Source of the DNA: Sulfurospirillum diekertiae | GTDB taxonomy: Bacteria > Campylobacterota > Campylobacteria > Campylobacterales > Sulfurospirillaceae | Reading direction: 5' to 3' | Assembly: GCF_002309535.1 (NCBI RefSeq) | Contig: NZ_CP023275.1 | Coordinates: 2,666,001-2,730,000, forward strand | DNA: 64,000 bases | Shown here: positions 1 through 64,000 of the stretch, piece after piece | How positions within the stretch are numbered: the stretch's first letter is position 1 | How the letters are laid out: the number at the start of each line of letters is the position of its first letter | Translations under genes and position numbers: made by a program | The notes under the pieces: model-generated | What the model saw: the letters and a program-made list of their open reading frames with translations, nothing else | Database searches by the model: none | What the model was told of the DNA's origin: nothing

Positions 1-751
1 TGGCTGTTCCAAATCTCGCTTTGGCAAATGCGTTTTCGTAGATTTCAAGGTCTTTATTGTCAATGACTAAGCGTACATCCACACTTTTCGTTTGTGGGTC
101 AACTTTGGGGTAGATAAAGTCGATTTTGGCTTTGTAAGGCTTTGAATTCATATCAAAAAAGATGTCGGCACTTTGCGCACGTTTAACAAAATCAAGGTCT
201 TTTTCATACACTTTGACGATAAGCCATAAGTTCGTGTAGTCACTGATCTCGTAGAGTTTCATCCCTTTGGGAACGAACGCACCTTGGTTGACTGCTTTTT
301 GGGTTACGATGCCACTGTAGGGCGAAACAATGGTGATGCTTTCAGGTACATTTTTATCCGCGATGATCTTCTGGATGGTCTTCTCATCGACCCCTAAAAG
401 TTTGAGCTTTTGCGTGATGCTCTGCACCATACTGTCACTTTTAATGCGTAATGCGTTGATAAGCTCCAACTCCGCGGTGTAAATTTCTTGCGAATAGAGC
501 TTCGCCAAAGGTTCACCTTTTTTAACACTCGTAAAACTTTTGTTCACGTAAAGCGTTTCGATAAACGCGTCATAACGCAAACTCACTTCTTTGACATTTT
601 CTTCATTGGCTTTGGTGTAGCCGTAAAACTCTTTGGCAGAGCCTTCCAACACTTTTTTCACTTCAATGGTTTTGACATTGAAAATCTGCTTGGCATCAAG
701 CTGAGCGCCTAAAAGTAGGAGTGCTCCTAAAATGAGATGGGTGACTTTCAT
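1..751 (-). CDS. CusB-like efflux RND periplasmic adaptor (membrane fusion protein), 3' part missing
   Basis: The frame is open from the ATG at 749-751 to the window edge, about 250 residues. It begins with a signal peptide (MKVTHLILGALLLLG...) followed by the hairpin and lipoyl-like region of a membrane fusion protein, including residues VSPYSGIVTQKAVNQGAFVPKG, a pattern typical of CusB/HlyD adaptors. Its ATG overlaps the TGA of the upstream TolC gene, so the two are translationally coupled. With the FixH/YtkA-like protein and TolC it forms a Cus-type copper/silver tripartite efflux operon; the RND pump (CusA) would be expected just outside the window. Metal specificity is inferred from context and the Met-rich first gene, not from binding residues visible here. 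Confidence 0.85.
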   Translation of the reverse strand, partial: MKVTHLILGALLLLGAQLDAKQIFNVKTIEVKKVLEGSAKEFYGYTKANEENVKEVSLRYDAFIETLYVNKSFTSVKKGEPLAKLYSQEIYTAELELINALRIKSDSMVQSITQKLKLLGVDEKTIQKIIADKNVPESITIVSPYSGIVTQKAVNQGAFVPKGMKLYEISDYTNLWLIVKVYEKDLDFVKRAQSADIFFDMNSKPYKAKIDFIYPKVDPQTKSVDVRLVIDNKDLEIYENAFAKARFGTA

Positions 752-1932
752 AGCTCGACTCCTAAAAGGGTGTAGATTTTGATGATAGACTCGTTATACG
801 CAAACGTGTTAGCGTTGATCTGCTTTTGTGCTTCAATGATTTGCGTAAGTACATTGAGAAGGCTTAAGAGTGCGTCATTTTGAGACAATGCCGTGCTTTG
901 GAGCACTTCGTACATTTTCTCATTTTCATGTAACACCTCTTTTGCCAAAGAGATTTTGTCGTACTGCAACTCTTTGTTGAGAAGCTCGTCTCTTAGCTCA
1001 AACTGCAAGCTTTTATGCACCGACTGCACACTTTGTTCAGACGAGGCATGGGTGAGTGTGGCTTTTTGGATAGAGGCATTTTCTTTGCCATAAATCGGAA
1101 GCGGTACAGAAACGCCTAAAAAGGCATAATCATCTCTTCCTTGTCTTCGATTGTAGCCAAGCGTTACCGTGACATCGGGTGTTTTATTCGCTTTTTCGTA
1201 ACGTAAATTGAGCAGCTCTTTTTGGCTAATCATTATTTGGGTTTGAAGCTTCGGCGATTTTTCCAAAAGCTTCTCTTCATCACTGAGCGTGTAGGGCAAT
1301 AGTCCATCATGTGTGCTCATCTCAGGCATATGCGCTACGATAATGCTCTCTAACTTTCGCTCTATGGAAGCTTTGTCACGAAGCAGTGTCTTTTTCTCGA
1401 TGGCTAGATTTTTTTGCAAAATTGTATTGTTCAGGGTATCGACATAGTGCGCGCTGGTGGTGTTATAAGCAAGGTGGGCGTTTTTAAGGTCTTCCAACAC
1501 TTTTTCATACTTCATTACCAAAGCAAGGTCTTGGTTGATGCGGATGTAACTTTGCTCCAACACACCAATTTCTTGTTGCATCTCTAATTTTTTGGTTTTA
1601 AGTTCCAGCTTTTTAATCGCCAAATCTTGCAAAGCAATCGACTCTTTGATGTCCAGTTTTCCACCCGTTGGAATTTTTTGAGAAAGAGAAATCGCCTCAT
1701 TTTGGGCGTCTTTATCTCTTGTGAGAGGCTCATTTAAAAAGATGTCGTTGACCCCAAGAGAGAGCATAGGGTTTTCCCAAATCTTGCTTATATCAACCTC
1801 TTTTTCAAGTGCGCTCACTTCAGCTTCAAGTGCCTTTAACTCATAGTTATGCTCATACGCCAAAGAGGTCAACTCGCTTTGCGCCAAGGCGTAGCCCGAA
1901 AGGGCTACGAGCATGAAAATGACGCGTTTCAT
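748..1932 (-). CDS. TolC family outer-membrane efflux protein (CusC-like)
   Basis: This 394-residue protein has an N-terminal signal peptide (MKRVIFMLVALSGYALAQ) and long amphipathic helical stretches rich in Glu, Lys and Leu, the pattern of the OEP/TolC family. The trimer forms the outer-membrane duct of a tripartite pump. Its start codon touches the stop of the FixH/YtkA-like gene and its stop overlaps the adaptor's ATG, so the three genes are one operon. Its length is slightly short compared with E. coli CusC. The family assignment is firm; the heavy-metal substrate is inferred from the neighbours. Confidence 0.88.
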   Translation of the reverse strand: MKRVIFMLVALSGYALAQSELTSLAYEHNYELKALEAEVSALEKEVDISKIWENPMLSLGVNDIFLNEPLTRDKDAQNEAISLSQKIPTGGKLDIKESIALQDLAIKKLELKTKKLEMQQEIGVLEQSYIRINQDLALVMKYEKVLEDLKNAHLAYNTTSAHYVDTLNNTILQKNLAIEKKTLLRDKASIERKLESIIVAHMPEMSTHDGLLPYTLSDEEKLLEKSPKLQTQIMISQKELLNLRYEKANKTPDVTVTLGYNRRQGRDDYAFLGVSVPLPIYGKENASIQKATLTHASSEQSVQSVHKSLQFELRDELLNKELQYDKISLAKEVLHENEKMYEVLQSTALSQNDALLSLLNVLTQIIEAQKQINANTFAYNESIIKIYTLLGVEL

Positions 1933-2318
1933 TAGAGATTTACGCTTGATTTTAAGCGTTGTTTTTTACCGTCGCTCGTTTCGATGACGATGCTAAGCTG
2001 CCAAGTCCCGTTCATTGAAAACGTAACATGCGCCATATACGCGCCATTTACAAACATCGCCTCAGAGCTTTGCTCCATCGCTGGCATACCTGGCATCGCT
2101 GGCATTGAAGCCGTGACGCTGACTTTCGCATCTTTGATCTCTTTGCCATTTTCTTTGACTTTGATGTTGATCATGTTCATGCCCTGACTCAAAGGCTTCT
2201 CACTGCTGTACTCAACTTCTAATGGCCCCGCCATTCCTTTTTTAGACAACGCCTCAGCGGCAAAAAGACCGCTAAAACCCAACACCACCGCAAAAATCGC
2301 AACCAACAGCTTTTTCAT
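1932..2318 (-). CDS. FixH/YtkA-like periplasmic protein with Met-rich segment
   Basis: The protein has 128 residues, with a signal peptide (residues 1-20) and then a single beta-rich domain resembling FixH/YtkA. Residues 72-81 read MPAMPGMPAM, a methionine-rich patch of the kind used to bind Cu(I) or Ag(I). It is the first gene of the efflux operon, and its stop overlaps the TolC start. Small FixH-like proteins often precede CusCBA-type operons in Campylobacterota, so a metal-sensing or metal-handing role is plausible but is inference. The ribosome-binding site is AAGGAG just upstream (complement of 2323-2329). Confidence 0.75.
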   Translation of the reverse strand: MKKLLVAIFAVVLGFSGLFAAEALSKKGMAGPLEVEYSSEKPLSQGMNMINIKVKENGKEIKDAKVSVTASMPAMPGMPAMEQSSEAMFVNGAYMAHVTFSMNGTWQLSIVIETSDGKKQRLKSSVNL

Positions 2319-2449
2319 CTGTACTCCTTGTAAAATTATGTAAGCAGTATAAAGAGCGTGTGTGGAATATTTGTGGAACGAGAAAAATGATTTACATGTA
2401 AAAAAAGTGTTTCAAGAAAATTAAAAGGTATGCTTTCTTTATTTAAAAT

Positions 2450-2467
2450 TTCCATTGTATAATGGAA
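2450..2467 (+). promoter_or_regulatory. Inverted repeat overlapping a -10 box
   Basis: TTCCATT-GTAT-AATGGAA is a perfect 7-bp inverted repeat. The sequence TATAAT (2458-2463) lies inside it, placed to drive the gene at 2506. An operator overlapping the -10 box suggests repression, but the regulator is unknown. Confidence 0.5.
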
Positions 2468-2505
2468 TGTCTCATTTTAAATAATTCTAATTTAGGAACT
2501 CCATA

Positions 2506-2973
2506 ATGGCGGTTTTGAAGATTCTTCTAAAAATAATTTTGAGAATTTTGATTTTTTTCATTATAGTATTTATCAGTATTTTCGTATTGTTTTTCTTTTC
2601 TGGAGATAATACCTCAAGTATGTGTGGGAGTGATATTATTGAGCAAAGTAGTTCTCCCACTAGAAACCTAAAAGCAGTTGTTTTTCAATATGATTGTGGG
2701 GCAACAACAAGTTTTACTACCAAAGTTGCAATTGTAAGCGCTAATTCAGATGTTTATGATCAAACTATTATCAAAAACCTTGTATTTTCAGCGGATTCGA
2801 ATCACGATAACCGTGTACCGCTTAATACCCTAAATGGCGGTCCTGACGTACGCGTCCAATGGCTTGCCAATGGAGAATTGGAAATTCAATATCCGTCCCT
2901 TGCCCGTGTTCATTTAGCAAAATCATTCTTATTTTTTAAATGGCTCAAAATAAAATTCACTACTTTTGAATAA
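2506..2973 (+). CDS. Small membrane-anchored protein of unknown function
   Basis: This 155-residue protein has one strongly hydrophobic N-terminal helix (residues 4-31), followed by an extracytoplasmic domain with two Cys (in SSMCGS and QYDCGA) that could form a disulfide. The core around residues 53-75 (NLKAVVFQYDCGATTSFTT) resembles small DUF5412-like proteins, but I do not recognise it with certainty. It is preceded by its own promoter-like -10 box within an inverted repeat and by AGGA at 2494. It stands alone between the efflux operon and a c-di-GMP protein, and copies of the TTTACATGTAAA palindrome lie on both sides (2391 and 2982). Confidence 0.7.
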   Translation: MAVLKILLKIILRILIFFIIVFISIFVLFFFSGDNTSSMCGSDIIEQSSSPTRNLKAVVFQYDCGATTSFTTKVAIVSANSDVYDQTIIKNLVFSADSNHDNRVPLNTLNGGPDVRVQWLANGELEIQYPSLARVHLAKSFLFFKWLKIKFTTFE

Positions 2974-3025
2974 AAAAACTCTTTACATGTAAAACTCAAA
3001 AGTGGCTATCTCTAGCCACCTTCTT

Positions 3026-4270
3026 TCACAATTTCAACTTATGCAGCGGTTGAGGCTCGCTCCAGAGATAGCCCTGAAAGTAGTCGATGCCCTGCTCTTG
3101 GCATGCTTCGTATATCTCAAAGTCGGAGACAAACTCTGCGACTGTTTCCATGCCTACTTTTTTGGCAAACGTCACAATAGCTTCGACTACGGCGCGATGG
3201 GTTGCATTTTTGGTGATATTTCGGATTAAAGAGCCATCGATTTTAATATAATCCGCTTGCAATTTTGCCACGTATTCGAAGTTAGAATACCCCGTTCCAA
3301 AATCATCAATCGCGATTTTGACTCCTTGTTGTTTGAGTGTCGTTAAAAACGCAACCACCTCGGGGTGATTTTCGATGTGCTCACTCTCCACCAACTCTAT
3401 CGTCAAGCGAGATCCCACCGAGTAGGCATACATCTTTTCTATAATGAAATTTGCCGTCTCTTGATCTAAAATGTCACTCAGCGTCAGATTGACCGAGAAT
3501 TCCGCTTCTTTATCGGCAAAAAAGGCAAACGATTTTTCGATCACCACTTTGGTGATGCTGTTGTACAAATTGGCGCGTTTGGCTTGCTCTAGAAAATGAT
3601 ACGGCGAAATGACACCGCCATTGGTGCTTTTCATACGCACCAAACACTCAAACTTTTTGACTTTTCCACCTTGAATGCCCTGCGCATAGACCTCAAAACG
3701 GTCTTTCAGCAGTGCTTGTCGTATGGCTTTCTGCCACTCCAAATCGGCCCTCGCATTGCTTGCGTTGGGGCGGCACAACGGCACACTTTCAGAGTCATAA
3801 ATCACCATATCTTTTCCAATGCGTTTGGCTTGTTTGATAGCAAATTCGGCATTGAGAAACAGGTCAACATAGTCGATGGCAACACCCATGCGAATCGCTA
3901 CGTAAATTTTCTCTTCTTCAATCTCAATCGGCGAATAACCAAAATACCACATACAAGCATTGATAGCTTGTATAAACGCCTCTTTGCCAACTTCTTTTCC
4001 TGCAAGAACGGCAAAATTATCACCCCCTAAGTGGAAAACAACCGAGTGAGGGAAACGCTTTTGCAAACGCTGTGAGATGATTTTTAAAATCTCATCGCCA
4101 ATGGCATAGCCAAAAACATGGTTAAAGTTCCAAAAGCCATTGACGTTTAAAAGGGCGAGTTTGTTGGCATTGGAATGCTTCAAAGTGTTGAGAAAACGCT
4201 GTCTATCGGGCAGTTCCGTTATGGGGCTAATGCGCCCGTAGGTTAATTCATATTTTATTTCTTTTTTCAT
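3026..4270 (-). CDS. Cytoplasmic GGDEF-EAL domain protein with degenerate GGDNF motif
   Basis: A 414-residue protein with no membrane segment. It has a GGDEF-type domain (residues about 20-165) whose signature reads GGDNF (82-86), so cyclase activity is doubtful. An EAL domain follows (about 175-414): the signature is ECL (208-210) instead of EAL, but downstream catalytic-type motifs such as DDFGTGYSN (322-330) and IKIDGSL are kept. It may be a c-di-GMP phosphodiesterase or a GTP/c-di-GMP-binding regulator. It is divergent from the response regulator at 4557, with a 286-bp spacer between them. Confidence 0.85.
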   Translation of the reverse strand: MKKEIKYELTYGRISPITELPDRQRFLNTLKHSNANKLALLNVNGFWNFNHVFGYAIGDEILKIISQRLQKRFPHSVVFHLGGDNFAVLAGKEVGKEAFIQAINACMWYFGYSPIEIEEEKIYVAIRMGVAIDYVDLFLNAEFAIKQAKRIGKDMVIYDSESVPLCRPNASNARADLEWQKAIRQALLKDRFEVYAQGIQGGKVKKFECLVRMKSTNGGVISPYHFLEQAKRANLYNSITKVVIEKSFAFFADKEAEFSVNLTLSDILDQETANFIIEKMYAYSVGSRLTIELVESEHIENHPEVVAFLTTLKQQGVKIAIDDFGTGYSNFEYVAKLQADYIKIDGSLIRNITKNATHRAVVEAIVTFAKKVGMETVAEFVSDFEIYEACQEQGIDYFQGYLWSEPQPLHKLKL

Positions 4271-4394
4271 AGGTTCTATCTCTTAACTGTAAAAATGAGT
4301 CTGTACCGTTTGAGCTTATTGTAAGATCAAAACGAACGAATTTTAAAAGGTTTTTGTGAAATTCTTAGGATATTAGCAGCAACGCATGAGGCAT

Positions 4395-4458
4395 AAAACA
4401 AGTGTTGTTTTTCCATGAAATGGGGCATGGTAAAATGTCATGGAGAACTCCTTGTTTT
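4395..4458. other. Imperfect hairpin in a 286-bp spacer
   Basis: The spacer 4271-4556 holds an inverted repeat AAAACAAG (4395-4402) / CTTGTTTT (4451-4458). It encloses smaller CCATG/CATGG repeats and GGAGAACTCC. It could be a small RNA, an attenuator or a terminator remnant; no gene is visible. The rest of the spacer shows only promoter-like AT-rich sequence, with a -10 candidate TATAAT at 4516-4521. Confidence 0.35.
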
Positions 4459-4556
4459 AAAATTGGTAAAATCATAGCACAAAGGTATTTTTATGTCAAC
4501 TATATCTCCTTTTTTTATAATGTATGGTTTTTACGTTGCAAAAATTTTAGTGTATA

Positions 4557-5228
4557 ATGAGCTTTATGAAAATCCTACTCCTAGAAGATGACCCAATTCT
4601 TAGCGAAATTATCGAAGAGTTTTTAGTCGAACATGATTTACATGTAAAGCTCTTTTATGACGGTAAAACAGCGCTTGATGCCATTTTCGAACATAAGTTT
4701 GACCTCTTGCTTCTTGACATCAATGTCCCAAATCTTAATGGGTTTGAGCTTTTAAAAGAGATTAAAAATGCTCACATTAGCACGCCTGTCATCTTCATCA
4801 CGTCACTGGATCAAATCAGCGATGTAAAAAAAGGATTTGCTCTAGGCGCGGAAGATTACCTCAAAAAGCCGTTTGATCTTGAAGAGCTTTTGGTGCGCAT
4901 TGAACGTACTAAAAAACTCCACAACATCGATACAAACGAGCGCATCACACTCACAAATGATCTCTTTTTTGATCCTTCTCATTACGAGATCATCACCTCC
5001 AAGACGTCGTATAAACTCCGCAAAAAAGAGGCGCAACTTTTAGAGTATTTTTTTAAACACAAAAACAGAGTGCTTAGTTTTGAAGAGATCATCGAAGAGG
5101 TGTGGCGTTTTGAAGAAGTGCCGACGTATGCAACCGTGCGTACTTACATCAAAAATCTTCGCAGTTACGGGCTTGAAGCATTGATCGAAAATACTAAAGG
5201 GGTCGGTTATGTCTTTAAGCCATTATGA
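4557..5228 (+). CDS. OmpR/PhoB-family response regulator
   Basis: This DNA-binding response regulator has 223 residues. The receiver domain (about 4-118) keeps the acidic pair EDD, the phospho-acceptor Asp54 in LLLDIN, and Lys in the KKPF motif. A winged-helix C-terminal domain follows (about 125-223). The likely start is the second ATG at 4566 (MKILLLEDD), because a TATAAT sequence (4553-4558) overlaps the first ATG. It overlaps the start of the histidine kinase by 20 bp, so the pair is an operon. The signal and target genes are unknown. One copy of the LHVK-encoding palindrome lies at 4637. Confidence 0.9.
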   Translation: MSFMKILLLEDDPILSEIIEEFLVEHDLHVKLFYDGKTALDAIFEHKFDLLLLDINVPNLNGFELLKEIKNAHISTPVIFITSLDQISDVKKGFALGAEDYLKKPFDLEELLVRIERTKKLHNIDTNERITLTNDLFFDPSHYEIITSKTSYKLRKKEAQLLEYFFKHKNRVLSFEEIIEEVWRFEEVPTYATVRTYIKNLRSYGLEALIENTKGVGYVFKPL

Positions 5229-6384
5229 AAAACGCTCTCTCCTTCGTTTTTTACTGATCTATCTCATTTCGATTTATACGTTTATTTTCATTCTCGCAGG
5301 CATGTTTTACAGTATCGAGAAAAAAAATCTGTATGAAAACCATTCATTAAAGATGAATACCATCGCCTCTTCCATCTCGCACAAAATTATCACAGCGCAT
5401 ATGATGGAAGATGAAAAGTTGGTTCATTGTCTGCACCAAGGCTTTATAGAGCAGTGTTTTGATATCGAAAAAGGGTTTGAAATAGCGCTTTTTGGCGTAG
5501 GTCAAAAACCTTTACATGTAACGTTTGATGATGCACCTGATTTTACGAAAAAATTCTATCTCAAAGACAACAGTTTTTTTTATGTCGATGACAGCGTGCA
5601 ACACCATCTTGGCGTGCAATATATTGTCATCAAAGAAAAACATATCTCACACCTTTTAAGTGCCATTTTATATGAGATTATTCTCTATCTTTTGCTCAGC
5701 CTTGCGTTTGCAACACTCTTGGGTTATGTGCTTGCAAAGCTCTTTTTAAAACCCATCAAAGCGGAAATTGAAACACTCGACACCTTTATCAAAGATTCAA
5801 CGCATGAACTCAACACACCGATTACGGCGATTTTGATGAGCATTAGCACGCTTAAAGATGTAGATGAAAAGAAACGAAAGCGCATCGAACTGAGTGCCAA
5901 ACGTATTGCAACTTTATATGGAAACCTCAGTTACATGCTTCTGCATGACAAACAAAACGAAGAAAAAACTGATGTTGATGTGAAAAAACTGATCGTTGAA
6001 CGCCTCGAATACTTTGCGGATTTAATGACGAGTAAACAGATCGACTTAAGCCTAAAACTAGAAGAAAAATCTTTACATGTAAACGATGAGAGCCTTATCA
6101 AACTCATCGACAACTTACTATCAAACGCCATCAAATACAACCGTTTTGAAGGAATCATCGAAGTGACATTGGACTTTGAAAAGCTCAGTGTCAAAGACAA
6201 TGGTATCGGTATCAACAACTCTAAACTAGGCGACATCACCAAACGCTACAAACGTGCAAACAGCGATAAAGGTGGCTTTGGCATCGGTTTAGACATCGTC
6301 AATACCATCTGCAAAAGCAACGGTTTTAAGCTTGAAATTATCTCTATGGAAACACAAGGTTCTACTTTTTCTATCTATTTCTAA
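5209..6384 (+). CDS. Sensor histidine kinase
   Basis: This 391-residue kinase has two transmembrane helices (about 12-34 and 150-178) bounding a periplasmic sensor loop of about 115 residues. The dimerisation/phospho-acceptor helix has His199 in DSTHELNTP. The HATPase domain shows an N box (LIDNLLSNAIKYN) and G boxes (DNGIGI and GGFGIGLDIV). There is no clear HAMP domain. It is the cognate partner of the upstream regulator, whose gene it overlaps. Two palindrome copies lie within it (5511 and 6072), encoding PLHVT and SLHVN. Confidence 0.9.
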   Translation: MSLSHYEKRSLLRFLLIYLISIYTFIFILAGMFYSIEKKNLYENHSLKMNTIASSISHKIITAHMMEDEKLVHCLHQGFIEQCFDIEKGFEIALFGVGQKPLHVTFDDAPDFTKKFYLKDNSFFYVDDSVQHHLGVQYIVIKEKHISHLLSAILYEIILYLLLSLAFATLLGYVLAKLFLKPIKAEIETLDTFIKDSTHELNTPITAILMSISTLKDVDEKKRKRIELSAKRIATLYGNLSYMLLHDKQNEEKTDVDVKKLIVERLEYFADLMTSKQIDLSLKLEEKSLHVNDESLIKLIDNLLSNAIKYNRFEGIIEVTLDFEKLSVKDNGIGINNSKLGDITKRYKRANSDKGGFGIGLDIVNTICKSNGFKLEIISMETQGSTFSIYF

Positions 6385-6477
6385 TTTATATTTTTCGTCA
6401 CTTTTAGTTCTCTTAAACCAATCTTTCCTCAAAAAATCAGTTCCAAATTTTATACATTACTATTCTAATAAACATAC

Positions 6478-6506
6478 TTGACAATACTCTAGTAAAATGC
6501 TATGAT
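6478..6506 (+). promoter_or_regulatory. Sigma-70 promoter of the sulfate assimilation/methionine operon
   Basis: TTGACA (6478-6483), a 17-bp spacer and TATGAT (6501-6506) match the consensus closely. A strong AAGGAGG (6520-6526) and the ATG at 6531 follow, giving a short leader of about 20 nt. This is the only strong promoter seen ahead of the cys/hcy genes. Confidence 0.75.
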
Positions 6507-6530
6507 TCTAAAAATTAAAAAGGAGGCAAC

Positions 6531-6758
6531 ATGGTAGAGGATAAAAAACGTAGTATCGTCAAAGCAATTTCATGGAGATCACTCGGAACGGTTGATACCA
6601 TGTTGATCAGTTTTATCGTCACAGGAAGTCCACTTGCTGCTGTGTCTATCGGTGGATTTGAGCTTATCACTAAAACGTTGCTCTATTACTTTCATGAGCG
6701 CGCATGGAACAAAATCGATTTTGGTCGAGAAAAAAATCAACTTGAGTATCAGATATGA
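6531..6758 (+). CDS. DUF2061 small membrane protein
   Basis: The protein has 75 residues, with the DUF2061 signature (SIVKAISWRSLGTVDTM and a C-terminal YYFHERAWNKIDFG) and two predicted membrane helices. Genes of this family are commonly found at the head of sulfate-assimilation (cysH/cysDN) operons. Its biochemical role is not established; a role in sulfate or sulfite handling is inferred from position. Its stop overlaps the cysH start (ATGA at 6755), implying coupling. AAGGAGG precedes its ATG by 4 nt. Confidence 0.88.
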   Translation: MVEDKKRSIVKAISWRSLGTVDTMLISFIVTGSPLAAVSIGGFELITKTLLYYFHERAWNKIDFGREKNQLEYQI

Positions 6759-7450
6759 GCCAAAACTATGAGGTAAAAGTCGCAGAAGCGATTAATTCAC
6801 TGAAAGAACTTGTCGGAGCCAAAGCACTTAAAGTCACATTGGCATTTAGCCATCAAAATGAAGATGCGGTAGCCATCTCTTTAGCGAAAAGAGCAGGGAT
6901 TGATTTTGATCTTTTTACGCTTGAAACGCATAAACTTTTTCCTGAATCACTCGCGTATCAAAAAGAGATTGAAGCTTTTTTTGGTGTAGCAATCAAGAGC
7001 TTTAATGCGAGTGATGAAGCGATCAAAACACTCGAAACCAAAGTGGGAGAGTATGGCATTTACGATGACATAAATTTGCGCAAAGAGTGTTGTCATGTAC
7101 GTAAACTTATTCCTTTGGCACAGGCGCTTAAAGGGTATGATGGCTGGATCAGCGGTATTCGCATCGCCCAATCCATCACGCGAAGTGATACAAAGCTCGT
7201 CGAATTTGATGGTAAATTTGAACTCTTAAAGTTCAATCCTCTCACTTACTTTAGCGATGAAGAGGTTGATCGTTATATGGCTGAATTTGCTATACCTCAA
7301 AATGGCTTATATGCTAAAGGCTTTAAAAGTATCGGTTGTCAGCCGTGTACCAGAGCCATCAAAGAGGGCGAAGATATACGTGCAGGCAGATGGTGGTGGG
7401 AAAATCCCGAACATAAAGAGTGCGGATTGCATTTACATCAAAAGGACTGA
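6755..7450 (+). CDS. cysH: Adenylylsulfate (APS)-type reductase CysH
   Basis: A 231-residue PAPS/APS reductase family protein that reduces activated sulfate to sulfite. It contains a CC pair (KECCHVRK) and a C-terminal CxxC (IGCQPCTR) followed by ECGLH. The CC...CxxC set is the [4Fe-4S] ligand pattern of APS reductases, and the ECGLH cysteine is catalytic. This fits the absence of an APS kinase (cysC) gene in the operon, so APS is probably used directly. The gene is coupled to DUF2061 upstream and followed after a few bases by cysD. Confidence 0.92.
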
Positions 7451-7454
7451 ATTT

Positions 7455-8333
7455 ATGGATCATTTAGACAGACTCGAAGCTCAGAGTATTTACATTTTAC
7501 GAGAAGCTTACAGAAGCTTCCCAAATCTTGCCATGCTTTGGAGCATCGGCAAAGACAGCACCGTACTCTTGTGGCTTACTCGAAAAGCATTTTTTGGACA
7601 TGTGCCTTACCCGTTGGTACACATTGATACAGCATTTAAAATCCCTGAGATGATCAAATACCGTGATGAAATCGCGATTCAATGGGACTTAAACTTAGTC
7701 GTCGGGCAAAACAAAGAAGCGCTTGCTAAAGGCGAAACTTTCGTGAATGGACTCGATCGTTTGAGTTGCTGTAAAAAGCTCAAAAGCGACGCACTCAAAT
7801 ACACACTTGATGGAACATGGGCACGCCGCAAATGGAATCCTTACAAAAAAGTATGGGAAGATGAGTTAAACGGAGCACCTTATACGGGCGTTATCGTGGG
7901 CGTAAGAGCCGATGAAGAGGGAAGTCGTTCTAAAGAGCGCGTTTTCTCAGCCAGAGATGAAAAAAGCGAATGGGACGCAAGCACGCAACCACCAGAGCTT
8001 TGGAATCAGTACAAAACGGACTTTGCGCCAGGAACTCATGTGCGCATTCACCCACTCTTAGAGTGGACGGAGCTGAACATTTGGGAGTATATTGAGAGGG
8101 AAAACATTCCTATTATCTCACTCTATTTTGATCAAGGCAATGGCAAACGTTACCGCTCTTTAGGTTGTTTTCCCTGCACCGCTCCTGTGGATTCTGTGGC
8201 ATCTAACCCAAAAGAGATTATCGAAGAGCTCACAAGCGGGAAGTTTAAAGATATCGCGGAACGCTCAGGTCGCGCCCAAGATAAAGACGGCGGCGGCACA
8301 CTTGAAGCACTCAGAAAAGAAGGATATATGTAA
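7455..8333 (+). CDS. cysD: Sulfate adenylyltransferase small subunit CysD
   Basis: This 292-residue PP-loop ATPase forms ATP sulfurylase with CysN (sulfate + ATP to APS). The motif [12 protein letters not shown] is visible. The frame is open further upstream, but the start is placed at ATG 7455 because AAAGGA (7440-7445) lies 9 nt before it and the family begins [12 protein letters not shown]. The stop overlaps the cysN start (TAATG). It belongs to the sulfate assimilation operon. Confidence 0.93.
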
Positions 8334-9721
8334 TGCAAAGACTTAATATTGTCATCACAGGACACGTCGATCACGGTAAGAGCACACTCATTGGGCGTCT
8401 GCTTGCCGACACCGACTCATTGCCACAGGGAAAACTAGAGAGTGTGAAAAAAATGTGTGAAAACAATGCGCGTCCGTTTGAGTATGCCTTCTTGCTTGAC
8501 GCACTGGCAGATGAGCAAAAACAAGGCATTACGATAGACAGTGCACGCGTCTTTTTTCAGAGTAAGAAACGTGAGTACATCATCATCGATGCTCCTGGTC
8601 ACATCGAATTTTTGAAAAACATGATCAGCGGAGCGTCTCGCGCTGAGGCGGCATTGCTTCTCATCGACGCCAAAGAAGGAGTAGCGGAAAACTCCAAACG
8701 TCACGGTATGTTGCTCTCGCTTTTGGGCATCAAACAAGTGGCGATTGTGGTCAACAAAATGGACTTGGTAAACTTTAGTGAAATCGCCTTTACCAAACTC
8801 AAAGTCGAATACAGCGAATACTTGGCAACGCTTGGAATTAAAAGCGACATTTTTATCCCGATCAGTGCACGTGAAGGGGTCAATCTCATAGAGCATTCCG
8901 CCTCTACGCCTTGGTATAAAGGACCAACGGTTTTAGAAATTTTAGATAGTTTCAAAAGCGTGGAAGAAAAAGAGAATGATGACTTTAGAATGCCATTGCA
9001 AGATGTGTACAAGTTTACACGCGATAACGATGACAGACGCATTTATGCAGGAACCGTAACCAGTGGGGAATTACATGTAAACGATGAAGTCATCTTTTAC
9101 CCCTCTTTGAAACGCTCACGTGTAGCGAGCATCGAGAGCTTTAACACGCCTGTTAAAAACAGTGTGAAAGAGAGCGAAGCGATTGGCTTTACGCTTCAAA
9201 CACAAATTTATGTGCGCAATGGCGAAGTGGTAGCCCGTGCTGATCAAAGTGCACCAAAGGTGAGTAACCGCTTTGAAGCGAACCTTTTCTGGTTGGGCAC
9301 AAAACCGTTGGAGTTGGATAAACCCTACAAGATCAAGATCGGTTCGGCACAAAGCACCATCTATCTTGAAGAGATCAAACGTGTGATCGATGGCGATACG
9401 CTCGATCATGCCAATGAGCCAAGTGTAGGTCGCCACGAAGCAGCATGTGTCATCTTTAGAGTCCATGATCTTTTGGCAATGGAACTTTTTGCCGAGAACC
9501 AAAAGCTCGGTCGTTTTGTCATTGTTGATGAGTACGACATCGCAGGCGGCGGGATTATCACCGAAGTATTGGAGCAGTACACCACACGTCGTACCAAAGC
9601 GTTACATGTAAGCGATCTTTTGGTCGACAAAGCAAGTACCAATGCGGATTTTGAAGAGGAACTTTTTGCACTCCTTCGTAAACATTTCCCGCATCAATTT
9701 CCGACGGATAATATCGGTTAA
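8333..9721 (+). CDS. cysN: Sulfate adenylyltransferase GTPase subunit CysN
   Basis: A 462-residue EF-Tu-like GTPase whose GTP hydrolysis drives APS formation by CysD. It has a P-loop GHVDHGKST at residues 10-18, DAPGH (G3) and NKMD (G4). It ends without a CysC kinase domain, consistent with APS being reduced directly. The palindrome TTACATGTAA occurs twice (9071 and 9602), encoding ELHVN and ALHVS. The start overlaps the cysD stop. Confidence 0.93.
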
Positions 9722-9756
9722 TTTTAAACTATAATAATGAAACAAAAAGGAAGAAA

Positions 9757-9963
9757 ATGAAACTTACCATTAACGGCGATTCAAAAGAGATTAAGGACGG
9801 AATCGTTCTTTCAGAGTTATTAATCATTGAAAATGTTGAACAACCTGATATGGTCTCCGTCCAACTCAATGACGAATTTTTAACCAAAGACGAATACCCC
9901 ACAACCACACTCAAAGAGGGTGATGCCATTAACTTTTTATACTTTATGGGAGGTGGCGCGTGA
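9757..9963 (+). CDS. hcyS: ThiS/MoaD-like sulfur carrier HcyS with C-terminal Ala cap
   Basis: The protein has 68 residues with a beta-grasp fold pattern and a C-terminus reading MGGGA. ThiS-family carriers end in Gly-Gly; here one Ala follows, as in Wolinella succinogenes HcyS, where the metalloprotease HcyD removes the residue before HcyF adenylates the carrier. The resulting thiocarboxylate donates sulfur to O-acetylhomoserine via MetY. Genes for the E1-like enzyme, JAMM protease, sulfite reductase and MetY all follow on the same strand. GGAAG ribosome-binding site at 9749. Confidence 0.88.
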   Translation: MKLTINGDSKEIKDGIVLSELLIIENVEQPDMVSVQLNDEFLTKDEYPTTTLKEGDAINFLYFMGGGA

Positions 9964-10766
9964 AAGAGTTTAGCGATGAGGAATTAGAGCGTTACTCACG
10001 CCACATCATCCTTCAAGATGTAGGGATCGAAGGTCAAGAGAAGATTGCCAATTCTAAAGTTTTAGTCATCGGTGCGGGCGGACTTGGTTCACCCGTAGCG
10101 CTTTACTTAGCCGCAGCAGGCGTGGGTGAGATCGGCATCGTTGATGGCGATGTGGTCGATCTTTCCAACCTTCAACGTCAAGTGATTCACGCCACAGCCG
10201 ACATTGGTACACCTAAAGTGCTCTCGGCTAAAGCGAAGATGGAAGCGATTAACCCCAATGTTAAAGTGACCGTTTATCAGAAGTTCTTAGATGCGTCTAA
10301 CATCTTGGACATCGTCAAAGGCTACGACTTTGTGATCGATGGAACCGACAATTTTTCGGCGAAATTTCTCATCAACGATGCGTGCGTGTTGGCCAATGTC
10401 CCTTATTCACACGGTGGCATTTTGCGTTTTGGTGGACAAACGATGACCATTAAACCCAATGAGAGTGCGTGTTACGCGTGTGTGTTTGACAGCCCTCCAC
10501 CTGCGAACGCGATTCCAACTTGCTCTAGTGCGGGCATATTAGGCGCAGTGGCAGGCATGCTTGGAACGATTCAAGCCGCGGAAGCACTCAAATACATCGT
10601 GGGTGTCGGCGAGCCTCTTTACAACCGCCTTTTAACGTTTGATGCGAAAACGATGAACTTTAGAAATGTCAATTTCAAGAAAAACCCTAAGTGTCGCGTC
10701 TGTGGTGGCGAAGGCATTAAAGAGATACGCGACTACGAAGCGGTAGTCTGTGAGGCAAAACTATGA
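9960..10766 (+). CDS. hcyF: E1-like ThiF/MoeB family adenylyltransferase HcyF
   Basis: A 268-residue HesA/MoeB/ThiF enzyme with the nucleotide-binding GAGGLGSPVALYLAAAGVG, the conserved D(L)SNLQRQ motif and Zn-binding Cys pairs (CYAC near residue 174, and CRVC in the C-terminal part). It is predicted to adenylate the HcyS C-terminus for thiocarboxylate formation. It starts at GTG 9960, overlapping the hcyS stop. The hcy role rather than molybdopterin or thiamin is inferred from the neighbours. Confidence 0.88.
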   Translation: MKEFSDEELERYSRHIILQDVGIEGQEKIANSKVLVIGAGGLGSPVALYLAAAGVGEIGIVDGDVVDLSNLQRQVIHATADIGTPKVLSAKAKMEAINPNVKVTVYQKFLDASNILDIVKGYDFVIDGTDNFSAKFLINDACVLANVPYSHGGILRFGGQTMTIKPNESACYACVFDSPPPANAIPTCSSAGILGAVAGMLGTIQAAEALKYIVGVGEPLYNRLLTFDAKTMNFRNVNFKKNPKCRVCGGEGIKEIRDYEAVVCEAKL

Positions 10767-11158
10767 TCAAAATCCCGCAAAGTGTGCACGATGAGATCGT
10801 TGCACACGCGCTTAGAGACAATCCGATTGAGGCGTGTGGTTATCTTGCAGGAATAGAGGGCGAAGTAAAATACGCCATCCCTATGAAAAATACGGATGCG
10901 AGCAATGAACACTTCAGTTTCGACCCGCAAGAGCAGTTTGATGCGTTTAAAAAGACGCAAAAAGAAGGGCTCAGGCTGATTTCCGTGTATCATTCACACC
11001 CAGAAACACCCGCACGTCCCAGTGAAGAAGACATTCGCTTGGCGTATGACCCCAATGTTAGCTATATTATCGTTTCATTAGCAGGTGAAACACCAGATAT
11101 GAAGTCATTTATCATTAAAAACAAAACGGTTGAAAAAGAAGAAATTAACATTATTTAA
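10763..11158 (+). CDS. hcyD: JAMM/MPN+ metalloprotease HcyD
   Basis: The protein has 131 residues. The Zn-binding JAMM motif is complete: Glu in PIEACGYLAG and HSHPETPARPSEED (HxHx7Sx2D). In Wolinella HcyD removes the C-terminal residue of HcyS to expose Gly-Gly, and the Ala cap on the HcyS encoded upstream fits this. Related Mec+ proteins act on CysO in mycobacteria. The ATG overlaps the hcyF stop (ATGA). Confidence 0.88.
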   Translation: MIKIPQSVHDEIVAHALRDNPIEACGYLAGIEGEVKYAIPMKNTDASNEHFSFDPQEQFDAFKKTQKEGLRLISVYHSHPETPARPSEEDIRLAYDPNVSYIIVSLAGETPDMKSFIIKNKTVEKEEINII

Positions 11159-11163
11159 AGTCC

Positions 11164-11322
11164 GTAAAGCGCGTTGAAAAATGTAAAACAGCTTACGAAA
11201 CAACCCTCTATCGACACAGTTGAGACACGATGGGAGCCCCGAAACGCTCCGCTTATTTATCCCATCGGCTCAAAGTGTCTCTTTCAGGTTATTTCTCCGC
11301 GTTTTACTTTGAACTGCTTTAC
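11164..11322 (+). other. Structured leader upstream of the sulfite reductase gene
   Basis: An outer imperfect inverted repeat pairs GTAAAGC (11164-11170) plus GTAAAAC (11183-11189) with GTTTTAC (11301-11307) plus GCTTTAC (11316-11322). Inside it GAGACAC (11222-11228) pairs with GTGTCTC (11275-11281), GATGGGA (11229-11235) with TCCCATC (11260-11266), and GGAGC with GCTCC. No convincing gene lies here. It may be a regulatory RNA leader or a MITE-like insertion. Confidence 0.5.
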
Positions 11323-11378
11323 TTTATTTACATGTAACGATAAGGAGTTACGATTATGAGCCACTATATTATCCCCAA

Positions 11379-13640
11379 ATGGTCTATGATGACCTCGAAG
11401 TTTTTAAAAAAAACCATGCCGAATTTTTAGCAGGCACACTCGATGACCTCACCTTTAAAACGATGCGCGTACCTTTTGGTGTGTACGAGCAACGTGAAGC
11501 CAATACTTTCATGGTGCGCATTAAACTCGCAGGCGGTATCTTAACCCCCAAACAGCTTTTAACGCTTGCAGACTTGGCTGAAAAGTACGCGCACGAGGCG
11601 ATTCACATCACCACACGTGGTGGCGCACAGCTTCACTATGTCAAGATTGAAGACATCATCGACATCATCACCACTTTGCACAGCATTGACCTTAGTGGTC
11701 GAGGTGGTGGCGGTAACACCGTTCGTAACATTATGGCTGATCCACTTGCAGGTACGGCGAAAGATGAGATTTTTGATGTTTCTCCTTATGCGCTTGCGCT
11801 CACGACCAAAATGTTGGAACAAAAAGATTCGTTTGCATTGCCACGCAAATTCAAAATCACGTTTAGTGGTTCTGAGGCGGATCGTGGGTATGCGACGATT
11901 CACGATGTGGGCTTTATTGCAAAGATCGAAAACGGTGTCAAAGGCTTTAAACTCTTTGTCGCAGGCGGCATGGGCGCGAAATCTCGCGTGGGCAGTAAAT
12001 TTCTTGATTTTGTGCCTGACTCTGAAGTCTTTTTGTACGCCCAAGCCATCAAACAGGTGTTTGACCAAAACGGTAACCGCAAAAACAAACATGCAGCACG
12101 CCTTCGCTTCTTGATCGAAGAGTTGGGCATGGATGAGTTTAGACGACTCGTTAACGTTGAAATCGAGGCTATTAAAGCCAAAGGTGACTGGGAAATGCCC
12201 ACCACTGAAATCGAGCGTACGGGCGGCGATACAACGCATGAGCCTTTTAGTGTGCCTGAAAACATTTCAAAATGGTGGAACCGTTACGTTTACGCCCAAA
12301 AACAAGAGGGGCTTTATGGCTGTAAAGTGCCAATTCATTTAGGCGACATTCACTTTACCAATGCGCGCGCTCTTGCGAATGCCTTGCTTCCCTTTGGTGA
12401 AGACGTGCTTCGTTTTACAGGCGATCAAAACCTCTATATTCGCAACCTAACAGCGCCTCAAATGGCAAGTTTGCACGACATCTTGATCAACTTTTCCAAA
12501 GATGTTTCCAAACCAACCTTTTTTGGTGATATGGTCGCATGTACGGGTGCGGCGACGTGTCAGCTGGGCATTGCACGTCCCAGAGGTGCTGTGGATGCGA
12601 TTCAAAAACGCCTTGAAAAACTCTTTGACGAGCGCGATTACGACGCATTGCAAGGCTTTAAAATCCACCTCTCAGGCTGCCCAAACAGCTGTGGCAAACA
12701 CCTTATCGGCGATCTTGGATTTTTTGGCAAAGTACAACGCAATGAAGGCTATTCGTACCCTGCGTACAACGTGGTTGCAGGAACACGCACATCAGGAGAA
12801 GGCACCGTATTTGCGCAAAAAGCGGGTGATGTTGCGGCATTTCATTTGCCTGCTTTTGTCGAAGAAGTGTTGGATACATGGCTTTTACATGTAAAAAAAT
12901 ACGAGAGCTTCGCCGACTGGATTGATGATGGCGGACTTAAAATCGTGGAAGAGATTTCTAAAAAATACGTGGAAATTCCTTCATTTAAAGATGATAAAAA
13001 CCCTTACTTTGACTACAACGCCGTGGAACTCTTCTCCCTAAAAGGAAGAGGCACGGGTGAGTGTAGTGCAGGTATGTATGACCTTATTGAAGCCGATAAA
13101 AAAGCCCTCAAAGAGGCGTTGGAAAAAGAGGAAAAAGACTATGAGCTGATTCGTCTTTTGGCCGCTCGTATGCTACTCGTCACACGTGGAGAAGATGCTA
13201 GGGATAAAGCAGGCGTACTCAAAGCCTTTAAAACACTTTTTGTCGATACGACACTGCTCAATGCCTACTTTGGCACGATGTTAGAGGGTGATGCGGATGA
13301 GAAATCGATCGAGTTGGCAGAAGAAGTTATCAAGCTTTACGAGACAATGGACAATACACTTAAATTTGCCAAAGAGAAAGAGTTGGCAGCGGTTGCAAAT
13401 GCACCTCAAGAAGAAAAATCAGCCCATTTTAAAGACCTCAGCGGCGTGGCATGTCCGATGAATTTTGTGAAAACAAAAATGGAACTTGCCAAAATCGGAA
13501 GCGGCGAAGTCTTAGAGATTTTACTCGATGATGGAGCACCGATAGACAATGTTCCAAAATCCGTCGCAGGAGAGGGACACAAAGTGGAAGCCACCACCAA
13601 AGAAGGCAACGGCTGGCGCGTAAGGATCGTGAAAAAATGA
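11379..13640 (+). CDS. Sulfite/nitrite reductase fused to a C-terminal TusA-like domain
   Basis: A protein of 753 residues. Two ferredoxin-like half-domains and the sirohaem/[4Fe-4S] ligands are visible as ACTGAATCQLG and SGCPNSCGKH, so residues 1 to about 520 are an assimilatory sulfite reductase. A helical linker (about 550-670) follows. The last 75 residues (GVACPMNFVKTKMEL...) form a TusA-like sulfur-carrier domain with its Cys. Sulfide or persulfide produced here probably feeds HcyS. Start problem: AAGGAG (11342-11347) serves an ATG at 11356 in another frame that stops after 24 codons, while ATG 11379 has no ribosome-binding site. Inserting one base in the CCCC run at 11373-11376 would join them. 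Confidence 0.88.
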   Translation: MVYDDLEVFKKNHAEFLAGTLDDLTFKTMRVPFGVYEQREANTFMVRIKLAGGILTPKQLLTLADLAEKYAHEAIHITTRGGAQLHYVKIEDIIDIITTLHSIDLSGRGGGGNTVRNIMADPLAGTAKDEIFDVSPYALALTTKMLEQKDSFALPRKFKITFSGSEADRGYATIHDVGFIAKIENGVKGFKLFVAGGMGAKSRVGSKFLDFVPDSEVFLYAQAIKQVFDQNGNRKNKHAARLRFLIEELGMDEFRRLVNVEIEAIKAKGDWEMPTTEIERTGGDTTHEPFSVPENISKWWNRYVYAQKQEGLYGCKVPIHLGDIHFTNARALANALLPFGEDVLRFTGDQNLYIRNLTAPQMASLHDILINFSKDVSKPTFFGDMVACTGAATCQLGIARPRGAVDAIQKRLEKLFDERDYDALQGFKIHLSGCPNSCGKHLIGDLGFFGKVQRNEGYSYPAYNVVAGTRTSGEGTVFAQKAGDVAAFHLPAFVEEVLDTWLLHVKKYESFADWIDDGGLKIVEEISKKYVEIPSFKDDKNPYFDYNAVELFSLKGRGTGECSAGMYDLIEADKKALKEALEKEEKDYELIRLLAARMLLVTRGEDARDKAGVLKAFKTLFVDTTLLNAYFGTMLEGDADEKSIELAEEVIKLYETMDNTLKFAKEKELAAVANAPQEEKSAHFKDLSGVACPMNFVKTKMELAKIGSGEVLEILLDDGAPIDNVPKSVAGEGHKVEATTKEGNGWRVRIVKK

Positions 13641-14905
13641 GCACCTTAGGTATCGCGCTAACGCCAAAAAAAACGCTTCTCATTGGTGCAGGCAAAGTCG
13701 CTGCCCAGAAAGCGCGCGTGCTCGATAGCCTTGATTTTGCCTATGAAATTGTAGCAACTGAGGTTTTGGATGACTATTTTGCGTCCAAAACCTTTACATG
13801 TAAACCGTTTGAGGATACGGATGCTGAAGGCTTTGAGGTGATTATCGATGCTACGGGCAATGAAGTGGTAACCAACCGCCTCGTGGCGTTGAAACCTCAA
13901 CTTCACTTTTGGCTCAATGTCGTCGATGTCCCCGAACTGTGCGATTTTTACTTTAGCGCGCTCACGCGTCGTGGGGACATTCACGTTTCAGTCAGCAGTG
14001 GTGGGAGTTCACCCACACTCGCGCAAGTGATTCGTGACAAAATTGAGCGGATTTTACCACGCGATTTCACATCACTGATTGAACGCCTCAAAAACGAGCG
14101 CAAAAAGCCCGAACGTGATCTTGAAAACCTTCGAAACATTGCCAAAGCTGGTGCGGGAAAAGTCTTTTTGATCGGTTGTGGAACGGGCTATGTGGGCAAC
14201 CTTACATTAGACGCGCTCAATGCGTTTGAACTGCTCGATGTGGCGCTTGTGGATGCACTCGTTTCGCAAGAGATTCGTTCCCTCATTCCGCTTACATGTA
14301 AAGTCGTCGATGTCAGTAAAAAGAAGGGGTTTCACTCCAAAAGTCAAGATGAAATCAACGCGCTTTTAGTCGAGTACGCCACACAAGGATTGGTTGTTGG
14401 ACGACTCAAAGGGGGCGATCCGCTTCTGTTTGGTCGCTTGGGCGAAGAGAAGCAGGTTTTAGCTCAGCATGGCATCGCGTTTGAAGTAATCAACGGCATC
14501 ACTTCAGCTCTTCGTTCATGTACGGTCTCTGGCATTGTGCCCACGATTCGTGACATCTCCAAAGGTGTCACTATCGTCTCGGCGCACCTGCGAGAAACGC
14601 TGTTTAACGACGATTGGGTGAGTATTTTAAAACAACCCTTGCACACAGTGATCGTTTTGATGGCGCACAGTTTTGCGAAAAAAATCGAAGATGCCATTGC
14701 AAAACAAGGCATTGACCCCAACCTTCCTGCGGCGTTTGTCTCGAAGATTGACCTGCCAGATCAAATCACCATAGTAGGAACTGTGGGAAAATTGGATAAA
14801 ATGAGCGCATTATGTGCCACACCAGCGGTCTTAATCATCGGTGAGTGTGTCGCTAAAGAGAACATTGTACCCGCTGAAAATAGCGGCAAAATTATTTACA
14901 TGTAA
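13637..14905 (+). CDS. cysG: CysG-like sirohaem synthase (precorrin-2 dehydrogenase / uroporphyrinogen-III methyltransferase)
   Basis: This 422-residue fusion protein makes sirohaem, the cofactor of the sulfite reductase encoded just upstream. The N-terminal domain (1 to about 165) is CysG_N/Met8-like with an NAD-binding motif (LLIGAGKVAAQKA) and SVSSGGSSPTLAQVIRD. The C-terminal domain (about 170-422) is a SUMT-type methyltransferase with RLKGGDPLLFGR and an N-terminal glycine loop GCGTGYVG instead of the usual GxGPGD. Its ATG overlaps the reductase stop. It carries three TTACATGTAA palindromes (13793, 14292 and 14895); the last supplies the final Tyr-Met and the TAA stop, so the palindrome defines the C-terminus. 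Confidence 0.88.
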   Translation: MSTLGIALTPKKTLLIGAGKVAAQKARVLDSLDFAYEIVATEVLDDYFASKTFTCKPFEDTDAEGFEVIIDATGNEVVTNRLVALKPQLHFWLNVVDVPELCDFYFSALTRRGDIHVSVSSGGSSPTLAQVIRDKIERILPRDFTSLIERLKNERKKPERDLENLRNIAKAGAGKVFLIGCGTGYVGNLTLDALNAFELLDVALVDALVSQEIRSLIPLTCKVVDVSKKKGFHSKSQDEINALLVEYATQGLVVGRLKGGDPLLFGRLGEEKQVLAQHGIAFEVINGITSALRSCTVSGIVPTIRDISKGVTIVSAHLRETLFNDDWVSILKQPLHTVIVLMAHSFAKKIEDAIAKQGIDPNLPAAFVSKIDLPDQITIVGTVGKLDKMSALCATPAVLIIGECVAKENIVPAENSGKIIYM

Positions 14906-14910
14906 AGGCT

Positions 14911-15035
14911 AATCAGCTGTCTAAAAAAAGCACAACGGTGCGCGGTCTCTGCCGAAGCGAACTCAGCGTTAGCGAAGAGTTCGAAGCTTTGCTTTGAGCG
15001 CGTGTCAAAACGTAGGGTTTTTTCAATAGCTGATT
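14911..15035 (-). repeat. Structured intergenic element, copy A (possible small RNA)
   Basis: The element is bounded by a perfect inverted repeat AATCAGCT (14911-14918) / AGCTGATT (15028-15035). Read on the minus strand, the core (about 15005 to 14923) has the hairpin CGAACTC/GAGTTCG, the box TTCGGCAG, and a terminator GCAC-CGTT-GTGC followed by seven T. The core aligns along its length with the element at 16289-16462. Stems are kept while their bases change (CGAACTC/GAGTTCG versus AAAA-CTA/TAG-TTTT), which suggests selection on structure. Both copies flank metY. Transcription is inferred from the terminator only. Confidence 0.55.
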
Positions 15036-15058
15036 TACATTCAAAAGAAGGATATTTT

Positions 15059-16282
15059 ATGGGATTTACCACCAAAGCATTGCATGCCAAACCTGCACAC
15101 AAAGACCAACATGGCGCAATGCGCTTCCCCATCTACCAAAGTTCCGCGTTTGAGTTTGAAAAAGCGGAAGATTTAGAGGCTGTTTTTAAAGGTCAAAAAG
15201 CGGGGCACGTCTACACACGCTCGTCAAACCCTTCCATTGAAGAGTTTGAACTCAAAGTCAAAGCGATCAGTGGCGCTTTTGGTGTAGTTGCAACAGCAAC
15301 GGGAATGGCGGCGGTCTCCAATGCGCTCTTTGCGCTTTTGAAAAGTGGCGACAATTTTATCACGACGAAGTACCTTTTTGGCAACACGCTCTCTTTGTTT
15401 CAAACCCTTTTCAGTGACTTTGGGGTGGAAGTGCGTTATGTGGATTTGAGCGATTTAGAAGCCATTCAAGTGAACATTGATGATAAAACGCGTTTTCTCT
15501 TTTGCGAAAGTGTGAGCAATCCGCAACTCATCGTACCTGATTTTAGGACAATAAAAAGCGTTTTAAAAGAACACAATGTGCCTTTCATTGTGGACACAAC
15601 CGCAACGCCTTGGAATATTTTCGATGCCAAAAAACACGGCGTGGACATTGAGATTATCTCCGCAACCAAATACATCAGTGGCGGCGGGCATGTTTTGGGT
15701 GGTTTGATTGTCGATAATGGCACGTTTAACTGGAAACATCACGCTAATTTGGCATCGTACTACAAAAAATTTGGACCCAATGCGTTTATGGCGCGTCTTC
15801 GCAAAGAGACCTACCGAAATCTAGGTGCGTCACTTTCACCGATGAGTGCGTATATGCTCTCCCTTGGGCTTGAAACACTGGATTTAAGGGTGCAGAGAAG
15901 CTGTCAAAACGCTCTGGCTGTAGCAAAATATTTGCAAGGTAAAGCGGAGATTATCAGCGTGGAATATCCGTTTTTAGAAAACTCTGTGTACTTTGCCAAC
16001 GCTTCCAAGCAATTTAGCGGTGGTGGTGGACTTGTGAGCTTTAGCTTTAAAGATAAAGAAGCCACCTATGCCTTTCTAAATCGCCTCAACATCATTAAAC
16101 GAGGCACAAACGTTCAAGACAATAAATCCTTAGCGATTGCGACATATCATACGATTTATGCGGAGTATTCGGAAGAGAAAAAAGCGGAATATGGGCTTAC
16201 CGAGGGGATGATTCGCCTCTCTGTGGGCATTGAAGACTTAGAAGATTTGATTGCAGATATCGAGCAAGCATTAGCCCAATAA
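15059..16282 (+). CDS. metY: O-acetylhomoserine sulfhydrylase MetY
   Basis: A 407-residue PLP enzyme of the Cys/Met metabolism family. It has the PLP-lysine segment SATKYISGGGHVLGG and the N-terminal HxxQGAMRFPIYQSSAF region. In the Wolinella pathway MetY takes sulfur from HcyS thiocarboxylate to form homocysteine; direct use of sulfide is the alternative. Start ATG 15059 is chosen because AAGAAGGA (15045-15052) lies 6 nt upstream; an in-frame ATG 19 codons earlier lies inside copy A of the structured element. Structured elements A and B flank the gene. Confidence 0.93.
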   Translation: MGFTTKALHAKPAHKDQHGAMRFPIYQSSAFEFEKAEDLEAVFKGQKAGHVYTRSSNPSIEEFELKVKAISGAFGVVATATGMAAVSNALFALLKSGDNFITTKYLFGNTLSLFQTLFSDFGVEVRYVDLSDLEAIQVNIDDKTRFLFCESVSNPQLIVPDFRTIKSVLKEHNVPFIVDTTATPWNIFDAKKHGVDIEIISATKYISGGGHVLGGLIVDNGTFNWKHHANLASYYKKFGPNAFMARLRKETYRNLGASLSPMSAYMLSLGLETLDLRVQRSCQNALAVAKYLQGKAEIISVEYPFLENSVYFANASKQFSGGGGLVSFSFKDKEATYAFLNRLNIIKRGTNVQDNKSLAIATYHTIYAEYSEEKKAEYGLTEGMIRLSVGIEDLEDLIADIEQALAQ

Positions 16283-16288
16283 GTCTGT

Positions 16289-16462
16289 TTGAGTGAATTA
16301 CATAAAAGAGTTCTTGCAGAACTCTCTAACACGCTTTTAAAGCAAAGCTCTAAAAGCTACGTTAACACTAGGTTTTCTTCGGCAGAAAGCCCACGCACTT
16401 TTAGTGCTTTTTTTTCTTGCAAATTGAGTTTTGCAAGAAGTCTAAAGATTAAATTCACTCAA
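16289..16462 (+). repeat. Structured intergenic element, copy B (possible small RNA)
   Basis: The element is bounded by a perfect 12-bp inverted repeat TTTGAGTGAATT (16289-16300) / AATTCACTCAAA (16451-16462). Inside are the hairpin AGAGTTC/GAACTCT, a core homologous to copy A with the box TTCGGCAG, a terminator GCACT-TTT-AGTGC (16395-16407) followed by eight T, and a last hairpin CTTGCAAA/TTTTGCAAG. The terminal repeats differ from those of copy A although the cores match, as expected for a closing RNA stem. A 62-codon open frame spans it, but the between-copy pattern favours RNA. Confidence 0.55.
16395..16415 (+). terminator. Rho-independent terminator inside element B
   Basis: Stem GCACT (16395-16399) / AGTGC (16403-16407) with a 3-nt loop and an eight-T tail. 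It could end the metY operon transcript as well as the element's own RNA. Confidence 0.65.
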
Positions 16463-16513
16463 AAGCGGTCGTTTTAAAGTAATAAAAGTAAACATGGGGT
16501 AAAATTTCATCGC

Positions 16514-16589
16514 GCTGGTGTAGCTCAGTTGGTAGAGCAGTTGATCCGTAATCAACAGGTCGGGGGTTCGAGTCCCTTCACCAGCTCCA
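16514..16589 (+). tRNA. tRNA with anticodon CGT (threonine by anticodon), C at position 33
   Basis: A full cloverleaf of 76 nt with encoded CCA. The acceptor stem GCTGGTG pairs with CACCAGC, the D stem is GCTC/GAGC, the anticodon stem is GTTGA/TCAAC, and the T arm has the TTCGAGT loop. The seven-base anticodon loop is TCCGTAA (16545-16551), so positions 34-36 are CGT (Thr, codon ACG). Position 33, almost always U, is C (16546). G1-C72 and C2-G71 agree with threonine identity. Reading the anticodon as CCG would break the stem. Confidence 0.9.
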
Positions 16590-16619
16590 GCCTCTTCTAA
16601 AATTCCCCATGTTTTTAAC

Positions 16620-16681
16620 GCTAAACGTTTAACTTCCCCTGCTTTGTGCTTTTACATGTAACGAAACGTTAAAAGTTTAGC
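16620..16681. other. Inverted repeat downstream of the tRNA
   Basis: GCTAAACGTTTAAC (16620-16633) pairs with GTTAAAAGTTTAGC (16668-16681) with one mismatch, enclosing a TTACATGTAA palindrome (16652). It may be a tRNA processing or termination structure. The rest of 16590-16768 shows no gene; it is the leader of mnmA. Confidence 0.4.
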
Positions 16682-16768
16682 CCAGTCCCTTAGTCGCCCA
16701 TTTTTGGGTCAACACGAAACGTAAAGACTTTTACTCTTTAGACGTCGAAATGAAATAAAAGAGAAACC

Positions 16769-17788
16769 ATGAAAATTGCACTCCTGATGAGTGGCGGCAT
16801 TGACTCCAGTTACTCCGCTTATTTGCTCAAAAACCAAGGCCATGAGGTTATTGGTATCTATCTCAAACTCCATGACGATGAGAAAAAACATGCGATCAAC
16901 ATCGCCAATATCGAAAAAGTGAGCCACCATTTGGGCATACAGACCCATGTAATTGATGCCAAAGCGCTGTTTAAAGAGCATGTGTATGACTATTTTGTCC
17001 GATCCTACGAGCAAGGACGAACGCCCAATCCGTGTGCTTTTTGCAATCCGAAAATGAAATTTGGGTTTGCCTTTGAAAAAGCGATGGAGATGGGATGCGA
17101 AAAAATTGCCACTGGGCATTACGCACGCGTTGAAAATGGGCATATCAAAGAAGCTTACGATATGTCAAAAGATCAAAGTTATTTCCTTTTTGGGCTTAAA
17201 AAAGAGGTGATCGAAAAGATCATTTTCCCCTTAGGCGGCATGCTCAAAAACGACATCAAACCCATTGCGCTTAAAGAGTTGCCATGGCTTGGAACCTTAG
17301 AGACCTACAAAGAGTCTCAAGAGATTTGCTTTGTCACGGACACTTACATTGAAGTGTTGAAAAAACATATTAACGTTGATCAAAAAGGCACCATCAAAGA
17401 TGTCAAAGGCAATGTTATTGGCGAGCACAAAGGCTACATGCACTACACGATCGGTAAACGCAAAGGCCTTACTATTAATGGCGCGCATGATCCGCATTTT
17501 GTGGTGAACATTGATGCCAAGACCAACACGGTTATTGCAGGGACCAAAGAAGACCTACTCCAAACCCAAGTGGTTGCCGAAAATTTCTCGTTGGATAAAG
17601 AGTTTAAAGAAGGTGAGTACGGTGTAAAAGTACGCTACCGAAGTCCCAAAACCAAAGCGCATGTGAAAATTGAAAATGGCAAGATCATCGCTAACCTTGA
17701 AGAGGGTGTTTTTGGACTTGCTAGTGGGCAAGCACTCGTTGTTTACCAAGATGACCTCGTCATCGGCGGCGGTTGGATCGAAGCGTAA
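16769..17788 (+). CDS. mnmA: tRNA-specific 2-thiouridylase MnmA
   Basis: A 339-residue PP-loop enzyme that installs the s2U34 sulfur in tRNA-Lys, -Glu and -Gln. The PP-loop motif [13 protein letters not shown] sits at the N-terminus, and the two catalytic cysteines are in TPNPCAFCN and SQEICFV. It is slightly shorter than E. coli MnmA (368). It lies just after the tRNA gene and before a bidirectional terminator. Confidence 0.93.
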
Positions 17789-17795
17789 AAGAACT

Positions 17796-17823
17796 AAGAG
17801 CCGTTTTACAATGGCTCTTTCTC
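17796..17823. terminator. Bidirectional terminator between mnmA and the C_GCAxxG gene
   Basis: Stem AAGAGCC (17796-17802) / GGCTCTT (17813-17819) with a T-rich tail on the plus strand. It lies between convergent genes; the minus-strand stop codon falls in the loop. Confidence 0.7.
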
Positions 17824-18270
17824 TTTACATGTAAGCATATGTTCTACTTCCGTAACAGCGTAAACCACATAAAGATCGCACTTACAGGTTTTGCAATTTC
17901 CCTCTTTAAATTTCTCTCCGGCATCAGGAGAACTGAGTGAAAAGCCCAAAAGTTTGGCACATTCACAGCTTCCAAAGGCTTTTTCAAAATGCTCTTTAAA
18001 CAGTTGTACATTGTGATAAAGCGGATCTTTTGGATCACTGGCATTTGTACGTCCTTGCAGGAGTGAAAGAGCCATAACACCACCACTATATGCTCCACAA
18101 AGCCCACCGTCGCTGCGAGACAAACCACTTCCAAATCCTGATGCGATAGCAGGAATCAATGGTGAATCAATGCCGTGTTTTTCTGCGATGGTTTTTAAAA
18201 CTGCTTCACTACACACATAGCCATTTGAAAAATGCTCTAATGCTTTTTGTTCAACCGATTCATTCATCAT
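17806..18270 (-). CDS. C_GCAxxG_C_C family redox protein
   Basis: This 154-residue protein has the family signature SDGGLCGAYSGGVMALSLLQG and further conserved Cys (FGSCECAKLLG and CKTCKCD). Family members resemble the split-Soret cytochrome region and are thought to bind metal or FeS, but no reaction is established. It is last in a minus-strand set with a mini-thioredoxin and a rhodanese. The palindrome at 17825 encodes the LTCK near its C-terminus. Confidence 0.85.
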   Translation of the reverse strand: MMNESVEQKALEHFSNGYVCSEAVLKTIAEKHGIDSPLIPAIASGFGSGLSRSDGGLCGAYSGGVMALSLLQGRTNASDPKDPLYHNVQLFKEHFEKAFGSCECAKLLGFSLSSPDAGEKFKEGNCKTCKCDLYVVYAVTEVEHMLTCKEKEPL

Positions 18271-18276
18271 ATTTCC

Positions 18277-18507
18277 TTACCCTAAAAGTGCCACAATTTC
18301 ATCGACACTTAACAATTTTCCACTACTGACAACTTTACCATCAATAACCAAAGCAGGTGTAGAAGTCACTCCATAATGCATAATTTGCATGAGATCTTCT
18401 ACCTTTTCTATTTGTGCAAATAGCCCTTTTTGAGCCACCGCCTCTTTTACATGTAATGTCAATGCTTGACATTTAGAACAACCTGTTCCTAAAATTTCAA
18501 TCTTCAT
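18277..18507 (-). CDS. Small thioredoxin-like protein (redox-active disulfide protein 2 family)
   Basis: A 76-residue thioredoxin/glutaredoxin-like fold. The active-site CxxC is in GTGCSKCQAL and a cis-Pro loop is in GVTSTPALVIDG. Such mini-thioredoxins often sit beside ArsP/YraQ-type permeases and arsenic genes, as here. Its ATG overlaps the stop of the rhodanese gene. It contains an LHVK-encoding palindrome (18447). Confidence 0.88.
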   Translation of the reverse strand: MKIEILGTGCSKCQALTLHVKEAVAQKGLFAQIEKVEDLMQIMHYGVTSTPALVIDGKVVSSGKLLSVDEIVALLG

Positions 18508-18965
18508 TGTTTCTCCTTAGACGCTTGATACTCCTCTAAAAACTCTTTTGCATTATCCCCACGCAAAAAATCAGCCACTTTCAAAAGCCCATCATTGAGA
18601 TACTTCGCGTTATAGCCATTTTGCACCAAAAAAAGGCGCGCAAGATTAGACCTATCATTATGCGGACATGCGGTGATAATCAGTTTGTCTTTGGGAAGCT
18701 CATTTAACCGTTTGGGTAGTTCATTGAGCGGAATATTTTTCGCAAAATTCATATGCCACACTTCAAACTCTTCACGAAAACGGACATCCACTAAAATTGC
18801 TTTCCCCTCTTCAATCAGAACCAACATATCCGGTGTTTTGATCTTCATATTTTCACGCTCTTTATAGTCAAAATGCAGAAGATACTCTTCAAAACTCACC
18901 TTTTTAAGCTCATCTGCATGAAGCAAACCCATCATCAATAAAACAGCTATCACTACTTTTTGCAT
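18504..18965 (-). CDS. Secreted rhodanese-domain protein
   Basis: The protein has 153 residues with an N-terminal signal peptide (MQKVVIAVLLMMGLLHA) and then a rhodanese domain. The catalytic Cys is in ITACPHNDRSN, a variant of the usual CxxGxRS loop. The start is ATG 18963-18965, because GTAAGGAAAAAAAT lies just upstream; a longer open frame reaches 19052 but overlaps the cyclase gene and lacks a signal peptide. It is probably a periplasmic sulfurtransferase; the substrate is unknown. Confidence 0.85.
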   Translation of the reverse strand: MQKVVIAVLLMMGLLHADELKKVSFEEYLLHFDYKERENMKIKTPDMLVLIEEGKAILVDVRFREEFEVWHMNFAKNIPLNELPKRLNELPKDKLIITACPHNDRSNLARLFLVQNGYNAKYLNDGLLKVADFLRGDNAKEFLEEYQASKEKQ

Positions 18966-18975
18966 ATTTTTTTCC

Positions 18976-20409
18976 TTACGCAACAATGACTTGATCTTTG
19001 CCTGCTTTTTTAGCTTCATAAAGTGCGTTGTCCACTTTGTAGACCAACCCATCTTGGCTCTCCAAGCTGCTAAGATGCCCTACCCCAATACTCACCGTAA
19101 GAGGTCTTTGTAAAAGACTACTCAGCGCTTTGTCCTCTCGAATAGCTTGGCAAATTTTCTGTGCAATTTCAACACTCTTTTCAGGACTCACATCCACGAA
19201 AAGAAGTGCAAACTCTTCACCACCCCAACGCGCTATCATATCAGAAGAGCGAAGCTCCACGCGTAAAATTTCAGCAACCCTCACTAAAGCTTCATCGCCC
19301 ACAAGATGTCCAAAGGAGTCATTGACTTCTTTAAAATTATCAATATCAATCAAAACAAGTGTGAGTGAATTGATACCTTTTTTGTAAAGTTTATAGAATT
19401 TTTCAAAATGTTCATTAAATTTTCTTCGATTGGCAAGCCCCGTCAGTGAATCTTCACTTGCCATTTTAACAAGCTGTTTTTGATAAATATTGATCGTATA
19501 AATAATAATGAGCGTTACCAACAAGGTTACCAAAAGCGAAATCGCTAAATTCGCATAAAATGTTTTCTTAAGCTCCTTAAGATACTCTTTTTTATTAATT
19601 TCGACAAAAAGTTGCAGTTTGAGTTTTCCAATGTACTTGGTATTTAAAAGGTATTCACCCTCTTTATTTTTATACTCAAACTGTGTCTGTTCCCCCTTAT
19701 AAATAGCCTCTTTGATACTTTTTAACCCATCAATATTGGCAATATTGCCACGTTTATTGAGGGCTTGAGAGAAAAGCGTTATCTCTCCTTTTTGATCGAC
19801 AAAGTAGACGTCATATTTATATTTGGTTTTAAAGGAGTTGAGCATCTTTTCAATGTTGAGAAGGCGCACACCCACACCCGTTACGCCAATCATCTCATTT
19901 TTATAGTTCATCACTTTGTAATTGATAAACATGATTAAGGTGTCACTTAAATTTGCATTATGATCCAGATTGATTTCATAAGGCTCTGGTTGATCTTTAA
20001 AGCGAAAATACCATGCATCGGCACTGTTGTCTTTATTGATAACATCAATGAGACCTCTAGGATGGTAATAGTTTTTAGTTTTATCGGAGACTAAAAATGT
20101 GGTAAAAATATCGTATTTCTGTTGGATTTCCGTGAGATAGCGAACAATGCCATCTATATCTTTTTCACCGCTCATCAGCCAGTCTCGTAAAAAAGTATCA
20201 TGCGACATCAATGAAGAGACCAGTAATGGCTCAATCATGCGCTGTTGAATCTCAGTGTAGATATTGTCAACCGAAAGCGGCAAGGAAGTATTTTGCAGTT
20301 GCTCTTGTGTATCATGAACATTTTTCATATAATTGATCACAGAGCCTGTAATGGATACACCCAAAAGCAATCCAGCTATAATCACAACCACTTTAGTTTT
20401 TAATCGCAT
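18976..20409 (-). CDS. Membrane diguanylate cyclase with periplasmic Cache-type sensor
   Basis: A 477-residue protein. An N-terminal helix (about 6-27) and a second helix (about 290-310) bracket a large periplasmic domain with dCache-like features (YYHPRGLIDV and TGVGVRLLNIEKML). The C-terminal GGDEF domain has RWGGEEFALLF and an I-site RSSD five residues upstream, so it is likely an active c-di-GMP synthase with product inhibition. It sits between the rhodanese gene and the ArsP-like permease, separating what otherwise looks like one redox/arsenic cluster. Confidence 0.9.
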   Translation of the reverse strand: MRLKTKVVVIIAGLLLGVSITGSVINYMKNVHDTQEQLQNTSLPLSVDNIYTEIQQRMIEPLLVSSLMSHDTFLRDWLMSGEKDIDGIVRYLTEIQQKYDIFTTFLVSDKTKNYYHPRGLIDVINKDNSADAWYFRFKDQPEPYEINLDHNANLSDTLIMFINYKVMNYKNEMIGVTGVGVRLLNIEKMLNSFKTKYKYDVYFVDQKGEITLFSQALNKRGNIANIDGLKSIKEAIYKGEQTQFEYKNKEGEYLLNTKYIGKLKLQLFVEINKKEYLKELKKTFYANLAISLLVTLLVTLIIIYTINIYQKQLVKMASEDSLTGLANRRKFNEHFEKFYKLYKKGINSLTLVLIDIDNFKEVNDSFGHLVGDEALVRVAEILRVELRSSDMIARWGGEEFALLFVDVSPEKSVEIAQKICQAIREDKALSSLLQRPLTVSIGVGHLSSLESQDGLVYKVDNALYEAKKAGKDQVIVA

Positions 20410-20460
20410 AGTCTCTCCTTGAATACGCGATTATAACACAAAATAGACGACAAAAAAACA

Positions 20461-21420
20461 TCATAACAGTGCGTTAAACAGATACCCAACACCCATAATT
20501 CCAAGAGCCACAATGCCAAAAAAGAGGGCAATCAGCTTTACATGTAAAATGCGCTTTAAAATCATCGCTTCAGGCAGACTGAGTGCGGTGATCGCCATCA
20601 TAAAGCTCAGCGCCGTCCCAAGTAACATTCCTTTACTGGTTAACACTTCGATGAGCGGCATCACGCCTGCGGCATTGGAATACATCGGAACGCCCAGCAG
20701 TACAGCAAAAGGGACACTGTACCACGCATTGCTTCCTGCATATTTGACGATCAATTCCGTTGGAACATATCCATGAATAAATGCCCCAATGCCCACACCA
20801 ATCATCACATACAGATAGATTTTCTGTAAAATATCCAGCGTGTAGCCCCATGACTCTTTCACTCTTTTTTTCACCGTCAGTGTAATCTCAACCTCTTTCA
20901 AATCACCACTCATGGGTACCACAGGAATTAAGACGTATTTTTCCATCCCTAGTTTGCCGACAATAAAGCCGCCTAGAATGGCAACCAACAGTCCAAAACC
21001 AATGTACAGTGCCGTGATTTTCCAGCCAAAAAGCCCAAATAAAAGCGCAATAGCAATTTCATTGTTCATGGGACTTGAGATCAAAAAACTAAAGGTAATC
21101 CCAAGAGGAATGCGCGCTTGCATAAATCCTAAAAACAGAGGAATCGCCGAACAACTACAAAACGGCGTAATAATGCCAAAAAGTGCTGCTAAAATATTGC
21201 CTGTGAACTCACTTTTACCTTGCAAATAGACGCGTACTTTGTCGGTATTAAAATACGTTCTCAAAAAACTCACTGCAAAAATAATCAGCACTAAAAGAAT
21301 GTAAATTTTCACTGTATCAAAGATGAAAAAATGAACCACTTCTGCTTTTTGTGTCGAAGCATCCAGTCCGAATACCCCATAGACCAGATAATCTACCATC
21401 TTTTCCCATACATTAAACAT
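20461..21420 (-). CDS. ArsP/YraQ-family permease
   Basis: This membrane protein has 319 residues and about eight to ten helices. It has the DUF318 permease signature with Cys-rich GIITPFCSCSAIPLF and SPMNNEIA in paired repeats, and PMYSNAAGVMPL in the second half. In Campylobacter, ArsP of this family exports organoarsenicals. Its ATG overlaps the arsC stop, which supports an arsenic role. It lacks the Acr3/ArsB fold, so inorganic arsenite export is not shown here. LHVK-encoding palindrome at 20537. Confidence 0.85.
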   Translation of the reverse strand: MFNVWEKMVDYLVYGVFGLDASTQKAEVVHFFIFDTVKIYILLVLIIFAVSFLRTYFNTDKVRVYLQGKSEFTGNILAALFGIITPFCSCSAIPLFLGFMQARIPLGITFSFLISSPMNNEIAIALLFGLFGWKITALYIGFGLLVAILGGFIVGKLGMEKYVLIPVVPMSGDLKEVEITLTVKKRVKESWGYTLDILQKIYLYVMIGVGIGAFIHGYVPTELIVKYAGSNAWYSVPFAVLLGVPMYSNAAGVMPLIEVLTSKGMLLGTALSFMMAITALSLPEAMILKRILHVKLIALFFGIVALGIMGVGYLFNALL

Positions 21421-21820
21421 CGCTTAGCTCTTTTTCAATAATAGGCAAAAGCTCTGCTTTAATTGCTTTACATGTAAGAATAAACGCCCCATAATCTTTC
21501 CCATCGGGATCGGAAAAGCCAACATGAATTTTTTTAGGAATAGGACGAGGAAACATGGGACAGCTCTCTTTGGCATGATCGCATACCGTGACTACCAAAT
21601 CGAAGTCTACATGTAAAACCTCATCGAGTGTTTTGGAGTGGTAGTTCTCTTTCCAAATGCCCTCTTCTTCTAAGACTTTTTTCGCATAGGCATTGACATA
21701 TCCGCTTGCACGCACGCCCGCACTATACGCCTCAATGCCTTTTAAATGTGCGTTTACGAGCGCTTCAGCGATAATACTTCGACAACTGTTGCCCGTACAT
21801 AAAATCAGTACTTTTTTCAT
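21413..21820 (-). CDS. arsC: Arsenate reductase, LMW-phosphatase type ArsC
   Basis: A 135-residue low-molecular-weight phosphatase-fold protein. The N-terminal P-loop LCTGNSCRS carries the catalytic Cys and Arg, further redox Cys occur in VTVCDHAKESCPMF, and the acidic loop is in GFSDPDGKDYG. This is the thioredoxin-coupled ArsC type; the mini-thioredoxin encoded nearby could be its reductant (inference). The first gene of the arsC-permease pair, it has an ArsR-type palindrome upstream. Confidence 0.92.
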   Translation of the reverse strand: MKKVLILCTGNSCRSIIAEALVNAHLKGIEAYSAGVRASGYVNAYAKKVLEEEGIWKENYHSKTLDEVLHVDFDLVVTVCDHAKESCPMFPRPIPKKIHVGFSDPDGKDYGAFILTCKAIKAELLPIIEKELSDV

Positions 21821-21872
21821 GATCTAGCCTTTACATGTAACAATGATGAAATGGTAGCATAAAATTATCTTT

Positions 21873-21892
21873 ATATCAAGATATATTGATAT
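21873..21892 (-). promoter_or_regulatory. Putative ArsR-family operator upstream of arsC
   Basis: ATATCAA-GATATA-TTGATAT is a perfect 7-bp inverted repeat with a 6-bp spacer, containing the ATCAA-N6-TTGAT form typical of ArsR/SmtB operators. It lies about 53 bp upstream of the arsC start. No arsR gene is in the window. Confidence 0.6.
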
Positions 21893-21935
21893 GTTAACTC
21901 CTAAAGGTAAGATAAGAGCACAAAATCTATTGCTC

Positions 21936-22943
21936 TTACGCGCCTAAAAGGGAGCTATAACGGGCATCTTCCATGGCACGCCCCGCCCCTAGAATAATAT
22001 TTTGCAAAGGATTATCCACAACATTGACCGCTATTTCTAATTTTGCAGACAGGTAACAATCGAGCCCTTGTAGCATCGAAGAACCACCTGTGAGTAAAAT
22101 ACCTTGATCATAAATATCTTGTGCAAAGGCTGGAGGAAGTTCTGAAAGCATGCGGTGTGTCAGAGAAACCATTTTATCGACCAAAGGCATAATCGCCTGA
22201 TGTACATCGTGAGAACTTGCCACAAAGCGCTCGGGAAGACGAGAGACGAGATTTTTGACATTGATCTGCATCGTTACTTCTTCACGATTGACAAGATTTC
22301 CAAGCTCTTTTTTTAAATGTTCTGCATCATTATGCGAGATGAGAATACGCTTGCTCGCTTTAAAATACTCAATAATTGCCTCATCAAGGTCATTGCCAGC
22401 AACACGGAGAGACTTTGACATCACAATTCCATTACACGAAAGAAGTGAAATATCGCTCACCCCAGCGCCAATATCCAGTACTAAAACGCCTTTAGGTAAT
22501 TCTATCGCTTGCATGGAACCAAGCGCGGCAGAGAAAGGGTCTTTGATGAGCATCACTTCACGAGCACCTCCATCTTTACACGCTTCTACCACAGCACCCC
22601 GCTCCATCGAATTGAGATCGCTTGGAACACTCACAAGAATCGTTGGCTTGAAAAATCGGCTCTGTGCAATGCGCGCAATGACCTCTTTAATATAAGCTTT
22701 TGCAACGGTTAGATTGGCGATTGCCCCTTTGGAAAGGGGATGCATCACTTCGATATGTTGAGGATTTTTACCCCACATTCGCCTTGAAGAAGCACCACTA
22801 TCAAAAAAAGAACTTCGTTTTGTATCGAATGAAATAGAGGTAGGCTCATCTAAAATAATTCCACGGCTGGGTTGATATACCAATGTATTATTAGTGCCAA
22901 GATCAATGGCAAAGGCATTGGAAGAACGAAGGAGAGAAAACAT
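21936..22943 (-). CDS. MreB-like actin-family protein (divergent)
   Basis: The protein has 335 residues with the actin-fold phosphate loops: AIDLGTNNTLVY near the N-terminus, VLDIGAGVSDISLLS, and ILLTGGSSMLQGL. The overall pattern is MreB/Mbl, but it departs from standard MreB in the region after the first phosphate loop (residues 30-60). It may be a second MreB paralogue. It follows terC with a one-base gap, unlike the usual mreBCD arrangement, so cell-shape function is inferred. Confidence 0.8.
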   Translation of the reverse strand: MFSLLRSSNAFAIDLGTNNTLVYQPSRGIILDEPTSISFDTKRSSFFDSGASSRRMWGKNPQHIEVMHPLSKGAIANLTVAKAYIKEVIARIAQSRFFKPTILVSVPSDLNSMERGAVVEACKDGGAREVMLIKDPFSAALGSMQAIELPKGVLVLDIGAGVSDISLLSCNGIVMSKSLRVAGNDLDEAIIEYFKASKRILISHNDAEHLKKELGNLVNREEVTMQINVKNLVSRLPERFVASSHDVHQAIMPLVDKMVSLTHRMLSELPPAFAQDIYDQGILLTGGSSMLQGLDCYLSAKLEIAVNVVDNPLQNIILGAGRAMEDARYSSLLGA

Positions 22944-22944
22944 A

Positions 22945-23688
22945 TTACGCCTCTTTTTTAGCTACTGATTTTTTAGCTTTTTTCTTACGACTGTAAATAT
23001 TAATCGACTCAACAGCAAGAGAAAATGCCATCGCGAAATAAACATAGGCTTTTGAGATATGAAGTCCAAACCCTTCAGCGATAAGCGTCACACCAACTAA
23101 AATCAAAAACGAAAGTGCTAAGATTTTAATCGTAGGATTGGCATCAATAAAATCAGAAATAGCCTTACTTGCAAACATCATCACTCCTACCGCAAGGACA
23201 ACGGCCAAAATCATAATGATAATATTGTTTGCCATACCCACAGCAGTAATGACAGAATCCAGAGAGAAAACGATGTCCAAAACAGCAATCTGAATGAGTG
23301 TATTAAAAAAGCCACGTGAACCTTTTTTAAGCTCTTTTTCTTCTTCACCTACCTCTTCAATGTCTTGGTGAATCTCTGTTGTTGACTTGGCAAGGAGAAA
23401 TAGACCTCCCACAATTAAGATGAGATCGCGTCCTGAAATAGGATAAGAAAAAAGAGTAAAAAGGGGCGTTGTTAATTTCATAATCCAAAAGAGTGAGAGA
23501 AGGAGCATGATCCGCGTGATCATCGCAAGACCCAGTCCAAAGATCCGACCTTTATCTCTTTGATGGGCTGGCAAGCGTCCTACGAGAATAGCAATAAAAA
23601 TAATATTATCAATTCCAAGAACAATTTCCAAAGCCGTTAATGTCAATAACGCCATAAGTGCTTCGGCAGTAAATAGCGATTCGAGCAT
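22945..23688 (-). CDS. TerC/Alx-family integral membrane protein
   Basis: This 247-residue protein has about seven helices. The TerC signature is visible as two similar acidic helices, EIVLGIDNIIFI and DIVFSLDSVITAVG, in the N- and C-halves. TerC/Alx family members have been linked to manganese export and support of the Sec pathway. It ends in a Lys-rich tail. It sits immediately upstream of the mreB-like gene. Confidence 0.9.
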   Translation of the reverse strand: MLESLFTAEALMALLTLTALEIVLGIDNIIFIAILVGRLPAHQRDKGRIFGLGLAMITRIMLLLSLFWIMKLTTPLFTLFSYPISGRDLILIVGGLFLLAKSTTEIHQDIEEVGEEEKELKKGSRGFFNTLIQIAVLDIVFSLDSVITAVGMANNIIIMILAVVLAVGVMMFASKAISDFIDANPTIKILALSFLILVGVTLIAEGFGLHISKAYVYFAMAFSLAVESINIYSRKKKAKKSVAKKEA

Positions 23689-23774
23689 AATGCACTATCC
23701 TCTTTTTTTCCTTTTATTGTACCTACATTTGGGTATAAGTCTTCTTAGTAACCATCTTGTTAAGCAAGACAAGT

Positions 23775-23780
23775 TATAAT
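23775..23780 (+). promoter_or_regulatory. -10 box upstream of mqnA
   Basis: TATAAT lies 26 bp before the mqnA ATG. No good -35 hexamer is at 17 bp, which is normal for epsilonproteobacterial sigma-70 promoters. Confidence 0.5.
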
Positions 23781-23806
23781 ACAAAACCTAGATATAAGGA
23801 GTCTGT

Positions 23807-24478
23807 ATGGTTTTTGGAAAGATAGACTATATCAATCTTCTTCCATTTCATGTTTTTTTAAAACGAGCCTCACTACCCAACGCGTTTAAACGTTCATGTG
23901 AGCATCAGAAATCTGTTCCGTCCAGTATCAATCGTAAATTTAGAAAACGTGTTGTGGATGCCGCATTTATTTCCAGTATTGAAAGTAAACGCAAATCGAT
24001 CACCCCTTTGCCTATTGGCATCGTGGCGCAAAAAAATGTTAAAAGTGTTATTTTAAAAAAGGGCGTTGCTAAAAGAGACCCCGCCTCTGCTACATCCAAT
24101 ATGTTAACCCGCGTCCTTGGGTTAGAAGGTGAAGTTTTCATCGGAGATCGTGCACTCAAACTCTACCTACAAGAGCCCGATGCGTATATTGACCTTGCTC
24201 AAGTTTGGCATGACACGTATCATCTCCCTTTTGTATTTGCACGATTGTGTGTGAATGTGCGTCAAAGTTTTTACAAAAAACTCTCTGCAAAGTTTGTTCA
24301 ATGCCCGATTAAAATTCCTAACTATATTTTAAAGACCTATGCCAAAGAGCGTGGTATTGCAGCCCATGACATTAAAGAGTACCTTAAACTTATCAGTTAT
24401 TCCATTGGGAAGAAAGAGCAAAAAGCCCTGTTTATGTTTCTCAAAAAAGCCAAACGCCTCAACAAGCCTTCGTCGTAA
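23807..24478 (+). CDS. mqnA: Chorismate dehydratase MqnA (futalosine pathway)
   Basis: A 223-residue protein of the MqnA/MqnD periplasmic-binding-protein-like fold, converting chorismate to 3-enolpyruvylbenzoate, the entry step of menaquinone synthesis by the futalosine route. The N-terminus FGKIDYINLLPF and the PDAYIDLAQVWHDTYHLPFVFARL segment match the family. It pairs functionally with mqnD at 59405. ATAAGGAG precedes the start. Confidence 0.88.
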   Translation: MVFGKIDYINLLPFHVFLKRASLPNAFKRSCEHQKSVPSSINRKFRKRVVDAAFISSIESKRKSITPLPIGIVAQKNVKSVILKKGVAKRDPASATSNMLTRVLGLEGEVFIGDRALKLYLQEPDAYIDLAQVWHDTYHLPFVFARLCVNVRQSFYKKLSAKFVQCPIKIPNYILKTYAKERGIAAHDIKEYLKLISYSIGKKEQKALFMFLKKAKRLNKPSS

Positions 24479-24499
24479 AATCCTCAAAGGAGTTGCCCG

Positions 24500-25861
24500 A
24501 TGTCCGTGAAACGTTATATCGATAAAGTTCTTCAATCAACGATTGAGAGTACCCCCGGTCAAACGGAGTTTTACCAAGCGGTTGAAGAGGTTTTAACCTC
24601 TCTTGAACCGCTTTTACAGGCAGAGTCCAAATACGATCAGTACAATATACTAGAGCGTATCGTCATTCCTGAGCGTCAAATCCTCTTTCGTGTTGTCTGG
24701 ATCGATGATCAAGGCAAAATCCAAACCAATATTGGTTACCGCGTCCAGTTTAACTCTGCCATTGGACCTTATAAAGGCGGCCTTCGTTTTCATCCCAGTG
24801 TCAATCTTGGTATCATCAAGTTTTTAGGCTTTGAGCAGACCTTTAAAAACTCTCTGACGGGGCTGGCTATTGGTGGAGCAAAAGGGGGCAGTAATTTTAA
24901 TCCCAAAGGCAAAAGTGAAGGTGAAATTATGCGCTTTTGCCAATCGTTTATGGTGGAACTCTCCAAACACATCGGCGAGACGAAAGATATCCCTGCGGGC
25001 GACATTGGTGTCGGTGGACGTGAGATTGGCTATCTGTTTGGCGAATACAAACGCCTGACGGGTCGTTTTGAAGGAGCCTTAACAGGCAAAGGACTCAATT
25101 GGGGAGGATCTCTCGCGCGCACGGAAGCAACAGGGTATGGTTCGGTCTATTTTGCCGAAAATATCCTCAACAAAGCGGGTGACTCGCTTAAAGGTAAAAT
25201 ATGCACCGTATCAGGAGCGGGCAATGTGGCACTTTATACGATTCAAAAGCTCTATGACATGGGGGCAATACCCGTTACATGCAGTGACTCTCATGGAATG
25301 ATCTACGATAAAAATGGTATTGATTTTAATGCACTTAAAGCCATTAAAGAGATTGCGCGTAAAGATTTAAGCGAATACCTTAATGTTCACGCAGAAGCGA
25401 CCTATATTCCTGTCAGTCAATATCCCGAAGGAACGAATGCTGTTTGGAGTATCCCGTGTTTTGCAGCATTTCCGAGTGCGACACAAAATGAACTGGGTCT
25501 AAATGACATTCAAATTCTTTATAAAAACGGCTGTCGGTTGGTTAATGAAGGGGCGAATATGCCAAGCACCCCGCAAGCAATTGACTTTATGTTGGCACAC
25601 AAAATGTTTTACGGCCCTGCAAAGGCTGCCAATGCGGGTGGTGTTGCTACCAGTCAGTTAGAGATGAGCCAAAATGCCAGTATGCAAAAATGGAGTTTTG
25701 CTGAAGTCGACAGTAAACTCAGAGGTATTATGAAAAATATTTTTGAGCTTTCCTATAAAACATCCAAAGAGTTTGGTGATGAAGGGAACTTGATGTTGGG
25801 TGCGAATATTGCAGGATTTCGAAAAGTGGCTGACTCGATGATTGATCAAGGGGCAGTATAG
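24500..25861 (+). CDS. gdhA: NADP-specific glutamate dehydrogenase
   Basis: A 453-residue enzyme making glutamate from 2-oxoglutarate and ammonium. Conserved segments include PYKGGLRFHPSVN, GGAKGGSNFNPKGKS with the substrate and catalytic lysines, PAGDIGVGGREIG, and a C-terminal Rossmann domain. Its length is typical of hexameric bacterial GdhA. AAAGGAG lies upstream of ATG 24500, and a strong terminator follows the stop directly. Confidence 0.95.
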   Translation: MSVKRYIDKVLQSTIESTPGQTEFYQAVEEVLTSLEPLLQAESKYDQYNILERIVIPERQILFRVVWIDDQGKIQTNIGYRVQFNSAIGPYKGGLRFHPSVNLGIIKFLGFEQTFKNSLTGLAIGGAKGGSNFNPKGKSEGEIMRFCQSFMVELSKHIGETKDIPAGDIGVGGREIGYLFGEYKRLTGRFEGALTGKGLNWGGSLARTEATGYGSVYFAENILNKAGDSLKGKICTVSGAGNVALYTIQKLYDMGAIPVTCSDSHGMIYDKNGIDFNALKAIKEIARKDLSEYLNVHAEATYIPVSQYPEGTNAVWSIPCFAAFPSATQNELGLNDIQILYKNGCRLVNEGANMPSTPQAIDFMLAHKMFYGPAKAANAGGVATSQLEMSQNASMQKWSFAEVDSKLRGIMKNIFELSYKTSKEFGDEGNLMLGANIAGFRKVADSMIDQGAV

Positions 25862-25885
25862 TAAAACGGGCTTCGCCCGTTTTAC
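25861..25885 (+). terminator. gdhA terminator overlapping a TTTACATGTAAA palindrome
   Basis: GTAAAACGGGC-TTC-GCCCGTTTTAC is a perfect 11-bp stem with a 3-nt loop. Its last bases (TTTAC) are the first half of the palindrome at 25881. It lies between convergent gdhA and upp. Confidence 0.8.
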
Positions 25886-25911
25886 ATGTAAACGTCAGAA
25901 AAGAGTTTTGA

Positions 25912-26544
25912 TTAGCTGTTTACCGTATTAAAAACTCTATCTCCTGCATCACCAAGACCTGGAATAATGTAGCCATTTTCATTCAAGCCATCATCAATAC
26001 ACGTTGTAAAAACAGGTACATCAGGATGTATCTCACAAAAACGTTTAAGTCCCTCAGGTGCCGAAACCAACGCTAAAAAGCGTATATCTTTCACCCCTTT
26101 AGACTTTAAAAAGTTCACGGCATCAATCGCCGTTCCACCTGTAGCAAACATCGGATCGATAATAATCGCAATACGCTCTTTATGATCAGGTGGTAGCTTC
26201 GCATAGTAAAACTCTGCTTCAAGTGTTTTTTCATTGCGCTGAAATCCTAAAAATCCAACACTGGCATCAGGGATTAATTTAAAAATACCATCCAACATGC
26301 CAAGAGCTGCCCGAAGAATCGGACAGATCATGATTTTTGCATCTAATTTTTTAGTATTAGCCAACGCAACAGGTGTTTGGACTTTAATGTCACGAAGAGG
26401 TAAATCACGGGTTGCTTCAAATAACATCAAATGAGATATTTCATCGACTAAAAGTCGAAACTGAAATGGCTCTGTTTTTTCATCTCTCAAAATCGAAAGC
26501 TTATGCTCGATCAGAGGATGTTTGATGACATGAACGTTTTTCAC
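25912..26544 (-). CDS. upp: Uracil phosphoribosyltransferase
   Basis: A 210-residue enzyme salvaging uracil to UMP. The PRPP-binding motif IIDPMFATGGTAIDAV and the C-terminal uracil loop GYIIPGLGDAGDR are intact. It follows the malic enzyme gene directly, the same order as in C. jejuni (Cj1286c/Cj1287c). Confidence 0.95.
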   Translation of the reverse strand: MKNVHVIKHPLIEHKLSILRDEKTEPFQFRLLVDEISHLMLFEATRDLPLRDIKVQTPVALANTKKLDAKIMICPILRAALGMLDGIFKLIPDASVGFLGFQRNEKTLEAEFYYAKLPPDHKERIAIIIDPMFATGGTAIDAVNFLKSKGVKDIRFLALVSAPEGLKRFCEIHPDVPVFTTCIDDGLNENGYIIPGLGDAGDRVFNTVNS

Positions 26545-27822
26545 TTATTTTTGCTCCGCATCAATAATGGCTTGAAGTTTTGCACGATAGGCTTTCATAT
26601 CAAAATCTTTCACACGCGCAACGCCATCTTTGATCGCAGCTTCGGCAACTGCAGCAGAAATCCACACAAAAACTCTTCGATCAAATGGTTTTGGGATGAT
26701 GTAATTGATACCAAATTTAAGATCTTCCCCGTTATAAGCTGCTTTGACATAATCAGGCACGTCTTCTTTGGCTAATTTTGCCATCGCAACGGCTGCAGCC
26801 ATTTTCATGCCTTCTGTAATTTTGGTTGCTCTCACATCAAGCGCGCCTCTAAAGATGAAAGGAAAACCTAAAACATTATTGACTTGGTTCGGGTAGTCAC
26901 TTCGACCTGTTCCCATCATAACGTCATCTCTTACTGCATGAACTTCTTCAGGTAAGATTTCAGGCGTTGGGTTTGCAAGGGCGAAAATAATTGGGTATGG
27001 ATTCATGGATTTAACCATCTCTTGGCTGACAACACCCGGTTTTGAAAGACCTAAAAACATATCAGCCCCTCGCATTGCATCTTCTATGGTTCTATCACTT
27101 GTTTCCAATGCAAACTCTGCTTTGTATGTGTTAAGGTCTGTTCTACCAGCATGGATAACACCCTTACTATCAAGCATCACAATTTTCTTAGCACCCAAGA
27201 GTTTGTACATTTTTGCACATGCAATTCCTGCAGCACCTGCACCAGAGACGACAATTTTCATCTCTTCAATTTTTTTGCCGCTGATTTCAAGGGCATTGAT
27301 AAGTCCAGCAGACGTAATCATTGCTGTTCCATGTTGATCATCGTGCATGACAGGAATATCAACACATTCTTGAAGCTTTCGCTCTATTTCAAAACAACCG
27401 GGTGCTTTAATATCTTCAAGATTGATACCACCAAATGTTGGAGAAAGCGCTTTACAAATCGCAACGATTTTATCAATGTCATGTTCATCTAATTCAATAT
27501 CAAACGCATCAACATCCGCAAATTTTTTGAAAAGGACAGACTTGCCTTCCATAACGGGTTTACCTGCAACGGCACCAATATCACCAAGACCTAGAACGGC
27601 TGTTCCATCACTAATGACGGCTACAAGATTACCTTTGTTGGTATATTTGTACGCTAATTCATTATCTTTTTCAATCTCTAAACAAGGATGTGCAACGCCT
27701 GGAGTGTACGCCATTGAAAGATCTCTAGCAGTATCACAACGCGTTTTAACACTAATTTCAATTTTCCCACCAATATGATATTCTAAAGACTCTTCTTTAG
27801 TAACTTTCCCCTTATTACTCAC
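26545..27822 (-). CDS. maeB: NAD(P)-dependent malic enzyme
   Basis: This 425-residue short-form malic enzyme decarboxylates malate to pyruvate. It has the N-terminal malic domain ([28 protein letters not shown], and [12 protein letters not shown] with metal ligands) and a Rossmann domain ([16 protein letters not shown]). It lacks the C-terminal phosphotransacetylase-like domain of the long E. coli MaeB. It is transcribed after gltX with a one-base gap. Confidence 0.93.
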
Positions 27823-27823
27823 A

Positions 27824-29215
27824 CTAACTCCTTTTATAAGATATTAATTTTTGAATTCTCTGTATAACATTGGCATATCCAATAATTTCCAACACTTCAA
27901 AGATGGAAGGACTCACAGAATTACCTACCATAGCAATACGAATGGCTTGCGCAAGATCTTTAAGTTTTAAACCCTTTTCTTCTAAAAATCCTTTGGTAAC
28001 TGTTTCAAATTCACTCGCACTATTGAGCTCTTTTGCGTCTTTTAGCGCTTCAAGATACTGCTCTAAAACAGTTAGCCCTTCGGCAGTTAAGAACTTCTCA
28101 ACCGCCTTTTCATCGTAACACATTGGTGCCTCTAAAATCTGTTTTACCATAGCAGCAAACTCCACTAAGGTCTTAGCACGATCACGAAGTGCGTCAATCA
28201 GTAACTCTTTCTTTACATGTAACGTAATATCGACATCAAAAAAGCGCAATTCATCAATTAAGCGCGCATGGCTTGCTTGTTTTATATAATGCGCATTAAG
28301 CCATACCAGTTTTTCTTGGTTATAAGCCGAAGCTGATTTATTGATATTTGAAGGATCAAACAGCTCTTGCATCTGCTCAAATGAGAAAATCTCTTGATCG
28401 CCATGACTCCAGCCTAATCGAATCAGAAAATTGAGCAGAGCTTCTGGTAGATACCCTTCCCTCTTATACTCCATCACATCAACGGCACCATCGCGTTTAG
28501 AGAGCTTTTTACCTTGAGGATTTAAAATCATAGGAACATGGTAAAATTTGGGAATATCGAAACCAAGCGCTTGATATAAAATGATCTGTTTAGGTGTATT
28601 GGAAAGATGGTCATCCCCACGAATGACTTCATTAACGCCCATCAGCGCGTCATCGATGACAACAACAAAGTTATAGGTTGGTGTGCCATCACTTCTAGCG
28701 ATGATGAAATCATCCAACATATCGCTCGCATTAAAACTGACTTCACCTTTAACACCGTCGACAAAAGAGATCACGCCACTTGTGGGTGCTTTGATACGAA
28801 TAACAGGCTCAACGCCCTCTGGAGGCGTTCCCGTAAAGTCACGGTATCTCCCATCATATTTTGGGCGTTCTTTACGTGCCATTTGAGCTTCTCGAAGTGC
28901 ATCAAGCTCCTCTTTGCTCATATAACATTTATACGCTTTTCCAGCATCCAAAAGCTTTTGAACATAACTTTTATAGAGATCGAAACGCTCTGATTGATAA
29001 ACAATCTCACCCTCATGCGCTAAACCAACCCATTTGAATGCCTCGACAATAGCATCTGCTGCTGCTTTGGAGTTTCGAGCAAGATCTGTATCTTCAATAC
29101 GAAATAAAAATTTTCCATTATTTCTTTTTGCCCACAAATAACTGTAAAGAGCCGTTCTAAGCCCTCCAATATGCAGATATCCCGTAGGACTAGGGGCAAA
29201 GCGTGTCACAACCAT
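27824..29215 (-). CDS. gltX: Glutamyl-tRNA synthetase
   Basis: A class I aminoacyl-tRNA synthetase of 463 residues. The HIGH motif is in [11 protein letters not shown] and the KMSKS motif appears as KKLSKRDG. The start is ATG 29213-29215 ([12 protein letters not shown]); the open frame extends 17 codons further but lacks homology. Epsilonproteobacteria often carry two GltX paralogues, one specialised for tRNA-Gln; this copy occupies the gltX2 position of C. jejuni, but its specificity cannot be read here. The palindrome at 28213 encodes TLHVK. Confidence 0.94.
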
Positions 29216-29365
29216 AACTGTACCTTCATTCTTTATTTTATAAATTATGTATAAATTATGTATCATTTCGTTACGTAGTGATTAAAAAATCCACTGGAGC
29301 TGGAGAAAAAACATTTTTTTAATTTTTTTTGTCAAAAAAGATGTTATCATACGTAGCTTGTTTTG

Positions 29366-29371
29366 TATAAT
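29366..29371 (+). promoter_or_regulatory. -10 box of the SurA-like gene
   Basis: TATAAT in the context TTTTGTATAATAC lies 46 bp upstream of the start at 29417. A direct repeat of ATAAATTATGT lies around 29236-29262 in the gltX upstream side of the same spacer. Confidence 0.55.
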
Positions 29372-29416
29372 ACAACACGATTATATAGCTATTTTTCTTA
29401 AAATAAAGGATTATTG

Positions 29417-30268
29417 ATGAAGATTAAACTAAAGGTGTTAACTTTTGTAACGTTGTGTACAACCTTACTTTTTTCACCTGTAAATGCAAGTACTGTTGAT
29501 GGAGTTTCTATCATTATTAATAAAGAGCCTATTACATTATTTGATGTTTTCAAGTATTCACAGCGCTTTAACATCCCCAAAAAAGAGGCATTAGATATTT
29601 TAGTAAGACAAAAGCTTGAAGAATCTGAAATCAAAAAACAAAATATCGCTGTTGACAATTTTGAAGTCGATCAATATATCGAAAACTTAGCAATTAGTAA
29701 CAATATGAATCAATATGATTTCCTTAATATGATCCGTTCAAAAAATATTGAAATTTCTGAGTATAAAGAGGATCTTAAAAAGAAATTACAACGTGATAAA
29801 CTCTATAAAAAAATTGTTAGTACCAAAATGCAACAAATGGGAGATAGTGACCTACAAGCTTATTATAATGAAAATCTTAATGAATTTTCACAAGCAAGTG
29901 CATTTGATGTGACGATCTATACTAGCGCTAATCAACAAAGCCTAACTGCCATTCAAAATAACCCTATGAGTGCTGTGAGTGATGTTCAGCTTCAAGAAGG
30001 AAAAATTGAAGCAGCTAAAGCAGACCCAAAACTCATAGCACAACTAAACAAAACAGCTAAAGGGAAATTTTCTGCCATCACAAAAACCGATTCAAATTAC
30101 GTCATGTTTTTTGTAAAAGAAAAATACAATGTTCAAACCGTCTCTTTTGCTGATGCTAAAAACTATATCTACTCAAAACTGGGAGAAGGTAAAGAACAAA
30201 AAGCGATTGAAGAGTATTTTGAAAAGTTAAAATCATCTGCTAACATTCAAGTTATCAGAGCACCCTAG
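29417..30268 (+). CDS. SurA-like periplasmic chaperone / peptidyl-prolyl isomerase
   Basis: The protein has 283 residues with a signal peptide (about 1-24), a SurA-type N-terminal helical domain (VDGVSIIINKEPITLFDVFK...) and a short parvulin-like region (about 145-250). It matches the position and size of C. jejuni Cj1289, a SurA-like outer-membrane protein chaperone. The ATG at 29417 is chosen because TAAAGGA lies 6-7 nt before it. The catalytic parvulin residues are weak, so isomerase activity is uncertain. Confidence 0.85.
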   Translation: MKIKLKVLTFVTLCTTLLFSPVNASTVDGVSIIINKEPITLFDVFKYSQRFNIPKKEALDILVRQKLEESEIKKQNIAVDNFEVDQYIENLAISNNMNQYDFLNMIRSKNIEISEYKEDLKKKLQRDKLYKKIVSTKMQQMGDSDLQAYYNENLNEFSQASAFDVTIYTSANQQSLTAIQNNPMSAVSDVQLQEGKIEAAKADPKLIAQLNKTAKGKFSAITKTDSNYVMFFVKEKYNVQTVSFADAKNYIYSKLGEGKEQKAIEEYFEKLKSSANIQVIRAP

Positions 30269-30283
30269 TCAAATACAACGTTA

Positions 30284-30306
30284 AAGGTCGTCAAAATGGC
30301 GACCTT
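30284..30306. terminator. Hairpin between the SurA-like gene and accC
   Basis: Stem AAGGTCG (30284-30290) / CGACCTT (30300-30306) between convergent genes. The T-tracts are short, so it may act in both directions but weakly. Confidence 0.55.
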
Positions 30307-30314
30307 AAAATTAT

Positions 30315-31646
30315 TTAGTAGCGTGAAAGATAGTTTGTATCAAATCTATTTTCGATAAAATCTTCATTGTCCATCATATTTAAATGAAAATCTCTTACCG
30401 TTTTAATACCCTCTATTTGTAACTCATTCAAAGCTTCTCTCATTTTTTTAATGGCGCGGTCACGTGTTTCACCCCATACCACCAACTTTCCAATCATAGA
30501 GTCATAATTGGGGGGAACAATATAACCTTGATACGCATGAGAATCCATACGAACATTGCGACCTCCTGGAATGATGTACTTTGTAATCTTACCAGGACTT
30601 GGAATAAATTTGACAGGATCTTCTGCCGTAATACGACACTCAATCGAATGCCCACGGAAAGTGAGTGCACTTTGATCAAAAAGTTTTTCACCTTCAGCCA
30701 CACGAATCATCCACTCAATAATGTCGATACCGCTGACCATCTCACTGACACAATGCTCGACTTGAAGTCTGGTGTTCATTTCCATAAAATAGAAATTTTT
30801 ATCGGCATCCAAAAGAAACTCAAACGTACCTGCATTTTCATATCCGATATATTTCGTTGCTTTAACGGCTACTTCATGAAGTCGTGCTCTTGTTTTGGCA
30901 TCGAGTGCAATGGCTGGAGACTCTTCAATCAGTTTTTGATGACGACGTTGCATCGAACAATCACGCTCACCAATATGGACAACATTGCCAAACGAATCAC
31001 CAATCACTTGTACTTCGATATGACGTGGGTTTTTAATGTATTTTTCCATGTAAAGTGTACCATCGCCAAACGCACTGAGCGCTTCGCTCTCTGCGGCAAG
31101 GAATGATTTTTCCAAATCTTCCATCTTTTCAACCACACGCATACCACGTCCACCGCCGCCTGCACTCGCTTTGACGATAACGGGAAGTCCGATTTGTTCA
31201 GCCAATTTTTTGGCTTCTTCAACACTCTCAAGCACGCCTTCGCTTCCAAGAATAACCGGTACACCCGCTTTTTTCATGACATCTTTGGCTTTCGATTTAT
31301 CGCTCATTAAAACCATGGAATCAACAGAAGGTCCAATAAATTTGATGTTGTGGTGTTGGCACACTTCAACAAAGGTTTGGTTTTCGCTGAGGAAACCATA
31401 CCCTGGGAAAATGGCATCACAGCCACTGATCTCAGCGGCACTGATGATTGCAGGAATGCTTAAATAACTCTCAGATGATTTTGCACCACCAATACAAATA
31501 CTTGCATCGGCATATTGAAGATAGAGCGCATCTTTATCCGCAGTGGAATAAACCGCAATCGCTTGTTTTCCCATCTCTTTGATGGTGCGTATTGCGCGAA
31601 GGGCGATCTCACCACGATTGGCAACAAGAATTTTCTCAATCTTCAT
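30315..31646 (-). CDS. accC: Biotin carboxylase subunit of acetyl-CoA carboxylase
   Basis: A 443-residue ATP-grasp enzyme that carboxylates biotin on AccB. Signatures visible are ILVANRGEIALRAIRTIKE, the Gly-rich loop KASAGGGGRGMRVV, CSMQRRHQKLIEESPA, and EMNTRLQVEHCVSEM. It overlaps the accB stop by one base, so both come from the upstream accB promoter. Confidence 0.96.
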   Translation of the reverse strand: MKIEKILVANRGEIALRAIRTIKEMGKQAIAVYSTADKDALYLQYADASICIGGAKSSESYLSIPAIISAAEISGCDAIFPGYGFLSENQTFVEVCQHHNIKFIGPSVDSMVLMSDKSKAKDVMKKAGVPVILGSEGVLESVEEAKKLAEQIGLPVIVKASAGGGGRGMRVVEKMEDLEKSFLAAESEALSAFGDGTLYMEKYIKNPRHIEVQVIGDSFGNVVHIGERDCSMQRRHQKLIEESPAIALDAKTRARLHEVAVKATKYIGYENAGTFEFLLDADKNFYFMEMNTRLQVEHCVSEMVSGIDIIEWMIRVAEGEKLFDQSALTFRGHSIECRITAEDPVKFIPSPGKITKYIIPGGRNVRMDSHAYQGYIVPPNYDSMIGKLVVWGETRDRAIKKMREALNELQIEGIKTVRDFHLNMMDNEDFIENRFDTNYLSRY

Positions 31647-32107
31647 TACACTTTCTCCACCGCAAAGATTGGCATATCGTATTCTACAGGTTGACCATCT
31701 TCGACAAGAATATCTAAGACTTTACAGTCAAACTCTGCTTCGATTTCATTCATAATTTTCATTGCTTCGATAATACCGATAGGTTGACCTTTACGGATCA
31801 CGTCGCCTACTTTTGCAAACGGAGCCGCACCAGGAGCGGGAGATCGATAGAAAGTTCCTACCATAGGTGATTTCATACTTAAACCTGCAGGCGCTGCATT
31901 CACACTCGCCTCGCCTCCAACTTGAGCAACAGGAGCTGCTACAGGAGCAACACTTGGGGCTTGCACAACTGGGGCTGCTGCATACGTAACAGGACCATCA
32001 AAACCTTTTTGCAGTTCAATGCTAAAATCACCCTCTTTGATTTTGAGTTTTGTAATATCACTTTTATCAAAAATACGTATTAACTCTCTAATTTCATTTT
32101 TATCCAT
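31646..32107 (-). CDS. accB: Biotin carboxyl carrier protein
   Basis: This 153-residue protein has a helical N-terminus, an Ala/Pro/Val-rich linker (about 38-70) and a biotinyl domain with the biotin-accepting lysine in IEAMKIMNEIE. First gene of accB-accC, divergent from dcd. A GGAGAAACC ribosome-binding site lies upstream. Confidence 0.96.
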   Translation of the reverse strand: MDKNEIRELIRIFDKSDITKLKIKEGDFSIELQKGFDGPVTYAAAPVVQAPSVAPVAAPVAQVGGEASVNAAPAGLSMKSPMVGTFYRSPAPGAAPFAKVGDVIRKGQPIGIIEAMKIMNEIEAEFDCKVLDILVEDGQPVEYDMPIFAVEKV

Positions 32108-32156
32108 TCGGTTTCTCCTAAATATTTGCCATTTTTGGGCATAACATAAAATGTGT

Positions 32157-32162
32157 TATAAT
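32157..32162 (+). promoter_or_regulatory. -10 box of dcd
   Basis: TATAAT in GTGTTATAATACC, 37 bp before the dcd ATG, in the 91-bp divergent accB/dcd spacer. Confidence 0.55.
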
Positions 32163-32198
32163 ACCATACTAAATATATACGATCACTTAAGGGAAGTT

Positions 32199-32759
32199 AT
32201 GGGTTTAAAAGCAGACAGTTGGATACGAGAAAAATCGCTCAAAGAGCGTATGATAGAGCCTTTTTGCGACGGTCAAGTCGGTAAAGATGTCGTCAGTTAT
32301 GGTGTAAGCAGTTATGGGTATGACATCCGCGTGGGACGTGAATTTAAGATTTTTACCAATGTCAATTCCACCGTGGTTGACCCAAAAGAATTTGACGATA
32401 AAAATGTCATTGATTTTCTAGGTGACATCTGCATCGTTCCACCTAACTCTTTTGCATTGGCACGCACCGTTGAATACTTTCGCATCCCTAAAAATGTCCT
32501 TGCCATTTGTTTAGGAAAAAGTACGTATGCACGTTGTGGCATCATCGTCAACGTCACCCCGTTTGAGCCAGAATTTGAAGGTCACATTACGATTGAAATT
32601 TCCAATACAACACCCCTTCCAGCCAAAATTTATGCCAATGAAGGCATCGCGCAAGTGCTCTTTTTAGAGGGTGATACGCCATGTGAAACCACCTACAAAG
32701 ACAAACACGGTAAATACCAAGGGCAAACAGGTATTACCTTACCACGTATTTTAAAATAA
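32199..32759 (+). CDS. dcd: dCTP deaminase
   Basis: A 186-residue trimeric enzyme that deaminates dCTP to dUTP. Conserved [23 protein letters not shown] and EGIAQVLF segments are visible. The ATG at 32199 (MGLKADSW) follows AAGGGAAG by a few bases and gives the usual family length; the 16 codons upstream are not conserved. Confidence 0.94.
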
Positions 32760-32765
32760 GCAATT

Positions 32766-33404
32766 ATGGCTTTACATGTAAAGGCGCTAGAGCAAAACAA
32801 TACACATGAGTTTGATGGCTTTTATGCCATCTACTCTACTGCCTTTCCCCTTTCAGAACAAAAATCCCGTGACGCACTTTTAGCGATGCAACATGCCTCT
32901 TTTTACACCATTTATCTCGCTTATAATGACGAAAAAATTGTAGGATTTTGCATTATGTATCATCCGCAAGATGATGATTTTTTCTTGCTGGAATACATGG
33001 CGGTCGATGAGAGCCTCCGTGGCATTGGGCTGGGTTCAACGCTTTTAAAAAATAGCATTGAACAGCTTTTTAAAATGCATGGTATACGTGCACTTTTGAT
33101 CGAAATAGACTCGCCTGAAAAAAGCTCAAGAGATCATGAAATTCGTGAAAAGAGAGAACAGTTTTACCGCCGTTTGGGAGCTTTAAAAATTGACCCCTTT
33201 GATTATATTTTACCACTACCAAGCACTGAAGAAGCCCCACCTATGGAACTTTTAGTCTATCATCCCCGTATGCGCGAAGTTTCCAAAGAGACACTGCACA
33301 CATGGCTAGAAAAACTCTATGTCAATGTCTATGGATGCGCCAAAACAGACTCCCGCATTGCTCAAATGCTTGAGCTTGTACCACCGATGTTAAACCTCAT
33401 TTAA
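32766..33404 (+). CDS. GNAT-family acetyltransferase
   Basis: The protein has 212 residues with a GNAT core: LLEYMAVDESLRGIGLGSTLLKNSIEQL carries the acetyl-CoA loop (RGIGLG). Its start codon is followed at once by a TTTACATGTAAA palindrome, giving the N-terminus MALHVK. It lies 6 bp after dcd and just before a small membrane protein. The substrate is unknown. Confidence 0.82.
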   Translation: MALHVKALEQNNTHEFDGFYAIYSTAFPLSEQKSRDALLAMQHASFYTIYLAYNDEKIVGFCIMYHPQDDDFFLLEYMAVDESLRGIGLGSTLLKNSIEQLFKMHGIRALLIEIDSPEKSSRDHEIREKREQFYRRLGALKIDPFDYILPLPSTEEAPPMELLVYHPRMREVSKETLHTWLEKLYVNVYGCAKTDSRIAQMLELVPPMLNLI

Positions 33405-33415
33405 AAGGATTGTTG

Positions 33416-33871
33416 ATGGAAATTTTTTTAAGCGATGAATATGAAACTCTCTGGACTGCCATTAGTGCTATCATGAGTATTTTAGCTACGATGATGGCTA
33501 TCTTTGCATTGTTGTATTCGATACGGATGTACCGTAAAACGATGCAAAGTGTCCACTACGGTGAGATTGATAAAATGTACTTTGAAATTCTCAAAGAAGC
33601 CCTCAATAAACCTTTTCTGCTCCGAAAAGACCATGAACGCTCCCTTGATGAAGAGATGCAATACAACACCTATGCCTTCATTGTCTGGAACTTTTTAGAG
33701 TCCATTTACGATCGTTGTATGCTCGATCACGATCTACAAAAAACATGGTTTCCCATCATCGAAGCCGAACGTAAAACCCACCTTCCATGGATACAAGAAG
33801 ATGAAAACAGAGCCAAATTCAAAGTTGAATTTTTGAAGTTTATTGATGAGGGGAAGTTTGAGGTAGCGTAG
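33416..33871 (+). CDS. Small protein with one N-terminal membrane helix, unknown function
   Basis: The protein has 151 residues. One hydrophobic helix (about 10-36) is followed by a cytoplasmic helical domain rich in aromatic and charged residues (YNTYAFIVWNFLESIYDRC). I do not recognise the family with certainty; small DUF4760-like proteins look similar. The start is ATG 33416, 8 nt after AAAAGGA; two TTG codons precede it in frame. Confidence 0.7.
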   Translation: MEIFLSDEYETLWTAISAIMSILATMMAIFALLYSIRMYRKTMQSVHYGEIDKMYFEILKEALNKPFLLRKDHERSLDEEMQYNTYAFIVWNFLESIYDRCMLDHDLQKTWFPIIEAERKTHLPWIQEDENRAKFKVEFLKFIDEGKFEVA

Positions 33872-33889
33872 ATGCTAACTGTAACTTTT

Positions 33890-34660
33890 TCAATTTTCAA
33901 TAAAATCTGGTTTTGGGATATCAGGCATATTTTCATACGCTTTTAAAATGGTCTCTAAAGGAGTCAAGGTGCGATTGTCATGCCAATAGACATTTTTAAG
34001 CCACATCGCCGCACGAATGTTTTGTCCTACGCCCAGCCAATTGTTATCCAAATGGGTTTGGAGCATCTTGCGCCCTGCTTGAAATAGTTTTTCAGGATCA
34101 AATTGCGGTTTAATATGATTAAGACAGAAAGCATATGCCCATTTTCTTGGAGCCATAGAACCTCCAAACGAAACTTTAGAGACGCCGTAGTATTTTTCAT
34201 ACTCCATCACACCTGCTTCATACTGCTCTGCGTGAATACAATAACTCAAATAAGCATCCAATCCATCCGTTTTAATTTTTTTCCCATAAGCAGGCTCCAT
34301 AACTGATAAAAGAAAGTGTCTTGCTTTATCCCATATTTCTATCGCAGGATCAGAATTTTGAAGCCACAGTGCTAATGCTTTCGCTTCATGTAAAGTAGCC
34401 CTATGATAATCTGGGTCAGGATGGTCGCTCCATTCATCTTGTTCTATTGCAATATTGAGCCATTCAAGAGAACGGGCAATAACGGGCTGTATCTCTTTAG
34501 AAAGTCCATAAAGATAGCATTCAATAATGCTCCTAATATGGCTTGCAGCCATATTTCCCATAGGATCTCCAGGTTCATATTGTCTTGCTAAAAGCCATTT
34601 TAATAAAGAAGCATCATTTTTTAGCCACGATTCTCTTCCTCTAATTGGATTAAATCTCAT
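33890..34660 (-). CDS. Soluble helical protein of unknown function
   Basis: The protein has 256 residues, with no signal or membrane segment. It is rich in Trp (for example DNNWLGVGQNIRAAMW) and helical throughout. The general look (N-terminal repeat-like helices followed by a Trp-rich half) resembles immunity proteins of contact-dependent or type VI toxins, but no toxin gene is nearby and no signature is decisive. It is convergent with 33416 and separated from the methyltransferase at 34752 by a palindrome-bearing spacer. Confidence 0.65.
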   Translation of the reverse strand: MRFNPIRGRESWLKNDASLLKWLLARQYEPGDPMGNMAASHIRSIIECYLYGLSKEIQPVIARSLEWLNIAIEQDEWSDHPDPDYHRATLHEAKALALWLQNSDPAIEIWDKARHFLLSVMEPAYGKKIKTDGLDAYLSYCIHAEQYEAGVMEYEKYYGVSKVSFGGSMAPRKWAYAFCLNHIKPQFDPEKLFQAGRKMLQTHLDNNWLGVGQNIRAAMWLKNVYWHDNRTLTPLETILKAYENMPDIPKPDFIEN

Positions 34661-34751
34661 TGGTTATTCTCCACATATTTTTCCGTTACAAATTTTTGTT
34701 GTAACACTATTTTACATGTAAAAAGTAGTTCCCATATTTATTGCGTACGAC

Positions 34752-35924
34752 TTATTTCTCAACTCTCAACAACAATCCATTCAAATAAAACGATGCAGCG
34801 GCATTAATTAGGCATGGGTGGTCGCTGTCTTGTTGCATTTGTTCTAACAAAATGTATTGCACTTTAAGATCGTGGGAGACTTCCATGGCGATATCTAACA
34901 GTTCTTTTTTGCCGACGTGAAAGGAGCAGGAGAAGAGCGCGATTGAACCTCCGTCTTTGACGGCTTTGGTAGACTCCATCAAGAGGTGTTTAAAGCCTCG
35001 TTTAGCGCCATTGGCTTGCTCTTTGGCTTTGGCAAAAGAGGGGGGATCGAGTACAATGAGATCAAAACTGTTTTTGTATTTTTTCTCTTTCATAAAGGTA
35101 AACGCATCGGCGGCATACGCTTCGTATGTTTCCATTTTATTGGCTTCGAGGTTGGCTTTGGTTTGTGCTATGGCGGATTCGGAGATGTCTACAAAAACGG
35201 CATTTTTAGCGCCCTTTGAGAGTGCATGGATGCCAAAACCACCGGCATTACAGCAAAGATCAAGCACGATGTCGTTCTCTTTGATGTAACTCGCACAAAT
35301 AGCTCTATTTTTACGCTGGTCGAGGTAAAAGCCTGTTTTTTGGGCATCTTCAATATCCACTAAAAAGGTCAAACCATTCTCTTGGAGTTCAAACTCTTTG
35401 GAAGGTGTGCCAAAAAGTGTGCCGTTTTTACTCTCTAACCCTTCGATTTCACGGGAGTGTTCATCGGATTTTTCAACGATCCATAAAGGGTTCACGAGCT
35501 GTTTCAGCGTACTTAAAATGAGTTCACGAAAGGTTTCCATACCCGCTGTATTGATCTGAATGGAGAGCGTATCGCCATACTTGTCCACAATAAGCCCTGG
35601 TAAGAAATCTGCTTCGGAGTGAATGAGACGCACGGCATTGGTTTGAGACAGAAGTGCCTCACGCTTTGCGATGGCTCTTTTGATGCGGTTATGGAAAAAC
35701 TTTTTACCAATCTCCTCTTTGCCAAAGCTCAGAATGCGCGCGAAAATCGCGCATTTTGGATTGACATAGGCGGTTCCTAAAAAACCATCTTTTTTGGAAA
35801 AGAGCGCGACGACTTCACCGCTTTGAAACTCCTCTAAGCTAGAGTCAATTTCGTTAGCATAAACCCATGGGGTAAAGCGTCTTATTTTGGGAACAACGGA
35901 GTGTTTGATATAGACTTTATTCAA
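34752..35924 (-). CDS. Class I SAM-dependent rRNA methyltransferase (RlmI-like)
   Basis: A 390-residue protein. An N-terminal PUA-like domain (1 to about 75) precedes a Rossmann methyltransferase with motif I VLDLCCNAGGFGIHAL, motif IV LDPPSFAKAK and a C-terminal GSIALFSCSFHVGK. This layout matches RlmI/YccW family 23S rRNA m5C methyltransferases. Its start overlaps the stop of the upstream alpha/beta hydrolase gene by 8 bases. Confidence 0.85.
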   Translation of the reverse strand: MNKVYIKHSVVPKIRRFTPWVYANEIDSSLEEFQSGEVVALFSKKDGFLGTAYVNPKCAIFARILSFGKEEIGKKFFHNRIKRAIAKREALLSQTNAVRLIHSEADFLPGLIVDKYGDTLSIQINTAGMETFRELILSTLKQLVNPLWIVEKSDEHSREIEGLESKNGTLFGTPSKEFELQENGLTFLVDIEDAQKTGFYLDQRKNRAICASYIKENDIVLDLCCNAGGFGIHALSKGAKNAVFVDISESAIAQTKANLEANKMETYEAYAADAFTFMKEKKYKNSFDLIVLDPPSFAKAKEQANGAKRGFKHLLMESTKAVKDGGSIALFSCSFHVGKKELLDIAMEVSHDLKVQYILLEQMQQDSDHPCLINAAASFYLNGLLLRVEK

Positions 35925-36699
35925 TGATTTTTCCTAATATAGTTTGTAGCTCTTTTGTAAAGGCAGGGTGTTCAAAAACGTTATTATGTGTTGTATGGCT
36001 CAAGATTACATGTAAAGGACGACTCGGCATCACCTCTAAGAGTTTTTCAAGATGGTAATGAGGAATAACGGTGTCATTTTCAACTTCCATCACCGCTATT
36101 TTTGACTTGACTAAAGGAAGGTACTCAATGGTTTCAAACTTGTTTTTAAGCATCAGATCAATCGGAAAGAAAGGGTACTTAATTTTGGCGATAGAGAGGA
36201 TTGAATCGTAAGGACTAATAAGCACCAAACCATCTACTACCCTTTGCGAAGCAAGATAGGTCGCAACTCCCGTTCCTAAGCTTCGCCCAATCAATACCAC
36301 TTTACGTCCTTTTGCGTACGTATCGTAAATCTTGAGCGCATCTTCAAACAAGGCTTGCTCACTTGGCATTCCTGTACTTTCGCCATAGCCTCGATAGTTA
36401 AAAGCAATGATGTCGTAGCCTTGAATATCCTTTACATGTAAAAGAAATTGGGTAGCGTCATCCGCATTACCCCCAAAGTAAAGAATGACTCCCGCATCGC
36501 TTTGTGCATCATGTCGCAATACCCCTTCTAAATCAACGCCCTCTTTGACATGTAAAGAGAGGGGCTCAATCGTTTCACCACTCACTTTGGCTTGCTTTAC
36601 AATCGCCTTAATATTGAACACTTGCGCATCTTGGGTAAAATAGAGATACCCCATCGCTACCAAATAGAGCCCAATAATCCCAAGTAAGAGTTTTTTCAT
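35917..36699 (-). CDS. Membrane-anchored alpha/beta hydrolase
   Basis: The protein has 260 residues with an N-terminal membrane anchor or signal (about 4-20). The alpha/beta-hydrolase nucleophile elbow is GRSLG (IGRSLGTGVATYL), with an oxyanion region YFGGNADD, NYRGYGESTG, and a likely catalytic His in HTTHNNVFEHP. It is similar to BEM46/YqkD-type hydrolases; the substrate is unknown. Two palindrome copies (36006 and 36431) and a one-mismatch copy (about 36545) are inside. Confidence 0.82.
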   Translation of the reverse strand: MKKLLLGIIGLYLVAMGYLYFTQDAQVFNIKAIVKQAKVSGETIEPLSLHVKEGVDLEGVLRHDAQSDAGVILYFGGNADDATQFLLHVKDIQGYDIIAFNYRGYGESTGMPSEQALFEDALKIYDTYAKGRKVVLIGRSLGTGVATYLASQRVVDGLVLISPYDSILSIAKIKYPFFPIDLMLKNKFETIEYLPLVKSKIAVMEVENDTVIPHYHLEKLLEVMPSRPLHVILSHTTHNNVFEHPAFTKELQTILGKIIE

Positions 36700-37283
36700 A
36701 CATCTTCCTTTTTCAAAAATACGGTGAAATCACCTTCCATATAGTCCTCATACATTTCAACATCGTAAGCAAACTCACTCGTATATGCTTCAATTTCATG
36801 AGGTAAAAAATAGTTAAAATGCCCCTCTTTCTCTTCACCCTTGAGCAGATTAAACACAAAACCTTTCTTAGAGGCTTCATAACAACGGCGAATAAACAAA
36901 AACGTCTCAAAACGGTTTAAAATATTCATCGAGCCACTGGCAATATAAAAGTCCGCCAATTCAAGCTCGTCATTTAAAATATCTTTACGGGCAAAATGCT
37001 GTTTAGTCCGTTTGTGTGCCACAAAAATGGCCTCTTGGAGCGTATCATACCCAATATATTTACGAGGTAAAGAACCTTTTTGCTGTAAAAAAAGATAGAG
37101 ATCGCCAAACCCGCATCCTGCATCCACAATCTTGCTTGAAGGCAAGTGTGGTTCTAAAAGCGCATGAATCACTTCAAAACGTATATGCTGCGACTGTTTT
37201 GAATTCCAATTCAACCCTCTGGCCGTGCAACCATACCGTTTGATAGCATTTTCATAAAAAGTTTGATTATTGATACGTGGCAT
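36696..37283 (-). CDS. Class I SAM-dependent methyltransferase
   Basis: A 195-residue single-domain methyltransferase with motif I VDAGCGFGDLYLFL. The N-terminal NQTFYENAIKRYGCTARGLNWNSKQSQ is seen in uncharacterised Campylobacterota homologues. It overlaps the hydrolase start (ATGA). The substrate cannot be inferred. Confidence 0.8.
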   Translation of the reverse strand: MPRINNQTFYENAIKRYGCTARGLNWNSKQSQHIRFEVIHALLEPHLPSSKIVDAGCGFGDLYLFLQQKGSLPRKYIGYDTLQEAIFVAHKRTKQHFARKDILNDELELADFYIASGSMNILNRFETFLFIRRCYEASKKGFVFNLLKGEEKEGHFNYFLPHEIEAYTSEFAYDVEMYEDYMEGDFTVFLKKEDV

Positions 37284-37293
37284 GAAGGAAGGC

Positions 37294-37327
37294 TAAAAAA
37301 AGAGCGGCACTTAAACCAAAAGTGCCG
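37294..37327 (-). terminator. Terminator at the 3' end of the FlaC-like gene
   Basis: On the minus strand CGGCACTT (37327-37320) pairs with AAGTGCCG (37312-37305), followed by CTC and seven T. The stop codon of the FlaC-like gene lies in the loop. Confidence 0.75.
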
Positions 37328-38060
37328 AAATATTTTGTTGCATCATATTGTTTTGATGAATTTGAGTTAAAACAGAACTGGTCAGTTTGATCTGATCGCT
37401 GTTGATTGCTGCAATCTTTTGATCGAGGGGAGTTTCAGACATCTGAGAATTGGCACTGCTTAAATTTGTCATTGTCGTCAAGGAACTGTTGATACTGCTG
37501 CTAGCGCTGTTGATCTGAGAACTGATGGTAGACGAAAGAGCGCTCATATTGTCTCTAAAACTTGCAATGCCCGCTTGATCACTAATTTTAAGATCACTTA
37601 AGCCTGAAACATTGAGTCCATAATTACTACTGAGAAGATTTTGACCATTGTAGGTTGTTTGGTTTGCAATATCCTGCATGGCGGTACTAATATCTGTAAA
37701 CTCTTTTTGCAAGCTTGTTTTTTGCTCAGTTCCAAGGGTGGCGTTATTGTAACGCACGGAGAGGTCATTTAATTTATCGGTTCCTGCTTGAATTGCCTGA
37801 ACAGAAGCGTCAGCAATTTGGTACATACTAACCGTTTCATTTGAATTTTGCACCCCTTGACTTAAGGCTGCTATCTGAGATGCGAGTGAATCTGAGATAA
37901 CCAAAGTAGCGCCATCGGTACCATTAACCTCTTTGGTCGCATTGATTTTTTCTAACATAATATCAGTTTGAGATTTATTTTGAGTGATTAAGTTGAGTAC
38001 TTGCGTATTGGAACTACTGGAAACGTTCATCAGATGCTCCTCATTTAAAGATACATTCAT
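37311..38060 (-). CDS. FlaC-like short flagellin-family protein
   Basis: The protein has up to 249 residues; an alternative ATG at 38030 with GAGGAG upstream gives 239. It has flagellin-like coiled-coil termini: ATLVISDSLASQIAALSQGVQNSNE and the D0/D1-like C-terminus NMMQQNISALL. There is no variable central domain and the N-terminal helix is shortened. Size and pattern match C. jejuni FlaC, which is secreted through the flagellar apparatus and is not a filament subunit. It is divergent from pseB, the start of the flagellar glycosylation locus. Confidence 0.78.
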   Translation of the reverse strand: MNVSLNEEHLMNVSSSSNTQVLNLITQNKSQTDIMLEKINATKEVNGTDGATLVISDSLASQIAALSQGVQNSNETVSMYQIADASVQAIQAGTDKLNDLSVRYNNATLGTEQKTSLQKEFTDISTAMQDIANQTTYNGQNLLSSNYGLNVSGLSDLKISDQAGIASFRDNMSALSSTISSQINSASSSINSSLTTMTNLSSANSQMSETPLDQKIAAINSDQIKLTSSVLTQIHQNNMMQQNISALLV

Positions 38061-38098
38061 TATACTACTCCTATTATACGAATGTCAAATTCAAAAAC

Positions 38099-38112
38099 GG
38101 TACTGAAATTGC
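38099..38112 (+). promoter_or_regulatory. Possible sigma-54 promoter of the pse operon
   Basis: CGGTACTGAAATTGCT has the GG-N10-GC spacing of a -24/-12 element and points toward pseB. It departs from consensus at the -24 flank, so it is weak evidence. Confidence 0.35.
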
Positions 38113-38160
38113 TTTTGAGAAGTAAAGCATGCCCCAGTAGCGAGCATCGTCAATTTATGA

Positions 38161-40294
<2,134 letters not shown>

Positions 40295-40298
<4 letters not shown>

Positions 40299-41005
40299 GA
40301 CTGGCTATTATTCCTGCACGAGGAGGAAGCAAACGCATTCCTCGTAAAAACATTAAAGAATTTTGTGGCAAACCCATGATCGCTTACAGCATTGAAGCCG
40401 CCCAAAAAAGTGGCTGTTTTGACAAAATTATTGTGAGCACCGATGATGAAGAGATTGCCGCATTGGCACGCACATTAGGGGCTGAAGTTCCTTTTATGCG
40501 CCCCAAAGAGCTCAGTGATGACCACACGGCAACCATTCCTGTCATCGCCCATGCGATACGAGAAACATGCCATAAAGAGTTATCACAATTAGATGCCATC
40601 TGTTGTATTTATGCGACGGCTCCTTTTGTGCAAGCGATGTTTATTAAAGAGGCATACGAAAAACTTAAACGCACCAAAGCGTCATATGCCTTTAGCGCAA
40701 CCAGTTTTCCTTTCCCCATTCAGCGTGCCATTCGCCTCACGAAAGAAGATCGTGTCGAGATGTTTTCACCGGAACACTTTAATACCAGAAGCCAAGATTT
40801 GGAAGAGGCGTACCACGATGCGGGACAATTTTACTGGGGAACACCCGAAGCTTGGTTGGAAGGCAAAATCATCTTTGCACCTCACTCTACCGCCGTTCTT
40901 TTACCTCGACATTTGGTGCAAGACATCGACACACCCGAAGATTGGATGAGGGCTGAGTTTATGTTTAAAGCACTTGGACTGCATGAAAACACTCATACGA
41001 GCTGA
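40295..41005 (+). CDS. pseF: CMP-pseudaminic acid synthetase PseF
   Basis: A 236-residue CMP-sialate synthetase-like nucleotidyltransferase with ARGGSKRIPRKNIKEFCGKPMIAYSI and ATAPFVQ. It activates pseudaminic acid with CTP. It is translationally overlapped with pseC and pseG. Confidence 0.93.
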
Positions 41006-41846
41006 TAGTTCAAGCACCATCGGGCTTGGGCATATCATGCGTGATTTGGTGCTTGCCAAAAGTTTTGAGGGTGAAGTTATTTTTGCGTGCCAAAACTTGG
41101 AAGGCAACATCATCGCCTCCATTCCTTACGATGTTAAAATTTTAAAATCAAACCGTGTAGAAGAACTCATCGCCCTCATCAAATCTTTACATGTAAAACA
41201 CTTAGTGATCGATCATTACGGTATTGACGCGCAGTTTGAGCACACCGTAAAAGAAGCTACGGGGGTGAAAATCCTCAGCCTAGATGACACCTACCAAGCG
41301 CATGCGTGCGATATTTTGCTCAACCACAACCTTTGCGCGGATGCCTCACGGTACAAAAACCTCGTTCCCAAAAACTGCGAACTGCGTTGCGGAAGCCTTT
41401 ACACGCTCATTCGCGATGAGTTTCGAGATGAAAAAAAACAGACACGTGAAAAAATTTACGACATCCTCATTGCTATGGGCGGAACGGACGCCTCGAACAT
41501 CACGCTTTCCATTTTAAAAACCCTTTCCCACTCTTTACATGTAAGCGTTTTAACAACCACGGCAAATGCTCATCTGGGCGAGCTTCAAAACTATGTCCAA
41601 GATCACCCCAACATCGCTTTACATGTAAACTCCAACGAAGTTGCCAAACTGCTTCATCAAAGCCGCCTTGCCATCGTAACACCGAGTGTCATGGTGCATG
41701 AAGTGCTTTTTATGGAAGTGCCCTTCATTGCGATTAAAGTAGCGAGCAACCAAGACGATATGTTTGCATATCTTCAAGCACAAGGCTACCCTGTTTTAAA
41801 GGAGTGGGATGCGTCTTTATTTATGCAACTTTACAACGCTCAGTGA
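40983..41846 (+). CDS. pseG: UDP-sugar hydrolase PseG
   Basis: A 287-residue GT-B-like hydrolase that removes UDP from the 2,4-diacetamido sugar. The N-terminal GLGHIMRDLVLA and IAMGGTDASN motifs match PseG. The start is ATG 40983 (MKTLIRAD), giving a 23-bp overlap with pseF. Three palindromes fall within it (41187, 41535 and 41618), the densest cluster in the window. Confidence 0.9.
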   Translation: MKTLIRADSSSTIGLGHIMRDLVLAKSFEGEVIFACQNLEGNIIASIPYDVKILKSNRVEELIALIKSLHVKHLVIDHYGIDAQFEHTVKEATGVKILSLDDTYQAHACDILLNHNLCADASRYKNLVPKNCELRCGSLYTLIRDEFRDEKKQTREKIYDILIAMGGTDASNITLSILKTLSHSLHVSVLTTTANAHLGELQNYVQDHPNIALHVNSNEVAKLLHQSRLAIVTPSVMVHEVLFMEVPFIAIKVASNQDDMFAYLQAQGYPVLKEWDASLFMQLYNAQ

Positions 41847-42291
41847 GCCTCAAAAACAGATGATTTTAGCGTGGCGAAATCACGAAAATGTCAAAGCGTA
41901 CATGTACAATACGAATGACATCAGCGAAGCAGAACATTTTGCTTTTATCGAGTCTTTGGAAACACGTACAGATAGACGTTACTTTTTAGTACAACATGAG
42001 GGTGTTGATATAGGCGTTATCGACTTTAATGACATTTCAGCCACTTCTGCGACACTCGGACTCTACGCAAACCCAAAGCTCGATCAAAAAGGGATTGGTT
42101 CGCTTTTGATGCAAAGCATTGTAGAGTATGCATTTAAGAGATTAAAGGTGCAAATACTCAAAGCGGAAGTTTTTGAGGAGAATGCTAAGGCAAAAGCGTT
42201 GTATGAAAAATTTGGATTTTGCGAAAAAGGGCGTAAAATGGTCAATGAAAAAGAGGTTATTTGCATGGAGCTTGCCAATGAACATCAGTAA
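41809..42291 (+). CDS. pseH: UDP-4-amino-sugar N-acetyltransferase PseH
   Basis: A 160-residue GNAT enzyme that acetylates the PseC product, with a CoA-binding region DQKGIGSLLMQSIVEYA. It overlaps both neighbours. The family match rests on the GNAT core plus its place between pseG and pseI. Confidence 0.88.
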   Translation: MRLYLCNFTTLSEPQKQMILAWRNHENVKAYMYNTNDISEAEHFAFIESLETRTDRRYFLVQHEGVDIGVIDFNDISATSATLGLYANPKLDQKGIGSLLMQSIVEYAFKRLKVQILKAEVFEENAKAKALYEKFGFCEKGRKMVNEKEVICMELANEHQ

Positions 42292-43339
42292 TTTTAACTT
42301 AGATGGTACACATACGCTTATCATCGCGGAGCTTTCTGCTAACCATGGCAACGATATAGAGATCGCCAAAAAGACGATACGCGCCGCCAAAAAAGCAGGG
42401 GCAGATGCTATCAAACTACAAACGTATACTGCCGATACATTGACGCTCAACTGTGATAAAGAAGACTTTATCGTCAAAGGAGGCACACTTTGGGACAACA
42501 AAACCCTTTACGCACTCTACCAAGAAGCGTACACGCCGTGGGAGTGGCATCAAGAGCTTTTTGAAACCGCACAAGAAGAGGGCTTACTCTGCTTTTCGAC
42601 TCCATTTGACAAAAGCGCGGTGGATTTTTTAGAGACACTGAACCCTCCTGCGTATAAAGTGGCAAGCTTTGAAGTGACCGATTATGAGCTTGTACGCTAC
42701 ATTGCATCCAAACACAAACCCATCATCATCTCCACAGGAATTGCCACCTTACAAGAGATCGAAGATGTGGTTGCACTCTGTCAAAAAGAGGGAAACAACG
42801 ACATTATTTTATTGCAATGCACCTCCTCTTACCCTGCCCCACTTGAAGGTGCAAACCTTTTAACCATTCCCGATCTTGCCAAACGCTTTGGAGTTATTGC
42901 TGGTTTTTCAGACCATACGCTCGGCATCACCGCACCCATTACCGCAGTAGCGCTAGGAGCTAAAGTCATCGAAAAACATTTCATTTTAGACAAAGCCATC
43001 GGTGGCGCGGATGCGAGTTTTTCACTTGATTTGGAAGCATTTACACAGATGGCTCAAGCCGTACGTGACACTGAAAAACTGCTAGGAAAACCCACCTACC
43101 ACACCGATGAAAAAAGCATCAAAGGCAGACAGTTTTCACGCAGTCTTTATGTCGCCAAAGATATTGCCAAAGGCGAAGTCTTAAGTGAAGAAAATATCCG
43201 CTCCGTTCGCCCAGGGTATGGTCTTCACCCCAAATATTTAAATGAGATTTTGGGCAAATACTCTACAATAGATTTAGAATTTGGAACTGCTCTTGCTTTT
43301 AAACATATAGAAGGAGATTTAGATGGAACAAACCGTTAA
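42278..43339 (+). CDS. pseI: Pseudaminic acid synthase PseI
   Basis: A 353-residue NeuB-family synthase condensing the hexose with phosphoenolpyruvate, with IIAELSANHGNDIEIAKKTI, STPFDKSAVDFLE and GFSDHTLGITAP motifs and a C-terminal SAF domain (about 285-353). The start is ATG 42278; the open frame continues upstream inside pseH but is not homologous there. Confidence 0.93.
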   Translation: MNISNFNLDGTHTLIIAELSANHGNDIEIAKKTIRAAKKAGADAIKLQTYTADTLTLNCDKEDFIVKGGTLWDNKTLYALYQEAYTPWEWHQELFETAQEEGLLCFSTPFDKSAVDFLETLNPPAYKVASFEVTDYELVRYIASKHKPIIISTGIATLQEIEDVVALCQKEGNNDIILLQCTSSYPAPLEGANLLTIPDLAKRFGVIAGFSDHTLGITAPITAVALGAKVIEKHFILDKAIGGADASFSLDLEAFTQMAQAVRDTEKLLGKPTYHTDEKSIKGRQFSRSLYVAKDIAKGEVLSEENIRSVRPGYGLHPKYLNEILGKYSTIDLEFGTALAFKHIEGDLDGTNR

Positions 43340-44279
43340 AGCGCTACATGAACAAAGAAGTAAACTTTGGGATGCAAGCATCGCAAACCACGCGAAATAC
43401 ATTGATCCAAAAACAGGTCTTTTTGAAACCAAATGGACACAAAATCGTCCTTGTCCTGTCTGTAAAGAAGATAACTGTATCGCTATTTTTGAAAAAGAAG
43501 GCGGTGTCTATGTCAAATGCTTGGGATGTGAGATGGTTTATATAAACCCTGTTTTTACAGACAGTGCCCTTACCCATTATTACCAAAGCAATCACTCCGT
43601 TCAATCAGAAATTGTAGAAAACAGTGATGAATTTTACGTTAATCTCTATAACCAAGGCTTAGATAGTATTGAAAGAATATCTTCCAAAGGAACTATCTTA
43701 GACATTGGATGCTCATCAGGTGTCTTTTTAGATGTTGCCCAAAAAAGATCATGGCAAACACATGGTGTAGAGCTCAATGAAAAAGAGTTTGAATTTGCCC
43801 AAAAGAAAGGACATCATGTCCATAATGCATTACTTGAGACACTTGATTTAAAAACTAAATTTGATGCGATTACGCTTTGGGATGTCTTTGAACATATTAA
43901 AGATGGTGAGTTTTATCTGAAAATGATGTCAAAATTACTGCAAAAAAACGGTGTGATATTTTTACAAATTCCCAGTTCTGATTCACTTGCTGCTAAAATT
44001 TTGCAAGAGAAATGCAATATGTTTGACGGCTTAGAACATGTCAATATTTACGGCGTTAAAACGATTACAAAACTCGCCGAGAAATGTGGACTGGCTGTTC
44101 TTGATATACGAACCGTTATTTCAGAAATTGGTGTTATCAACAACTATCTTAGTTATGAAAATCCTTACCTTGGCAATACAACCAATAAAACCACTATCCC
44201 CAATCTTATTGATGAAAAAACACTTCATGAAAAACTTTTGGGCTATAAACTCCAAGTTGTTTTAGGAGTTAAAGCATGA
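43323..44279 (+). CDS. Class I SAM-dependent methyltransferase with N-terminal zinc-binding motif
   Basis: The protein has 318 residues. Cys pairs CPVCKEDNC and CLGCEM (residues about 41-66) form a zinc-ribbon-like N-terminus, followed by a Methyltransf_23-type domain with motif I LDIGCSSGVFLDVA. Similar genes occur in sugar-modification loci. It may methylate a sugar or a flagellar glycan; this is inferred from its place between pseI and pseA. From here to about 48800 the sequence looks more AT-rich and lacks the palindrome. Confidence 0.83.
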   Translation: MEQTVKALHEQRSKLWDASIANHAKYIDPKTGLFETKWTQNRPCPVCKEDNCIAIFEKEGGVYVKCLGCEMVYINPVFTDSALTHYYQSNHSVQSEIVENSDEFYVNLYNQGLDSIERISSKGTILDIGCSSGVFLDVAQKRSWQTHGVELNEKEFEFAQKKGHHVHNALLETLDLKTKFDAITLWDVFEHIKDGEFYLKMMSKLLQKNGVIFLQIPSSDSLAAKILQEKCNMFDGLEHVNIYGVKTITKLAEKCGLAVLDIRTVISEIGVINNYLSYENPYLGNTTNKTTIPNLIDEKTLHEKLLGYKLQVVLGVKA

Positions 44280-45412
44280 GAATTTGTACTAAATGTGTAA
44301 TGCCCGACACCAAACCTGATTTACATTTTGATGAATTTGGCGTCTGTGATGCCTGTCGCTCGCAAGAGGCTAAAAATCAAAAAATTGATTGGGACAAAAG
44401 AGAAAAAGAATTTTTAGACATTGTCCATGTAAACAAAAAAAATGCTGACTATGACTGTGTTATTGGTGTCAGTGGCGGCAAGGATTCAACATTTCAAGTG
44501 CTCAAAGTTAAAGAACTTGGGCTTAATCCACTGTGTATCTGTTTTGAACCCACCATTCCAACAGAGATTGGTAGAAAAAATCTTGAAAATCTCAATAATT
44601 TAGGGGTTGACCTTATCCATGTAAAGCGCAATCCTATTGTGTATAAGAAATTGGCGCGTGAAGCTATCAAACGCACAGGTGACTGTGAGTGGCAAAACCA
44701 TTTAGGTATTTTTACCGTTGTTCCTCATTTTGCCGTTAAATTCAACATTCCACTCATTATTTGGGGGGAAAGCCCTCAAATCGAATATGGTGGCCCCGCA
44801 AGCAGTAAAACGAGAAATATCTTAGACCGCCAATGGTTAGAAGAATTTGGTGGACTTTTAGGTAATAGAATCTCTGATATGATAGGCGTTGAAGGCATTA
44901 CTGAACGTGATTTATCACTTTACATGTACCCAAAAGATGAAGATATTCATCGCGTTGGCGTAACGGGACTTTTCTTAGGTTATTATTTCAAATGGGATTT
45001 AAGAGAAGTGCTCAAAAAATCGCATGCTAATGGTTTTTCAACAACAATTCGCCCCGTTGAAACGACCTATGAAAATTTTGAAAATTTAGATTGCTACAGT
45101 AACCATGTTCATGACTATCTCAAATACGTCAAATACGGCTTTGGACGCGCTACGGACAATGCTTGTTTAGATATACGTCTGGGCTATATCAGCAGAGAAG
45201 AAGGCGTGCGTCTTGTGAATAAATACGACGGTATTCCTCCTCGCCTTGCTATCAAAGAATATTTAGACTACACCGGCTTTACACGTGCGGAATTTGATCT
45301 CATCGTAGACTCCTTTACCAATAAAAGAATCTTCCAAAGAGATGCCAATGGCAAATTTATCAAAGATATAGACGGTTCATTGGTACGAAAAGAGGAATAT
45401 CTTGTCCGCTAA
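44276..45412 (+). CDS. pseA: N-acetyl sugar amidotransferase (PseA/WbpG-like)
   Basis: A 378-residue amidotransferase with a Cys-rich N-terminus (CTKCVMPDTKPDLHFDEFG, CDACR) and a PP-loop GVSGGKDSTFQ. PseA is needed to make the acetamidino form of pseudaminic acid; WbpG does the same for a related sugar with HisH2/HisF2 supplying ammonia. Here hisH- and hisF-like genes follow immediately. The reaction is inferred from this set. Confidence 0.87.
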   Translation: MRICTKCVMPDTKPDLHFDEFGVCDACRSQEAKNQKIDWDKREKEFLDIVHVNKKNADYDCVIGVSGGKDSTFQVLKVKELGLNPLCICFEPTIPTEIGRKNLENLNNLGVDLIHVKRNPIVYKKLAREAIKRTGDCEWQNHLGIFTVVPHFAVKFNIPLIIWGESPQIEYGGPASSKTRNILDRQWLEEFGGLLGNRISDMIGVEGITERDLSLYMYPKDEDIHRVGVTGLFLGYYFKWDLREVLKKSHANGFSTTIRPVETTYENFENLDCYSNHVHDYLKYVKYGFGRATDNACLDIRLGYISREEGVRLVNKYDGIPPRLAIKEYLDYTGFTRAEFDLIVDSFTNKRIFQRDANGKFIKDIDGSLVRKEEYLVR

Positions 45413-46034
45413 CATCGTCATTATTGATTATGGTATGGGAAATTTGCGCTCGGTGCAAAAAGCATTTGAAAAAGTAGGTTTTGTTGCTACTATAACCAGA
45501 GACCACGCCCTCATTAAAGAAGCTACTCACATCGTTTTACCCGGTGTCGGAGCTTTTGGCGATGCCATGAAAAATCTTAATAGCTTAGGACTCAGTGAAC
45601 TTTTACATAGTGAGGTTTTGGAGCGTAAAAAACTCTTTTTAGGTATCTGTTTAGGGATGCAACTCATCGCAGAAAAAAGTTATGAATTTGGAGAGCACCA
45701 AGGATTGGGCTGGATAGAAGATGCGAAAGTCGTGCGCTTTGAAGAGAGTGCCTTAAAAATTCCTCATGTGGGCTGGAATGAGATGAACTTTCATAACCCT
45801 AGTATTTTATTTAAAGAGATCCCCGATCATAGCAATTTTTATTTTGTACACTCTTACTATTTTGAAGCACCTTCAACGTATGCCATAGGGTATTGTGACT
45901 ATGGTAAATCTTTTGTCTGTGCCATCCAAAAAAACAATATCTTTGCAACGCAATTTCACCCTGAAAAAAGTCAAACACACGGACTTCAAATTATCAAAAA
46001 CTTTGCACAGTTAACGAAGGAATCGCTATGCTAA
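45402..46034 (+). CDS. hisH: HisH-type glutamine amidotransferase (glycan-locus paralogue)
   Basis: A 210-residue class I glutaminase with the nucleophile Cys in [10 protein letters not shown] and the His-Glu pair in FHPEKSQ. It starts at TTG 45402, overlapping the pseA stop, with AGAGGAA upstream. In glycan loci this enzyme pairs with HisF to deliver ammonia to the amidotransferase rather than to histidine synthesis; no other his genes are near. Confidence 0.88.
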
Positions 46035-46780
46035 AACACCGCTTGATTCCTTGTGTACTTCTAAAAGATTGGCAACTGGTTAAAAGCATCCAGTTTGGCT
46101 CTTTTCGTACCATCGGACACCCCACAGCAACCGTACGCGTTTACAATGCCCGAAATGTCGATGAACTCATCGTTTTAGACATTGATGCAAGCTTAAACAA
46201 TGAACCTATCAATACCGAAATCATTACCGATATGGCAAATGAGTGTTTTATGCCTCTTACCATTGGTGGCGGTATCAAAACCATTGAAGATGTTTACACG
46301 GTATTAGGTGCAGGTGCCGATAAAGTTTCGATTAACTCCGAAGCCATTAAACGACCATCTTTTATCAAAGAGATCGCAACAATTTTTGGCTCGCAATGTG
46401 TCGTTTGCTCTATAGACATTAAAAAAGTAGATGGGAAGTACCGAGTCTTCACTAAAAAAGAGGGGTTACTTGACATCGACCCGATTGAACTCGCCAAAGA
46501 GTACGAAGCGCAGGGTGCTGGAGAGATTTTGCTCACGTCCATTGATAGAGAAGGAACAACTCTTGGCTACGATACTGAGCTTTTAAAACTCTTTGCCAAC
46601 ACACTGCATATTCCTATTATCATCAACGGAGGTATGGGCAAGCCTGAACATGGTGTCGAAGCTTTACAAAATGGGGCAGATGCGCTCGCCGCAGCCTACA
46701 TTTTTCATTTTACACAATACACTCCACTCATGATCAAGGAAGAACTTAAAACGCACCACTACCCTGTTAGACTATCATAA
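46028..46780 (+). CDS. hisF: HisF-type cyclase (glycan-locus paralogue)
   Basis: A 250-residue TIM barrel with the HisF motifs [30 protein letters not shown] and [11 protein letters not shown]. It partners the HisH encoded just upstream (7-bp overlap). It probably serves the acetamidino-sugar step as in WbpG/HisH2/HisF2 systems. Confidence 0.88.
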
Positions 46781-46789
46781 GGATATAGT

Positions 46790-48796
46790 ATGGATGAAAT
46801 AACCCAAAAAGCGCTTAAATTATTTCAAGAAAACATGAAGTATTTTGAGGAACACCATAAAATCGTTTTTGAAAAAATTTCCCTTTTAAATCAAGTGATT
46901 GATGAAGGCGTTTATGAAGAAAACTATGCTCTTGAATATAAAGATGAGGGCTATTTTGACATCTTAGAACTCTCAAGTAATGAATTTTTATACAAAAGTA
47001 ATAGTATAGAAGCATCGCAACGTATGGTTGATACGATTGATTTAAAACGAACAGGGGCTGTCTTTAAAGGACAAAAATATGTCAGAGCTACTGACGAACA
47101 AGCCGATGCGATTGATAAAAGTGAACTCTCCTTTCATAACGCGCTTTGGGCAACTATCAAAATTATTAATTATGTCAATAAGTATGCGACTCCTGAAACT
47201 TTTATGAATCGTGTTTATAAAATTATATTTTTAGGGATAGGGCTTGGTTATCATCTTCAAGGTCTTTCACAAAAGCTAAATCCTCAAGTTATGTTTATTA
47301 AAGAAAGAAACTTGGAAACTTTTCGCCTCTCATTATTTGTAACTAACTATACAGAACTTGCAAAAGATCGTTTTCTTCACTTTTCACTCACAGATAATGA
47401 GAAAGAAGAAAGTGAAAATTTTTTAGCATTTTTAAATCAGGGGAATAATTATAATCTACATTTAAAACATATTCCTTTTACTTTAGATTATCAGTTGGAT
47501 CTCCAAAGATTACAATCACATGTACTTTCTCAAAGCTATATTAACTATGGCTACAGTGCAATTTTATTGCGGTATATTGATTCACCAAAATATCTGATTC
47601 AAAACTATGCATTTATGAATATAATGGCACGATACCATGGGATAAAAGGGAATATTTTTAGTCAAAAACCCGTTCTTATGGTCTTTTCAGGTCCATCGAC
47701 TTCTAAAAATATAGCGTGGCTAAAAAAATATCAAGATAGATTTATTATTATTTCAGCACTTTCAACATGTAGACTTTTGCAAGCAAATGGTCTTACCCCT
47801 AATATTGTCATTCATATTGATCCAGATGAAAACAGTGCTTTACTTTTTGAAGGGATAGATGAAAAAGCTTATTTTAAAGATGTTATCACCATTCTTGCTT
47901 CCAATGTGGATGAAAAAACGGTCAGCAAGTTTAAAAGAGAAAATATTTATTTTATTGAACAAGGTACAGAATACAAAAAAGGCTTTGGCTATTTTTCGGC
48001 ACCAAGCGTAGGAGAATATACCCTTGGTCTTATGATGATTCTTGGCATCTCTAACATGTATATGTTAGGCATTGACTTAGCTCTAGACCCTGAAACATTA
48101 CAAACACATGGAGGATATCATCCATATCAATCAACAGGAACTATTAATACACAAACAGCATCATTAGATGTAAAACATTCTACTACGTATGTCAAAGGCA
48201 ATTTTTTAGAAGAAGTTCCTACCCTTGAACCATTTAAACTATCTATTGAACAAGCTAAATTTTTTACAGAAAAACTTAAAAAAGAATATCATCATATTTA
48301 TAATTTGAGTAATGGTGCCTATTTAGAGGGATGTGAACCTTTGCATATTGAAACATTTGACTGGATGCAATTAGAGAGAGAAGAAAGAGAGGAAGTGCAA
48401 GAAAAAATAGTAGTATTTTTTAACAGTATTTCAGAAGCACAATTCAATGAGCAAGACCGTTTACAAATGATATATCAAATTAAAGAAGCCAAAAAACTTG
48501 AAAAAATTATTAAAGTTTTTAAAAAGAAAAAGTTTGCTACTGTTGATGCATATCTCCGCACATTGGCTCAACTTTCATGGAATTTAAGCGATATGGAGAA
48601 TAAAACACACTCTAACTTAGCACAAGTCTATTATGAATATTTCCAAATTATTTTAAGTTATATCTGCGATCTATTCAATACAAAAGACCTTACAAACCCC
48701 AGCAAACATATGGTACAAATTAATGCGATATTAGTGAAACAACTGCTTAAAATATCAACGCTGTACATTTCTAAACTTGAGGGTTATTTAAAATAA
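46790..48796 (+). CDS. Motility accessory factor / flagellin glycosyltransferase (Maf, PseE-like)
   Basis: A 668-residue DUF115 (MptE-like) protein. The central domain has the segments VLMVFSGPSTSKNIAWLKKY, NIVIHIDPDE and GYFSAPSVGEYTLGLMMILGI. Maf proteins transfer activated nonulosonic acids (here pseudaminic acid) to Ser/Thr on flagellin before export. The target flagellin gene is the next gene, convergent at 48888. The gene is visibly AT-rich compared with pseB-pseI. Confidence 0.87.
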   Translation: MDEITQKALKLFQENMKYFEEHHKIVFEKISLLNQVIDEGVYEENYALEYKDEGYFDILELSSNEFLYKSNSIEASQRMVDTIDLKRTGAVFKGQKYVRATDEQADAIDKSELSFHNALWATIKIINYVNKYATPETFMNRVYKIIFLGIGLGYHLQGLSQKLNPQVMFIKERNLETFRLSLFVTNYTELAKDRFLHFSLTDNEKEESENFLAFLNQGNNYNLHLKHIPFTLDYQLDLQRLQSHVLSQSYINYGYSAILLRYIDSPKYLIQNYAFMNIMARYHGIKGNIFSQKPVLMVFSGPSTSKNIAWLKKYQDRFIIISALSTCRLLQANGLTPNIVIHIDPDENSALLFEGIDEKAYFKDVITILASNVDEKTVSKFKRENIYFIEQGTEYKKGFGYFSAPSVGEYTLGLMMILGISNMYMLGIDLALDPETLQTHGGYHPYQSTGTINTQTASLDVKHSTTYVKGNFLEEVPTLEPFKLSIEQAKFFTEKLKKEYHHIYNLSNGAYLEGCEPLHIETFDWMQLEREEREEVQEKIVVFFNSISEAQFNEQDRLQMIYQIKEAKKLEKIIKVFKKKKFATVDAYLRTLAQLSWNLSDMENKTHSNLAQVYYEYFQIILSYICDLFNTKDLTNPSKHMVQINAILVKQLLKISTLYISKLEGYLK

Positions 48797-48818
48797 TTCT
48801 AAGAGAATAAAGAAGGAA

Positions 48819-48838
48819 ACCGAGCCAAAAGGCTCGGT
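48819..48838. terminator. Hairpin after the maf gene
   Basis: ACCGAGCC-AAAA-GGCTCGGT, an 8-bp perfect stem in the convergent maf/flagellin spacer. The minus-strand side has the more T-rich tail. Confidence 0.65.
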
Positions 48839-48855
48839 CATTTAAGAAAACGTAT

Positions 48856-48878
48856 CTAAGGCTGCTATACAGCCTTAG
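48856..48878 (-). terminator. Flagellin gene terminator
   Basis: CTAAGGCTG (48856-48864) / CAGCCTTAG (48870-48878), a 9-bp perfect stem with a 5-nt loop, 10 bp beyond the flagellin stop. Confidence 0.65.
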
Positions 48879-48887
48879 GTATTGTCA

Positions 48888-51329
48888 CTATTGTAACAAT
48901 TTTAATACGTTTTGTTGTACAGAGTTCGCTTGACTCATTGCATAACTTCCTGATTGAGCAAGAATGTTAAATTTAGAGAAGTTAGCTGATTCTGCAGCAA
49001 AGTCAACATCACGAATACCTGACTCTGCACTCTTAACATTTACTTGAGTTACAGAGATGTTATTGATGGTTGAAGTGATTTGATTTTGAACAGAACCTAA
49101 ATCTGAACGAATTGTATCAAGGTTTGTCATCGCTGCACTAACTGTGTCAATAGCTTTCATTGCACCTTCAAGTGTTGTAACATCAATAGTTGAAAGGTTT
49201 GTAAATGCTGTATCACTCAACTGCACACTATTACGATCTCCAGCATTAGGGGCTAATACAGAATTAGCTTTTATTGTACCAAGTGTTGCACCCGTACTTG
49301 TATCTCCCTTTAGCATTGTCATATCTTTAGATAGATAGATGTCTGCTGTAGTTAGCAAGTCAGTTGTAAGCGTAGTTCCAGCAGCAATCGCTACAGATCC
49401 ACCAGCTTGCGCAGCTGTTAGATTTTGTTGGATAACGGTTCCTGCTTTTAAGGTACTGCCTAGTTTCAACAAAGTTCCTGCTTTTAGCTGCATATCTTGA
49501 TTGAGTGTTATGTCAGCATTGGAACCAGCTGTTCCACCTAGAGTAGAATTCTCTTTAAGAATTGAACCTGTCGTTAAGATAGATCCTGCTTTTAGATCTG
49601 TAACAGCTGTCGTTACATATGCTGTGGCTGCACTCACGGTTATAGCTTCACCCATAACTGAACCTACAGCGATCTCACTTCCAGTAAAGAAACTACTGCC
49701 TGCTTTTAAAGTCATATCTTGAACGACTGTCATTCCTCCACCGGAAGCAACAATATCTTGTCCAAGAACACTTCCCACATTAAGGATACTGGCATCGCCT
49801 ATTGCTGCATTTGGAGCAGTAATATCAACATGCATAACCATATCTTTGCTGAGTGTAACACTTTCTGAAGCACCGATTGTAGTATCGACTAATAATACAG
49901 AGCCAGCTTTATAATTCGTTCCTGAGATAGTCATATCTTGGTTTATAATCGTACCTGCATCAAATTTTGTACCTGTTGCCAAAGTAGAACCTGCTTTAAC
50001 AAGCATATCAGAACTTAATACAGTAGTGGTATCTACTGTTAATTTACCACCTAGTACAGTATCTTTATTAACTGTACTACCACTTGCTATAATTGATCCA
50101 ACTGTCAAGAGTGCATCCTGCGCTAGAGCATTGGCAGTCATGGCTACTGAGGCACTAATCGTTACACCTAACTTTGTTCCTGCAGCAATTGTACTACCTG
50201 AAGCAATTGTGCTACCTATAGACAAGGTAGAATCTTCAACTGTATTCATTGCTGAAGAGATTGTAATGTTTGCACCGACAGCTGTACCTAACTCTGCACC
50301 CTTGATTTGGAATGTTGAAGAACCTGCTTGAACGACTTCGAGGTGACCAATTGTACTCATTTGATCTGCATTACTGCCCATAACACCAGCAACATCACCT
50401 GTAACACTGATCGCACGACCATCACTTGTTGCTAATGTAATTTTACCATCAGCAGTTTTGGTTGCAGTAACACCTGTTTCTGTTGTTTTGTTGTTAATTG
50501 CAGTTAGCAATGTTGATTGGCTATCGTTTGCTGTAACATTAATAGCACCAATATTGACCCCATTAATTGCAAAATCATTCCCTGTTGTTCCAGCAGAAAT
50601 TGCAGATGCTGTCGTTGTTGAGACAACTGCTTTTGCAGTAATACCCGTTTCAGCACTGTGTTTGTTAATAAGATCTGCAAGTGCACCCATACCATTAGCG
50701 GGATTATTGTTCATTTGCAAATTAACAGACTCTAGCGAAATTGAAGCGCCACTAATTGCACTCTTCAAAGTTAATTGATTTTCTCCAGCTGTAGCGGTAA
50801 GTGTTGCACGGCTTGTTTGACCAATTTGACTTGTTTCAGCAGAGGCAATAGAGGTTTTAATCGTCTCATTTGCATTTGCACCTACTTGGAATTCTTTATT
50901 GGTAAACGTACCAGAAAGAAGTTTTTGACCGTTGAACGATGTTGTTTTAGCAATATTGTTCAAGTTCTCAAGTAGACGACTAATGTCTTTTTGAATGGCT
51001 AGACGAGAAGTAGAGTTTTGACCATCAGATGCTGCTTGTACAGATTTCGTCTTGATAGTATCAAGAATGTTTGAGTACTCGCTAAGCGCACCATCGGCAG
51101 TTTGAATCAAACCAATCGCATCGTTACCATTAGAGACTGCTTGACCAAGAGAACTTGCTTGCGCACGAAGAGAGTTTGCAATAGCAAGACCAGAAGCATC
51201 ATCTGCTGCTTTGTTGATACGAAGACCTGAAGACAATTTGGCAAGAGAACTGTCCAAATTTCTGTTGTTGACTGCAGCACTTGTTTGTGCAGTAAGTGAT
51301 GCAACGTTCGTGTTGATACGGAAACCCAT
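48888..51329 (-). CDS. Large flagellin with a repeat-built central domain
   Basis: The protein has 813 residues. The N-terminal D0/D1 is classical (MGFRINTNVASLTAQ and LSSGLRINKAADDASGLAIA), and the C-terminus FNILAQSGSYAMSQANSVQQ is intact. Between about residues 370 and 700 runs a series of short imperfect repeats around xxAGSxLxxGTxLxxxTxL, rich in Gly, Ser, Thr and Ala with almost no aromatic residues. The start at 51329 (MGFRIN) is chosen by family; GGATTTATC is upstream and a sigma-28 promoter precedes it. Common Campylobacter flagellins are about 570 residues. It is a likely Maf glycosylation target. Confidence 0.92.
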   Translation of the reverse strand: MGFRINTNVASLTAQTSAAVNNRNLDSSLAKLSSGLRINKAADDASGLAIANSLRAQASSLGQAVSNGNDAIGLIQTADGALSEYSNILDTIKTKSVQAASDGQNSTSRLAIQKDISRLLENLNNIAKTTSFNGQKLLSGTFTNKEFQVGANANETIKTSIASAETSQIGQTSRATLTATAGENQLTLKSAISGASISLESVNLQMNNNPANGMGALADLINKHSAETGITAKAVVSTTTASAISAGTTGNDFAINGVNIGAINVTANDSQSTLLTAINNKTTETGVTATKTADGKITLATSDGRAISVTGDVAGVMGSNADQMSTIGHLEVVQAGSSTFQIKGAELGTAVGANITISSAMNTVEDSTLSIGSTIASGSTIAAGTKLGVTISASVAMTANALAQDALLTVGSIIASGSTVNKDTVLGGKLTVDTTTVLSSDMLVKAGSTLATGTKFDAGTIINQDMTISGTNYKAGSVLLVDTTIGASESVTLSKDMVMHVDITAPNAAIGDASILNVGSVLGQDIVASGGGMTVVQDMTLKAGSSFFTGSEIAVGSVMGEAITVSAATAYVTTAVTDLKAGSILTTGSILKENSTLGGTAGSNADITLNQDMQLKAGTLLKLGSTLKAGTVIQQNLTAAQAGGSVAIAAGTTLTTDLLTTADIYLSKDMTMLKGDTSTGATLGTIKANSVLAPNAGDRNSVQLSDTAFTNLSTIDVTTLEGAMKAIDTVSAAMTNLDTIRSDLGSVQNQITSTINNISVTQVNVKSAESGIRDVDFAAESANFSKFNILAQSGSYAMSQANSVQQNVLKLLQ

Positions 51330-51385
51330 GATAAATCCTTTTATCTTTTTGTATTTCGCAGGCATCCTTGCCTTTGATAGAAACA

Positions 51386-51412
51386 AGATCGGAGTCTCAA
51401 AAAAAAACTTTA
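51386..51412 (-). promoter_or_regulatory. Sigma-28 (FliA) promoter of the flagellin gene
   Basis: On the minus strand TAAAGTTT (51412-51405), 11 bp, then TCCGATCT (51393-51386) match the FliA consensus TAAAGTTT-N11-GCCGATAA in sequence and spacing. Transcription would begin about 50 nt before the flagellin ATG. Confidence 0.8.
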
Positions 51413-51490
51413 ATCCAAGAGGCTATTTTTAAAAAGATTCTTTTTTAGATAGAATACTCAAAAATGTTTACATGTAAAGATGGAAAATAA

Positions 51491-53563
51491 GTGAAAAATC
51501 TCATTATTGTCGAATCCCCGACTAAAGCAAAAACGATTAAGAATTTTTTAGGTAAAGACTATACAGTTGTCGCTTCTAAAGGACATATCCGCGATCTTCC
51601 CAAAAGCAGTTTTGGTATTAAGATCGACAACCAAACTTTTGTTCCAGAGTACCGCATCCCCAAAGATCATGCCGCTGTCGTTAAAGAGATCAAAGATCTT
51701 GCCAAAGTTGCAGATCAAGTCTATATCGCGACCGATGAGGATCGTGAGGGGGAAGCCATTGGTTTTCATATTGCCACAGCTATTGGAAAAGACCCACAAT
51801 CGCTCCCACGTATTGTGTTTCATGAAATTACGAAAAATGCCATTACGCATGCTTTAGAAAATCCAAGAGTTTTAGATGCGAGTAGTATTAATGCACAACA
51901 AGCCAGACGCTTGCTTGACCGCATTGTGGGCTATAAGCTCTCTCCTCTGCTCTCTTCCAAAATACAAAAAGGCCTCAGTGCGGGACGCGTTCAATCCTCC
52001 ACACTCAAAATCGTTGTAGATCGTGAAAAAGAGATAAGAGCATTTAAAGAAGAAGAGTTCTGGAGCATCGACGCACTGTTTAATAAAACGATTGAATCCT
52101 CTTTGATAGAGTTTGAAGGGGGCAAAATCGAAAAAATGACAATTTCTAATAGTGAACGTGCCCATACTATTAAAGATAAGCTTTTGAAGGAAACGTTTAA
52201 AGTGGCTCTTTTGGAAAAGAAAGAACGTGAAAGCTCTCCAAGCCCCGCTTTTATGACGTCAACGCTTCAGCAAAGTGCTTCAAGTGCTTTGGGTTATTCG
52301 CCTAAAAAAACAATGATGGTTGCACAAACCCTCTATGAAGGTGTTAAAACGCATCAAGGGGTTATGGGTGTTATTACGTACATGAGAACGGACTCCTTAA
52401 ATATTTCCAAAGAAGCCATCGAAGCAGCTCGCGATCAAATCAAAAAAAACTATGGCGATGCATATTTGCCTGAAAAGCCACGCTTTTATGCGAATAAATC
52501 TAAAAGTGCTCAAGAAGCACACGAAGCAATTCGTCCTACTATATTAGAATTTACACCTCATATTGCCAAAGAGTTTCTCAAACCAGATGAGCTCAAACTC
52601 TATACATTGATTTATAACCGCTTTTTAGCGTCTCAAATGAACAACGCACGTTTTGAATCGCAAACGCTTATGTTTGAAAGCGACAGTGGTAAGTTTAAAG
52701 CCAGTGGACGTAAGCTTCTTTTCGATGGTTTTTATAAAGTCTATGGCGACAATGACAAAGATAAACTCTTGCCAGATCTAACATTAGGGCAAGAGGTAAA
52801 ACTAGCTAAAATTGACGCAAACCAACACTTTACAGAACCACCATCACGCTATTCAGAAGCTAGCCTCATTAAAAAATTGGAAAGTTTAGGTATTGGTCGT
52901 CCATCAACGTATGCACCAACGATTTCGGTATTAACAGCGCGTGATTATATTACCATTGAGAAAAAGCAACTTATTCCAAGTGAAATAGCGTTTAGCGTCA
53001 CTGAACTTTTAGAAAAACACTTTCCTCAAATTGTCGATTCATCTTTTACCTCTACGATGGAAGAGACACTGGATTTAATTGCGGAAGATAAAGAAAACTG
53101 GCAAACAACGTTATGGAATTTTTACGAACCCTTTGAGAAACAAGTGAGTGAGGGAAAAACCAATATCGAGAGTCAGAAAGTTATTGTCTTTACAGGCGAA
53201 ATGTGCCCAGACTGTGGTAAAGAGCTTGTTAGACGCAAAGGTCGCTTTGGTGAATTTATTGCATGTAGTACCTATCCTACCTGCAAATACACTCAAAATA
53301 TTAAAAAAATGAGCGATGTAGCGCCAAAAGAGCAGATTACCTTAACGGTTCCATGTCCTGAATGTGGTGGTTCTATTATTGAGCGAAGTTCACGCAGAGG
53401 AAAATTCTTTGGTTGCGGGAACTACCCGAAATGTAAATTTATTTCTAATCATGAACCAACCGATAAAAAATGCCCAGAGTGTGGTTATATTATGTCAAAA
53501 AGAGAACTTCGTAAAAAAGAGATTTTTGAATGCATCAAATGTAAACACAAAGAGGAAGCTTAA
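51491..53563 (+). CDS. topA: DNA topoisomerase I
   Basis: A 690-residue type IA topoisomerase. It has a Toprim domain (IVESPTKAKTIKNFLG and ATDEDREGEAI), the active-site Tyr in GVITYMRTDSLN, and three C-terminal zinc-finger units (CPDCGKEL...CKY, CPECGG...CK and CPECGYIM...CK). It starts at GTG 51491. A TTTACATGTAAA palindrome ends 12 bp before the start, where the ribosome-binding site should lie; the only weak candidate is GGAAAA. Confidence 0.95.
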   Translation: MKNLIIVESPTKAKTIKNFLGKDYTVVASKGHIRDLPKSSFGIKIDNQTFVPEYRIPKDHAAVVKEIKDLAKVADQVYIATDEDREGEAIGFHIATAIGKDPQSLPRIVFHEITKNAITHALENPRVLDASSINAQQARRLLDRIVGYKLSPLLSSKIQKGLSAGRVQSSTLKIVVDREKEIRAFKEEEFWSIDALFNKTIESSLIEFEGGKIEKMTISNSERAHTIKDKLLKETFKVALLEKKERESSPSPAFMTSTLQQSASSALGYSPKKTMMVAQTLYEGVKTHQGVMGVITYMRTDSLNISKEAIEAARDQIKKNYGDAYLPEKPRFYANKSKSAQEAHEAIRPTILEFTPHIAKEFLKPDELKLYTLIYNRFLASQMNNARFESQTLMFESDSGKFKASGRKLLFDGFYKVYGDNDKDKLLPDLTLGQEVKLAKIDANQHFTEPPSRYSEASLIKKLESLGIGRPSTYAPTISVLTARDYITIEKKQLIPSEIAFSVTELLEKHFPQIVDSSFTSTMEETLDLIAEDKENWQTTLWNFYEPFEKQVSEGKTNIESQKVIVFTGEMCPDCGKELVRRKGRFGEFIACSTYPTCKYTQNIKKMSDVAPKEQITLTVPCPECGGSIIERSSRRGKFFGCGNYPKCKFISNHEPTDKKCPECGYIMSKRELRKKEIFECIKCKHKEEA

Positions 53564-53620
53564 GATGCTCCTCTTGATTTCTCTCTTCTAAATTATACCG
53601 ATTATAAGGAATACTCACTA

Positions 53621-54466
53621 ATGAAAAAATCAATTTTTTTATGTGCTATATCAAATATCTCTAGTGGAAGCTGTGCTGAAGATTGTGGATTTTGCACACA
53701 AAGTGCTCGTCACCATGTTGATATAGCGCGTTACAAATATAAACCAGTCGAACAAATTGTTTTTGAGGCAAAAAATGCTGTAAACAATGGTGCTATTGGA
53801 TTTTGTCTTGTTACATCTGGACTTGGACTTGATGATAAGAAACTCGCTTTCGTTTGCGAAGCAGCGCGCGCTGTTAAAGCAGAACTTCCTGATTTGAATT
53901 TGATCGCTTGCAATGGAATTGCGACTGTTGAGCAACTCAAAATGCTCAAAGATGCGGGCATCAACTCATACAATCACAACCTAGAAAGTTATGAAACTTT
54001 TTATACTAAGATTTGTACCACTCATTCTTGGGAAAGTCGTTACCAAACCTGTATGAATGTTAAAGAAGTAGGCCTTTCTTTATGTAGTGGTGGTATTTTT
54101 GGACTTGGCGAGAGCCACGAAGAGCGAACTGCATTTATACAAAGTGTTAAGTCATTAAGCCCAGATACAATGCCTCTTAATTTTTACATTCAAAACCCTG
54201 CACTGCCACTGAAAGCTGCACCTTTAAGTGAAAAAGAAGCATTAGAAATTATTACTGAAGTAAGAACGGCTCTCCCAAATACACGACTGATGGTAGCTGG
54301 GGGACGTGAAACAACATTTAAAAGCAAAGAATGCGATATATTTGCAGCAGGTGCTGATGCTATCGTCATCGGGGACTATCTAACCACCAAGGGTGAGCTC
54401 CCAGCAAGTGATCGTGAGATGATCGAACGCTTGGGCTATGAGATTGCCACAACCTGTCATGCGTAG
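53621..54466 (+). CDS. bioB: Biotin synthase
   Basis: A 281-residue radical-SAM enzyme converting dethiobiotin to biotin. It has the CxxxCxxC motif in SCAEDCGFCTQS, NHNLESYETFY, and YLTTKGELPASD near the C-terminus. The short form is usual in Campylobacterota. It follows topA with AAGGAA upstream. Biotin is needed by the AccB encoded at 31646. Confidence 0.93.
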   Translation: MKKSIFLCAISNISSGSCAEDCGFCTQSARHHVDIARYKYKPVEQIVFEAKNAVNNGAIGFCLVTSGLGLDDKKLAFVCEAARAVKAELPDLNLIACNGIATVEQLKMLKDAGINSYNHNLESYETFYTKICTTHSWESRYQTCMNVKEVGLSLCSGGIFGLGESHEERTAFIQSVKSLSPDTMPLNFYIQNPALPLKAAPLSEKEALEIITEVRTALPNTRLMVAGGRETTFKSKECDIFAAGADAIVIGDYLTTKGELPASDREMIERLGYEIATTCHA

Positions 54467-54483
54467 CAGATTTACTGCTACGC
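54461..54483 (+). terminator. Hairpin at the bioB stop
   Basis: GCGTAGCAG-ATTTA-CTGCTACGC, a 9-bp perfect stem overlapping the bioB stop codon. It lacks a clean T-run. Confidence 0.55.
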
Positions 54484-54575
54484 TCTACCTAAAACTTTCA
54501 AACTAACTTTTATACTATTCTTCTCTCTAATATAATAATGCTTACAATTTATTAAGCGGGCAAATCAAAATTCGA

Positions 54576-54581
54576 TATAAT
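54576..54581 (+). promoter_or_regulatory. -10 box of gltA
   Basis: TATAAT in TTCGATATAATATT, 27 bp before the gltA start at 54608. Confidence 0.55.
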
Positions 54582-54607
54582 ATTTTATTATTTAATAAAG
54601 GATGCGT

Positions 54608-55894
54608 ATGAGTAAAGAGTCAGTTACCCTTATCGACAATCGTACGGGCACAGAGTATGAATTTCCGATCCTTAAGTCAACACTAGGACCTGATGTTGTT
54701 GATATTTCAACATTCTATGGTAGCACTGGTATGTTTACCTTAGATCGTGGTTTTACCTCCACAGCAAGCTGTAGGTCACGTATTACATATATTGATGGTG
54801 ATCTTGGAAAGTTGATGTATCGTGGTTATGATATTGCGTATCTTGCAACCAAAAAATCATTCTTAGATACTGCTTTTTTACTCTTACACAAAGAGCTTCC
54901 TACCAAAGATGAATATAAGAACTTTTTGATGGAGCTCAAAAAGCGTTCCTTTATTCATGAAAGTATGCGTAAACTTTTTGATGCCTTTCCTGATAATGCA
55001 CACCCAATGGCAATTTTATCAGCAGCTGTTTCAGCACTCTCAACCTTTTACTTTGATCACCTAGATATGGATTCACCGGAAGAAGCAAAAGAGATGGCAC
55101 ACCGTATTGTTGCTAAAATTCCAACAATTGCTGCCTTTTCATATCGTTATTCTCAAGGTCTACCTATCATCTACCCTGATTTAGATAAAGGGTTCACAGA
55201 AAACTTTCTTTATATGATTAGAGGCTATCCTCATCATCATATTGATCTCAAACCCATTGAAGTCAAAGCACTGGATACCATCTTTACCCTTCACGCAGAC
55301 CACGAGCAAAATGCTTCTACCACTGCGGTTCGTGTCGTTGCATCTACGCATGCACACCCTTATGCAGCCATTTCTGCAGGCATTGGTGCCTTATGGGGAC
55401 GAGCACATGGTGGAGCCAATGAGTCGGTTATTCGTCAACTTGAACTTATTGGAAGTGTTGATAATGTGGATAAATATATTGCGAAAGCAAAAGACCCTAA
55501 TGATCCATTTAGATTGATGGGCTTTGGACATCGAGTTTATAAAAACTTTGATCCACGTGCAACGATTTTGAAAAATCTTCAAAAACAGTTGGTCAATGAG
55601 CTTTCGATTGACAGTGAATTGATGGAAGTTGCGCATCGTATTGAAGAGATTGCACTCAATGATGAGTACTTCATTAAACGTAAACTCTACCCTAATATTG
55701 ACTTCTATTCAGGTCTCATCCTGCAAGCACTGAAAATCCCTAAAGAGATGTTCGCCGTCATTTTTGTGATCGGAAGAACTCCTGGTTGGATTTCACAATG
55801 GCTAGAGCTTAAAGAGCAACCTGACATGAAGATTGCGCGCCCTCGCCAACATTACCTTGGACCACTTGAACGTACACCTAAATACGAGATATAA
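54608..55894 (+). CDS. gltA: Citrate synthase
   Basis: A 428-residue type II citrate synthase. The catalytic His are in TLHADHEQNAST and MGFGHRVYKN, and the C-terminal Asp region is PNIDFYSGLIL. ATG 54608 is preferred over ATG 54602 because the latter overlaps the AAAGGA ribosome-binding site. An unusual terminator follows. Confidence 0.95.
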   Translation: MSKESVTLIDNRTGTEYEFPILKSTLGPDVVDISTFYGSTGMFTLDRGFTSTASCRSRITYIDGDLGKLMYRGYDIAYLATKKSFLDTAFLLLHKELPTKDEYKNFLMELKKRSFIHESMRKLFDAFPDNAHPMAILSAAVSALSTFYFDHLDMDSPEEAKEMAHRIVAKIPTIAAFSYRYSQGLPIIYPDLDKGFTENFLYMIRGYPHHHIDLKPIEVKALDTIFTLHADHEQNASTTAVRVVASTHAHPYAAISAGIGALWGRAHGGANESVIRQLELIGSVDNVDKYIAKAKDPNDPFRLMGFGHRVYKNFDPRATILKNLQKQLVNELSIDSELMEVAHRIEEIALNDEYFIKRKLYPNIDFYSGLILQALKIPKEMFAVIFVIGRTPGWISQWLELKEQPDMKIARPRQHYLGPLERTPKYEI

Positions 55895-55899
55895 CACTC

Positions 55900-55931
55900 T
55901 TTACATGTAAGGATTTTTCCTTACATGTAAA
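55900..55931. terminator. Terminator hairpin made of two TTACATGTAA palindromes
   Basis: TTTACATGTAAGG (55900-55912) and CCTTACATGTAAA (55919-55931) form a perfect 13-bp stem with the 6-nt loop ATTTTT, followed on the plus strand by GCCTCTTTTT. Each arm is itself a palindrome. It lies between convergent gltA and the AMIN-domain gene. Confidence 0.8.
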
Positions 55932-55939
55932 GCCTCTTT

Positions 55940-56659
55940 TTACTTCAACTTAATAATATAGCCACCCTTAAAAGCTTCTATATCATAACGATAATGTCCA
56001 TCCAACAAAATAGCAATTCGATAAAAATCATCATGATCGCCAAGGGTTGCTGAAACAAAAGGAGCTTTTTTAAAATCCAATGTTTTTGTGGCATAAGAAT
56101 TGACCTTTTTGAAATCAACAACCACTTTATACGGATCTGCTATCAAAAAATCACGCACTTTAGTATCTTTAGTAAAAATAGTAATTTCATTCTGATTGAT
56201 ATAAAAAGAGAGATTATCTATCAATTTAAAGGTACTCCCCTCCACATTAGTATTCGGGGCAATAAGGCTTGTAATTTTTTCCTCTTTAGGGGCAGGTACT
56301 TTTTTTTCAGCACTTTTTTTAGAATCAGGAACATTCACAGGAAGCGCAATAGGAGAAGAGGCATTAGCATCAGCTTTTGCATTGCTTAAGATCAGGGGGA
56401 GATGCCAATCAATATTTTTTTCAATCCCAACAACTTCTTCACTAATAGATCCATCTAAATTTTGGAAAGTAACAGAAGCACTTTTTAAAATCCGCGCACT
56501 GCTTGGAAGGGTTAAGCTAGCATTGACAAAATCTGTTCGCTCCTCTTTAATCTGTGTTGTTTGTCCAACGTCTTGAGGAGACATATTTGTCTCAAAAGGA
56601 TTTTCTCTCGCCTCTAGTATCACTGCAAGAGATAGAAAAAGCCAAAGAATCTTCTGCAT
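55940..56659 (-). CDS. Secreted AMIN-domain protein
   Basis: The protein has 239 residues: a signal peptide (about 1-17), a Pro/Lys/Ala-rich linker (about 95-140) and a C-terminal AMIN domain (about 150-239, VVDFKKVNSYATKTLDF...). AMIN domains target proteins to septal peptidoglycan or the secretin complex. There is no amidase domain here, so it may be a cell-wall localisation factor. It is downstream of the ftsB-like gene. Confidence 0.8.
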   Translation of the reverse strand: MQKILWLFLSLAVILEARENPFETNMSPQDVGQTTQIKEERTDFVNASLTLPSSARILKSASVTFQNLDGSISEEVVGIEKNIDWHLPLILSNAKADANASSPIALPVNVPDSKKSAEKKVPAPKEEKITSLIAPNTNVEGSTFKLIDNLSFYINQNEITIFTKDTKVRDFLIADPYKVVVDFKKVNSYATKTLDFKKAPFVSATLGDHDDFYRIAILLDGHYRYDIEAFKGGYIIKLK

Positions 56660-56673
56660 ATGTTCTCCTTAAT

Positions 56674-56946
56674 TTATCTATCGGGGTCCAACTGTCGTAA
56701 CTCAAAATACTCTTTTTGTAATACAGCATTCTCTTCTTTGAGATTTTTTATTTTTACAGTTAAGGTGTCTTTGTCAGCTTGAAGATTTAAAAGCACGTCG
56801 AGTGAACTTTTACCAAAGAGAACATCACCAATATACAGACCAAATCCAACAACAATAACAGCTAAAGATAAAACCTTAAGATAAAAGAGAGCAGAGCTTC
56901 CACTCTCTTCGGCTTCTTCTTCAAATTCATCTAAAACTTCACTCAT
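56674..56946 (-). CDS. FtsB/DivIC-like septum formation initiator
   Basis: A 90-residue protein with an acidic cytoplasmic N-terminus, one membrane helix (about 22-42) and a coiled coil (about 52-82, [20 protein letters not shown]) ending LRQLDPDR. This is the FtsB layout, and the position directly after eno is also typical of ftsB. It overlaps the eno stop by 4 bases. Confidence 0.85.
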
Positions 56947-58217
56947 TTAATAAAGAGCTGTTTTCCTATGTACTCGCCAAATTCTAACTCTTTATCAATT
57001 TCTAATAAGCGGTTGTACTTAGCGGTTCGCTCACCCCTGGCTGTTGCACCTGTTTTGATTTCACCTGTATTAAGCGCTACTGCAAAATCAGCAATAAAAG
57101 CATCTTCGCTCTCACCACTTCGATGACTCATAACGCATTTGTAGTTATTACGTTGCGCTAAGCGTACTGTCTGCATTGTCTCTGTCACGGTACCGATTTG
57201 ATTTGGTTTAATCAAAATCGCATTACCAATACCTTTTGCAATACCTTCACTTAAGATTTTTTTATTGGTTACAAATAGATCATCTCCAACCAATTGAACT
57301 TTTGAACCCAATTTTTCGGTCAAAAGTTTCCACCCATCCCAGTCATCTTCACTTAACCCATCTTCAATAGAAACGATTGGGTATTTTGCGCAAAGATTTT
57401 CATAGTAAGCAACAAGTTCTGCACTGCTAAGTGTTCTTTTTTCAGACTCAAGTCTATAACCGCCGCCATCCGCTACAAGCTCGCTACTGGCAACATCTAA
57501 TGCAATTGCAATATCAACCCCCGGTTTATAACCCGCTTTTTCAATCGCTTGCAGTATGACTTTGATGGGTTCTTCATTATCTTTCAAATTCGGTGCAAAA
57601 CCACCTTCATCCCCAAGCGCAGTACTTTCACCCATGCCTGCAATAACTTTTTTCAACTGATGATAGACTTCCACACAAGATCTTAATGCATCACCAAAAT
57701 TTTCAAAGTTGAGAGGCATAATCATATATTCTTGAAAATCGACGCTATTATTGGCATGGCTACCGCCATTGATAATATTAAACATAGGCGTTGGAAGCGT
57801 CATAGCATTTGCACCGCCAAGATAACGATAAAGAGGGATGCCAAGACTTAACGCCGCCGCGCGTGCAACAGCCATAGAAACGCCCAGCACGGCATTTGCA
57901 CCTAAACGACCATAGTTCTCAGTACCATCCAATTTTAACATCGTTTCATCAATAAATGCTTGATTAAAAGGGCTAAGACCAATCAATTCATCCGAAATTT
58001 CCGTATTAACATTTTCACATGCTTTCAGTACGCCTTTGCCCATATAACGACTGTCCGCATCTCTGAGCTCTAACGCTTCTCGTTTTCCAGTGCTTGCGCC
58101 ACTAGGAACTATGGCACTTGCGACAGTGCCATCACTTAACGTTACTTTTGCCCGAACAGTTGGATTTCCTCTACTATCTAAAACTTCGTCTGCCGCGATA
58201 TCTTCAATATAGATCAT
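56943..58217 (-). CDS. eno: Enolase
   Basis: A 424-residue enzyme interconverting 2-phosphoglycerate and phosphoenolpyruvate. It has [29 protein letters not shown], metal ligands in IALDVASSE and [11 protein letters not shown], and [13 protein letters not shown]. It overlaps the recA stop. Confidence 0.96.
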
Positions 58218-59256
58218 TCATCTTCCTTTATATCATCAACGCCACATGCCATTACCATTGCATTGCCACTGATTGCTTGTTTTATTTTTTCCTCAATTTC
58301 TAACGATGTTTCTTTGTTCTCTTTTAAAAATGCTTTCACATTCTCGCGACCTTGCCCTAATTTTGTCTCATTATAGCTAAACCAAGCGCCGCTCTTATCG
58401 ATGATATCCAGTTTTACACCATAATCAACGATCTCACCCTCTTTCGAAATACCTTCGCCGAACATAATATCAAACTCTGCTTGACGAAACGGAGGCGCCA
58501 CTTTATTTTTAATCACTTTTGCTTTAACTCTGTTACCAATCTGCTCTTCACCTTGTTTCAATGTCGCAATTTTTCGGACATCAATACGCACTGAAGCATA
58601 AAATTTCAACGCATTACCACCTGTAGTCGTTTCAGGAGAGCCATACCCCATCGTACCAATTTTCATACGAATTTGGTTAATAAAAATAACCGTTGTATTC
58701 ATTTTATGAACAACTGCTGTTAACTTACGAAGCGCTTGACTCATGAGTCTTGCTTGAACGCCCATGTGCGAATCGCCCATATCACCCTCAATCTCGCTCT
58801 TTGGCGTTAACGCTGCGACGGAGTCAATAACAATGACATCCACTGCGCCACTACGTGCCAATGTCTCCACAATATCAAGAGCTTGTTCACCAAAATCAGG
58901 CTGTGAAACCAAAAGGTTCTCGATATCCACCCCTAGATTTCCTGCATATTTAACATCCAGTGCATGCTCTGCATCAACAAAGGCACAGACGCCACCATTA
59001 GCTTGTGATTCTGCAATGATTTGAAGTGAGAGTGTCGTTTTTCCTGAACTCTCAGGTCCATAAATTTCAATAATACGCCCTTGAGGAATACCACCGATTC
59101 CCAGTGCAAGATCAAGTCCAATAGAGCCTGTGCTAATTGAAGCCATAGGCTCAACCACTTTATCCCCAAGTCTTACCAATGCCCTTTACCAAACGCTTTG
59201 TCAATCTGTTTGATCGCAAGATCAAGTGCTTTTTTCTTATTTTCATCGATTTGCAT
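58214..59256 (-). CDS. recA: RecA recombinase, frame broken by an apparent 1-bp deletion
   Basis: The main frame (58214-59179) holds the Walker A motif [11 protein letters not shown], the NQIRMKIG loop and the usual C-terminus. The true N-terminus lies upstream: ATG 59256-59254 encodes [18 protein letters not shown] followed by DKAFGKG, then runs into a stop (HW*) because one base is missing between 59181 and 59182. Adding one A on the coding strand restores GKGTLVRLGDK, the conserved RecA sequence. The rest (about 320 residues) is intact. This is either a sequencing error or a real frameshift. A possible TTG start at 59179 would give a protein lacking about 26 residues. Confidence 0.9.
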
Positions 59257-59404
59257 TGTACTACCTCTTTTATAGTGTTAATATTTTATCATTTCGAGCT
59301 TGAAAAAGCCCTTTGAAGCAATTCTATACGATTTCTTTGAAAGCAGTTCAAAATATTTCAATATGGAATATGTTAAAATGATTTAAAATTTTCCAAGGAT
59401 ACTT

Positions 59405-60268
59405 TTGAAAACGATTACGGTAGCACATTCACCAGATGCTGATGATATTTTTATGTATTTTGCCATCAAATTTGGCTGGGTTAGTACACAAGGTTTGAGT
59501 TTCGAAAACATCGCTCTCGACATTGAGACACTCAATCTTGAAGCCTTAAAAAATAGTTATGATATCACCGCGATTAGCTTTGCTCTTTACCCTAAAATTC
59601 GCAGTGAATATGCCCTGTTACGCACGGCAGTGAGCTTTGGAGAAGGATATGGCCCAAAACTCGTAAAACGTAAAGAGACCAAACTCAAACGCAATTTTAA
59701 AGTCGCCCTCAGTGGAACCCATACAACCAATGCTCTTTTATTTAAAATTGCCTACCCTGAAGCACGTATTATCTATAAAAACTTTTTAGAGATTGAACAA
59801 GCCGTTATTGATGGAGAGGTGGACGCAGGTGTTTTAATTCATGAAAGCATTTTAAATTTTAGCGATACACTTGTGGTTGAGCGAGAATTGTGGGATATAT
59901 GGAAAGAGCTTTGCAAAGAAGAGCTTCCTTTACCCCTAGGAGGTATGGCACTGCGTCGTTCTATGCCAATTTTACGAGCAATTGCCTGTGAAGATGCCCT
60001 CATTCAAGCTGTGGATGTTGCCCATACCCATCAAGGGCTTCTTTCTAAAATGCTGATTGAACGAAACCTCGTTCGCGTCGATCAAGCGACACTTAAAAAG
60101 TATCTTGGACTCTATGCCAATGAAAATTCGATCGACATGAGCGACATTCAATATCAAGCAATCGACAAACTCTTTGAACTTGGGTACAATCACGGTTTTT
60201 ATGACCAACAGATTAAAGCGCGTGACTATCTTATTCCCAAAGAATACGAAGCATTGCGAAACAGCTAA
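59405..60268 (+). CDS. mqnD: 1,4-dihydroxy-6-naphthoate synthase MqnD (futalosine pathway)
   Basis: The protein has 287 residues with the MqnA/MqnD fold: HSPDADDIFMYFAI, RTAVSFGEGYGPKLV and LPLPLGGMALRRSM motifs. It forms the naphthoate ring of menaquinone from cyclic dehypoxanthine futalosine. It starts at TTG 59405 with AAGGATA upstream. It complements mqnA at 23807. Confidence 0.9.
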   Translation: MKTITVAHSPDADDIFMYFAIKFGWVSTQGLSFENIALDIETLNLEALKNSYDITAISFALYPKIRSEYALLRTAVSFGEGYGPKLVKRKETKLKRNFKVALSGTHTTNALLFKIAYPEARIIYKNFLEIEQAVIDGEVDAGVLIHESILNFSDTLVVERELWDIWKELCKEELPLPLGGMALRRSMPILRAIACEDALIQAVDVAHTHQGLLSKMLIERNLVRVDQATLKKYLGLYANENSIDMSDIQYQAIDKLFELGYNHGFYDQQIKARDYLIPKEYEALRNS

Positions 60269-60279
60269 AAAGGTATTTT

Positions 60280-60546
60280 ATGGAAGCAAAACTCATCGGA
60301 CTCGGTGTTGAAACGTTTAAAATAGCGCTTTATCTCTCCATGCCGATGCTCCTCTCAGGACTCATAGCCGGTCTTGCCATTAGTATTTTTCAAGCGGTCA
60401 CCCAGATCAATGAATCCACACTGAGCTTTGTTCCAAAGATTCTTGTCACCATCGTTGTTGCTATTTTTACGATGCCATGGATGATGAACATGATGATTGA
60501 GTTTACAACGCGAATGATTGATATGATCCCTTCCTTTGTTTTTTAA
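60280..60546 (+). CDS. fliQ: Flagellar export apparatus protein FliQ
   Basis: An 88-residue protein with two membrane helices and the motif GLAISIFQAVTQINESTLSFVPKI, highly conserved in FliQ. It lies 11 bp after mqnD and abuts murB. Confidence 0.93.
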   Translation: MEAKLIGLGVETFKIALYLSMPMLLSGLIAGLAISIFQAVTQINESTLSFVPKILVTIVVAIFTMPWMMNMMIEFTTRMIDMIPSFVF

Positions 60547-61320
60547 ATGACAAAATCGATTCATTTTTCGACCTATTCTAGCATCAAGATTGGTCCAACA
60601 CTTGATGTTTTACTGCTTGATTCTATCACGCCACTTCCCAAAGCCTATAAGCTTATTGGTGGCGCAAACAACCTTTTGGTAAGCCCTACCCCACCTCCCC
60701 TTGCGATGCTAGATAAATGCTTTGATTTTATTCGTTTGGAAGAAACTGTTTTACATGTAGGCGGCGCAACGCCCAGTGGTAAAATTCTCTCCTTTGCAAA
60801 AAAGCACGATCTTGCAGGTTTTGAGCTGATGCAAAAACTCCCAGGAACACTGGGTGGCATGATCGCAATGAATGCGGGACTGAAAGAGTGGGAAATTTTC
60901 AATGACCTCATCGCTATTCGAACCGAGCATGGCTGGATAGAAAAATCAAAGATAGAACACGGCTACCGCTTCGCGAAAATCAAAGGCATTGTGTATGAAG
61001 CCACCTTTACATGTAAAAGCGGTTTTGATGAAAATTTGCTGGCCATGTTTAAAAAAATGCGCGACAATCAACCTAAAGAGCCTAGTGCAGGAAGCTGTTT
61101 TAAAAACCCAGAAGGACACTTTGCGGGAAAGCTTATCGAAGAGGCGGGCTTTAAAGGTAAACGTGTTGGCAATATGATGTTTAGCAACGTTCACGCCAAC
61201 TTCTTAGTCAATCTGGGAGATGGTACGTATGAGGAAGCTATCACACTCATTACGGCGGTCAAAGAGGAAGTTTTCAAACGCTTTGGCGTGAAACTGGAAG
61301 AAGAGATCATTATTTTATAG
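60547..61320 (+). CDS. murB: UDP-N-acetylenolpyruvoylglucosamine reductase
   Basis: A 257-residue short type II-like MurB with FAD-binding IGGANNLLVSPT, KLPGTLGGMIAMNAG, the catalytic Ser in PSAGSCFKNPEG, and a Glu near the C-terminus. Its ATG immediately follows the fliQ stop. The palindrome at 61006 encodes TFTCK; a near copy TTACATGTAG lies at about 60752. Confidence 0.92.
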   Translation: MTKSIHFSTYSSIKIGPTLDVLLLDSITPLPKAYKLIGGANNLLVSPTPPPLAMLDKCFDFIRLEETVLHVGGATPSGKILSFAKKHDLAGFELMQKLPGTLGGMIAMNAGLKEWEIFNDLIAIRTEHGWIEKSKIEHGYRFAKIKGIVYEATFTCKSGFDENLLAMFKKMRDNQPKEPSAGSCFKNPEGHFAGKLIEEAGFKGKRVGNMMFSNVHANFLVNLGDGTYEEAITLITAVKEEVFKRFGVKLEEEIIIL

Positions 61321-61339
61321 CAACCAAAAAGGAATTTTC

Positions 61340-62035
61340 ATGCAAAAAACAGCTTTAGTCACGGGTGGAAACAAAGGTATCGGTCTTGAAGTTACCAAAG
61401 CTTTTTTGGCGTTGGGCTACGATGTTATTGTCCTCGCGCGTGACTTTAAAAATTTTGAGCTATCAACACATCCAAAAATTAAAACCATCGCGTTTGATTT
61501 AGTGAAAGTCGATGCCATTCCTGCGCTGATTGCCTCACTTCCAGCAATTGATATTCTTATTAACAACGCTGGCATTATGTACGCGATTCCTTATGCAAAC
61601 TACAAAAACGATCAAATTAACACCATGCTTAAAATCAACCTTGAAGCACCCGTGAAGCTCATTGAAGAGGTCGCCAAAACGATGCTTGAAAAAGGTGGTC
61701 GTATTGTCAACAATACCTCGATTGCGGGACAAATTGGGCATCCTGATATTTGGTATGGTATCACAAAAGCAGGATTGATCAATGCCACCAAAAGCTTTTC
61801 AAAAATCTTTGAAGGCAAAATCATCATCAACGCCGTTGCCCCAAGCCCCGTTACAACAGATATGCTAAACACCATTCCTCAAGCACGCCAAGAAGCCTTT
61901 TTAAAATCCGTCATTTCCAAACGATTTGCCATGCCTGAAGAGATCGCCAAAACCATTGTTTGGCTCGCTACGGAGTCGCCAGAATACATCAATGGCACGG
62001 TCATTGACATTAACAACGGATCGTTTCCACGTTAA
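61340..62035 (+). CDS. SDR-family oxidoreductase
   Basis: A 231-residue short-chain dehydrogenase with a TGGNKGIG cofactor loop, NNAG, catalytic Ser in NNTSIAGQIG, YGITK (Tyr and Lys) and a C-terminal GTVIDINNGSF. It is similar to FabG-like reductases, but the substrate is unknown. It has its own GGAATTTTC ribosome-binding site after murB. Confidence 0.88.
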   Translation: MQKTALVTGGNKGIGLEVTKAFLALGYDVIVLARDFKNFELSTHPKIKTIAFDLVKVDAIPALIASLPAIDILINNAGIMYAIPYANYKNDQINTMLKINLEAPVKLIEEVAKTMLEKGGRIVNNTSIAGQIGHPDIWYGITKAGLINATKSFSKIFEGKIIINAVAPSPVTTDMLNTIPQARQEAFLKSVISKRFAMPEEIAKTIVWLATESPEYINGTVIDINNGSFPR

Positions 62036-62039
62036 GATT

Positions 62040-63041
62040 TTAAAAGAAAATATCTTTCGATGTGCTACGTACTTTTAAATCAGTTATGCTTACAAAAGAG
62101 CCTTTAGCATAGGCTTCGAGGGCACAGCGTCCAATCATCGCGGCATTATCGGAGCAAAATTCCATTTTCGCGGTATGAAGTGTCGCTTTTTTAGACATGC
62201 AAAATGCTTCGAGTTCGCCACGTAAATAGAGATTTGCACTCGCTCCACCGACAACACCAAAATGTTCAACCGGACGCTCTTTATACGCTTTTTTGATCTT
62301 TTGCATGAGGTGCGCCACAGCCACACGTTGAAACGAAGCGCAAATATCGCAGATGGTCTGTTCATCCAAATTTTCCTGCGCCTCAACGCAGAGTCTTACT
62401 TGGTTTTTAAGACCCGAATAGCTAAAAGCTAGTAATGAAGTGGAGGTACCTTGCAAAGGAATCGTAAAATCAAATCGTTTGGCATTGCCTTTTTTAGCAT
62501 ACGCCTCGATAAGCGCACCGGCAGGATAAGGAAGTCCCAACATTTTTCCTACCTTATCAAAACTCTCTCCAAAGCTGTCATCCATCGTCGTTGCAAGTAA
62601 GGTTATTTCCTCTAAACTCTTTACATGTAAAAGCTGAGTGTGCCCACCAGAGACCAATAAAACATCCATCGGAAAACGTATTTCATCTTCGATAAAAAGG
62701 GAGCAAATATGCCCTTTGAGATGATTAATACCAAGGAGTGGAAGATGAAGCGCAACGCTGAGTGCCTTTGCCATGCTAACACCTTCTACCAAGCTGACCG
62801 AAAGTCCTGGCTCATTCGTCACGGCAATTGCTTTGAGCTCCGCAAAATAGGGCTTCGCCTCTTCAAGTATTTTAGGAAGAGTCACCGCATGAAGGCGCGC
62901 GGCAAGTTCAGGTACAACACCACCATACTGTGCATGTTCCGCATCTTGCGAAATTTTTTTATGGAAGAGCAGTTTTTTATCACTTAAACGCGTAATCGCA
63001 ATAGAGCTATCGTCACAGCTACTTTCAATGCTTAAGATCAT
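62040..63041 (-). CDS. tsaD: tRNA N6-threonylcarbamoyladenosine transferase TsaD
   Basis: A 333-residue ASKHA-fold enzyme of the t6A37 pathway. The N-terminal ILSIESSCDDSSIAI, the metal-binding HLKGHICS and VVGGASANLYLR are visible. It is convergent with the SDR gene. The palindrome at 62620 encodes LLHVK. Confidence 0.95.
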   Translation of the reverse strand: MILSIESSCDDSSIAITRLSDKKLLFHKKISQDAEHAQYGGVVPELAARLHAVTLPKILEEAKPYFAELKAIAVTNEPGLSVSLVEGVSMAKALSVALHLPLLGINHLKGHICSLFIEDEIRFPMDVLLVSGGHTQLLHVKSLEEITLLATTMDDSFGESFDKVGKMLGLPYPAGALIEAYAKKGNAKRFDFTIPLQGTSTSLLAFSYSGLKNQVRLCVEAQENLDEQTICDICASFQRVAVAHLMQKIKKAYKERPVEHFGVVGGASANLYLRGELEAFCMSKKATLHTAKMEFCSDNAAMIGRCALEAYAKGSFVSITDLKVRSTSKDIFF

Positions 63042-63788
63042 CTAGACAATCTTCACGTGCCACGGCTCATACCGGACACCATCTCCATTGCCGATGGTAT
63101 AACGTGTCGAAACATAAGAGAGTTTTTGTAAATTCCAAAACTCCTCTGTACGTGCAAAATTAGCGGTAAAGTTTTGACGTCCCCAGCCACGTTTCCCCAC
63201 ATCAAAATCACCTACCGAATGATAAGAAAATCCAGGGGGGACTAAGGAGCGTGTCGCAATAGTAATATTGCCATTTTCATTTTTAATTTTTTCCATATGA
63301 AGGCTGAGCTGCTTCATGACACTGCGAACACCCGATGTTAAAATCAGTGTTGGCCCAATATCTTTCATTAAACGCGTTAAAAGCTCTTGTGAAGTCTCTC
63401 GGTAGACATAATGCCCCGTACCATCAATTTTAATGACATCTTTTTCAGGAATACTATGACTCAAATCTTCGACCGTTCGTTTCCCATAAAAACCATAGAT
63501 TACAGGATCGGTATAGAAAATCTCTTCAATGTAAGCAATTTCAGCAGGTGTAAAGGCGCCTATTTTAGGATAGTTTTTGGCAATTTTAAGTGTTTCATCA
63601 AAAGAGATAAGATTAAAGTTAGCATAACCAACTGTTCGCTCAACCATATCAAGCTTTTTCATCACAGAGTCAAAAATAACTTTTTGCTCATCTTTAAGCC
63701 AAATGTCGGGATGTTTTAACTCATCAGCCTGTGCCAAACTTCCTACTAACGTTGCACCCATTAATCCTAAAAAATATCTTCGTTTCAT
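63042..63788 (-). CDS. VanY-like D-alanyl-D-alanine carboxypeptidase (M15)
   Basis: The protein has 248 residues. The N-terminus MKRRYFLGLMGATLVGSLAQA resembles a twin-arginine signal. The M15 zinc site is visible as SYHSVGDFDVG (His and Asp) and EPWHVKI (His). It probably trims peptidoglycan stem peptides in the periplasm. It abuts tsaD. Confidence 0.8.
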   Translation of the reverse strand: MKRRYFLGLMGATLVGSLAQADELKHPDIWLKDEQKVIFDSVMKKLDMVERTVGYANFNLISFDETLKIAKNYPKIGAFTPAEIAYIEEIFYTDPVIYGFYGKRTVEDLSHSIPEKDVIKIDGTGHYVYRETSQELLTRLMKDIGPTLILTSGVRSVMKQLSLHMEKIKNENGNITIATRSLVPPGFSYHSVGDFDVGKRGWGRQNFTANFARTEEFWNLQKLSYVSTRYTIGNGDGVRYEPWHVKIV

Positions 63789-63820
63789 ACTCTGCCCTGT
63801 TTCATTGTTTCCTGTTATGA

Positions 63821-64000
63821 TTATAACATGTGCATTTGATTTTTTAATAAAAGTTCTGCATCTGCGGCAGCTATAGGCTTACTAAAGAGATAACCTTGCA
63901 TTAACTCACACCCACTGCTATAAATAAACTCTTTTTGTCCTTGTGTCTCAACACCCTCTGCTAAGACTTTTAGCCCCAAACCACGTCCAAGCTCAATGAT
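63821..64000 (-). CDS. EAL-domain protein, C-terminal end only
   Basis: The last 59 codons of a c-di-GMP phosphodiesterase-type gene enter from the right edge. The EAL-domain end motifs are clear: ELGRGLGLKVLAEGVETQGQ and then CELMQGYLFSKP. The stop is TAA at 63823-63821. The N-terminal domains are outside the window. Confidence 0.85.
   Translation of the reverse strand: MIELGRGLGLKVLAEGVETQGQKEFIYSSGCELMQGYLFSKPIAAADAELLLKNQMHML

Follow-up and report, generated by a model that had tools for sequence, protein, structure and literature searches.

A hairpin-bearing mobile repeat family flanking metY in Sulfurospirillum and its probable IS5-family helper

Two related palindromic elements flank metY in the 64-kb window, that is, the whole stretch of DNA analyzed here, from Sulfurospirillum genome G000 (2.81 Mb): element A before the gene, on the minus strand, and element B behind it, on the plus strand. 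Direct reading of the sequence confirms that A and B are homologous over an 83-nt module, at the positions first reported, with covariance-model matches at 14925-15005 in A (minus strand, 75 bits) and at 16329-16411 in B (plus strand, 109 bits). Both copies contain the TTCGGCAG box, the AAAGCAAAGCT tip, and a GCAC/GTGC hairpin followed by a T-run. Around A, there is an outer inverted repeat, AATCAGCT, with arms at 14911-14918 and 15028-15035 of the plus strand, and around B there is another, TTTGAGTGAATT, at 16288-16299 and 16452-16463. A preliminary description of this locus had noted both outer repeats and had interpreted the pair as either a structured RNA or members of a mobile family of hairpins, each closed by its own outer repeat. 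This interpretation came close: numerous additional copies, covariation and signs of mobility bear out the family of mobile hairpins, whereas the outer repeats as element ends, the particular stem that was offered and a link to metY all failed.

A and B are members of one interspersed repeat family of Sulfurospirillum. Searches with B as the query found 38 places in its own genome, and a covariance model built from 22 module copies yielded 39 matches there at E ≤ 0.001, the threshold applied within the genus, of which 27 exceed 50 bits. Under the same model and threshold, the module is present in all 24 sampled Sulfurospirillum genomes, with 6 to 75 matches in each, and in the class-wide sample, at E ≤ 1e-6, it was detected in 44 of 298 genomes, representing 11 of 58 genera. 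A contig named Sulfurospirillum sp. SCADC also contains an exact stretch of the module, and the motif is present in one IMG/VR contig; searches of plasmids and phages yielded no match. Presence or absence of the module differs between G000 and the conspecific genome G004 at the site of B and at no fewer than six other loci. Among the listed copies in G000, no strand bias with respect to replication was apparent by eye. A literature search, with incomplete coverage of journals and figures, found no earlier description of these repeats in Sulfurospirillum.

The outer repeat of B turned out to belong to the host sequence. A hairpin behind metY exists in seven genomes that lack B (G004, G005, G006, G010, G011, G012 and G014), indicating that B occupies the loop of a hairpin that is older than the element, with the arms at 16288-16299 and 16452-16463 (plus strand), and that its “outer repeat” is accordingly not part of the element. 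In the conspecific G004, the site occupied by B in G000 reads TTTGAGTGAATCAAATTTTTTACATGTAAAGATTAAATTCACTCAAA; the hairpin loop in G005, G006, G011 and G012 likewise holds TTTACATGTAAA, and in G010 and G014 a similar stem closes a different loop. Pairing is maintained in G011 by arms of different sequence, GGGGAGTGAA/TTCACTCCCC. Across 70 copies of the module, inverted repeats formed by the two flanks of one copy do not exceed in length those formed by flanks of different copies, and hence, we rejected the outer inverted repeat as a feature of the family. B would thus have landed within the metY hairpin, and the stem would have been left intact because the insertion point lies in the loop. The palindrome TTTACATGTAAA itself is found at 17 places in the 64-kb window, compared with 0.02 expected (for example, 12884-12895, 13793-13804 and 14895-14906), both between and inside open reading frames, in the manner of a highly iterated palindrome.

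The boundaries of B proper were delineated by its ends. B is a complete element of 137 bp (16307-16443, plus strand) with the end pattern at 16307-16324 and 16426-16443, where the termini form imperfect inverted repeats, AGAGTTCTTGCAGAACTCT on the left and, in reverse complement, AGACTTCTTGCAAAACTCA on the right; the consensus of full copies from several genomes is ATTAGAGTTCTTGCAGAACTCT...module...CTTGCAAAATGAGTTTTGCAAGAAGTCTAAT. Boundary analysis places a 3-bp target duplication, AAA, at 16304-16306 and 16444-16446 (no strand assigned). Exact 3-bp duplications flank 10 of the 19 distinct full-length copies, against 4.9 when partners are permuted (p = 0.003), a test that was scored twice, first with duplications of at least 4 bp (p = 0.003) and then with 3 bp, the latter definition being adopted because the ends of an insertion sequence described below fixed the boundary. 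The element has no transposase gene of its own, being only 137 bp long and carrying a module without coding signal. We therefore confidently identify B as a miniature transposon (MITE), and the mobility of these MITEs is well supported. At metY, B also occurs in G008, at the same site and with the same flanks; it is missing from G012, apparently the closest relative of G008 at this locus, and from G004, a patchy distribution that implies involvement of loss or recombination. The empty sites read ACATGTAAA, the left flank of B reads ACATAAA, and the exact pre-insertion sequence occurs in none of the genomes; the direction of change, that is, insertion of B, is likely rather than proven.

A probable helper for these MITEs resides in the same genome. 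The search for the MITE end pattern covered five genomes. The sequence AGACATCTTGCAAAACTC occurs in inverted pairs exactly 916 bp apart, six in G000, five in G006 and one in G011, delimiting an insertion sequence (IS) with the end AGACATCTTGCAAAACTCA. Eleven of these copies, including the six in G000, are identical at 915-916 of 916 positions, and the G011 copy matches at 863 of 916. Each of the 12 copies has the same 3 bp, of the form ANT, on either side, which presumably points to the ISL2 group of the IS5 family. The IS carries two overlapping frames, of 157 and 154 amino acids, that match HTH_Tnp_4 and DDE_Tnp_4, and the best NCBIfam models for these frames belong to the IS5 family, with each half scoring below the full-length cut-off. 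The right end of the MITE is identical to the IS end in 18 of 19 letters, two MITEs in G010 carry the IS end exactly, and the duplications flanking the IS and the MITEs are of the same size, 3 bp; the AAA duplication of B does not fit the ANT form. Judging from these sequence matches, the IS5-family transposase probably acts on the MITE ends, and B is a non-autonomous MITE for which the 916-bp element probably supplied the transposase in trans. Between G000 and G006, which are different species, copies of this IS (loci L251-L262) agree at 915-916 of the 916 positions, which hints at recent transfer or activity.

In these respects, B resembles known MITEs of the IS5 family, which are likewise short and non-coding, have inverted ends matching those of a resident IS5-family element, are flanked by 3-bp target duplications, and occur in many intergenic copies. 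The differences are that the element described here carries an 83-nt folded module that is found in other genera mostly without these ends, and that mobilization by the IS is deduced here from sequence. Under a loose criterion, 163 distinct copies of the module include 42 with the left MITE end, 35 with the right end and 26 with both, so most copies lack one or both. Given this, and given that the module in other genera mostly lacks the ends, the IS5 route does not account for all of the spread.

Element A (14925-15005, minus strand) is such a copy, without the MITE terminal repeats. Its orthologues in G004, G005, G006 and G012 are longer and score 84-92 bits as opposed to 75 for A, indicating that A is decaying, and on its own, A folds no better than shuffled sequences (z 0.08); for B together with its flanks, the fold is far more stable than those of shuffled sequences (z -7.4). 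The inverted repeat with arms at 14911-14918 and 15028-15035 also encloses A in the same four genomes, and in eight sister genomes (G001, G007, G008, G010, G011, G014, G017 and G022), the same repeat encloses a different palindrome, X (GAGACAC..GATGGGA..TCCCATC..GTGTCTC), which appears in opposite orientations in different species. There is nothing between the upstream gene and metY in G002, G009, G015 and G020. Thus, A is a relic of the same module as B, lying within an inverted repeat that is owned by the locus, before metY. Taken together, it is highly likely, in our judgment, that A and B belong to one family, that B is a MITE within the loop of the metY hairpin, probably moved by an IS5-family transposase, and that A is a copy devoid of ends.

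Palindrome X is well conserved (stretches L083-L097 before metY, and L239-L250) and has no match in Rfam. It is found again in the window at 11183-11281, before a gene for a sulphite/nitrite-reductase-like protein, and has one to four matches in 15 of the 24 Sulfurospirillum genomes, the weakest of these being arm fragments at the A locus. X may be a regulatory element or another mobile palindrome.

The module consists of three hairpins, which in B (plus strand) comprise hairpin 1, REP-like in appearance (16333-16357), hairpin 2, containing the TTCGGCAG box (16373-16389), and hairpin 3, GCACTTTTAGTGC followed by the T-run (16395-16415), which is terminator-like in its fold and may stop transcription. 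Hairpin 1 is followed by a CTAC tag (16357-16360; GTAG on the other strand) that is present in 61 of 69 distinct copies. In these 69 copies from the genus, the three hairpins and a two-pair mini-helix together show 145 double-change cells compared with 54 in shuffled alignments, a count inflated by related copies, and changes on both sides are seen in 18 of 27 pairs. Because the model to which the alignments were fitted has only nine pairs, all in hairpin 1, it did not impose hairpins 2 and 3. The covarying pairs that the preliminary description had put forward as a check are therefore present, though not in the stem it had singled out: CGAACTC/GAGTTCG versus AAAA-CTA/TAG-TTTT gave 3 double-change cells against 2.7 in shuffles over the 69 copies, and the compensatory character of that stem was rejected.

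In other genera, the stems are rewritten while the pairing persists. In alignment A3, with 30 sequences from nine genomes, 90.8% of the cells are paired compared with 68.0% after shuffling, with 189 double-change cells versus 65 and a covariation score of 0.62 versus 0.22; here, too, related copies inflate the counts. The linkers there are nearly fixed (atACG......ga.c.AAg.cC......CTaCGcTaAC.CTg.GTtt.CtTCgGCaG.a.GCcC). A mutual-information scan additionally revealed two couplings outside the nested structure, both chosen after seeing the data: positions 63-73 (GC 19, AU 11, no exception) and 46-56 (AU 23, GC 6, one exception), which pair GGC with GCC and AAC with GTT. Because these couplings interleave with the hairpins, they point to pseudoknots or to alternative folds; for the GGC/GCC helix, no linker remains that could span hairpin 2, which would favor an alternative fold. 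Overall, the module combines a CTAC/GTAG-tagged hairpin of REP-like form with a second hairpin and a third that resembles a terminator, and compensatory changes keep it folded. The covariation across genera is the surprising part of the module.

Strong covariation, fixed linkers, the terminator-like end and couplings compatible with a pseudoknot are all features expected if the module were primarily a functional RNA, namely, an sRNA, a cis-regulator or a transcription terminator, that was spread by the MITE. We consider this rather unlikely because copies come and go within one species, and lie in both orientations relative to neighboring genes, including antisense and divergent settings (as judged from simple open reading frame calls, which make the gene context approximate and place two copies within reading frames). 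Furthermore, covariation alone cannot separate RNA from single-stranded DNA, and a search of Rfam 15 at E ≤ 1 matched no family to the module, in agreement with the preliminary description, which had matched neither A nor B to a known riboswitch or sRNA; over the window, Rfam 15 found only tRNA-Thr. We found no conserved sense-strand position before functionally related genes; the copies are dispersed, in mixed orientation. The placement of A and B on both sides of metY might suggest RNAs specific to this gene, such as a pair of sulphur riboswitches, a notion that we find hard to credit at all because the copies are dispersed and most metY orthologues lack one or both of them; indeed, the genome-wide distribution contradicts any special link to metY. 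Hardly more credible is the possibility, raised at the outset as one that would undermine the structural reading, that the frames of 62-78 residues encode small proteins. One of the module's frames stays open in 52 of 77 copies, but its synonymous fraction is 0.269 against 0.307 expected, its third codon positions are the least variable, and the changes in the stems are compensatory; the coding reading was rejected.

The REP-like form of the module raises another possibility, namely, that the elements are GTAG-tagged REPs of the BIME/REPIN type moved by RAYT, a Y1 tyrosine transposase that reads a hairpin plus GTAG as single-stranded DNA. This association was attractive given the CTAC after hairpin 1 in 61 of the 69 copies and the presence of a Y1_Tnp gene in 23 of the 24 Sulfurospirillum genomes and of Y1 genes in about 19 of the 31 module-positive genomes outside the genus. 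However, about 12 of the latter lack a Y1 match, none of the 33 stretches around Y1_Tnp genes in the genus carries the module, and among 20 such stretches from other genera, only one contains it, at a distance of over 1 kb from the Y1 gene. Moreover, most RAYT-like genes of the genus carry repeats of their own, of the GGGGTCAG type. IS200-type enzymes are not known to make target duplications, and the duplication flanking B therefore also counts against RAYT. Thus, the module resembles REP elements in form, and the link to RAYT did not hold when tested: the module was not found flanking Y1 genes, the association was rejected, and movement by RAYT is quite improbable.

The RAYT-like Y1 genes themselves (4341-5188 in L041, and most of the other loci of the genus) are flanked by long inverted repeats beginning with AGGGGTCAGGGCTAAAC. 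RAYT-like genes with their own flanking inverted repeats, as found here in Sulfurospirillum, are called “TIRtrons” in PMC3733652, which also notes GTAG repeats in epsilonproteobacteria, with the families listed in a figure, and some REP families located within palindromes. GTAG REP elements and BIMEs share with the module the CTAC/GTAG foot on a hairpin, covarying stems, short loops and intergenic location. In contrast to these elements, no RAYT genes were found associated with the module, and the tag is just a portion of a larger conserved unit, 83 nt long, that includes two additional hairpins.

Sulfurospirillum has here a family of mobile repeats for which a probable helper transposase can be identified. 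ERIC and Correia-type repeats, which are palindromic intergenic repeats of roughly 100-150 bp, are similar in outline, by description rather than by sequence comparison, and differ in that the present repeats have a probable partner IS within their own genome. Most striking is that so short a repeat retains three hairpins and nearly fixed linkers in different families of Campylobacterota even as the letters of its stems change. Tentatively, and short of being our favored view, the 83-nt module might represent a new compact structured class, of RNA or of single-stranded DNA read by some enzyme, present in at least 11 genera of Campylobacterota, with variable paired stems, linkers that hardly vary and two pseudoknot-like or alternative couplings; it would have a mode of spread or a cellular role of its own, and the IS5-like MITE would only have captured it in Sulfurospirillum. 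With dozens of copies per genome, RNA-seq and transposition tests are feasible.

Two further arrangements of the module were observed. Outside Sulfurospirillum, many copies are immediately preceded by a common stretch, TTTTATTTCATAAAATGAAGG..., with a small hairpin after it; this stretch, which is possibly another element end, adjoins the start regions of various genes, dnaK among them (L213, L215, L222, L226, L228, L230 and L238). Within the genus, a second composite (L035, L036 and L043; 2738-2743 kb of contig C1 in G000) has the same head, consisting of the hairpin plus CTACG, joined to a different tail, GGCACTAAAGCTTGCCTCGTACGAGGCAGAA, partly as tandem duplications that are not the same in G000 as in G004.

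Follow-up and report, generated by a model that had tools for sequence, protein, structure and literature searches.

The hairpin behind the citrate synthase gene of Sulfurospirillum diekertiae consists of two copies of a ten-letter palindrome, TTACATGTAA (core ACATGT), which this genome carries 1,211 times and which is apparently kept in place together with a solitary DNA adenine methyltransferase, albeit with exceptions. Close pairs of the palindrome are selected as 3'-end hairpins, whereas methylation of the word, transcription termination at the pairs and a factor reading the mark are inferred.

The gltA hairpin and its palindrome

The analyzed window is a stretch of 64,000 nucleotides (contig NZ_CP023275.1, assembly GCF_002309535.1, positions 2,666,001 to 2,730,000), and its relevant features are collected in Table 1. 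The observation made in the sequence-only reading, that two palindrome copies face each other between convergent gltA and an AMIN-domain gene and form a hairpin, is confirmed: TTTACATGTAAGG (55900-55912) is followed by ATTTTT (55913-55918) and CCTTACATGTAAA (55919-55931). Including the flanking C/G, the stem has 15 pairs and a folding energy of -21 kcal/mol, with a z-score of -7.3 against 200 dinucleotide shuffles. A terminator scan called the hairpin on both strands, with a T-run (CCTCTTTTTA) only on the gltA strand and no clear run on the other. The gdhA terminator (GTAAAACGGGC-TTC-GCCCGTTTTAC) indeed runs into a palindrome copy, as had been claimed.

Chance does not explain the abundance of the word. 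There are 34 exact copies in the window and 1,211 in the 2,814,086-bp single-contig genome, compared to 7 of the reversed word, and in a 464-kb sample (the window plus 20 stretches spread over the genome) 219 copies were found against an order-3 Markov expectation of 0.7. One-mismatch neighbours were near chance. The exact hairpin type GG-N6-CC occurs 3 times without mismatch.

Table 1. Coordinates of the hairpins, flanking genes and palindrome copies in the window
Position	Strand	Feature
55899..55932	.	terminator-like hairpin made of two palindrome copies
55901..55910	.	palindrome copy, left arm of the hairpin
55921..55930	.	palindrome copy, right arm of the hairpin
54602..55894	+	gltA, citrate synthase (PF00285), ends just before the hairpin
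55940..56659	-	AMIN-domain gene (PF11741), convergent with gltA
25861..25885	+	gdhA terminator hairpin, 3' arm overlaps the palindrome copy at 25882
25882..25891	.	palindrome copy at the gdhA terminator
2392..2401	.	palindrome copy
2983..2992	.	palindrome copy
4638..4647	.	palindrome copy
5512..5521	.	palindrome copy
6073..6082	.	palindrome copy
9071..9080	.	palindrome copy
9602..9611	.	palindrome copy
11328..11337	.	palindrome copy
12885..12894	.	palindrome copy
13794..13803	.	palindrome copy
14292..14301	.	palindrome copy
14896..14905	.	palindrome copy that supplies the stop codon of ORF 13637-14905
16652..16661	.	palindrome copy
17825..17834	.	palindrome copy
18447..18456	.	palindrome copy
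20538..20547	.	palindrome copy
21468..21477	.	palindrome copy
21831..21840	.	palindrome copy
28213..28222	.	palindrome copy
32772..32781	.	palindrome copy
34712..34721	.	palindrome copy
36006..36015	.	palindrome copy
36432..36441	.	palindrome copy
39062..39071	.	palindrome copy
40077..40086	.	palindrome copy
41187..41196	.	palindrome copy
41535..41544	.	palindrome copy
41619..41628	.	palindrome copy
51468..51477	.	palindrome copy
61007..61016	.	palindrome copy
62621..62630	.	palindrome copy

Genomic distribution and close pairs

In the 464-kb sample, 145 of the 219 copies (about two thirds) lie in ORFs called by a simple script (0.34/kb) and 74 between them (2.2/kb). The density by gap type was 8.15/kb in convergent, 2.01/kb in codirectional and 1.14/kb in divergent gaps, with a similar order in G016, a genome of another Sulfurospirillum species (4.60, 2.48 and 1.77/kb, respectively). 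Inside ORFs, the Leu-His-Val frame holds 95 copies, the Thr-Cys frame 48 and the stop frame 2.

Whether the genome has other close pairs and competence genes had been proposed as a check, and both are present. A total of 36 pairs lie 3-20 nt apart (reversed control 0), of which 15 are convergent, 16 codirectional and 5 coding, with none divergent. All 31 intergenic pairs are downstream of at least one gene, and 27 of them lie within 50 bp of a stop codon. Among the codirectional pairs, 15 lie between two plus-strand genes and 1 between two minus-strand genes; this asymmetry is unexplained and was not repeated in other species (11 and 13). In 66 Campylobacterota loci, 73 pairs gave 33 convergent, 24 codirectional, 13 coding and 3 at locus edges, again with none divergent. 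Pooling with two further genomes gave 119 pairs over several species, although some may be orthologs of each other, so the counts are not fully independent: 98 are intergenic and non-divergent, most of them just after stop codons, 1 is divergent and 20 are coding. In the 98, the bases just inside the core pair in 79 of 86 (shuffled mean 42) and 59 of 78 (44) cases, and those just outside in 68 of 98 (49) and 47 of 98 (28). In comparison, the 20 coding pairs show this covariation only weakly or not at all (inner 13 of 19 against 10, and 10 of 15 against 5 at the third position). A 12-nt gap accounts for 31 of 99 intergenic pairs, corresponding to a preferred spacing of 22 bp from centre to centre. 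The pairs are therefore selected as 3'-end hairpins.

Maintenance, loss and dialects

Between the studied genome (G000) and G016, at 80.6% nucleotide identity, 68 of 76 aligned sites are perfectly conserved, compared to 20% of A+T-matched 10-mers, and 76 of 87 in the opposite direction. The site identity was 0.97, while the flanks had 0.73-0.80. In contrast, 0 of 46 sites are perfect in G020, a nested species with 49 copies at 79.9% identity to G000, and its sites (0.67) are no better than their flanks (0.71-0.78). In a gyrB tree of 30 genomes, G020 and the 238-copy genome G028 are sisters (support 0.977) among high-copy species, although the deeper nodes are weak (about 0.3), so the element was lost in that line. 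No replacement word was found in a 200-kb sample of G020. Active purging of the word in G020, considered because 0 of 46 sites compares with 19% of control 10-mers, was dropped, since the decayed sites match their own flanks (0.67 against 0.71). Copy numbers in the genus range from 49 to 1,496, whereas most of the 397 genomes of a phylum sample have 0-10 copies, with scattered exceptions of up to 1,059 (G361) outside the family.

S. cavolei (G021) shares 12 of its 15 aligned sites with G000, but keeps only 12 of 50 sites of G000 as perfect copies. Another 14 retain only the core, so that ACATGT is kept in 26 of 50; the corresponding perfect and core-only numbers in G020 are 0 and 2 of 46. The density of ACATGT is 0.75/kb in G021, 0.68/kb in G000 and 0.24/kb in G020. 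The half-site flanks are TT 256, TG 94, CG 53 and TA 52 in G021, compared to TT 624 and then GA 24 in G000, while G361 tolerates CT and GT. The core is thus ACATGT, and S. cavolei shows a flank dialect.

METHYLTRANSFERASE

The first methyltransferase family tried, D12 (PF02086), gave a single gene of about 330 aa in most high-copy species and none in G028. The protein matches PF02086 with 159.6 bits against a cut-off of 22 and contains the DPPY catalytic motif, in agreement with a D12 (alpha-class) N6-adenine DNA methyltransferase. A protein search of 75 genomes found its ortholog (62-100% identity; in two pieces in G023) in 15 of 24 Sulfurospirillum genomes, all with 869-1,496 copies of the palindrome. 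The nine genomes without it have 934 (G024), 840 (G029), 608 (G030), 605 and 411 (G025 and G021, both with a 54-56% relative), 412 (G032), 238 (G028), 168 (G033) and 49 (G020) copies. One-mismatch excess per perfect copy was 0.12-0.42 with the ortholog and 0.15-3.37 without it. Mann-Whitney tests gave values of 9e-5 and 4e-4, but these ignore phylogeny, and the independent losses are perhaps three or four.

On a tree of 36 related proteins, the high-copy genomes of three families group together, except G043 (446 copies), which sits among the low-copy type. The high/low label changes twice, against a shuffled mean of 10.8 (0 of 5,000 shuffles), and also twice against 7.7 when one type-A sequence is kept (23 proteins, 0 of 5,000). 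A relative exists in 222 of 397 phylum genomes at E up to 1e-20, so the family alone is not enough and the subtype matters. There are further exceptions: G024 is 99% complete yet has none, G029 and G030 are only 86% and 77% complete, no full-length relative was found in G035 (567 copies), G168 (340), G391 (380, a weak fragment) and G333 (194), and outside the family only 3 of 6 searched genomes with at least 190 copies have a full-length relative of the high-copy type. Moreover, as only four queries were screened across genomes (ComEC, the D12 methyltransferase, DprA, and gyrB as a marker), another gene could be the driver.

In G000 the gene lies on contig C1 at 2537754-2538728, and it sits at the same place in 11 Sulfurospirillum genomes. 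Neighbouring proteins were compared at 20 of 21 loci (one had no match), and no restriction enzyme was recognised by eye. At the locus of genome G019, an 877-aa open frame two genes away has a start that looks by eye like a Cas9 RuvC motif. A second, 54% identical methyltransferase of the same family lies on the S. diekertiae plasmid NZ_CP059996.1 (1692-2597), and a match starting at the same base (1692) and covering nearly the same stretch is on the second contig of the same-species genome G015. No PDB relative was found at E up to 1, and NCBIfam gave only hits below cut-off. Relatives in phages are annotated as 'ulcer associated adenine specific DNA methyltransferase' (32-40% identity), a name belonging to hpyIM/hp1208, and H. 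pylori hp1208 is an alpha-class CATG m6A enzyme (PMC3936762). However, the Sulfurospirillum enzyme is at most 39.5% identical to any hit whose annotation names a specificity, and a CATG target is inferred from the palindrome.

Competence genes

ComEC was found in 41 of 44 family genomes and DprA in 29 of 29 tested. Both are kept and open in G020 and G028, which lost the element, so the element does not follow these two competence genes and their loss was rejected as the cause of its decay. Moreover, dprA is in two distant pieces in G012 (C4:153796-177886, about 24 kb apart), which still has 1,127 copies, and in G024 (C8:271719-306839, about 35 kb apart), as if a mobile element had entered it.

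Rotational setting

Around 562 sites, the A+T content swings with an 11.3-bp period in coding and intergenic sites alike, with an anchored amplitude of 0.041 and successive A+T peaks from 11 to 181 bp. Nine A+T- or G+C-run anchors reached at most 0.012, and among 250 control 6-mers only parts of the palindrome itself came near. The amplitude was 0.044 in G016 and 0.023 at the lost sites in G020. However, a period of 11.2-11.3 bp is a general property of the Sulfurospirillum stretches examined, present far from sites (autocorrelation 0.0010-0.0016, near sites 0.0020-0.0024) and in G020 (0.0009), so the palindrome is in register with it rather than its only cause. The idea of a self-standing wrapped particle of about 360 bp around each site was toned down for this reason.

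Interpretation

The explanation favored here, with moderate confidence, is a lineage-specific, highly iterated palindrome of Sulfurospirillum, patchy elsewhere in Campylobacterota, which selection or a biased exchange/repair process keeps intact in step with the solitary methyltransferase. In this view, the enzyme most likely methylates the CATG inside the word, and the methylated word would act as a genome-wide mark, possibly of the bacterium's own DNA, read by some second factor. When two copies land about 22 bp apart just behind a stop codon, their 13-15 bp inverted repeat would be further selected as a 3'-end hairpin, and the gltA/AMIN pair probably ends gltA transcription. The analysis itself demonstrates the copy number, conservation, loss with decay, dialects, co-occurrence with the methyltransferase, and the position and covariation of pairs; methylation and its CATG specificity, transcription termination and the reader are inferred from sequence alone.

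The interpretation offered in the sequence-only reading, paired uptake sequences doubling as terminators as in Neisseria DUS and Haemophilus USS, is only partly supported. The terminator-like hairpin, the other pairs after genes and the competence genes hold, but an uptake role is not shown. Such a role remains possible, although rather doubtful, and can coexist with the methyltransferase reading: the competence machinery would recognise the methylated or unmethylated palindrome, and biased uptake and recombination would pile it up where it does least harm. In its favor are the very many perfect copies, the intergenic excess, the inverted pairs at 3' ends (in DUS and USS such pairs serve as terminators) and the dialects between species as in Pasteurellaceae, whose USS also has two A+T-rich segments 12 positions apart (PMC1626085), similar to the A+T-rich stretches flanking the site here at helical spacing. 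On the other hand, the known DUS and USS are not palindromes (PMC1939737) and have shown uptake function, whereas here a perfect palindrome is tracked by a methyltransferase and not by the two competence genes. Uptake read through methylation, as in Campylobacter jejuni, is not excluded. Uptake there needs RAATTY methylated by CtsM (Cj0208, M.CjeNI), a methyltransferase and a palindromic word marking self DNA in the same phylum (PMC10046745); RAATTY is short, degenerate and common (27,280 sites; PMC4889913).

The closest known kind is HIP1 (GCGATCGC) and the alternate HIPs of cyanobacteria, palindromes in very high copy tied to methyltransferases acting on their inner core and lost or replaced in some species (PMC4390886). 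The present element differs in phylum and sequence, in its strong 3'-end and convergent bias and hairpin pairs, in the dialects in the flanks of one core, and in the inferred adenine methylation rather than the G-mC model. That it is merely a by-product of a methylation-directed mismatch-repair ratchet, preserved without selection for function (Elhai's model for HIP1), would fit the core with flanks, the loss with the enzyme and the dialects, but is unlikely, because the excess near 3' ends and between convergent genes, the covarying pairs and the fixed rotational setting are not expected of a blind ratchet. Equally doubtful is a chromosome-architecture site bound by a nucleoid or supercoil-handling protein on a set face of curved DNA, with the 3'-end bias reflecting where positive supercoils gather. 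The phased A+T oscillation and the pair spacing of two such turns favor it, and the E. coli gyrase motif has 130 bp with 10.75-bp G/C periodicity, while gyrase gathers downstream of operons (PMC6379681). However, the sites may merely be placed in register with a general pattern, and gyrase is universal while the element is not. REP/BIME-2 elements of E. coli share the 3'-end location, but REP are longer imperfect palindromes linked to a transposase relative. Ordinary terminators or operators of a regulator with no wider role are very unlikely: although the pairs look like terminators, there are only 36 close pairs among 1,211 copies, most copies are coding and divergent promoter regions are the poorest intergenic class. 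A transcription-factor operator was rejected as the main role on these grounds.

A further-reaching reading, which is only tentative, is that Sulfurospirillum and scattered relatives carry a co-evolving pair of a solitary adenine methyltransferase and a 10-bp palindrome written in species dialects. The word would decay when the enzyme is lost and pile up when it moves to another family (G361), and the methylated word would mark self DNA for uptake or chromosome handling, sit on a fixed face of the curved DNA and be reused in pairs as terminators, a methylation-written counterpart of uptake sequences. What HIP1 does, and whether such words are made by their methyltransferases, has stayed open for decades. 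The element described here would be a second case in an unrelated phylum, with repeated losses, decay and dialects inside one cultivable genus, and would also show how a genome gains over a thousand copies of a word and then recruits pairs of them as terminators. No paper naming this word in Sulfurospirillum was found in an open-licence literature collection, which lacks most subscription journals.

Other observations

The same paired palindrome occurs several times within about 140 bp in an unrelated Prevotellaceae MAG (2 pairs in one locus, L026, and 3 in another, L078), probably as another repeat. Within the window, positions 41629-51467 hold no palindrome copy in nearly 10 kb that encode NeuB, a methyltransferase-domain protein, a Maf glycosyltransferase and a flagellin, which is probably a flagellar glycosylation region, perhaps recently acquired.
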